Origin: Sycon ciliatum
Lineage: Eukaryota; Porifera; Calcarea; Leucosolenida; Sycettidae
Length of the DNA: 64,000 nt
Direction of reading: 5' to 3'
NCBI RefSeq assembly: GCF_964019385.1
Contig: NC_088655.1
Span: 24,252,576 to 24,316,575 of the forward strand
Both the position numbers and the translations under genes were made by a program. Under the pieces are notes generated by a model. That model was not told the origin of the DNA, did not search any database, and was given only the letters and a program-made list of their open reading frames with translations. Positions 1 to 64,000 of the stretch are shown in pieces (the stretch's first letter is position 1; each line of letters begins with the position of its first letter).

Positions 1-404
1 ATCGGGGAAATATGGTACTTGATTTGAATAGAAGCCTGATGTGAATAGAAGCTTGGCCCCCAACATTGGCTTCTACAGGAATATGCTGGGTTTGATACGC
101 GACTTTAGGGTAAACAAGTTTGCCGCACTTATAAGCACTTGCAAACTCCATTGCAGCCACTTACACAAAAGGCTTCCTAGCAACTCGACTACGGCCTCTT
201 CACTACAAATGCTACTTAAATAATGAGGGCTTCAGTCATGAATTCCATTGATGATTGTGACAAAAACGTTATGGAATACTATATTCGTTGCCACGGCTGT
301 GATGTGAGTGCACATATAGTTTTATTCATTGCATTATTTAAATAAAAAAGGCTCGCCGAATTTTCGGACCTGTCCCCACCACTAGGGTGCATGGGTGACC
401 TTAC

Positions 405-17026
<16,622 letters not shown>

Positions 17027-19984
17027 GCTTCCACTTCGTCCAGAGCAACCGTAATGAACCTGGAGTGGAACATAGTGAGATATAACCTTGATTGGATGCT
17101 TGCTGATTTAAAACTTTACAGCACCCTGTACTTTTCACCGACCCCAGTTAGCAACCGACCAATTATTGTACTTCAATTCCACCATATGCACCCAGCACCT
17201 TGAGGTGTTGATTCTGGCACGGCAGAGCGTACTGCCTCTGGGAGGTGTTGATTATCATAATTATTATTGTCTGCACTGGATTATTCTATCTCCTTTGCTT
17301 GCCTTCGTACACCTGCACTTTTTGCTAATCTCCTCATACTGTCTGATGATTGGATTTTGCCGTGAAACTCTGAGTAAAAACGAAACAGCCCTATTTTACT
17401 TCCGTTTGTGTACCTCTTGCTTACTTCCATTTCATGTATTTATTCACCGGCCACTGGAATTCGTCATTGATATGGTTTTTAGAGGCAAGTGATGGTTATG
17501 ATGCAATGACTCGTACAGCGCTGCACTATTATGTGCATGATGTGTGCTCTCATCATGCATATAAAAGGGTGGCGGCTCGCACTCTGAAGGGCGGGGCATT
17601 AAATTTGAAAGGGGGCGGTCAAAGAGTGAAGGAGGGCGCAGCGCCCCCGCTGTGTTGCTTTGGCGAGAACCCTGCTGAGAATGCTTGGGTCCCAAAATGT
17701 GCATCTCTTATTGGCCACTGGCTATTGTGAGAATAAATTTAATATTTCAAATAACAACTCGCAGATAAAAACAAAATCTTCAGGCCCAGCTACCATTTCA
17801 CGGCTTACTTTCAATAATGACAACACGCGAAACAAATGATAGCACTTTTCTAATGCATGATCAAGGCTCGCTATTCGCAAGGTTGACTGGGACCTTGACC
17901 CCCCCCCCCCCCCCCCCCAACACCCCCGCCCCAACTTCCCTAATGCCTCCCCTCCGGAACTCCCCCTGACGCCTCCGCCCTCAAACAGGACCGTCACAGA
18001 CAGGCCCAGCGCTGGCCTTTTCAGGTGCATGGTTTCTTCCGAGCCAGGGCTAATGGCAACAGTCCCCTTGAATTGGACCAGCATAGGTCTACGCAGCACT
18101 ATGTTCACTTTTATCCAAGTGTTCGACCACACATACGGCAGAACACAGCGAATCGATTCCTGCAGCCCACACACTCTCAGACTTACCTTTTCAACTTGAA
18201 ACGTTCCGTAGCTTTCAAGCCGTGGCGTCAAAACCCATCAGCGCGCGGAGCTAAAGTTGCCTCCAAATCAAATACAGCTTGTACTCGTCGAATACAGCTT
18301 CCTCCGCACACCTTTCTCTCTGAAAAGCGTCTTGCTGGAATACCTCTCCGAATCGCTCACGCTGTTTTCGAGTTTCATTGGACGTTCCGTGTATATCAAC
18401 GGTGATCCCTCTGCATTTTAGGAGCCAGACTCAGGTATTCGCGTACAGGGTCGCTCGCCGGGTGAAGCAGCATGCTGGGAGTAGCGTGAGCACTTTGGAG
18501 AGCACCTGGCTGCGCTGTCGGTGCTTTGCGGCACCAGCCGACCAAAGTGCTTCGTAGTTTCTTGTACTTTTAACGTGTTCCTGCCGAAACGGTTTTCTCC
18601 GCGAGCAGACCAGAGAGGAGCGAACGATGCATCTGTGACTCGATGTACAAGCACTTGAGCGAAAGTGGTCTTCGCAGTCTGCCAGGATGGATATCAACCC
18701 GGAGGTGTCATTTCTTCGGTTTATCATCGACATCGCACTGAAGTGGCGCGAAGTGGTCGCTAGATCGCTGTGAGTTTCACGATACGCAGCGCAGACCACC
18801 TGAGCTGAACATAACACGTGCGACTGCAACAGCAGCAACAGCAAGGTTGGACACTTACACCTATTGTCCTTTACTTCATGATCGGAGCAAGGTTTCACAC
18901 CGGAATGCTCATCCTTCGTGCGGTAGCGGGCAACCATCGATGATAACTCTCGTCACTCACATCAGTGAGATTGAGAGGGCAGGTGACCATGTTCCTTGAG
19001 ACTGTAGAAAGGTTCTCTACTCAGAGAAATACTTCGCTAAAGTAGATGATGCAGTGAAACGATTACCGCCATGTTCTGTGAATGTCGAATTTACACGTGT
19101 ACTACGCTTAGTACATGATTGATCTATTTCAAGAGACGTAACAAGCAGTAGATCTACCTCGAGGCACTCTACTTTCGCGGTCACAGAGACCGGAAATCTC
19201 CACGCAAGGTCCTCACACCCGAAGCAAAGAGATCAATCGATAAGACTTTTTTTGGATGATAGCTACATGTACAATGTACAACCATGTAGATCTACTCTAC
19301 AATACAGTCTACACCATTCCATAGCTCAGGATCAGGACATCAGGACATCGCTGCCCCATGATAGCGACACCGTAGACCCGGGTGCTCGAATGAGACACAG
19401 GGTACCAAAACAGAAACACCCTGAAATTGTACCTAAACTTGTTCCGATTTCGTTTAGTTTTCACAAATACCATCAACATACGGCCTGCTAACGGTATGCC
19501 AAATTTCAGCGCTGCCCGGTAAACACTTTTTGAAATACTCGCGACCCACTTTTTGCTGGGTCCTTGATTCGAGGATATGGGTCTCCTGTACGGTGCTGCC
19601 AAAGACCTGCTGAATCTGCGGCTCCACTGACCATCTTGCTCTCAAAAATGAAGTAGTAAGTTACTACTCCCTGCCCTCAACTGCCACACCAAGCGTAGAC
19701 GATGGCAGACCCGTGTGCTTGAATCGGAGACGATCTGACGAGTTCGCTGTTTCTGATTCGAGCACCCAATTTTCAAATAAAAAATCCGAAGGAAATACGA
19801 CAATTTTACTGCGTCTGTAGCTTGTGTTGTAGCGCACCCAGGTTCTGAATTCCTGCTGGGTGGGTCAAGCCAGACTCTCTTCCCTGTTCCATCGCCTCTC
19901 CAAAAGTATATTCTGACATTCTTGAGATTTACAGATGAGAAATTGCACACCTGTCAAATCGTTTCTGATTCGAGCACCCGGGTC
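17027..19984. other. 5' flank of the VWA gene, no supported gene
   Basis: This holds the likely promoter and 5' UTR of the minus-strand gene. Visible are a poly-C run at 17898-17920, GC-rich short inverted steps near 17630-17650 and repeated phrases such as GATTCGAGCACCCGGG near 19390, 19750 and 19970. Open frames at 17722-18231 (-), 18025-18405 (+) and 18431-18937 (-) match nothing I recognise and have no splice support. Confidence 0.5.
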
Positions 19985-19991
19985 TACTCCA

Positions 19992-20054
19992 TAGCTCCGT
20001 GGTTAGAGCATGACTGGCCTCAAAATGTCAAGCGTAGGTCCCTGGTTCGAGTCC
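19992..20054 (+). mobile_element. tRNA-derived SINE head (block A)
   Basis: It has a pol III A box (TAGCTCCGTGG, 19992-20002) and B box (GGTTCGAGTCC, 20044-20054) at tRNA spacing. The anticodon arm is too irregular for a functional tRNA, so it is a SINE or pseudo-tRNA. The same unit opens block B. Confidence 0.65.
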
Positions 20055-20172
20055 TGCCTCCTGGTGGTGACAGACAGACAGGCAATAGTTTTCAGACTTT
20101 TCCCTTTTCCATTCCCTGAACTTTTGAACGATAGCGAATGTGATTATGTCCCTGGTTTGAGCCCTGGGCCAC

Positions 20173-20365
20173 TAGGCACTGGCGGATAATGCTCGAAAAG
20201 GTGGCACATTCTGCTCGAAAAGCAGTGAAATAATATTGGCAGAACCATACAAACCTTATGGCGGGCAATTCCTCGAATTCTGCTCCATTTCTTTACCCAC
20301 ATACCAAAAATGCATGAAACCTACCAGAAAAAGTACCGAATTCTGCCAATTTTTCTGCCGGCATT
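20173..20365. mobile_element. MITE with GCGGATAATGC termini, copy 1 (block A)
   Basis: Terminal inverted repeats GGCGGATAATGC and GGCATTATCCGC bound about 190 bp. Its interior is an inverted, diverged match to 21412-21808. It carries about one and a half units of the 30-bp repeat that is amplified there. Confidence 0.68.
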
Positions 20366-20553
20366 ATCCGCATAGGCCCCTGGTGCCCCAGTGGTCGTGA
20401 CAGTCATGTTTTTCTTCAGATTGTTTCCCTTTTCTCTCCCTCACTTTTTTATTGGAGTAGATAGTCACTACAGTCCGTTTCAAAACTATAGACACGTACC
20501 TAGGCAAAAACCGTTATGCCAGCATCTACATTTTGTATACCACATAAAATCTG

Positions 20554-20846
20554 AAGACATCCAAGAAGAAGATTGCCTGATGAGTCCAGCGGGGACGAAA
20601 CGTACGTCGCAATCGAGCTATGTCGTTGCTGTGTCATCATCTATGTGCCATGCGCTACTTGATGTACCAGCCTGCTATGCCGGATACCGCCAGCCATGCA
20701 TCGACCAGGCGCCAGGCGCGAACTGATGGTGGTGGTGGTGAGAAGGAGAGCTCTGTGCCAGAACTTTGCAGCCTAGAGAGCGTGTGTGGGCAGGCGTGTG
20801 TTTACCGCCATATTGCCAGGTGTGTCTTTACCACCATATTTATCAA
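20554..20846 (+). mobile_element. hammerhead-ribozyme-bearing non-autonomous retroelement
   Basis: 293 bp flanked by the 13-bp direct repeat CACATAAAATCTG (20541-20553 and 20847-20859). That sequence occurs once in block B (42037-42049) with no insertion. The 5' end carries a full hammerhead ribozyme; the 3' end is TTTACCACCATATTTATCAA. There is no poly(A) tail and no open frame with protein features. The structure resembles metazoan retrozymes or ribozyme-carrying SINE/Penelope-derived units, but it is present as a single monomer. A 3' fragment of the family is at 47257-47315. Confidence 0.88.
20556..20624 (+). ncRNA. type I hammerhead self-cleaving ribozyme
   Basis: The core is CTGATGA (20577-20583), stem II GTCC/GGAC (20584-20587, 20593-20596) with loop AGCGG, then GAAA (20597-20600), short stem III ACGTACGT, and cleavage triplet GTC ending at 20608. 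Stem I pairs GATTGC (20571-20576) with GCAATC (20609-20614). After an internal loop, GACAT (20556-20560) pairs with ATGTC (20620-20624). All invariant core residues are present. The internal loop in stem I is where natural hammerheads make the loop-loop contact with stem II. Confidence 0.93.
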
Positions 20847-21411
20847 CACATAAAATCTGTGCTCACTTTGTGCATAATTTTTTCCAAGTATTAGTTGGGC
20901 GTCTGTTATCCAATCGTTTAGAAACTATATGAGAGTAATTGTGGAGCGGACCTGAGCAATATTCCCGGAAAACTATTCTCAAAACGTTCCAGCCAAATTT
21001 GAAATATTTCAAAAACACTGCGCGTCTATAGTTTTCAAATGGACTGTAGATGCATGTACATGTATATTGTACACCATGATCAAGGCTGACGTTTCAGTGA
21101 TGGTTCGGTGGTACTGTCTCCACCTTGCCCTTGACCTAGCCCTTTTACAGCGAGACCTGTTGCATGCTTCGCACTCTCAAGTCACGTGAATATTTCTATC
21201 CTTGTCTTTTGGTGAGAGCTTGGGCAATCCACTTTAACTTATCCAAGCAAGAAGGAAGCAATGCCTGTTCACGCTGGTGAAGTAAAATAAAATAGACCAT
21301 GCAACCAACCAAACCTTGATCTGGGTTTGCACGTGCACCACTGAACCGGTCTGAACAACGTCGTCACTCGTCAGGGTTTTGCTGGCCTGCTACATCTACA
21401 TGTACCCCTTG

Positions 21412-21808
21412 GCGGATAACAATGCGGACAGAAAAATTGGCCGAACTTGGTACTTTCTCTGGTATGTTTCGTGCATGTTTGGTCTGTGGATGAAGAAATG
21501 GAGCAGAATTCGAGGAGGTGCCTGTCATAAGCCTTGATAAGGTTTGAATGGTTCTGCCAATTTCACCACTTTTCGAGCAGAATCTGCCAATTTCACTACT
21601 TTTCGAGCAGAATCCGCCAATTTCACTACTTTTCGAACAGAATCTGCCAAGTTCACCGCTTTTCGAGCAGAATCCGCCAATTTCACTACTTTTCGAGCAG
21701 AATCCGCCAATTTCACTACTTTTCGAGCAGAATCCGCCAATTTCACTACTTTTCGAACAGAATCTGCCAAGTTCACCGCTTTTCGAGCAGAATATGCCAA
21801 TATCCGCC
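21412..21808. mobile_element. MITE with GGCGGATA termini, copy 2 carrying an expanded array (block A)
   Basis: It starts GGCGGATAACAATGCGG and ends near CAATATCCGCC. It is an inverted relative of 20173-20365, but its interior has grown into eight 30-bp units. Confidence 0.66.
21551..21790. repeat. 30-bp tandem array, 8 units (block A)
   Basis: Units of type CTGCCAATTTCACTACTTTT plus CGAGCAGAAT end at 21580, 21610 and so on to 21790 at an exact 30-bp period. Variant units (GTTCACCGCT, GAACAG) are ordered differently from block B, indicating conversion or unequal exchange. Period 30 keeps frames open, which creates false open frames on both strands. Confidence 0.92.
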
Positions 21809-24020
21809 GAGGTCTACATGTACAGTGCCTGCATCTTTAAAACTATTGCGTCATGCAATCTCTATTCGGCGTATTCTTCTTCATAACCTGCCGCATGCCG
21901 ACGGGGATTTCCTCGACTTAGGCTAAGCCCTGTGGAGAATTTATGAATACTGGGAAACTCCGAGAAGGCGTACCCCTATGGGGCAGCAGAATATTTTTAA
22001 CTAATGACATTGTAGTGTCCGATGGACCGGGTCCATTACTTCATCAGTGTACAGTATTGTTAGTTCTGTTTGTGTGTTCCACTTGGTTGGTTGGTAGGTT
22101 GGTTGGTTGCTCTGTCTATCTTTATTCGCACAATAAACGGGAACTAGGCCCAATGATATAACGGCGAATGGATGAGCAGAATTTAGAAAAGAAAGGAGAA
22201 AATTACGAAAAAAAAAGTGTCTGACAGTGGAGTCAAGGGAGTATCAGGGGTGACAGGGTGGTCGAGGAGAGCTAGGGGGCGGGCTAGTCTGAGCAACAAT
22301 AATTTATGTTAAGCAACTATAATACTTATGCTAAACTTTTTCTGCACTTCACGAAGTCATTTTGTGTGAGACAAGGCCTAATCACTGGTATCCGCATTGG
22401 AGACTTGGTATGGATGGAGTTGTTGCTGTTGTTGTTGTTGTGGTTGTCTACTTACTTTTGATTCTCCAAGGGCAAACGGATGCTTATCAATATCATGGGA
22501 TCGGGAGTCGGGATAGAGAGAAAACAGAGGGGGGGGGGGGGGGGGGGTAGATAGGAAGAGATGTAAGAAAGGGACGTCACGTGTGTCAGTGAACGGGCGG
22601 GGGGGGGGGGCTACGTGGTGAAAAAGAGTGCTGGCCTAGCTAACGTAACTCGTTAGCCAGCTGGTAGACCTCTACATGGTCTGGCTGCTGACCAAAACGA
22701 GGACGAAACGACCTGATGAGCTCAGGACAGTCGCCAGACCGGATTTTTGGCAAGGGTCGGTTGGGCCATGCATGGGACACACGTGACCTACATGTACTTA
22801 TTATGTGTCTTTCATTCATTTTTTATTTTTGTCAGCGCTCATATCATGTCATTTTAATGAATGGACTTGTAGGATTCGATCGTGCAGCAAGCACCGCGCT
22901 GCGAGTTTGGAGTCGATCGTGGCTACTGCGCTAGGCATTGTGGCTGTGATCTAACTTCTAAGTCACAGTAAGTGTTCCACTGTGTTGTGATCGACGTGCT
23001 ACAGTATACAGAGCTATACAGACGCTACGGGCGGGGCTGTTTGGCACGGGTATGCCTGGCTAGCTAGCTAGCTAGCTGGGTCGATGAATTGTAGTATTTC
23101 TTGCAACGTGGCGGATATACCGTTCCACTAATCTATATCAAACTACAGGTAAGCTTTGGAAGAGGTTCAATGCTTCATATGTCAAACCATCCTGCTCAGG
23201 CGGTCTTGCGCTTTACAGCGCTTGACCATCATGGATCTTTCTCATTGTATAAATTTAATCCAGAATATTTGGTATCAATTTTATGACGTCACTTTTATAA
23301 TTATTTATTATTATTATTATTATTATTATACGCATTCCCGCGTTGAAGTGTAGCAGCAGTATGCTGCGTCCACAGCTTCGCTTATGCAGAATGACTTGGG
23401 TGAGAGGAGAGGGGAGAGAAAGCAACAAGGCAACCAACATCTATGAAATAGGTCACAATAACATGAAGAGAACCAACTTACATATGCATGATTGCACAAG
23501 AATGGAGACGACAAATGGCTATAATCATTGTGCCACAAAACCGGTACACAGGAGATCTGTCGACAATGTAACGAAACATAAAACTCAGTTACTCAATACA
23601 TGTTCCACTAAATTACAAGAGAACAACGCTACAACATTAGAATTGCCGCTAAATTATCGCAAGTGTAGAGAACGAGTCCAATACAAATGAAAACCATGAA
23701 CAGACTGTCCCGAAGTTATTTTGGGAACAAATAATTGTACTACATGTACTTGCTGATACTGACGCTGACGGAACACGAATTTGAGTTGAATACTCACGAA
23801 GTCTTGTACATGTACATCATTATGCGCCGGTGTTGTGGAGTAAGCAGGTACGTCAGTCACCAATCCAGCCTCAGCTCCGCGCTTGCTGCAGCAGAATGTT
23901 GCCCACGTTTGCTTTGCCTCCTCACGGATAGACGAGTTTTATAATAGCCGTACAAAAACATTTTCATAATTCACAGCAATACTGTCCTGGAAATGCTTAT
24001 AAGTTTCCAGTGTGGCACAC

Positions 24021-24021
<1 letters not shown>

Positions 24022-24062
<41 letters not shown>

Positions 24063-24066
24063 AAAC

Positions 24067-24113
<47 letters not shown>
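24022..24113. repeat. (CA)n microsatellite (block A)
   Basis: A CACACA tract interrupted by TACACAAACCTA. The block B equivalent (48452-48579) is longer. Confidence 0.94.
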
Positions 24114-24116
<3 letters not shown>

Positions 24117-24481
24117 TGATCAGGTTCAAAAAATTTAAAAAAATTGTCTCACACTGCTGCATACTTAGTTGTCATTCAAAAAATTCGAAAATCTGTTGAC
24201 TCACGCTCGTATGCTTGTGCACATTTGGAAATCCCAATGAAATCATTCGTATAACCTCTGTAATACATGCATATCTGCTGCTACACCAGGTTTTTTCCAT
24301 ATTAGGAGGCTCCACTACAGCCAATTCAGCATCTCTTAAAATCAACCTACGGTGGGAAATCCGTTGCCAGGAGCGTACTCCGTAGTCTCCTCGTGGACTC
24401 AAATCCGGTGAACTGCTGACGTTCACGTGTGCCAACCGTGGCCTGTCGCAAGCAGCAGCAGCAGCGGCAGCACCGGGGGAA

Positions 24482-26892
24482 ATGGATCGTGCACACGAGG
24501 GCATTCTGCGACGACTGCGCATGGACCTGCGGAAGAGCCTGGCAGTGGACGACCACCTGCTCGACCACCTGTACTGCAAGCGCATCATCACCGAGGCCGA
24601 GAAGCTAGATATCAAGGCCAAGGAGAGCGATGGCGGTGGTGGTGGTGGCAGGCCGGTATGCGGTAGGGAGCAGGTGAGTCAGCAGCTCTGTGCTTAGGGG
24701 TGTAGGGCATTGCAGTACGGTGAAACCTGCCCTAAGACGACCGCTCTGAAGGGGCTTTCGAAACCAGGTCTCTGTTGCCAGGTGCAATTGGCTGGAATTA
24801 GCATCCCTTGGTGCTGGTTGCAGTGGTAGTCAGGGAGAGGTTGTTTCTCTATTCGAGTGGTCGCCTTGACAGTTTTTACTGCACTTGAGTGATTGTACAT
24901 GAGTGGACTGGGGCAGGGGGGGGGGGGGGGGTAGGCAGCAGTTCATTTGTATCTGATTGCGGGGAGGGGGGGGGGGGGGTTCCGTTTAAAAGCAAAATGT
25001 TGGTTGCGGGGGGAGGGGGGGGGGGTTGAGCAGGGCAGAAAAGCATTATCTGGTTGGGTGGGGTGGGGATATAGTGAAGCAGAGTGTTTGTATCGTGTTT
25101 CTTTTGCGTATATGTTCTCCACGGCAAATCCCCTCAACCACACCACTCATTATGCCCTTACCTACAGGTCCGCCAACGTCTGTAATTTCCTTTGAAAGAA
25201 TAATATATGGTAGAATGAAATACAGTACTGCCGGGCGCCGAAGAACGGACCTCCGAAGAACGGCCAGGCTAGATTTTCTTAAGAATGGTCTTCGCTGCAT
25301 TTTTTTGCAGATAATTGTAAGGACGGAAACCGTAATGTAACACTATTGTACACTCAGATGTTTAACTCTGCATAAATGTACATGTATGCCTGTACCATCG
25401 AATAAGAACGAAACTGCTGTGTTCGCTAAAACTAGGAACACTCTAGGCTATAACCCTGACCCCCAGTTCTTCGGCGCCCGACAGTACTGTAGCAATAAAA
25501 TTGAATAAATATTGCAGAATACAGTCGTCCCTCTCTAATCCGGCACTTGTTTATCCGGAACCCTTGCCAACCGGCGCACTTTCTGACGAAACCGATATTT
25601 TTCGTTCAATTCCTACATCTTAATCCGGCACTTGAATTCCGCCTCCGGCAGTGACTTTTTGAAACGAATCGCTCAAACTGCACGTAGTTTGATTTCATAA
25701 TCCGGCAGTCCGACTGTGCGTGTGTGTGTGCAAGAGTACGTATACATGTGAACATGTTCTCTGTTTTACTTTATCACTGTGTATATTCCTGGAGAAAGTT
25801 GAGAATATAAAGCCGTGCACCAAATACTGGAGTCGACACGGAAAAACCCTGCGTTTTGACGTATGATACATGCATGCAATTGGGTAGGGCCGGGTCAGAG
25901 GGCAGGATTTCTTAATCCAGCACCCTCGTTAATCCAGCAGAAAATGCCGTAGCAAAAGGTGCCGGATTAGAGAGGGACGACTGTATGTCCTGTCATCTGA
26001 CTCTGATGTCATGATTCCAATATCTCCTCTGCTATGACTCTGTCCCATTGCCCCATATCACCAGGCGGAAATTATCCTGCAGCTGTTGCCGTCGCGCGGT
26101 CGCAGTGCCTTTGCCGTCTTCCATGACGCGCTCCAGCACTCCGCGCTCCGCTCCAATCACGAGCTGGCGGCCCGACTGCGCTCGGCCGAGCAGAAGGAGC
26201 TGGGCGGCAAGGACGTGACGTGCTTTGCTGCGCCCGTCGAGGAGACAGCCGGCAGCCGCACCCGGACAGGAGTAGCGGAGACTGGAGACAGCAGCAGCTT
26301 TGACAGAAGTAACAGCTCTGGCTGGGCCAGTCGACCGTCCAGCATGGATGAAACTGACGGCAGTTGTTCCGGTAATAGTTTGTTTGTTAAGAAAGTGTCT
26401 GCTCCGAACGGTCGGAGCTTGCGCTTCCTGCCGACTGATTTGACACTTGGCTGATTCACGGCTGGGTCTGGAGCACACGAGAATCCCAGCGTTCCGAGCA
26501 GAAACATTCTTCACCAATTAGCGCCGATGTCGCAACATCTTAGTTTATTGATTGTTTTGTATGAATACAGAAGATGTGTTTCAAGCATGGCTTGTTGGGA
26601 ATGCACTGAGTACAGATATGCAATGAGGTTACGATAAGCTGCTACGTGTATATAGCACAGGCCAAGCCCCCCCCCCCACACACACACACACAAACAACAC
26701 CACCACCACCACCATCCCACATCCTCATTCTCTCTTTTTCGCTCGCTCGCTCTCTCTCGCTCTCTCTATCTATCTATCTATCTATCTCTATCTCTCCCTC
26801 TCTCTCCTCTCTATCAATCTCCCTCTCACTCTCTCTCTCCCTCTCTATCTCTCTATCTATCTATCTATCTTCTCTCTCTCTCTCTCTTTCTT

Positions 26893-26953
<61 letters not shown>

Positions 26954-27290
26954 TTTGCTACATTCCAACGCAGGCATGAGGCACAATCCGTGGCACGACG
27001 ATCGCTTTCGCAAGCTGATGGTCTGGCTGGTCAAAAGCATGGAGCCGGCCGAGGCACGCCTGGTCTGCTTCGGCGAGGGGCTTCTCTCTGACACGGACAT
27101 GCTCGAGTTGCAGGGCAAGGAGATCCAGGGCAGCATCAGGCATAACATGCTCTTGATGGAACGCTTGCGCATTGGCGGACCAGCGAGCTATGACAAGTTT
27201 CTCGCCGCCGTCAAGGAGATGGGGCCCCAGCTTGCGGCGAAGTATGACTCACTGGCCGAACTTAAGCACCCCGCCGTGACCTTCCGCTAG
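24482..27290 (+). CDS. tandem-CARD (death-fold) adaptor-like protein, block A copy
   Basis: Three exons, 24482-24673, 26065-26371 and 26974-27290 (stop TAG), give about 271 residues. Junctions are GTGAGT/CACCAG (phase 0) and GTAATA/AACGCAG (phase 1), all GT-AG. The start has a good context (GAAATGG). Residues 1 to about 115 form a CARD split by intron 1 (AHEGILRRLRMDL, LLDHLYCKRIITEAE, then ILQLLPSRGRSAF and FHDALQHS), as in CRADD or caspase-9 type CARDs. A Ser/Thr/Gly linker follows. Exon 3 encodes a second helical death-fold unit with CARD-like pattern (FGEGLLSDTDMLELQ, SYDKFLAAVKEMG). CARDs mediate homotypic assembly in apoptotic or innate signalling. No caspase, kinase or NACHT domain is present, so an adaptor role is inferred. 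It converges on the RapGEF gene. Confidence 0.8.
24713..24881. mobile_element. short MITE in CARD intron 1 (block A)
   Basis: The ends CAGTACGGTGAAACCTGCC and the reverse complement of CAGTAAAAACTGTC are imperfect inverted repeats continuing into AAGACGACC/AAGGCGACC, about 169 bp. Confidence 0.6.
25223..25489. mobile_element. TA-target MITE (CAGTACTGCCGGGCGCCGAAGAAC), block A
   Basis: 267 bp with about 24-bp inverted termini flanked by TA (25221, 25490). It is in CARD intron 1; the block B copy at 49685-49937 is at the same place. Confidence 0.84.
25522..25983. mobile_element. pogo/Tigger-like MITE (CAGTCGTCCCTCTCTAATCC), block A
   Basis: 462 bp with about 25-bp inverted termini flanked by TA. 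The interior repeats AATCCGGCA. It sits next to the previous MITE inside the same intron. Confidence 0.86.
26730..26950. repeat. (CT)n / (CTAT)n tract before the CARD exon 3 acceptor (block A)
   Basis: About 220 bp of CTCTCT with CTAT blocks ends 23 bp before the AG at 26973. It acts as an exceptionally long polypyrimidine tract. Confidence 0.93.
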
Positions 27291-27654
27291 GTCAGTTCTC
27301 AATCATGAGGCCGTGGCTTGGACGATTCCAAGAGATTGACTAAAGACGCATATTTTTATCAGCAGAGTTATTTTTTATGGCGGCTCCTGACCTAAGCAGC
27401 TGCTTCCAGTGCAAGCTTAATAGCTTGTGGATGCATACAAGGATGTGAGCGTGAACTTGGGTGTGAGCGTGGGTGTAGGTGAGAATTTTTTGGATTCAAA
27501 CTGTCCAGGTCGATATTAGTAGAACCCTTGATGAGTTGATCCTATACACGCTGTGTATAACCACGGCAGTCTCCCAAACTGTCTGAGTGCTATTTTGAGA
27601 CTTATTATGGAGATTTATTACCCCCCACAGCCATTTATTATTTCTCACGTGCAC

Positions 27655-27920
27655 ACACACACACACCTTTGGACCTTTGGAAAGCCCATCGCCGAAGGCG
27701 ATGATAGCTATTAGGCGAGGCAGTAGTTCTTGTGTCGGGATAAATCATTCGGACGGCGAAAGTCGCGGCCGCAGACACAGACGAACACTCTTGGTTGGGG
27801 CTGGCTTGGTGGCTTCCGACGGCTACGTTCGCGCCAGTCCCTCTAGTCCTGAGCAAGGTGGTACCATTGCGCCTCCGGGATACCGGTCGCACGCAGGTCT
27901 GAAGCTGCCACATCTCTCCA

Positions 27921-27925
<5 letters not shown>
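27655..27925 (-). mobile_element. LINE 3' relic with zinc-finger-like tail (block A)
   Basis: The minus strand reads a C-terminal LINE ORF2-like segment: a GIPEAQWYHLAQD step, one stop codon, RDWRERSR, then VCGRDFRRPNDLSRHK, similar to the cysteine-histidine finger at the end of many invertebrate LINE proteins. A short CATCGCC/GGCGATG hairpin and a GT repeat follow. The block B copy (52135-52405) lacks the stop. Confidence 0.6.
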
Positions 27926-27956
<31 letters not shown>

Positions 27957-28067
27957 AAGCGACCACCACCACCACCACTGCTATTATGCCATTTTTCCAG
28001 AGAAGTATGATCATTCCACTTGCCATCACAAACACACTTCAAGTTTCTTGGATTGACATGCACTGTC

Positions 28068-28124
28068 TGCACAATCTGGATGATGTCACTGTCAACTTGA
28101 CAGTGACATCATCCAGATTGTGCA
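28068..28124. repeat. perfect 28-bp palindrome with 1-bp centre
   Basis: Arms 28068-28095 and 28097-28124 (beginning TGCACAATCTGGATGATG) are exact reverse complements. In block B the corresponding right arm has mismatches. Confidence 0.93.
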
Positions 28125-28244
28125 ACTTTACACAATGTCATTGATTTGAAACTTTCCTTGCTCTGCCCTGCCTTGGGGCTGGTTTGGCAGCATGTAACTT
28201 AAGAGTTGTGTATGTTACAACCTCCGCTCCGCCCTTTATATACA

Positions 28245-28395
28245 TGTACACACGCACACGTGCACACACACGAATACACAAACACACACACACACACACA
28301 CATATGCATACACGAACACACACACACACATATGCATACACGAACACACACACACAAATACAGACACGTGCACACACACACACACACACACATCA
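28245..28395. repeat. (CA)n-rich microsatellite (block A)
   Basis: A CACACA tract with CATATGCATACACGAA interspersed units. Open frames here are repeat translation. Confidence 0.93.
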
Positions 28396-28399
28396 CCGG

Positions 28400-29904
28400 C
28401 AGGCATAGAGTAGCAGTGAGCGAACACAGCAAGTCAGACAACTAGGTATAATAATGTGCACCCCGCACACACGTCTTGCACACTACCATCATCGTTACAT
28501 ACGTTCTTCGGTACCCCATATACGGGAATAATAGCTATACATGTAGTCGTACATATAGTGCGGACGGTGGCCAAAAATTGATCAGATGAGAATGAAAGAG
28601 AACATATTTTTATTTATACCTATTTTCCTTTTCATCTCCCGGAAAAAAACTAATCAATTCATTGCTAGCCTGGTGAATATGAGTGCGCCCTCTATATAAC
28701 ACAGAGATAAAATTGAATTCATAGATGATATGGGTTGTCAGGTTCGCCTCCAGCATCTAGCATCAAAGTCAACAGAATGCTGTTGTCGACAAGACTTGAT
28801 AAGTTCTCCAAAAATGTGTGGACATTGATTGCACAGCTCAGCAGCAGTAATTGCAGCTCTGGCAACTCTGCATGGTGGCGTGGCCAGTTTTCTGGTGAAC
28901 TGAGCAGACAGTGCAGGCTAGGCTAAGCGAGAGAATGTCCCTCACATAGCAGGTCATGCTAGGCAGTGAGGGAACGTCCCTGCGCTTGGCAGGGAGCGAC
29001 GCAGGCACAGGCTGCCGTGTGCACGCAGTGTGCTCATGGCAGTATCGGCACTGCCTCGATGCAGGAGACCTGGCCTAGCTGGTGCATGCATGCATGTGAA
29101 TGGGGCTAGCTGTAGCAAGCATGGTGGCAGCGGCGGTCAAGTGAAGGCTGGGTCAACGCGTGTCAAAGCTTAGCTGAAGAAAACTCAACGTGAAATCAAG
29201 CTGCGGGCTCAAGCGAGGATAAAGTCATATGCACAGCCATAGTCAAAGAAAAACACAGACACGTTTGACTGTGTCGTAAAAACGAGAAAAGAGAAAAGTT
29301 GGAAAACCGCACCTAAGCCGTGTGGCATGGGGCCGCCAACACATCAGCAGTGCGAGTCCTGATTGGGCTTAGTGCTGTTGTGAACGTCCACAGGATATTG
29401 TGTCATGCCGTTTCTGCACTCGTGCACAGGCTCGCATACACATGCGGGCACACACACACAGGATGTGAACTCCTACAGTACAGGGGATGGATTACCGCTG
29501 TGTGCTACACATGCCCACGTGTGTGTCGGCTAGGTGCTGCATGTCGGTGCATGTTGGCTAGCTTTGGTTGTGCTTTCTTCCACCATATACATCAGCTACG
29601 ACTGCCAGACATCAGTGAACGAGAAGCGGAAGCAGGAGCAACAGTGGCGGCAGGTGTGCGGAGTGGCGCGCTCTCCGTTGATTGCTGGGGGATAAATCCA
29701 ACGCACAGGTACATGGGCTTGTCACATCACCATGGTGAGGGATAGGGTTGCCCCGGCAACAAACACGGCAGCGAACATGGTCGACTGGGACTGCGGACGG
29801 TTGCCACGGAAACATACACGGAGACCCTGACTCTGTTGTGCAAATCCCAATGGTCGTATAACGCTGACCGTCAGAGCCGCGAACACACATCGTGCATGCT
29901 GCTA
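28400..29904. other. intergenic, convergent gene ends (block A)
   Basis: Between the CARD and RapGEF stop codons. It should contain the RapGEF 3' UTR (minus) and the end of the CARD 3' UTR. Short open frames at 28735-28926 and 29320-29745 show no domain and are not retained in frame in block B at the second site. Confidence 0.5.
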
Positions 29905-30655
29905 TCACCGGATCTCCAGCGTGGAACCGGAGGTGTTTCGCACGCTCGGCGGGGGCTCTGCTTTCTGGGCCATGGCGTCCAGCTCCGCCTCGTCGCTGAT
30001 GATGTTCAGGTTCTTGAGGTAGTGCTCCACGCGGCGCATGGAGAACCACTGCTCGTAGATCTTACGTACGTCGCGGTCCGTCAGCTTGTCTTTCGGGTCG
30101 CGCAGCATCCGCGTGACGTCGTAGCTGCTGGCGTGGAAGCCGTTGATGTGGCGGATCTCCCGCGCCATCATGCGAAGCTTCTCGAAGTTGATGAGACCGT
30201 CGATGCGGTCGTCGTTGCCCAGGTAGATGAAGGTCAGGTCCTTGGTGACGACGGGGAAGAAGGGGACGATGGGAGCGGACACGCTGCTCACCATTGAGCG
30301 GTAGGTGAGCATGTTGCGAGACGGATTCATCAAGATCTGCATCTCCTCAATGCTCTGTTGAAGGGATGGGGGAAAACATGTGTAGATAGAGACGTAGGCA
30401 TGTGCACAGACAGACAGATAGATAGACATGCACACACATACACATACATACACAGACACGTGCACACACAAGCATACACACAGACACACATGTGAGCAGC
30501 CAGAAGCATGCAACCATGTCCGGAAAAGTACATAGAGTGCAATTAGATGAAGACCTCTTCATCTCTCCCCGATGCCCCCCCCCCCCCTCTCTTTATCTTT
30601 CTCTCCTCTGTCTCTCCCTCTTACATAATATACGCATGTGCACGTAGACGTGCGC

Positions 30656-30713
<58 letters not shown>

Positions 30714-33700
30714 ACTGACCATTTGACGCCCATCGCTGGAGGCGATGCTACAGCAGAAGCCATAGCAGCTTGTGCTGGGATTGCACCATTCAACAGCTTG
30801 CAAGGCTGAAGAATTGACCACCACTATTCAGGCTGGTCTACACCACACAGCTATGAAGTGGCTTTTTCTGGCCAGTGAATCCCTACACACACACTCACAC
30901 ACACACAACCGTCCACAGTGGACAAAAATCTGTCCCTCACACCGGGCTCTGTGAGCAACCTGCTTATAACTACACATATAACGGCTAAAACCAGGCATAC
31001 GCACGGGTAGTCAAACGGGTGCCCTTAGTACCTGGGACATAGAGAATCATCCACACTAACTTCACACAGATGTGTCCGCAGATCGAGTAACTGCACTCAT
31101 TACCTCCTAAACAGAGCTCCAAGTTGCGGGTACCTCCGTCTACCATGCACCCTAATGTAGTGAAATGTTGCTACTCTTTTTGCCTATTTTCGGTGGAAAT
31201 AATGACGGCATATGCCAGAGCCCTTTCCTATCAAAACGTATAAGATGTAGGGTTCGGACATTTCCGAGCTATGGGCACTGCCCGATCCAGGATCGCCCAG
31301 ATAAGAGAGATACGAGTGTGCTGGAACAATAATGTGCCTGACATGGCTGGTTTTCTATTCCGCATTTTCGGAGTACAGTCAACTTCGCTTATAACGACAC
31401 TCGGCGGGGCATCAGAAAAGTGTCCTTATTTGCGAAGTGTCGTTATACCCGAAGTCTCATTATATGTGTCACAGTTGGATGGGACTTTGCTCTGGGCATG
31501 AAATATATGTCGTTATTCGCGAATTGTCGTTATATCCGCAGTCGTTATTAGCGAAGTTGACTGTATAACCTGAACTGTTAACACAGCGGCAGATCCAGCG
31601 ATCTCTACAGGGGGGGGGGGGGGGGTCCAGTATAGTCAACACTGAATAGCTGATACGTACATGGACACGCATATGGCTGCTAGTACAGTACAGCCAGACC
31701 TCGCATAACCGCACACATCCGTTTCCCACAAAAAATCCGGACAGGCGAGGGAACCGGATTATCGAACTCACATACTGTATGCATGCATGACATATGCTGT
31801 AAATCGGTAACCAACGATTTTCTTCCGGACGGCGAGGGATCCGGATAAAAGAGGACCGGATAAGCGAGGTCTGACTGTGGTAGATTGACGAAATTTAGGG
31901 GGTTCTGTGGAACCCCTCCTGGATCCACCCCTGGAACACCAGTTATTCACCCAACAAAAGTCAGTTTGCCTTATACTACAACTTGCAGTACAAGTACGAT
32001 GGTCAAATTTTGCGGTGATAAACAGGGCATATGTCTGTGTTTTCCGACGAGCATCAAGGTGCGGCATTTACACCAGTGTGGCTTATACTCGGGGTTAATA
32101 CGGCAACTCACCTTGATATCGCGCGCGCCAAGCTTCTCCCAGGTCTGGCGCAGTCGCGTGACGGCCCCGTACGACAGGCCGCTGGTGATGGCGAACATGG
32201 TGTTGAAGTTGCGCAGCGACCGGCACAGCTTGGCCACCTTCAGGAAAAACTTGATCTTGCGCACGCGCTGCTGCATCGACGGCTCGCTGACGATCTCGGT
32301 GACCACCCAGAACATCTCGTTGTTGGTGGTGCTGGAGAAACGCTGAAAGTCGCTCTGCTCCTTTCCCCCGGGATGATCCTTGCCACCACTGCCGCTGCCA
32401 TTACCGTTGAGATCCCAGATGTAGTTGACGTACTCGGCCCCGCTGATGCGGCGGAACGTCAGGAAGCTCTGTAGCGTGACCACGCGTGCTACATCTCGTG
32501 TGTCCAGGCTCAGGAGATCGCAGGCGCCGTCGTGCATGATGTCCGTCACCAGGCTGCTGCCGTGCACCAGGTTCGTCGTCGTCTTGTTCGACTTCAGGTA
32601 GAAGCGCGACATTGGGCGCAGCTCCGCCGGCAGGTTGGCAAACGCGTCCGGTAGGCGTGTCTGCTGCACCACGCCCTGCGGGCTGACGGTGATGCGGCAC
32701 AGCGAGAACGACTCCTCCGAGTCGGGCATCTCGAACTGGCGCACGCCCATGCGCACCAGGTCCAGCGCCGTTGTCGCCGCGCCAACCGTCAGGTAGCGGT
32801 GCTGGTGATCGTGCCGGTACAGCTTGATCACGCTCAGCGGCAACAGGCTAGACGGCGACGTGGGTCTGGAGGGACGATTCGCCGACGCTGCCACCACGGA
32901 CGCCGAAGAAGACCCTCCACCACCGCCAGCGGGACTGCTGTTCATGGGCACGGAGAGAGAGGTCTTGCGCGCGTGCGGCGCCGATGCGACGCGCATGCTT
33001 GCCGAGCGCATGTTCGACGTGGACGCGTAGCGCTTGGCAAAGCCGTGCAGGCGCCGACCGAACAGCGTGGAGGAGCGCGGAGAGCTGTCCGCAGCCCCGC
33101 CGACGCCCCCACCACCCACGGCGTTCAGAGCGCCGGACGAAGACGAGAGGTGCCCGCTGATGCCGTTCTGGTGCGCGTGCTGCTGGGGTGCCAGGCGTGA
33201 CCTGCCCGCCACATGCTGTTGGTCATGAGGAGCGTCTGAATCGCCGCCAGCATGCTCTACAAGTGGGAAAGTCCCCTTACTCTGCACGGCTATTGTCAGC
33301 AGCCGCAGCTCGCCCAGGAAGTTCGTCTCCTCCAGCTGGCGGCGGAACGTGCGTAGAAAGCCGATCATCTCCACCGAGCCGTTGAAGTCCTCGATGTGAT
33401 TGTTCGCCCAGAGCAGCACCACGCGGGCCACGCGGTCGCGCAGCTCGGCGTGCAGGAACAGCTGCTCGAGGAGCTCAGCGAGCTCCGTTGCCGTCATGAA
33501 CGTGCGATACGTCAGGAGGAAGTCCTCGGCGTACGCTGGGTCGTAGTCTCCCACGACCAGGTGCGCCACGAGCTTGGCCCGCGCGCCACGCACCACCACC
33601 TGGCCCCACTCCGTCTTGCCCGTCTTGCGATACTCCGTGACCATCACCAGCGCGCCGTCCTCCACCACCTCCACGGTGGCCTGCTCCGACTGCGCAAACA

Positions 33701-34445
33701 CGTCGTGGAACTGCTCCGCGGCGACGCTCAGCAGCAGCGTTTCCGTGCCGCGCGTCACCAGCGAGCCCGCCTGAATGACCTTCTTCTTGTGGGCGCGCGA
33801 CACGCCAAACGCCTCGCCCAGGTGGAAGACGGCTGGCTCGTAGGACTCGCGTACGAGCTCCACCGCGCCGCCGAACACCACCCACCAGTGGTCCACCTCT
33901 TCGCCGGAGCGCACCAGCACCGTGCGTGCTCGCTCGTACGTCTGCAGGCGCATGAGCGCGCACAGCTTCTCCCGCACGGGCAGCGTCATGTTGGCGAACG
34001 CCGGTAGGTGCTGGATATAGTCCATGATCACGTCCAGGTCGTCGGCGCTGCGCTTCTCCGGCGCTTTCGACAGCAGGTCCTGAATGGACGCAAAGCTATC
34101 GCTGTACTGGGAGGACACATCGGACGTATCGTCGCCATCCTCTGGTTCAGAATCCACGCAGACCTCTTCCAGGCCCTCCAGCTCCTCAAGGATGTCCAGG
34201 TCTTCCAGGCTGCCCATCTCGCAGATGTTGATCTCTGGCGTTTCCAGGAACTTTCCCGATAGGCACCCGAGCGACGAGGAGGCCTGGCCCAACTGGGCTT
34301 CCAGCAGTTGGTTCCGCACGCCTGGTGCCGATCTCGACAGGTCTCCGTTCATCGCAGCCGCTGCCGTCGCTCCGTTGTGGTGCCCACTCCCGGAGCCCGC
34401 TGCCCCAGCGCTGCCAGAAGGGTAAGTGCTGCGAGAATGATCCAT
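29905..34445 (-). CDS. RAPGEF2-like: RapGEF2/6-type guanine nucleotide exchange factor, block A copy
   Basis: Two coding exons, 34445-32112 and 30354-29905, joined AAG|GTGAGT to CAACAG|AGC (phase 0), give 927 residues. Order: Gly/Ser/Ala-rich start, acidic stretch (76-110), cyclic-nucleotide-binding-like domain (about 133-260), RasGEF N-terminal/REM domain (about 280-385, YAEDFLLTYRTFM), low-complexity Ser/Gly/His linker (395-535), RA domain (about 535-620) and RasGEF catalytic domain (about 650-880, including VVTEIVSEPSMQQR, FNTMFAITSGLS, MNPSRNM and IPFFP-like VPFFPVVTKDLTFI). Such proteins load GTP on Rap at membranes and junctions. The PDZ domain normally between REM and RA is missing. 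The cNBD keeps Gly-Glu but not the Arg-x-Ala of cAMP-binding cassettes. It is very GC-rich compared with flanks, which makes many long shadow frames on the plus strand. Confidence 0.9.
30657..30712. repeat. (CA)n microsatellite (block A)
   Basis: An uninterrupted CA tract just before a LINE-tail-like segment, in the RapGEF intron. Confidence 0.94.
30713..30890 (-). mobile_element. LINE/SINE tail segment present only in block A
   Basis: It contains the hairpin CATCGC-TGGAG-GCGATG and resembles 850-900 and the end of 27655-27925. Block B lacks it: CA repeats run straight into ACCGTCCACAGTGG. It is probably a polymorphic retroelement fragment. Confidence 0.5.
31376..31563. mobile_element. pogo-like MITE (CAGTCAACTTCGCTTATAACGAC), block A
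   Basis: 188 bp, TA-flanked (31374, 31564), near-perfect inverted ends, in the RapGEF intron. Confidence 0.86.
31691..31877. mobile_element. pogo/Tigger-like MITE (CAGCCAGACCTCGC), block A
   Basis: About 187 bp, ends CAGCCAGACCTCGC and GCGAGGTCTGACTG, in the RapGEF intron 127 bp from the previous MITE. Confidence 0.82.
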
Positions 34446-36027
34446 GTGCGGGCCAACAGCGGGCCACGCGGGTGGGTACGAAGCTCGGGAACCGAGGCAG
34501 TTAGGTTTGCGCCAAGCGCCAACGACAAGAAACGATCATGCACACGCTACGCAAGCGAAGTCGCCTCCGTTGGTGCATTCGGTATCAGCCCTACTGCTAG
34601 CGAGCTTCCCTACGTCGTTTGGACGACTCGCCCATTTCACCTCCACTACTCTACTCACCGTTAGCCGTCCTCCTCGACTTTTACGTTAGCGCAGGGACGC
34701 CACCAAACCGCTACTCACGCTAGATCTTTACTCCAGCCTAGTGCAGAGATGATTGTGATGTCGATAATTCACCAGCGAACTCACCGACCTCGAGAGCGGT
34801 AGCCAGCTAGCTAAAAGGCCGCCGACACGAAAACGTACTATCGCGGCGAGCCTTGGCGCACAACTGACATGCAGGCGTGTGGTGCAAATATTTACTTAGC
34901 AAAAACAGTATCATACACCGCAGCTCGGCAGCTTTGGTTGTGTGTGGGAATCCTCTTCCACTCAGCTTCTCCAAACATCCTTATTTTCTTTGAACAGCAG
35001 ACTCATAAAGTCATACAGTCATACAGAGCATGATGCAGTGCCTAGTGGAAACGCATACAGATTACAGTAGACATGACATGTGTAACTCACAGCCAGATAG
35101 CGTGCGCCAAGCCCAAACCAAAGCCAAGATCTCAACTCAAGTCTACCAAGCTGCAAGACAGTCAATCAGCTGCACTCGCATAACCACTAACCAGGGCATG
35201 ATTACTGTACTGGCTACTGCTACTGCACTGGCTACTGCTGCTAGAGATAGTCACAGAGCTACAGTACAGAGCTACAGTACAGAGCTACAGTACAGAGCTA
35301 CATACTACATGTAGTAGTACATGACCCTGATGAGTGATGACTGATTGTAGGCAATGTAGCACGGCTTCAAACTGCGGTGCAGGCCATTTTACACCACAGA
35401 CTTACCTAGTATGTACAGTACAGTCAGTATGTCAGTACTGTAGATCTACTAGTACGGTTTGTGATGCGCGGCCGAGGATGCGCTCGTTGAGTGCTTGATT
35501 GGACCGTTCTTTCTCGCTCTGGTCTTATCTGGAGTGCTCGCTGCTCAGTCAGACTCAGAGTCAAAGCTGCTGTTAGCATACGGAACACTGTCACACTGTC
35601 AGACCACTCCAACTCCGACCTGCTCATTATACCACATGACTGTATCATTATTATTATTATCAACTAATTACTATTACTTAGCTGCTGTTCTTCTGTTTCG
35701 CTTCGACCGTACTGAGAATGTTCGATCATTCGTCGAATCCTAACCCACAGATTCGACTATCTTTGTACCAGTAGTAGTACACTCTACCATGCTCGACTGC
35801 AGTGCTGGTCAATGAAATCCGATCCAGTGTGTCAGCTTTGCGCCCTGCCTGCACCAGTGAAAATCCCATAATTACTGCACAACGCTCTGCGCGGACTTGG
35901 CTCGCAAGTCACAGGATCAGATTTCATCTAGCAGCATGTTCATGTACAAGACGATTGTACTACTGTCGTGGACATGGAAATCCGGTCGCACGTCTAGCGG
36001 CCCCGTTGCGCTGGCCATGCAGCCGTG
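34446..36027. other. RapGEF 5' flank (block A), no gene seen
   Basis: Probably the 5' UTR and promoter of the minus-strand gene. It includes a short tandem repeat GAGCTACAGTACA near 35255-35300 and a TTATTA run at 35644. No open frame with protein features. Confidence 0.5.
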
Positions 36028-36689
36028 GCACGTTTTAGTATGCGCTGCTGCTGGTCGCATCGGATCGACAAGTGCACTGCGTGCAACGTTCTGTACGCGC
36101 TGAGGGCGCCGGCCCCGGTCAATCGACTGGATTTCCATGTCCGCTACAGTAGAAGCTCTATTTTCCTCAGTCAGTGGTCTGTTTCTCCCTGTTTGGAATC
36201 AAGCCTCAAGCCATCAAGAACAATAAGCATAGTGCGGAAACAGCAGTTCAACTGTTGCCTACAATACATCCTCCAACTCCAAGTGCAAAGCAAGAAATAA
36301 TTACTACCCGCTTTGTTTGCTTATCGACGTGTGATTACAGTTCCGCTCACCAGAAAAGTAATCAATTATTTGCTTCAACAATGCCGCCTCACACAGTCAC
36401 TCACTACACCGTACACGGTCTCCTTGTCGATCTACACCTGGTGGAACACCGAACAGTACAGTGCTGTTGTTTGTGGAGGCAAGTACTACAACACCAACGA
36501 TAAATACAATGAAAATATACTGTAACGGGAGTAACGCGGCACGAATGCACAGATGAGACTGAGTATGAATGATCACCACCATCCATGTTACATGTTACAT
36601 GTACATGTACATTTCCAGTCCGGCCCAGCTGACAAGTGACAGACATGCTGCCACCTGCTGCCCCTGAGCCCGCCCCGCCCCAGAACCCG

Positions 36690-36875
36690 CCACCAACATC
36701 AAGTGAAACAACACTCCCATGCCTTCGGACGCTTCCAGTTGTCAAACCCTCTCCCCGCAACAAGTCCTTTTTACATCCTACACCGATCCTTCCCGTTCGG
36801 CCTACTCACAACATGGAATGCTCTACTCTCTGCCATCCTGAACGCTCCCCCATCCAAGGCAGCGCTGCAACGCTA
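36690..36875 (+). pseudogene. LINE ORF2 C-terminal relic
   Basis: A plus-strand frame reads FGRFQLSNPLP and then RSFPFGLLTTWNALLSAIL, the Arg-Ser-Phe ... Trp-Asn-x-Leu step at the C-terminus of CR1/Rex-type LINE proteins, ending in a stop near 36870. Upstream is lost. Confidence 0.5.
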
Positions 36876-37092
36876 GATCTACATGTACCTCCTCGAGCAA
36901 ACTAGTTACTTGTGCCAAGTAATTAGTTGTGGGACTGCTGTCGACGTGTACACCACAGACTAGCATACTACTTGATGGCCTATCTGAGTAACTCTTTCTT
37001 TCATTTCCCCCCCCCCCCCCCCCCCTGGTGCGCGTTGTGTACAAGGATACCGAGACCTTAGGCTTAGGCTTTGGTCGGAAGAGTCCACAACA

Positions 37093-37292
37093 NNNNNNNN
37101 NNNNNNNNNNNNNNNNNNNNNNNNNNNNNNNNNNNNNNNNNNNNNNNNNNNNNNNNNNNNNNNNNNNNNNNNNNNNNNNNNNNNNNNNNNNNNNNNNNNN
37201 NNNNNNNNNNNNNNNNNNNNNNNNNNNNNNNNNNNNNNNNNNNNNNNNNNNNNNNNNNNNNNNNNNNNNNNNNNNNNNNNNNNNNNNNNNNN
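37093..37292. other. assembly gap of 200 N
   Basis: Exactly 200 undetermined bases between blocks A and B, a round number typical of a scaffolding placeholder. The true distance is unknown. Confidence 0.99.
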
Positions 37293-37413
37293 TCTCCTGC
37301 TCCTCCCTCATATGCCCAAGACAGTATGACCAACTGTGAATACAGTTCATGCCCACATGTGAACTTGTGTGGTTCTCTTGTAGTAAGCTGCCACGTGTGT
37401 ACTTGCACGTGTT

Positions 37414-37416
37414 GTG

Positions 37417-37484
<68 letters not shown>
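37414..37484. repeat. (GT)n microsatellite
   Basis: A long GT tract just right of the gap, followed to about 37700 by GTGTGCGCG-rich sequence. Confidence 0.95.
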
Positions 37485-37487
<3 letters not shown>

Positions 37488-37699
37488 GTGTGTATCTATG
37501 GGACTGCGTTCTCCTATTCTCTCTCCGGTGCCTTCGAGGCCCACGCAACCCTTGTGGCATTGGCTCGACAGCACAGGGCAGGAGTGTGCGCGCGTGCATG
37601 TGTATATGTGGGTGGGTGTGCGCGCGCACGCGCGCGTGTGCATGCGCATGTGTGGGTGGGTGTGCGCGCGCGCGCGGGTGTGCGCGCGTGTGCGCACGC

Positions 37700-38556
37700 T
37701 GATGCTCAGCTCTCCAGAATTATGTCCGTGTGCGTAGCCAGTGTATGGTGGCAACATAGCCTTCCTTCATGTATATGTGTATGCGCATACTATTTGGGAT
37801 GCTTTACTGTTTTTGGTGGGATCCAGTTACATAGTTTTCTGTTCAATTATTTATGTTTATACGGCTGCTGTACTTGTAGTGCAACTTTATGTCTTTCTGC
37901 TGGTCAATTTGTCGTCTTGATGGTGTTCTAAATTCTAATACTGATATACATAGAAAATATTACCCTCAGAAAGTGTGCTCGTTGTGAAGTTGTCCTTCTT
38001 TGGGCTCAAACCATTGCTCGTGTATAGGTAGATACATATCAGTGGGTTCGATTGGTGGCGAGAGGTCAGCCTAAATTGTTTGGGGCGGAATTCGGCACGA
38101 AATCCACGCTGAGTACTTTTTGACGACCTTGAAAACTCTGGCGAGAAAGCGAGGAAAATGATGTCGCTTGGAGCTTTCCGCGAAACTTAGGGCAGCTAAT
38201 GCCCGCACCTTCCCAAACATTGCCTTGGAACAAGACGATACCACCAGGGAAGCTCTTGTGAGCAAGGGATAAAATAGTCTCTTTTTGGCGATATTGAGCT
38301 GAGTTTCAAATTTCCCGGGCCTTGGGTCGGATTTGGAAAATAAAAGTGCAACTTTTAGGGCTCTTTTTCGGTGCTGGCGCTTCGCCTGCGCAAGTAGCTA
38401 CCCAGGCCAACGGAACAAAAGGAGACAAAAGGTGAGTACGCAAGTGCATGCAGGCCAGCTAGAAAAGGTACGGGAGGTGGTACCTAACAGTATGTACACT
38501 GTATATCATGTGCACATTCACATGTCTGAAGGTTTGTGGTTTTTCAATAAAAAAAA
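37700..38556. other. non-coding, nothing recognised
   Basis: An AT-richer sequence between the GT repeat and block B. No open frame, splice-consistent exon or clear transposon end was found. It is unrelated to the left flank of block A. Confidence 0.5.
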
Positions 38557-38563
38557 TACTCCA

Positions 38564-38626
38564 TAGCTCCGTGGTTAGAGCATAACTGGCCTCAAAACGT
38601 CAAGCGTAGGTCCCTGGTTCGAGTCC
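38564..38626 (+). mobile_element. tRNA-derived SINE head (block B)
   Basis: Same A box and B box (B box 38616-38626) as the block A unit. It is the first homologous sequence of block B. Confidence 0.63.
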
Positions 38627-39171
38627 TGCCTCCTGGTGGTGACAGACAGACAGGCAATATTTTCAGACTTTTCCCTTTTCCATTCCCTGAACTTTTGAAC
38701 GATAGCGAATGTGATTATGTCCCTGGTTTGAGCCCTGGGCCACTAGGCACTGGCGGATAATGCTCGAAAAGGTGGCACATTCTGCTCGAAAAGCAGTGAA
38801 ATAATATTGGCAGAACCATACAAACCTTATGGCGAGCAATTCCTCGAATTCTGCTCCATTTCTTTATCCACATACCAAACATGCATGAAACCTACCAGAA
38901 AAAGTACCGAATTCTGCCAATTTTTCTGCCGGCATTATCCGCATAGGCCCCTGGTGCCCCAGTGGTCGTGACAGTCATGTTTTTCTTCAGATTGTTTCCC
39001 TTTTATCTCCCTCACTTTTTTTATTGGAGTAGAAAAGAGCTGGTTCCCAAGTTCCGTGCTCTGAGAAGCAAAGGCGTCAAATGCCACCTTCCACGTGATG
39101 CCATTACACTGAACGGTAAACACTTGACATCCCAGGACATTGCCCGCCTCCTGACCACACAGAGCCAATAG

Positions 39172-40458
39172 GAAACAGCCCGGGCATCCCCAACACCACA
39201 CAAGAGATCTGCAACTGCCACGGCTACCACTACTGCACCGTCTACCAGCACGATCAGTATTGCTCATTTATCACCAGCATCAACAGCTACAACTCGAAAG
39301 CTAAGTATTGCTCATATTAATGTATGTAGTCTTTATAATAAATTGCATGAGATCAAATCACTTCTACATGCTCATAATATTGATGTATTGACCCTCACTG
39401 AAACATGGTTGACCGACACTGTTCCTGATAACTGTATAAACATACCGAACTACACCGTGCACAGACAGGACAGGCAGACTGGGAGAGGAGGCGGTGTCTG
39501 CATGTATGTTAGAGATGAGTATGATAATCGGAGATTACACCACTCCTCAGACGTGGAAGTGTTTGTTGTGCAGATAAATGTATGCCAACAACCATTGACC
39601 ATATTCGGCGTTTACCGAGCGCCAGCGGTACCTATAAGCTTCTGGTCGATCCTCACTGACTTGATCGACGACTCGCTGAGACGTGCACCAGCCTCCACCT
39701 GCTCTATTGTTCTAGGAGATTTCAATGTGAATGTACAAGATCCTAATCATACACACTACTCTCATCTACAAACACTCTGTAGTGATTTCGACCTCCGAAA
39801 TGTTGTCACCTCACCAACCAGATATCCAAGCGGAACAACGATAGATCTAGTATTAGTACCCAACTCCACTTTCACCACACCACCTGCAGTACTCAGCGGG
39901 ACTGATATTGTCTTCAGCAGTTCGACTGTAATTGCGTGTGATATTTCAGACCATAATCTGGTTCATGTTCATTTCACCGTCCATTCTGATGCTCAGCCAC
40001 ACCAGACGAGTAGACAAATACAGATACGTAAGCCACCAGTTCGGTCTCTGAATATCATAGATTTCCAAGGAACAGCCACTGAGAAAATGTTCAACCTGTC
40101 CCACCACGCTAGTGCCTCATCGCCAGAGTCTCTAAACACACGCATTGTACATTGGCAGACTGCAGTTCAGGGTGCACTAGACGAGCATTGCCCTGTTAAA
40201 CGTGTGAATATCAAGAAAGCATACGCTTCAGCCCCATGGATGGATGATGAACTCCGCCTTCTATTGTTTAAGCGCAAACGGGCGCACCGTGCAATGCTCA
40301 GACACCCAGACCAGTCAGATCTCGTACAACAGTTTAGAGCACTTCGCAGGCAATGCAAATACCTAACTAGAAAGAAACGGTCGACATACTTCCAAGAACA
40401 ACTTGTCTGCCACAGAGGCCACCCAAGAGAACAGTGGGGTATTATAAACAATCGATGA
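39172..40458 (+). pseudogene. LINE ORF2 endonuclease part
   Basis: An open frame with APE endonuclease landmarks: LTETWL, GGGVCMYVRD, FGVYRAP, VLGDFNVN, TIDLVLV and SDHNLVHVHF, followed by the linker before the reverse transcriptase. It stops at 40458. About 100 residues usually found before the RT fingers are missing, so an internal deletion joins HPREQWGIINNR to the RT region in another frame. Confidence 0.85.
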
Positions 40459-40459
40459 G

Positions 40460-41918
40460 ATCGCTCCCTCACTATCCAAGTTGTTATCTGAATCTCTGAC
40501 GTCTGGTGAATTCCCAGCTCCGTACAAGTCAGCCCATGTTCGCCCCATCCACAAGCGCGGTGATAAGTCGGTCTCCTCCAACTACAGACCAATATCACTG
40601 CTCCCCCATATGTCAAAGTTACTTGAGCACATAGTGCATGATCAACTCATACGCTACATCCAGAATGCACCACCCGCACTGCAACATCTCCCTGCAGAGC
40701 AATTCGCCTACCGCAGAGGCCACTCCTGCGAAGACTTGCTGACTTGTGTTACCAACGATTGGATGCTCGCCTTGGACAAGGGTGACTACGTAGCGGCTGC
40801 CTTCCTTGATATGTCAAAGGCCTTTGACACTGTCAACCACAACATGTTACTTCAAGAACTACTTGAGATTGGTATTGGCGGAGTCGCTCTGCAATGGTTT
40901 CACAGCTACCTTACAAACAGACAACAGTGCGTGGTCACTAAGACTCAACAAGGGCAACCATACACAAGCAACAGAGGCGTTCCACAAGGCTCTGTTTTAG
41001 GGCCGTTTCTATTTAACTTGTCCGTGAGGAAACTCCCCGCTGTGCCCAAACACTGCAAAGCCCGTCAATACGCAGATGATGTGTCTTTATACAGGGCGGG
41101 GAAGAATGTCCAGAACTTATGCAAAGACCTCACAGAGGACATCATCAAAGTAAAGGAATTCTTGGCAACGAGAGGTCTTATGTTGAGCTCCTCGAAAACC
41201 CAGCTTGTTGTGTTCAGGCCAAAGTCGAAACCTCTCGACCCCGATGTCAACGTTCAGATTGAAGATGTCACCATCACCCCTAGTGCACACGTGAAATACC
41301 TCGGTATAGTTCTTGACGAACATCTCCTTTGGAGTTCACATTGCACAATTAGAACGTAAAATAGGCTGTAAGTTAGGAATGTTTAGAAAGGTCCGAGACC
41401 ATTTAACGATCGATGCTAAGAGGGCTTTCTACATCTGTTCCATTCAGTCCATACTTGAGTATGGGTCTAATTCCTTTGCTCACTGCCTTTCTGCCTCCCT
41501 CCATGACCGTGTTGTCCGACTTAGTAATAGAGCGCTGCGTATTGTATTTTGCATGCCCCGCCTATCTGATGTCTCCCTTGTTCTTTCCCGCTACCATATC
41601 ATTCCCTTGTCTGTCAGGTGCCGATTCAAGCTGTACGTTCTAACGTACCGTGCGCTTCATGATCTGGCTAGTGTCTTTGTTGCTAACTGTTTCTGTCTCC
41701 GCTCTAATTCTACCTGCACTAGTTCTCGCACCCGCTCTCAAGTGTCCTCTTCCCTTGCTCTTCCGACAGCCAAACGTCGCTATGGTTTATTTTCTGTCAC
41801 TTTCCTTGGCTCTGACCGCTGGAATGCCCTCCCAGCGGAGGTCCGCTCAAGTTCTTCCTTGCATACCTTCCGTAATTCTGTTCTTCATTTTTTAGGGTAC
41901 CCTGTCAAAAGGCCTTAG
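40460..41918 (+). pseudogene. LINE ORF2 reverse transcriptase part, frameshifted
   Basis: The frame to 41359 has the RT blocks KSAHVRPIHKRGD, NYRPISLLP, AFDTVNHNMLL, GVPQGSVLGPFLFN and the catalytic YADD (about 41069-41080). Near 41313-41359 the reading passes to another frame, which ends at 41918 with the thumb/C-terminal region (GSDRWNALPAEVR). With frame breaks this copy cannot make a full protein. Confidence 0.85.
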
Positions 41919-41975
41919 GCCTGTGGGGATTGCCCTATCAAAAATTTAATAATAATAATAATAATATAGTCACTA

Positions 41976-42236
41976 CAGTCCGTTTCAAAACTATAGACAC
42001 GTACCTAGGCAAAAACCGTTATGCCAGCATCTATACCACATAAAATCTGTGATCACTTTGTGCATAATTTTTTCCAAATTGGGCGTCTGTTATCCAATCG
42101 TTTAGAAACTACATGTATATGAGAGTAATTGTGGAGCGGACCTGAGCAATATTCCCGGAAAACTATTCTCAAAACGTTCCAGCCAAATTTGAAAGATTTC
42201 AAAAACACTACGCGTCTATAGTTTTGAAATGGACTG
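41976..42236. mobile_element. TA-target MITE (CAGTCCGTTTCAAAACTATAGAC), block B empty of ribozyme element
   Basis: 261 bp with matching ends flanked by TA. It holds the single CACATAAAATCTG (42037-42049) that is duplicated around the ribozyme element in block A. Confidence 0.84.
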
Positions 42237-42262
42237 TAGATGCATGTACATGTATGTACATG

Positions 42263-42976
42263 TGTAGTATCTCTAGCTCTATCAGTATCACTGAACAGTC
42301 ATCACACAACCTCCTGGTATTACTAGCTACTTGTAGTTCACATGTACATGCTAAGTGCTTCTCCCAGCAACCACTTACTTTGAAGTAGGACTACTAGACA
42401 AACCTGCCTGCAGACCGGTACGGCCTGACCTGTTGCATTCATGCTGTAAATATGCATTACATTGATTCCTGTGTAGTCTGTCCCCCCTCACTGACCCCTT
42501 TTGATCACTTGCGAGATGCCTTCCCATCCAACAGCTTTCTTCCCCGAACCCATGTTATTGATCAGCCCTAGCTCACACACATTCAAATGCCTTTTCCTTA
42601 GATCTTCCAACAGTTGTCTTCCTAGTAATCGTTATGCCCCCTTACCCTGCCTGCCATTCACATTAGTTTCCTCCATACTTTTAGATTGCATTCCTGTTGC
42701 ATAAACCTTGCTCGCCACTTAGGTCCATTCATCCTCCCACACTGTTTCGAGTCCCGTTGTCCTCCTGCTTTCTTTTGCCCTCACTCCCAGCTGCTCTCTC
42801 TCCCTGGCCTATATAACCCGCTGATTCTTCTCAGTTCTTTGTGGAATTGATTTCGAGAGTAAAGAGTTGTGAAGCCTCAGAGCTTGCAAGTTCCTCCGGC
42901 TAGTGCTGCCAGCCTGTTACACTTTCTGTATAAGTCCAAAAGTGCTTCAGACACGAACAGGTTGGCAGACACTACA
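42263..42976 (+). repeat. 5' LTR
   Basis: 714 bp, offset exactly 2,059 bp from the 3' LTR with no difference seen by eye. It contains TATATAACCCGC (about 42810), a plausible promoter TATA region. The 67-residue open frame in each LTR is not a gene. Confidence 0.92.
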
Positions 42977-42977
42977 T

Positions 42978-42991
42978 TGGTGTCAGAAGTG
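42978..42991 (+). promoter_or_regulatory. primer binding site, tRNA-Leu type
   Basis: TGGTGTCAGAAGTG starts two bases after the 5' LTR and is complementary to the 3' end (CACTTCTGACACCA) of animal tRNA-Leu(CAA). This is the usual primer site position. Confidence 0.85.
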
Positions 42992-43097
42992 ATTCGTACC
43001 TTACGTGCTTTGTTATATTCTCTGTATTTCGTAGTCCCCGTCCTTTCCTTTGTTTCCTGAACTCTCATCCGTTACGTAGTTCTCGAGTATCATTAGT

Positions 43098-43931
43098 ATG
43101 GCTCAGCAACAACAACAACCCGCTCAGGCTGCCCCGGCTGCTCCTGCCCCCGCTGCTCCTCGTTTCTGAACCCATGACGACCTGAGAACGATGCAGAATC
43201 CCGGTTCGTCAGTCCATCCATACAGCAGATCGACGCTGTCACGTACGCATTTCGGCAAAATGGATCACCATCATCCTTCAGCGAGTTCCCATGCCCTCCG
43301 GTATGTCCCTGGACTACAGCCACCGGTATATGTACGACCCAAGCGACGTCGGCCCTTTCGTCTTCGCCCATATTGCCGATTTTGCAAGCAGATTGGCCAT
43401 GCCATAGAGTATTGCTATCGTCGTCGCGATACACGGCACATCTTCCCTTCAACCCAGGTATGTCACCCTTCTTGCTTTATCCCTACTCAATCATCAACCC
43501 GGTCAAATGCAACTGTTACTAGTACACATGCTACCCCTATCGTGCAAGCTACGCCGCGCATTATGCAAGCTCCCCCATCCAGCAGTACTTTCCATTCTGT
43601 CCTGATGCTCCTCGCTGCCATATCCCTCTCACTAACTCGTTCTGCTGCCAAAGTTGTTCCCCTGCTGACATCTCTCACATTTAGTTTGTTTGCTACACTA
43701 CACGCGATACACAAGGCCCTCCACGTTCCTTCAGCCACTCCATCCCACAGACAATCCCACTCCCAGTCCCCGTCACACCATTCGATCAACAGCCTAGGAC
43801 TCACAACCCTCCATATACCTTCATGTCCGTCCAGATACATGCGTTACCCAGTTCTAGATCGCCCAACATTCCGTCCCACTGACACTCCCCTACAACCGCT
43901 TTCTCCCCGGTCTGACCACAAAGTGTCCTAG
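43098..43931 (+). pseudogene. gag-like remnant with CCHC zinc knuckle
   Basis: ATG at 43098 starts a Gln/Pro/Ala-rich frame that stops after about 23 codons. Another frame (43191-43931) contains CRFCKQIGHAIEYC (43374-43415), a perfect C-x2-C-x4-H-x4-C zinc knuckle of retroelement nucleocapsids, preceded by basic residues. The rest is low complexity, Ser/Thr/Pro/His-rich. The original gag is not intact. Confidence 0.75.
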
Positions 43932-44307
43932 CCTTTTCGTTACCCATCCCGATCATGTCCACCCCGTTCCGACCAAGCAATCCGTTTCAGACCCAAATAC
44001 AGTATATCCCGCAAGCACGCACTCCAATAACCAGTACAAGTAACAATGATTAAACCGCCACATGGTGAGCGAGTTCTTTCCGGTTGAACCGTCCCAGAGA
44101 GACGAGAGTCAAGAAGTATTACCGTCCACAATAAGAGTGACGCGATGGAACACGTCCCTTGTACCGTCCAATACATGTATTGAGACGCGAACACATACAT
44201 GTACATTTTCCAGCTTCACAGAGAGGCAAATCCTTCACACATTTTAATTTACCTTTGTCTGTCTTTTCACGAACACCCGTCCCGTAGACACGAGGACGTG
44301 TCTCAAC

Positions 44308-44321
44308 GGAGGAGGGGCGAG
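44308..44321 (+). promoter_or_regulatory. polypurine tract
   Basis: GGAGGAGGGGCGAG lies directly against the 3' LTR start, the expected plus-strand priming site; one C interrupts it. Confidence 0.75.
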
Positions 44322-45035
44322 TGTAGTATCTCTAGCTCTATCAGTATCACTGAACAGTCATCACACAACCTCCTGGTATTACTAGCTACTTGTAGTTCAC
44401 ATGTACATGCTAAGTGCTTCTCCCAGCAACCACTTACTTTGAAGTAGGACTACTAGACAAACCTGCCTGCAGACCGGTACGGCCTGACCTGTTGCATTCA
44501 TGCTGTAAATATGCATTACATTGATTCCTGTGTAGTCTGTCCCCCCTCACTGACCCCTTTTGATCACTTGCGAGATGCCTTCCCATCCAACAGCTTTCTT
44601 CCCCGAACCCATGTTATTGATCAGCCCTAGCTCACACACATTCAAATGCCTTTTCCTTAGATCTTCCAACAGTTGTCTTCCTAGTAATCGTTATGCCCCC
44701 TTACCCTGCCTGCCATTCACATTAGTTTCCTCCATACTTTTAGATTGCATTCCTGTTGCATAAACCTTGCTCGCCACTTAGGTCCATTCATCCTCCCACA
44801 CTGTTTCGAGTCCCGTTGTCCTCCTGCTTTCTTTTGCCCTCACTCCCAGCTGCTCTCTCTCCCTGGCCTATATAACCCGCTGATTCTTCTCAGTTCTTTG
44901 TGGAATTGATTTCGAGAGTAAAGAGTTGTGAAGCCTCAGAGCTTGCAAGTTCCTCCGGCTAGTGCTGCCAGCCTGTTACACTTTCTGTATAAGTCCAAAA
45001 GTGCTTCAGACACGAACAGGTTGGCAGACACTACA
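44322..45035 (+). repeat. 3' LTR
   Basis: 714 bp, same as the 5' LTR, followed by the target repeat CATG at 45036-45039. Confidence 0.92.
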
Positions 45036-45536
45036 CATGTGCACCATGATCAAGGCTGACGTTTCAGTGATGGTTCGGTTTTACTGTCTCCACCTTGCCC
45101 TTGACCTAGCCCTTTTACAGCGAGACCTGTTGCATGCATGCTTCGCACTCTCATGTCATGTGAATATTTCTATCCTTGTCTTTTGGTGAGAGCTTGGGCA
45201 ATCCACTTTAACTTATCCAAGCAAGAAGGCAGCAATGCCTGTTCACGCTGGTGGAGTAAAATAAAATAGACCATGCAACCAACCAAACCTTGATCAAGGG
45301 CCTGTCTGGGTTTGCACGTGCACCACTGAACCGGTCTGAACAACGTCGTCACTCGTCAGGGTTTTGCTGGCCTGCTACATCTACATGTACCCCTTGGCGG
45401 ACAACAATGCGGACAGAAAAATTGGCCGAACTTGGTGTTTTTTTTTGGTATGTTCCATGCATGTTTGGTCTGTGGATGAAGAAATGGAGCAGAATTCGAG
45501 GAGGTGCCTGTCATAAGCCTTGATAAGGTTTGAATG

Positions 45537-45776
45537 GTTCTGCCAATTTCACCACTTTTCGAGCAGAATCTGCCAATTTCACTACTTTTCGAGCAGAATC
45601 CGCCAATTTCACTACTTTACGAACAGAATCTGCCAAGTTCACCGCTTTTCGAGCAGAATCCGCCAATTTCACTACTTTTCGAGCAGAATCCGCCAATTTC
45701 ACTACTTTTCGAACAGAATCTGCCAAGTTCACCGCTTTTCGAGCAGAATCTGCCAAGTTCACCGCTTTTCCAGCAG
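45537..45776. repeat. 30-bp tandem array, 8 units (block B)
   Basis: Same unit and unit count as 21551-21790, but variant units are in a different order: two GTTCACCGCT units are adjacent at the end. Confidence 0.91.
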
Positions 45777-47256
45777 AATATGCCATTATCCGCCGAGGTC
45801 TACATGTACAGTGCCTGCATCTTTAAAACTATTGCGTCATGCAATCTCTATTCGGCTTATTCTTCTTCTTCATAACCTGCCGACGGGGACTTCCTCGATT
45901 TAGGCTAAGGCCTGTGGAGAATTTATGAATACTGGGAAACTCCGAGAAGGCGTACCCCGATGGGGCAGCAGAATATGTATAACTAATGACATTGTAGTAT
46001 CCGATGTAACGGGTCCATTACTTCATCAGTGTACATTATGGTTAGTTCTGTTTGTATGTTCCACTTGGTTGGTTGGTAGGTTGGTTGGTTGCTCTGTCTA
46101 TCTTTATTCGCACAATAAACGGGAACTAGGCCCAATGATATAAAGGCGAATGGATGAGCAGAATTTAGAAAAGAAAGGAGAAAATTACGAAAGAAAAAGT
46201 ATCTGACAGTGGAGTCAAGGGAGTATCAGGGGTGACAGGGTGGTCGAGGAGAGCTAGGGGGCGGGCTAGTCTGAGCAACAATAATTTATGGTAAGCAACT
46301 AACTTATGCTAAACTTTTTCTGCACTTCACGAAGTCATTTTGTGTGAGACAAGGCCTAATCACTGGTATCCGCGTTGGAGACTTGGTATGGATGGAGTTG
46401 TTGTTGTTGTTGTTGTTGTGGCTGTCTACTTACTTTTGATTCTCCAAAGGCAAATGGATGCTTATCAATATCATTGGATCGGGAGTCGAGATAGAGAGAA
46501 AACAGAGGGGGGGGGGGGGGGGATAGGAAGAGATGATAATGTAAGAAAGGGACGTCACGTGTGTCAGTGAACGGGCGGGGGGGGGGGCTACGTGGTGAAA
46601 AAGAGTGCTGGCCTAGCTAACGTAACTCGTTAGCCAGCTGGTAGACCTCTACATGGTCTGGCTGCTGACCAAAACGAGGACGAAACGACCTGATGAGCTC
46701 AGGACAGTCGCCAGACCGGATTTTTGGCAAGGGTCGGTTGGGCCATGCATGGTACACGCGTGACCTGCATGTACTTATGTGTCTTTCATTCATTTTTTAT
46801 TTTTGTCAGCGCTCATATCATTTTAATGAATGGACTTGTAGGATTCGATCGTGCAGTAAGCACCGCTGCGAGTTGGAGTCGATCGTGGCTACTGCGCTAG
46901 GCAATGTGGCTGTGATCTTACTTCTAAGTCACACTCCCAGTAAGTGTTCCACTGTCACTGTCTGTGTTGTGATCGACGTGCTACAGTATACAGAGCTATA
47001 CAGACGCTACGGCCAGGGCTGTTTGGCACGGGTATGCCTGGCTAGCTAGCTAGCTAGCTGAGTCGATGAATTGTAGTATTTCTTGCAGCGTGGCGGATAT
47101 ACTTCCACTAATCTACATGTATATCAAACTATAGGTAAGCTTTGGAAGAGGTTCAATGCTTCACATGTCAGACCCGTATCCTGCTCAGGCGGTCTTGCGC
47201 TTTACAGCGCTTGACCATCATGGATCTTTCTCATTGTATAAATAATTTTAATATGG

Positions 47257-47315
47257 TTGATAAATATGGTGGTAAAGACACACCTGGCAATATGGCGGTA
47301 AACACACGCCTGCCC
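47257..47315 (-). mobile_element. 3' fragment of the ribozyme retroelement family
   Basis: Its reverse complement is identical over 59 bases to 20788-20846, the 3' end of the ribozyme element. It sits in a short segment absent from block A (near 23260). A 5'-truncated, inverted copy like this is expected from reverse-transcription-based insertion. Confidence 0.85.
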
Positions 47316-47493
47316 AGAATATTTGGTATCAATTTTATAGAAATTTTATGACGTCACTTTTATAATTATTATTATTATACGCATTCCCGCGTTGAAGTGT
47401 AGCAGCAGTATGCTGCGTCCACAGCTTCGCTTATGCAGAATGGCTTGGGTGAGAGGAGAGGGGAGAGAAAGCAACAAGGCAACCAACATCTAT

Positions 47494-47870
47494 CTGTCCC
47501 TGCGGGAATTTGCGGAAAAAATCCTCGAAAACTTGCGCAAAAAATTGCGGCAGAAAACAACAAAAAATGCGGCGAAAAGTGCGGAACTTGCCAGGAACTC
47601 GCGGAATTGTTGGCAGAAAATTGCGGATTTGGGCCAAATCACGAAGTTTGTTGTATCCTTAGAATCGCTATTTGCGTACTGTGGAAATAACCTACGAGCA
47701 GGATCATGGAAAGCACTTTATACTGCGTGAAAAGTGCAGAAAAATGTCAAAAGAAGTGCAGAAAACAACAAAAAACGCGGGAAATCGCAGATTTTTCAGA
47801 AAATCGCGGGTTTGGGCCAAAATCGCGAAATTTGTTGCGTCCGTGGAATCGCGATTTCCTGGAGGGACAG
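47494..47870. mobile_element. MITE present only in block B, ATCTAT target repeat
   Basis: 377 bp with ends CTGTCCCT and AGGGACAG, flanked by ATCTAT (47488-47493, 47871-47876). That sequence is single in block A (near 23443). The interior has two related units of GCAGAAAACAACAAAAAA type. Superfamily not assigned. Confidence 0.85.
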
Positions 47871-48449
47871 ATCTATGAGATAGGTCACAATAACATGAAG
47901 AGAACCAACCTACATATGCATGATTGCACAAGAATGGAGACGACAAATGGCTATAATCATTGTGCCACAAAACCGGTACACAGGAGATCTGTCGACAATG
48001 TAACGAAACATAAAACTCAGTTACTCAATACAGGTTCCACTAAATTACAAGAGAACAACGCCACAACATTAGAATTGCCGCTAAATTATCGCAAGTGTAG
48101 AGAACGAGTCCAATACAAATGAAAACCATGAACAGACTGTTCCGAAGTTATTTTGGGAACAAATTGTACTACATGTACTTGCTGATACTGACGCTGACGG
48201 AACACGAATTTGAGTTGAATGCGCACGAAGTCTTGTACATGTACATCATTATGCGCCGGTGTTGTGGAGTAAGCAGGTACGTCAGTCACCAATCCAGCTT
48301 CAGCTCCGCGCTTGCTTCAGCAGAATGTTGCCCGCGTTTGCTTTGCCTCCACACGGATAGACGAGTTCTATAATAGCCGTACAAAAACATTTTCATAATT
48401 CACAGCAATACTGTCCTGGAAATGCTTATAAGTTTCCAGTGTGGCACAC

Positions 48450-48451
<2 letters not shown>

Positions 48452-48511
<60 letters not shown>

Positions 48512-48515
48512 AAAC

Positions 48516-48577
<62 letters not shown>

Positions 48578-48579
48578 AT
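48452..48579. repeat. (CA)n microsatellite (block B)
   Basis: Longer allele of the repeat at 24022-24113. Confidence 0.94.
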
Positions 48580-48943
48580 ACTGATCAGGTTCAAAAAATT
48601 AAAAAAAATTGTCTCACACTGCTGCATACTTAGTTGTCATTCAAAAAATTCGAAAATCTGTTGACTCACGCTCGTATGCTTGTGCACATTTGGAAATCCC
48701 AATGTAATCATTCGTATAACCTCTGTAATACATGCATATCTGCTGCTACACCAGGTTTTTTCCATATTAGGAGGCTCCACTACAGCCAATTCAGCATCTC
48801 TTAAAATCAACCTACGGTGGAAAATCCGTTGCCAGGAGCGTACTCCGTAGTCTCCTCGTGGACTCAAATCCGGTGAACTGCTGACGTTCACGTGTGCCAA
48901 CTGTGGCCTGTCGCAAGCAGCAGCAGCGGCAGCACCGGGGGAA

Positions 48944-51355
48944 ATGGATCGTGCACACGAGGGCATTCTGCGACGACTGCGTATGGACCTGCGGAAGAGC
49001 CTGGCAGTGGATGACCACCTGCTCGACCACCTGTACTGCAAGCGCATCATCACCGAGGCCGAGAAGCTAGATATCAAGGCCAAGGAGAGCGATGGCGGTG
49101 GTGGTGGCAGGCCGGTATGCGGTAGGGAGCAGGTGAGTCAGCAGCTCTGTGCTTAGGGGTGTAGGGCATTGCAGTACGGTGAAACCTGCCCTAAGACGAC
49201 CGCTCTGAAGGGGCTTTCGAAACCAGGTCTCTGTTGCCAGGTGCAGTTGGCTGGAATTAGCATCCCTTGGTGCTGGTTGCAGTGGTAGTCAGGGAGAGGT
49301 TGTGTTCTCTATTCGAGTGGTCGCCTTGACAGGTTTTACTGTACTTGAGTGCTTGTACATGAGTGGACTGGGGCGGGGGGGGGGGGGGGCGGGGGTAGGC
49401 AGCAGTGCATTTGTATCTGATTGCGGGGGGGGGGGGGGGGATACCGTTTAAAAGCAAAGTGTTGGTTGCGGGGGGAGGGGGGGGGGGGTGAGCAGGGCAG
49501 AAAAGCATTACCTGGTTGGGTGGGGTGGGGATATAGTGAAGCAGAGTGTTTGTATCGTGTTTCTTTTGCGTATATGTTCTCCACGGCAAATCCCCTCAAC
49601 CACACCACTCATGATGCCCTTACCTACAGGTCCGCCAACGTCTGTAATTTCCTTTGAAAGAATAATATATTGTAGAATGAAATACAGTACTGCCGGGCGC
49701 CGAAGAACGGACCTCCGAAGAACGGCCAGGCTAGATTTTCTTAAGAATGGTCTTCGCTGCATTTTTTGCAGATAATTGTAAGGACGGAAACCGTAATGTA
49801 ACACTATTGTACACTCAGTGTACATGTACATGTATGACTGTACCATCGAATAAGAATGAAACTGCTGTGTTCGCTAAAACTAGGCACACTCTAGGCTATA
49901 ACCCTGACCCCCAGTTCTTCGGCGCCCGACAGTACTGTAGCAATAAAATTGAATAAATATTGCAGAATACAGTCGTCCCTCTCTAATCCGGCACTTGTTT
50001 ATCCGGAACCCTTGCCAACCGGCGCACTTTCTGACGAAACCGATTTTTTTCGTTCAATTCCGACATCTTAATCCGGCACTTGAATTCCGCCTCCGGCAGT
50101 GACTTTTTGAAACGAATCGCTCAAACTGCACGTAGTTTGATTTCATAATCCGGCAGTCGTAAATCGACTGTGCGTGTGTGTGCAAGAGTACGTATACATG
50201 TGAACATGTTCTCTGTTTTACTTTATCACTGTGTATATTCCTGGAGAAAAGTTGAGAATATAAAGCCGTGCACCAAATACTGGAGTCGACACGGAAAAAC
50301 CCTGCGTTTTGACGTATGATACATGCATGCAATTGGGTAGGGCCGGGTCAGAGGGCAGGATTTCTTAATCCAGCACCCTCGTTAATCCAGCAGAAAATGC
50401 CGTAGCAAAAGGTGCCGGATTAGAGAGGGACGACTGTATGTCCTGTCATCTGACTCTGATGTCATGATTCCAATATCTCCTCTGCTGTGACTCTGTCCCA
50501 TTGCCCCATATCACCAGGCGGAAATTATCCTGCAGCTGTTGCCGTCGCGCGGTCGCAGTGCCTTTGCCGTCTTCCATGACGCGCTCCAGCACTCCGCGCT
50601 CCGCTCCAATCACGAGCTGGCGGCCCGACTGCGCTCGGCCGAGCAGAAGGAGCTGGGCGGCAAGGACGTGACGTGCTTTGCTGCGCCCGTCGAGGAGACA
50701 GCCGGCAGCCGCACCCGGACAGGAGTAGCGGAGACTGGAGACAGCAGCAGCTTTGACAGAAGTAACAGCTCTGGCTGGGCCAGTCGACCGTCCAGCATGG
50801 ATGAAACTGACGGCAGTTGTTCCGGTAATAGTTTGTTTGTTAAGAAAGTGTCTGCTCCGAACGGTCGGAGCTTGCGCTTCCTGCCGACTGACTTGACACT
50901 TGGCTGATTCACGGCTGGGTCTGGAGCACACGAGAATCCCAGCGTTCCGAGCAGAAACATTCTTCACCAATTAGCGCCGATGTCGCAACATCTTAGTTTA
51001 TTGATTGTTTTGTATGAACACAGAAGATGTGTTTCAAGCATGGCTTGTTGGGAATGCACTGAGTACAGATATGCAATGAGGTTACGATAAGCTGCTACGT
51101 GTATATAGCACAGGCCAAGCCCCCCCCCCCCCCCCCACACACACACAAACAACACCACCACCACCACCATCCCACATCCTCATTCTCTCTTTTTCGCTCG
51201 CCCGCTCTCTCTCGCTCTCTATCTATCTATCTATCTCTATCTCTCCCTCTCTCTCCTCTCTATCAATCTCCCCCTCACTCTCTCTCTCCCTCTCTATCTC
51301 TCTATCTATCTATCTCTCTATCTATCTATCTATCTTCTCTCTCTCTCTCTCTCTT

Positions 51356-51436
<81 letters not shown>

Positions 51437-51773
51437 TTTGCTACATTCCAACGCAGGCATGAGGCACAATCCGTGGCACGACGATCGCTTTCGCAAGCTA
51501 ATGGTCTGGCTGGTCAAAAGCATGGAGCCGGCCGAGGCACGCCTGGTCTGCTTCGGCGAGGGGCTTCTCTCCGACACGGACATGCTCGAGTTGCAGGGCA
51601 AGGAGATCCAGGGCAGCATCAGGCATAACATGCTCTTGATGGAACGTTTGCGCATTGGCGGACCAGCGAGCTATGACAAGTTTCTCGCCGCCGTCAAGGA
51701 GATGGGGCCCCAGCTTGCGGCGAAGTATGACTCACTGGCCGAACTTAAGCACCCCGCCGTGACCTTCCGCTAG
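48944..51773 (+). CDS. tandem-CARD (death-fold) adaptor-like protein, block B copy
   Basis: Exons 48944-49132, 50518-50824 and 51457-51773 give about 270 residues. They match the block A gene almost everywhere; exon 1 is 3 bp shorter through loss of one Gly codon in the poly-Gly stretch at the first exon end. Splice sites and phases are the same. The domain reading is as for the block A copy: an N-terminal CARD split by intron 1, a Ser/Thr/Gly linker, and a second CARD-like helical unit in exon 3. Both copies are open, so neither is visibly a pseudogene. Confidence 0.8.
49172..49341. mobile_element. short MITE in CARD intron 1 (block B)
   Basis: Counterpart of 24713-24881, with a cleaner right end (ACAGTAAAACCTGTC in reverse complement) followed by TA. 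Confidence 0.62.
49685..49937. mobile_element. TA-target MITE (CAGTACTGCCGGGCG), block B
   Basis: Counterpart of 25223-25489, 253 bp, same intron position. Confidence 0.83.
49970..50436. mobile_element. pogo/Tigger-like MITE (CAGTCGTCCCTC), block B
   Basis: Counterpart of 25522-25983, 467 bp. Confidence 0.85.
51195..51432. repeat. (CT)n / (CTAT)n tract before CARD exon 3 (block B)
   Basis: Longer allele of 26730-26950, again directly before the exon 3 acceptor. Confidence 0.92.
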
Positions 51774-52134
51774 GTCAGTTCTCAATCATGAGGCCGTGGC
51801 TTGGACGATTCCAAGAGATTGACTAAAGACGCATATTTTTATCAGCAGAGTTATTTTTTATGGCGGCTCCTAAGCAGCTGCTTCCAGTGCAAGCTTAATA
51901 GCTTGTGGATGCATGCAAGGATGTGAGCGTGAACTTGGGTGTGAGCGTGGGTGTAGGTGAGAATTTTTTGGATTCAAATTGTCCAGGTCGATATTAGTAG
52001 AACCCTTGATGAGTTGATCCTATACACGCTGTGTATAACCACGGCAGTCTCCCAAACTGTCTGAGTGCTATTTTGAGACTTATTATGGAGATTTATTACC
52101 CCCCCCCACAGCCATTTATTATTTCTCACGTGCA

Positions 52135-52401
52135 CACACACACACACCTTTGGACCTTTGGAAAGCCCATCGTCGAAGGCGATGATAGCTATTAGGCGAG
52201 GCAGTAGTTCTTGTGTCGGGATAAATCATTCGGACGGCGAAAGTCGCGGCCGCAGACACAGACGAACACTCTTGGTTGGGGCTGGCTTGGTGGCTTCCGA
52301 CGGCTACGTTCGCGCCAGTCCCTCCAGTCCTGAGCAAGGTGGTACCATTGCGCCTCCGGGATACCGGTCGCACGCAGGTCTGAAGCTGCCACATCTCTCC
52401 A

Positions 52402-52405
<4 letters not shown>
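52135..52405 (-). mobile_element. LINE 3' relic with zinc-finger-like tail (block B)
   Basis: Same relic as 27655-27925. Here the frame runs through QDWRDWRERSRR into VCGRDFRRPNDLSRHK without the stop seen in block A. Confidence 0.6.
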
Positions 52406-52435
<30 letters not shown>

Positions 52436-52747
52436 AAGCGACCACCACTGCTATATGCCATTTTTCCAGAGAAGTATGATCATTCCACTTGCCATCACAA
52501 ACACACTTCAAGTTTCTTGGATTGACATGCACTGTCTGCACAATCTGGATGATGTCACTGTCAACTTGCCAGTGACATGGACCAGATTGTGCAACTTTAC
52601 ACAATGTCATTGATTTGAAACTTTCCTTGCTCTGCCCTGACTTGGGAATGGTTTGGCAGCATGTAACTTAAGAGTTGTGTATGTTACAACCTCCGCTCCG
52701 CCCTTTATATACATGTACACACGCACACGTGCACACACACGAATACA

Positions 52748-52786
<39 letters not shown>

Positions 52787-52803
52787 GCATACACACGAAT
52801 ACA

Positions 52804-52841
<38 letters not shown>

Positions 52842-54634
52842 TACAGACACGTGCACACACACACACACACACACATCACCGATAGGCATAGAGTAGCAGT
52901 GAGCGAACACAGCAAGTCAGACAACTAGGTATAATAATGTGCACCCCGCACACACGTCTTGCACACTACCATCATCGTTACATACGTTCTTCGGTACCCC
53001 ATATACGGGAATAATAGCTATACATGTAGTCGTACATATAGTGCGGACGGTGGCCAAAAATTGATCAGATGAGAATGAAAGAGAACATATTTTTATTTAT
53101 ACCTATTTTCCTTTTCATCTCCCGGAAAAAAAACTAATCAATTCATTGCTAGCCTGGTGAATATGAGTGCGCCCTCTATATAACACAGAGATAAAATTGA
53201 ATTCATAGATGATATAGGTTGTCAGGTTCGCCTCCAGCATCTAGCATCAAAGTCAACAGAATGCTGTTGTCGACAAGACTTGATAAGTTCTCCAAAAATG
53301 TGTGGACATTGATTGCACAGCTCAGCAGCAGTAATTGCAGCTCTGGCAACTCTGCATGGTGGCGTGGCCAGTTTTCTGGTGAACTGAGCAGACAGTGCAG
53401 GCTAGGCTAAGCGAGAGAATGTCCCTCACATAGCAGGTCATGCTAGGCAGTGAGGGAACGTCCCTGCGCTTGGCAGGGAGCGACGCAGGCACAGGCTGAT
53501 GTGTGCTCGCAGTGTGCTCATGGCAGTATCGGCACTGCCTCGATGCAGGAGACCTGGCCTAGCTGGTGCATGCATGCATGTGAACGGGGCTAGCTGTAGC
53601 AGGCATGGTGGCAGCGGCGGTCAAGTGAGGGCTGGGTCAACGCGTGTCAAAGCTTAGCTGAAGAAACTCAACGTGAAATCAAGCTGCGGGCTCAAGCGAG
53701 GATAAAGTCATATGCACGGACATGAACAAACACACGGACAAAAAACACACACAGACACGTTTGACTGTGCCGTAAAACGAGGAAAGAGAAAAGTCGGAAA
53801 ACAGCACCTAAGCCATGTGGCAAGCGGCTGTCGACACATCAGCAGCGCGAGTGCTGATTGGGCTTAGTGCTGTTGTGAACGTCTACAGGAGATTCCCGCT
53901 GTGCTACACACACTCAGGTGCATTTTGTCTAGCTCTGTGTCATGTTTTCTGCACGCATGCACAGGTACACATAGACATGCGCGCGTACACACAGGATGTT
54001 AACTGCTGCAGTACAAGGGATTGCCACCGTGTGCTACACATGCTCGGGTGTATGTCGGCTAGGTGCTGCATGTCGGTGAATGTTGGCAAGCCCTGGTCGT
54101 GCTTTCCTCCACTGCACACATCATAAGCTACTACTGCCGGACATCAGTGAATGATAACCTGGCAACAGGAGTGGCAGTGGCGGAGGCAGCAGGAGAAGCG
54201 GAAGCAGAAGCGACGGCGGCAGGTGTACGGTATGGTACGACAGAAACGCGGCCATTGTAAGACATGTGACCGGTAATAAGCAACACGTCTTTGCCCGTTC
54301 GACCGCTCTCCGTAGATTGCTGGGGGTGGCGGCTACTGGAACCTGCTACATGACAATCGTCATCGCTCCACTTAACTTGCAACAGGTTGATGTGCATAGC
54401 TGCCATGCTGTGACTTTGCAGAACTAAATCCAACGCACGGGTGCATGTGCTTGTCGCATTTCCATCGTGACGGCTAGGGTTGCCAGGCAACAAACACGGC
54501 TGCGAACACGGTCGACTGGGACTGCGGACGGTTGCCACGAAAACAAACACGGAGACTCTGATTCTGTGATCAGATCCCAATGGTCGTACAACGCTGACCT
54601 GCACAGCTGCACACATGCATCGTGCACGCTGCTA

Positions 54635-57600
54635 TCACCGGATCTCCAGCGTTGAACCGGAGGTGTTTCGCACGCTCGGCGGGGGCTCCGCTTTCTGTGC
54701 CATGGCGTCCAGCTCCGCCTCGTCACTGATGATGTTCAGGTCCTTGAGGTAGTGCTCCACGCGGCGCATGGAGAACCACTGCTCGTAGATCTTACGTACG
54801 TCGCGGTCCGTCAGCTTGTCTTTCGGGTCGCGCAGCATCCGCGTGACGTCGTAGCTGCTGGCGTGGAAGCCGTTGATGTGGCGAATCTCCCGCGCCATCA
54901 TGCGCAGCTTCTCGAAGTTGATGAGGCCGTCGATGCGGTCGTCGTTGCCCAGGTAGATGAAGGTCAGGTCCTTGGTGACGACGGGGAAGAAGGGGACGAT
55001 GGGAGCGGACACGCTGCTCACCATTGAGCGGTAGGTGAGCATGTTGCGAGACGGATTCATCAGGATCTGCATCTCCTCAATGCTCTGTTGCAGGGATGGG
55101 GGAAAACATGTGTAGATAGACACGTAGGCATGTGCACAGACAGACAGATAGATAGACATGCACACACATACATACATACATACATACATACACAGACATG
55201 TGCACACATGAATATACATACAAATACACACTTGAGCAACCAGAAGCATGCAACTATGTCTGGGAAAGTACTTGTACATAGGGTGTGATTAAACGCAGCT
55301 CTCTTCGGCTCTCTGTGTGTCTCTCTCCCCTCTTTCTCTTTATCTTTCTCCCCTTTGTCTCTCCCTCTTACATATACACATGTGCACGTACACGCACGCA
55401 GCACACGCGCGCACACACACACACACACAACCGTCCACAGTGGGAAAACAAATCTGTCCCTCACACCGGGCTCTGTGAGCAACCTGCTTATAACTACACA
55501 TATGTTGGCTAAAACCAGGCATATGCACGGGTAGTCAAACGGGTGCCCTTGGTACCTGGTACATAGAGAATCATCCACACTAACTTCACACAGATGTGTC
55601 CGCAGATCGAGTAACTGCACTCATTACCTCCTAAACAGAGCTCCAAGTTGCGGGTACCTCCGTCTACCATGCACCCTAATGTAGTGAAATGTTGCTACTC
55701 TTTTTGCCTATTTTCGGTGGAAATAATGACGGCATATGCCAGAGCCCTTTCCTATCAAAACGTATAAGATGTAGGGTTCGGACATTTCCGAGCTATGGGC
55801 ACTGCCCGATCCAGGATCGCCCAGACAAGAGAGATACGAGTGTGCTGGAACAATAATGTGCCTGACATGGCTGGTTTCCTATTCCGCATTTTCGGAGTAC
55901 AGTCAACTTCGCTTATAACGACACTCGGCGGGGCATCAGAAAAGTGTCCTTATTCGCGAAGTGTCGTTATACCCGAAGTCTCATTATATGTGTCACAGTT
56001 GGATGGGACTTTGCTCTGGGCAAGAAATATATGTCGTTATTCGCGAATTGTCGTTATATCCGCAGTCGTTATTAGCGAAGTTGACTGTATAACCTGAACT
56101 GTTAACACAGCGGGAGATCCAGCGATCTCTACAGGGGGGGGGGGGGGGGTCCAGTATAGTCAACACTGAATAGCTGATACGTACATGGACACGCATACGG
56201 TTGCTAGTACAGTACAGCCAGACCTCGCATAACCGCACACATCCGTTTCCCACAAAAATCCGGATAGGCGAGCGAACCGGATTATCGAACGCACATACTG
56301 TATGCATGCAGGACATATGCTGTAAATCGGTAACCAACGATTTTCTTCCGGACGGCGAGGGATCCGGATAAAAGAGGACCGGATAAGCGAGGTCTGACTG
56401 TGGTAGATTGACGAAATTTAGGGGGTTCTGTGGAACCCCTCCTGGATCCACCCCTGGAACACCAGTAATTCACCCAACAAAAGTCAGTTTGCCTTATACA
56501 ACTTGTAGTACAAGTACGATGGTCAAATTTTGCGGTGATAAACAGGGCAGATGTCTGTGTTTTGCGACGAGCATCAAGGTGCGGCATTTACGCCAGTGTG
56601 GCTTATACTCGGGGTTAATACGGCAACTCACCTTGATATCGCGCGCGCCAAGCTTCTCCCAGGTCTGGCGCAGTCGCGTGACGGCCCCGTACGACAGGCC
56701 GCTGGTGATGGCGAACATGGTGTTGAAGTTGCGCAGCGACCGGCACAGCTTGGCCACCTTCAGGAAAAACTTGATCTTGCGCACGCGCTGCTGCATCGAC
56801 GGCTCGCTGACGATCTCGGTGACCACCCAGAACATCTCGTTGTTGGTGGTGCTGGAGAAACGCTGAAAGTCGCTCTGCTCCTTTCCCCCGGGAAGATCCT
56901 TGCCACCACTGCCGCTGCCATTACCGTTGAGATCCCAGATGTAGTTAACGTACTCGGCCCCGCTGATGCGGCGGAACGTCAGGAAGCTCTGTAGCGTGAC
57001 CACGCGTGCTACATCTCGTGTGTCCAGGCTCAGGAGATCGCAGGCGCCGTCGTGCATGATGTCCGTCACCAGGCTGCTGCCGTGCACCAGGTTCGTCGTC
57101 GTCTTGTTCGACTTCAGGTAGAAGCGCGACATTGGGCGCAGCTCCGCCGGCAGGTTGGCAAACGCGTCCGGTAGGCGTGTCTGCTGCACCACGCCCTGCT
57201 GGCTGACGGTGATGCGGCACAGCGAGAACGACTCCTCCGAGTCGGGCATCTCGAACTGGCGCACGCCCATGCGCACCAGGTCCAGCGCCGTTGTCGCCGC
57301 GCCAACCGTCAGGTAGCGGTGCTGGTGATCGTGCCGGTACAGCTTGATCACGCTCAGCGGCAACAGGCTAGACGGCGACGTGGGTCTGGAGGGACGATTC
57401 GCCGACGCTGCCACCACGGACGCCGAAGAAGACCCTCCACCCCCGCCAGCGGGACTGCTGTTCATGGGCACGGAGAGAGAGGTCTTGCGCGCGTGCGGCG
57501 CCGATGCGACGCGCATGCTTGCCGAGCGCATGTTCGACGTGGACGCGTAGCGCTTCGCAAAGCCGTGCAGGCGCCGACCGAACAGCGTGGAGGAGCGCGG

Positions 57601-58965
57601 AGAGCTGTCCGCAGCCCCGCCGACGCCCCCACCGCCCACGGCGTTCAGAGCGCCGGACGAAGACGAGAGGTGCCCGCTGATGCCGTTCTGGTGCGCGTGC
57701 TGCTGGGGTGCCAGGCGTGACCTGCCCGCCACATGCTGTTGGTCATGAGGAGCGTCTGAATCGCCGCCAGCATGCTCTACAAGTGGGAAAGTCCCCTTAC
57801 TCTGCACGGCTATTGTCAGCAGCCGCAGCTCGCCCAGGAAGTTCGTCTCCTCCAGCTGGCGGCGGAACGTGCGTAGAAAGCCGATCATCTCCACCGAGCC
57901 GTTGAAGTCCTCGATGTGATTGTTCGCCCAGAGCAGCACCACGCGGGCCACGCGGTCGCGCAGCTCGGCGTGCAGGAACAGCTGCTCGAGGAGCTCGGCG
58001 AGCTCCGTTGCCGTCATGAACGTGCGATACGTCAGGAGGAAGTCCTCGGCGTACGCCGGGTCGTAGTCTCCCACGACCAGGTGCGCCACGAGCTTGGCCC
58101 GCGCGCCACGCACCACCACCTGGCCCCACTCCGTCTTGCCCGTCTTGCGATACTCCGTGACCATCACCAGCGCGCCGTCCTCCACCACCTCCACGGTGGC
58201 CTGCTCCGACTGCGCAAACACGTCGTGGAACTGCTCCGCGGCGACGCTCAGCAGCAGCGTTTCCGTGCCGCGCGTCACCAGCGAGCCCGCCTGAATGACC
58301 TTCTTCTTGTGGGCGCGCGACACGCCAAACGCCTCGCCCAGGTGGAAGACGGCTGGCTCGTAGGACTCGCGTACGAGCTCCACCGCGCCGCCGAACACCA
58401 CCCACCAGCGGTCCACCTCTTCGCCGGAGCGCACCAGCACCGTGCGTGCTCGCTCGTACGTCTGCAGGCGCATGAGGGCGCACAGCTTCTCCCGCACGGG
58501 CAGCGTCATGTTGGCGAACGCCGGTAGGTGCTGGATATAGTCCATGATCACGTCCAGGTCGTCGGCGCTGCGCTTCTCCGGCGCTTTCGACAGCAGGTCC
58601 TGAATGGACGCAAAGCTATCGCTGTACTGGGAGGACACATCGGACGTATCGTCACCATCCTCTGGTTCAGAATCCACGCAGACCTCTTCCAGGCCCTCCA
58701 GCTCCTCAAGGATGTCCAGGTCTTCCAGGCTGCCCATCTCGCAGATGTTGATCTCTGGCGTTTCCAGGAACTTTCCCGATAGGCACCCGAGCGACGAGGA
58801 GGCCTGGCCCAACTGGGCTTCCAGCAGTTGGTTCCGCACGCCTGGTGCCGATCTCGACAGGTCTCCGTTCATCGCAGCCGCTGCCGTCGCTCCGTTGTGG
58901 TGCCCACTCCCGGAGCCCGCTGCCCCAGCGCTGCCAGAAGGGTAAGTGCCGCGAGAATGATCCAT
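54635..58965 (-). CDS. RAPGEF2-like: RapGEF2/6-type guanine nucleotide exchange factor, block B copy
   Basis: Exons 58965-56632 and 55084-54635, same lengths and junctions as the block A gene, 927 residues. Amino-acid differences I can see against block A are few: Gly for Ser at residue 6, Arg for His at about 186 in the cNBD, Gln for Pro at about 590 in the RA domain, Leu for His at about 691 in the GEF domain, and Asp for Asn early in the region after the catalytic core in exon 2. Domain order is the same (cNBD-like, REM, low-complexity linker without PDZ, RA, RasGEF). Both copies look functional. Confidence 0.9.
55900..56087. mobile_element. pogo-like MITE (CAGTCAACTTCGCTTATAACGAC), block B
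   Basis: 188 bp, TA-flanked, counterpart of 31376-31563 in the RapGEF intron. Confidence 0.86.
56215..56400. mobile_element. pogo/Tigger-like MITE (CAGCCAGACCTCGC), block B
   Basis: Counterpart of 31691-31877. Confidence 0.82.
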
Positions 58966-60453
58966 GTGCGGGCCAACAGCGGGCCACGCGGGTGCGTACG
59001 AAGCTCGGGAACCGAGGCAGTTAGGTTTGCGCCAAGCGCCAACGACAAGAAACGATCATGCACACGCTACGCAAGCGAAGTCGCCTCCGTTGGTGCATTC
59101 GGTATCAGCCCTACTGCTAGCGAGCTTCCCTACGTCGTTTGGACGACTCGCCCATTTCACCTCCACTACTCTACTCACCGTTAGCCGTCCTCCTCGACTT
59201 TTACGTTAGCGCAGGGACGCCACCAAACCGCTACTCACGCTAGATCTTTACTCCAGCCTAGTGCAGGGATGATTGTGATGTCGATAATTCACCAGCGAAC
59301 TCACCGACCTCGAGAGCGGTAGCCAGCTAGCTAAAAGGCCGCCGACACGAAAACGTACTATCGCGTCGAGCCTTGGCGCACAACTGACATGCAGGCGTGT
59401 GGTGCAAATATTTACTTAGCAAAAACAGTATCATACACCGCAGCTCGGCAGCTTTGGTTGTGTGTGGGAATCCTCTTCCACTCAGCTTCTCCAAACATCC
59501 TTATTTTCTTTGAACGGCAGACTCATAAAGTCATAGAGTCATACAGAGCATGATGTAGTGCCTAGTGGAAACGCATACAGATCACAGTAGACATGACAGT
59601 CATGTAACTCACAGCCAGATAGCGTGCGCCAAGCCCAAACCAAAGCCAAGATCTCAACTCAAGTCTACCAAGCTGCAAGACAGTCAATCAGCTGCACTCG
59701 CATAACCACTAACCAGGGCATGATTACTGTACTGGCTGGCTACTGTCCATGCACGGGAATGGAACACGGATGAGTCGTTTTATTACGACAGCCTGCACTG
59801 GCTACTGCTACTGCACTGGCTACTGCTGCTAGAGCTATAGTATAGTCAGTCACAGAGCTACAGTACAGAGCTACATACTACTAGACTAGTAGTACTAGTA
59901 CATGACCCTGATGAGTGATGACTGATTGTAGGCAATGATAATGTTAGTCCGTGGGCCAAACCTGAAAAAAGGCCTCCTAGAAAAATCTCGTTCCGACTTT
60001 TGGGCACCGCAATTTTATTGGCCACGTCTACTCTAGATACCTTACTGAGCAGGATTCCGGTTGTTGTCACTCTGACAACTTTCTGAAAGGTATCCAAAAA
60101 TCGGCTTTTCCATGTTGAAAATTTCTCTCTCGGCGGCCATTGTTTTGTATGCATTCATGCATGCGCCTTGTGTGTGGTGCTGTGAAATGTGATTATGCAC
60201 CAGAATAGACGAAAGTACACGAATTCAGTGTTACCTGTCATGTCAAGTCGTGATCTGGTACGATCTGGTACACTGCACACTCTCTGCAGGCGTGCACCCG
60301 GACCCACAATTCTAACTCTCTGCACTGCAGTGCAGGCGTGCACCCAATACTTGGCATATTCCTTCTCAGTTTGAACTTTCATTTCGAGATCGTTTTTTTG
60401 GTTTCAGTTTGTACTAGTATGTCTGTGGTCAAGTAGCACTAGAAGTAAGCGTC

Positions 60454-61718
60454 GTGATGAGTTTAAAGTGTCTCATTCACGTTCCGGAGTGCGGTGAGGA
60501 GGTGAAGCCCTTCCCCCAGACTACGTGGAAGAAGGTGTGTGAAATATGCACTAGTGAAGCTGTTGCCGTAGAAAATTTAGCTGAGCTCAGGGAGTTATGT
60601 CGTAGTGATGTTTGGCCTGAAAACGGAGGCGTCCACAAAAAATGTTACCAGAAAATAACGAATATAACCCTCCGAAGAAGGCAGAGTACCCCTCATCTAG
60701 CCATTCGGAAGAACTGTCTGTGCCGGAGTCGATAGAGCCAGAAGCCAAGCGCCGCCCCAGCATGCGCGCCGCACTAGCCGCGCCCGTCGTAGCTCCAGGC
60801 ATGAAGGGCTGCATATCAGTTTGTGGGAAGGAGAGGCGCCAGCAACCTGGCCGGAAGAATTGTAGTCCAGTCCACAAGCAGGTGTGAATACGCACACGCT
60901 GCAGCGAAGCTGTTATGTACATGTTATACGCAGCAAACATCAGAAAAGACGAAAAGGTCCAAGTTGCAATTGGTCAATCCGTCTCTGGAATATTTGCGCG
61001 CGAGGTTAACTACCATAAACAATGCTACAGGAATTACACGAGAGCTTAGTGCCCCTGTTTGCGAAGCCATTATGGGGATGCATGCCTATACAGGTTGTGA
61101 CACAACCAATGCCTTCAGTGGCAGAGGGAAGAAGCTAGCATTTCAGCTGATCACCAAGCAAACCCCAAAAGGCGAGCTGGCTCGAAAGGCTATGGCAGCA
61201 CTCGGTGCATCATTTGACGCACTACCAGCTGACATTTCGCCTGCATCGAGCAGTTCACTTGCGGTATATACGGCTTCAACACCGCCACATCTATCAACGA
61301 AGTGCGATACCAGATGTTCTGCTCTCGCTCGACGCAATTCAGCTCCCTTCCTCCTTGCCAAGATGCGCTGCGCAAGCATACTGCAAGAGCAAATTACCAG
61401 GCCAGTATCTGGCACCGTGCTCTGGAAGCTTCCGCGGATGTCCCACCACCGCATAGCCCTGGTCAAGGGTAGACCATTGATTCTGGCGGTGGTTTGGAAG
61501 TGGACTGGCTCAGCTTGGCACCAGCACCATCGAGCCTGATGGAATTTGTTTCATGCGGTTGCACGACAGGCTGCAAGCACGGACATTGCCCCTGCCGGAG
61601 ACAGCACCTCGATTGCACGGATGCTTGCAAGTGCTCTCGCTCAGGCCAGGAGTGTGAGAATGGGCAACCACTGGAGCTTCAAGTAACTGCAGAACTCAGT
61701 GAAGACGAGGATGAATAA
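60454..61718 (+). pseudogene. broken transposon protein with GCDTT motif and CXC-like C-terminus
   Basis: An N-terminal part at 60454-60735 has paired cysteines and a HKKCYQKITN step. A middle part within 60823-61240 has MGMHAYTGCDTTNAFSGRGKK. After a frame change near 61235, an RYQMFCSR ... LPPCQDAL ... ANYQASIWHRAL segment follows with one in-frame stop near 61470. The last part (61494-61718) ends in a cysteine-rich tail (SCGCTTGCKHGHCPC, LDCTDACKCS) like a CXC/tesmin motif, then an acidic end. Proteins of this layout are frequent in cnidarians and sponges and are probably transposon-derived; the function is not established. Confidence 0.72.
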
Positions 61719-61985
61719 GAAAAAGAATGCCCATCCTGACAGGTATGTATAATGTGATTGAAGATTGAGTGTTCATTAGAGTTCAGCGATGCACATTGTA
61801 CAATCATGAACATGTACGTGACTGTACATCATGCCCAATTCAAGTCCTTCTGATGTTTGCCCAGTGTTCAGTATCAATATCACATGTGGACTAAAATCAA
61901 TGTGGGAGATATAAAAATGCACGGGAATGATCATTGCGATTATTTTCATTGCCATCGGCTTCGGCCTCATTTCCTCTGTGCTGCG

Positions 61986-62019
61986 CTGATGAGTCCACAA
62001 AGGACGAACTAGTTCTGTC
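61986..62019 (+). ncRNA. degenerate hammerhead ribozyme-like core
   Basis: CTGATGA (61986-61992), GTCC-ACAAA-GGAC (61993-62005) and GAA (62006-62008) are in hammerhead order, followed by CTAGTTCTGTC. One A of the invariant GAAA is missing and stem I pairs poorly, so it is probably an inactive relic. It lies inside the 2.96-kb transposon. Confidence 0.45.
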
Positions 62020-63199
62020 CACACGTTGGGTGATCATTGGAATTGGAATTGTGTATTTTCTGTGACCTGATTATTCTCTACAGGTCGACCTTTTTCGGCA
62101 ACATGAAACATATTCCGTATGGCTAATCCTGCAGTATAAGTCAGTGTTATGATGACGAAGTCTCCCTCGTACACAGCTGCAACAAACGTAGTCTTCCGGG
62201 GTCACGCGGTCCTTCAGGTCTGGTCTGTCAGTGACCTGTGCAGATGGTCACAGTGTTGTGATCCTTTCTCTGGACATTCAGATTATTCTGCAACCCATAT
62301 AATAACTATGCAATGCATAAATGCGGCTGTGTGTTCTGCCTCATATCTGTATAATGTACACCATTTTTGTATTGAACGGTCTGAGATATTCTTAGATCAG
62401 ACATAGTATTCTGCAATGTACAGTACGTGCATGCCACAGCCAGTCCTATTATGATCTGATAAAATGGTATACAATGACTCGAATGATGTTTCGAAGTAGT
62501 TACAGTATTGCGTTCGACACACGCGGTCTTCTTGCACACGTCTGTGTACATGAACAATATGGACGTATTGGGCATTTTGTTTTTCTTTATTTTTCATGTT
62601 ATATCCTATTTTTCTCTTTCCAGTTGAATCTGGGAAGGAGGCACTCTGGATATATGACCCTATGGAAAAATAACAATACCAAAAACATTGTAATTAGCCA
62701 GAAAATCCAATTTTAGGTTCTGGTTACCATGGCAACCGGTGCTGATTTGTATTTCACTCGCCGTGCAACCCTTGGACAAATTCAGGAATGACAACAAACG
62801 GGTTTTCAATGTATGCCAGTCCATCTATCGACTGGGCCAAAAAAATTGCGGTGCCCTCTTACTCGGAACGAGAATTCACATTTTTGTCACTTGGCCCACA
62901 GACTATGTAGCACGGCTTCAAACTGCGGTGCAGGCCATTTTACACCACAGACTTACCTAGTATGTACAGTCAGTATGTCAGTACTGTAGTGTAGATCTAC
63001 GTTTGTGATGCGCGGCCGAGGATGCGCTCGTTGAGTGCTTGATTGGACCGTTCTTTCTCGCTCTGGTCTTATTATATCTGGAGTGCTCGCTGCTCAGTCC
63101 GACTCAGACTCGTCTCGAGTCACAGCTTACGGAACACTGTCACACTGTCAGACCACTCCAACTCCGACCTGCTCATTATACTACATGACTGTATCATTA

Positions 63200-63405
63200 T
63201 AAGTGCTTTGCTCTCCGGTATGCCTACGCCATGTACATAACCCCCCCCCCCCCCCCCCCGTGTGCTCCCCAACGCATTCCCGCTGCACAACTTTTCACTA
63301 CTTTCACTTTAGCTCATACGTGTACATGTACATCCTTCAAAGCGGTGAACCCCTTGATAGGCGACAAGCCTCTGGGTCATCCTAATAAAGATATTATTAT
63401 TATTA
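63200..63405 (+). mobile_element. LINE 3' fragment with ATT-repeat tail, only in block B
   Basis: About 205 bp absent from the corresponding block A site (35645). It ends CCTAATAAAGATATTATTATT, a CR1/L2-type tail. It includes a poly-C run at 63241-63259. Confidence 0.62.
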
Positions 63406-63799
63406 ATATGTGTATTATCAACTAATTGCTATTACTTAGCTGCTGTTCTTCTGCTTCGCTTCGACCGTACTGAGAATGTTCGATCATTCGTCGAATCCTA
63501 ACCCACAGATTCGACTATCATTCTATTCTTTGCACCAGTACACTCTACCGTGCTCTACAGTGCTAGTCAATGAAATCCGATCCAGTGTGTTAGCTTTGCG
63601 CCCTGCACCAGTGAAATCCAATAATACTGCACAACGCTCTGCGCAGACTTGGCTCGCACGATCGGATTTCATCTAGCATGTACAAGACGATTGACGGATT
63701 GTACTACAGTCGTGGACATGGAAATCCGGTCGCACGTCTAGCGGCCCCAGGGCGCTGGCCATGCAGCCGTGAATAAGCTGTACACACATCTTTACTTAT

Positions 63800-64000
63800 A
63801 AAGAAGAGGCACCTGTGACGTGTGTCTGTGTGTGTGTGTGTCACGCTCCTTATAAAGAAGAGGCACCTATGACGTGTGTGTGTATGTCACGCTGCCCTGA
63901 GCACGCGAAGCGTGCGAACAGTGTAGCACAGTGTAGCTAGCGGCCGCAGAAGCACTGAGCACGCGAAGGGTGCGAATCGTGTAGCTAGCTAGCGGAAGCA
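63800..64000. repeat. short direct repeats and GCACGC hairpins at window end
   Basis: TATAAAGAAGAGGCACCT occurs twice, each followed by GACGTGTGTG and TCACGCT. GCACGC-GAA-GCGTGC (63901-63915) is a perfect small hairpin, repeated imperfectly near 63960. Confidence 0.6.

Follow-up and report, generated by a model that had tools for sequence, protein, structure and literature searches.

The window, a 64,000-nucleotide stretch of DNA from the calcareous sponge Sycon ciliatum to which all positions refer, contains a mobile element of 293 bp (20554-20846, plus strand). The evidence supports its insertion as a discrete piece. It has a type I hammerhead ribozyme at its 5' end, and it shares its 3' end with a second, truncated insertion. 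The element is probably the genomic copy of a small, non-autonomous S. ciliatum retroelement which is inserted by target-primed reverse transcription with the enzymes of another element, and whose RNA is cut by the hammerhead and rejoined to a circle.

The insertion and its unoccupied site

The element is non-coding (the longest stop-free stretch is 87 codons) and is flanked by identical 13-bp repeats. These form the target-site duplication: the 5' copy, CACATAAAATCTG, is at 20541-20553 and the 3' copy at 20847-20859 (both plus strand; 13 of 13 positions identical). The C at 20847 is ambiguous, as it can be assigned either to the element or to the repeat. In the 64-kb window the 13-mer has three plus-strand sites (20541, 20847 and 42037) and none on the minus strand. 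The third site, at 42037-42049 (plus strand), is an unoccupied paralogous target in block B of a long duplication. Block B reads through a single 13-mer there; both flanks match those of the element, and nothing lies between. An earlier note on this DNA had described a 293-bp unit, bounded by 13-bp direct repeats and inserted as a discrete, single piece. The coordinates and repeats are as it claimed, and the single target in block B, with matching flanks on both sides, bears out the mode of insertion. Its description of the element as recently mobile stands only in relative terms: the element differs between the duplicated blocks, and its repeats are identical at 13 of 13 positions.

The GC content of the element is 53.6%, against 49.6% for the window. 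Self-comparison of the unit found no terminal repeats and no LTR. Ends like those of a DNA transposon were rejected, with no match of more than 18 nt (78%) in the same comparison; close repeats escape this comparison, which missed a 26-nt repeat in the tail. Neither a second full-length copy nor a tandem arrangement is found within the 64-kb window, which holds a single unit.

The duplication comprises block A (19985-35356) and block B (38557-59937), with 89.5-98.3% identity by piece. The 293-bp insertion is confined to block A; both blocks carry their own block-specific insertions. Two copies of a RapGEF2-like frame lie within the duplication. One of them (31974-34535, minus strand, 854 codons) matches a S. 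ciliatum Rap guanine nucleotide exchange factor 2-like protein with 99% identity across 91% of the frame. Among the 37 proteins in the same search, a second Sycon protein reaches 39%, other named species reach at most 40%, and three others reach 46-61%.

Several other repeats are present in the window. The stretch at 19985-20060 is tRNA-like: its B box, GGTTCGAGTCC at 20044, is perfect, and its A box, at 19992, has two mismatches. The stretch is present in block B too and is possibly a tRNA-derived SINE head; ARAGORN detects no tRNA in it. An inverted repeat pair (20250-20365 and 21421-21536; 116 nt, 84% complementary) brackets the ribozyme element. There are 30-bp tandem arrays of about eight copies at 21553-21801 and 45539-45785, a 23-bp tandem array of about seven copies at 5453-5623, and two direct copies of 715 bp each (42262-42976 and 44321-45035) which are 100% identical.

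A complete hammerhead at the 5' end

The hammerhead sits in the first 71 bases of the element. Its Rfam match (RF00163; 20571-20614, plus strand; E 3.7e-5) spans the whole 45-position model and scores 35.4 bits, only just above the gathering score of 34. Helix I (20556-20624, plus strand) is in two parts, separated by an internal loop of 10 nt and 5 nt. The outer part pairs 20556-20560 with 20620-20624 (GACAT/ATGTC, 5/5) and the inner part pairs 20571-20576 with 20609-20614 (GATTGC/GCAATC, 6/6), so that all 11 pairs are Watson-Crick. Helix II (20584-20596, plus strand) has four of four pairs, GTCC/GGAC, and the loop AGCGG. Helix III (20600-20607, plus strand) has two of two pairs in sequence, A-U and C-G, and a palindromic GUAC loop. 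Two pairs capped by a tetraloop are similar to invertebrate hammerheads (PMC7229834). All core residues are intact and all 17 helix pairs are Watson-Crick. The invariant residues, two-part stem I and stems II and III that the earlier note had placed at the 5' end are thus recovered by the Rfam match, by a structural descriptor and by the pairing. Self-cleavage is expected between C20608 and G20609 (plus strand) from the hammerhead mechanism.

The descriptor, which comprises the core and three helices, finds one plus-strand site in the window, that of the element, and none on the minus strand. It finds none on either strand of 60 windows simulated with the dinucleotide composition of the real one. 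A chance motif is ruled out by this result together with an Rfam match above the curated score. RF00163 is the sole gathering-level Rfam match in the window, and the 25 matches with E up to 5 include no second hammerhead. The hammerhead pattern has no match in viral and prokaryote genome contigs and the pattern of the element tail has none in viral contigs; these collections are not animal genomes, and the result has little weight.

A second insertion with the same 3' end

A second, 5'-truncated insertion is found at 47256-47316 on the minus strand. It is identical at 61 of 61 positions to 20787-20847, a stretch made up of the element's final 60 bp plus the ambiguous C. This insertion, which is new beyond the earlier note, is in block B and is missing from its block A counterpart (between 23259 and 23260). 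Its flanks are unlike those of the 293-bp copy. Its first three bases (TGG) are also present in the target, so that 57-60 bp are derived from the element. No clear target-site duplication is seen, and the 3' joint has an extra CCAT (the first C is the ambiguous base) and a further 4-base difference. A target-site duplication is therefore clear at one of the two insertions.

The tail common to both insertions (20791-20846, plus strand) consists of a 26-nt repeat in about two copies and a TATCAA end; the tandem repeat at 20791-20840 has a period of 26, 1.9 copies and 87% matches. Both insertions end at the same 3' base, and their 5' ends differ, one being truncated; two insertions are few for calling the 3' end 'fixed'. 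One 3' end with varied 5' ends is the mark of target-primed reverse transcription that stops early, and the two insertions have this pattern. Synthesis of cDNA would start at the fixed 3' end, with its 26-nt repeats and TATCAA. It would have reached the 5' end in the 293-bp copy and halted after about 60 bases at 47256-47316.

Since the element lacks coding capacity (87 codons at most), the enzyme was presumably borrowed. A non-LTR retroelement at about 39034-41965 (plus strand), found only in block B, has endonuclease and reverse transcriptase domains and an (AAT)n 3' end. Its reverse transcriptase segment is 97% identical over 89% to a protein cluster of 21 member sequences, so the family may be recent. 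Considered as the enzyme source, this LINE-type element shares only TATCAA near the 3' end with the 293-bp element, as judged by eye.

The putative RNA template

Type I hammerheads cut on the 3' side of their core. An RNA cut after 20608 would start at 20609 and would be without the ribozyme, because 20554-20608 (with CUGAUGA, helix II and GAAAC) is removed. The earlier note had the ribozyme set the 5' end of the mobile RNA. Such an RNA would give an insertion lacking the ribozyme, and the copy has it; that cleavage sets this end is therefore doubtful. As the element holds both sides of the cut, its template would have been uncleaved, multimeric, or a circle of rejoined ends.

A circle with a fixed 3' start is favoured; its serious rival is a linear template that was not cut. 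In the favoured scheme the hammerhead probably cuts read-through or multimeric transcripts after C20608; the ends would then be joined again, probably through a host ligase, to give a circle with the ribozyme whole. RtcB, a tRNA ligase, closes animal retrozyme RNAs in vitro: more than 80% of the axolotl monomer and about 30% of the mussel one are circularised, as opposed to about 3% and 1%, respectively, in its absence (PMC7229834). A more specific version, less likely than not, is that the circle is copied for exactly one lap from a fixed internal point (TATCAA), stopping at the start; this would give a single permuted monomer with a complete 5' hammerhead, which would otherwise be destroyed by cleavage.

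Predicted folding does not make activity easy. For 20554-20630, thermodynamic folding gives -11.3 kcal/mol for the hammerhead structure and -15.9 for the best fold; the best fold of 20554-20660 is at -25.3 kcal/mol. The predicted probability of helix I depends on the end of the transcript. It is 0.97 at 20626, 0.03 at 20632 and 0.00 at 20640-20660; in longer transcripts it is 0.61 at 20680, 0.42 at 20750 and 0.00 in the full unit. Helix III has a predicted probability of at most 0.03 in all growing transcripts. Folding of the full unit is thus predicted not to favour the ribozyme, which may still act while being transcribed or in a dimer. The modelled RNA has 59% of its bases paired as a linear molecule and 61% as a circle. 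Against 200 dinucleotide shuffles each, its stability has a z of +0.9 when linear (161 of 200 shuffles at least as stable) and +1.0 when circular (167 of 200); predicted self-pairing is not above that of shuffled sequence.

Alternative readings

The serious rival is a SINE-like element with a linear transcript starting at or upstream of 20554. Copying would be confined to uncleaved RNA, with the hammerhead as a passenger or as a control. The single copy, the defined ends and the 5'-truncated relative fit this reading, and so does the predicted masking of the ribozyme in the full unit. SINEs have an internal polymerase III promoter (A and B boxes), usually in a head derived from tRNA, 5S or 7SL RNA. 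In the element, the best strict B box on the plus strand has 4 mismatches of 11, the best loose B box has 3 and the best loose A box has 1; on the minus strand, the strict B box has 3 mismatches, the loose B box has 1 and the long A box has 1. Between 100 and 1000 of 1000 simulated units equal each pattern on each strand, so that no promoter on either strand is better than in simulated sequence, which counts against this reading. ARAGORN finds no tRNA in the element, and there are no other Rfam families at gathering level. A tRNA-derived head or polymerase III promoter is accordingly rejected as no better than chance, and the element is not a plain SINE because it lacks a recognisable promoter of this type. 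The intact core and 17 of 17 helix pairs also suggest that ribozyme activity matters. A precedent for copying unprocessed RNA is the Anolis Penelope-like element, in which hammerhead mutants had no effect on insertion in vitro and the authors favour unprocessed RNA as the dominant substrate (PMC11167929). The hammerhead of that element cut only when the protein of the element was added (PMC11167929). A linear transcript is, on balance, an unlikely source of the 293-bp copy, whereas processing to a circle remains the preferred reading.

That the element is part of a Penelope-like element, left as a solo pseudo-LTR with its hammerhead, is improbable. Such elements do have type I hammerheads, and in the animals examined they are found alongside retrozymes (PMC7229834). 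However, their hammerheads are minimal, without helix III or loop contacts (PMC7761336), whereas the element has, in sequence, a short helix III, and its helix I is in two parts. The nearest reverse transcriptase element also argues against it: Pfam comparison of three of its frames gives endonuclease/exonuclease/phosphatase domains and RVT_1, with one frame unmatched. No GIY-YIG domain is found in these frames at E up to 0.001 (four proteins of the window were scanned in all), so that a Penelope-like element may still lie elsewhere in the window.

Loss of the element from block B, by recombination between 13-bp repeats once present in both blocks, would leave the same single repeat and is indistinguishable from this locus alone, but it is very improbable: the 13-bp sequence is not the element's own, as the second insertion has different flanks, and the alternative is weakened because the 3' piece sits at that second, unrelated site, where it is block A that lacks the insertion.

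Comparison with known hammerhead elements

The relation in kind to retrozymes or SINE-like elements that the earlier note proposed is supported. Its remark that a terminal ribozyme and the absence of tandem copies differ from typical retrozymes also holds, the latter within the 64-kb window. Animal non-LTR retrozymes measure about 170-400 nt; their hammerheads are of type I, and any target-site duplications exceed 4 bp (PMC7229834). The element resembles them in its hammerhead, which is of type I and has a tetraloop on a helix III of 2 bp, in its length, in being non-coding and without an LTR, and in its 13-bp duplication. Unlike them, it is a single unit in the window and not a tandem array (dimers to multimers), and it has a GC content of 53.6% as opposed to below 45-50% (PMC7229834). 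Its predicted pairing (59% linear, 61% circle) is also lower than the more than 70% of retrozyme monomers (PMC4918200). The unit has defined ends and carries the ribozyme right at its 5' end, and the host is a sponge. The element is thus not filed as a plain animal non-LTR retrozyme, since it lacks three features of that group: high self-pairing, a GC content under 50% and, within the window, tandem units.

The schistosome SMalpha and Sjalpha retroposons are similar by description, being short, non-coding, SINE-like and hammerhead-bearing (PMC8490949). The schistosome repeats carry tRNA sequence (PMC4918200), whereas none was found in the element. Nematostella repeats have 15-bp duplications like those of LINEs (PMC4918200). 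Penelope-like elements and Terminons share the type I hammerhead, and an internal start of reverse transcription gives them recurrent 3' ends (PMC11167929, PMC7761336). They differ in being autonomous and coding with minimal hammerheads, and the Penelope-like elements have tandem pseudo-LTRs (PMC11167929, PMC7761336). The element has neither the reverse transcriptase with GIY-YIG endonuclease nor the pseudo-LTRs of Penelope-like elements; it is too short to code for the former and has no end repeats. Plant LTR retrozymes are likewise non-autonomous and hammerhead-bearing, and an unoccupied orthologous site is known in Citrus; unlike the element, they have type III hammerheads, LTRs and 4-bp duplications (PMC4918200). 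Their circles are of 600-800 nt (PMC7229834), compared with 293 bp for the element.

A sponge host

According to a 2017 review, metazoan satellite DNAs with classic type I hammerheads range mostly from cnidarians to lower vertebrates (PMC6155905). A second account has such repeats spread patchily over most phyla of metazoans and does not name sponges (PMC7229834). The word 'sponge' is absent from PMC6155905 and PMC7229834, and its single use in each of PMC4918200 and PMC7761336 is a reference to microRNA sponges. Among the papers listed in a literature search, none reports hammerhead-bearing non-LTR elements in sponges, which does not establish absence from print. Given the spread over most metazoan phyla (PMC7229834), a sponge host may be unsurprising to a specialist.

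If confirmed genome-wide, the family would extend the host range of hammerhead-bearing non-LTR elements to a sponge. A clean single-unit insertion, its unoccupied site and a truncated sister make the choice between copying of circular and of linear RNA testable. One-lap copying, if true, would be a circle-templated, target-primed mode of insertion which yields monomers and not arrays, in a sponge.
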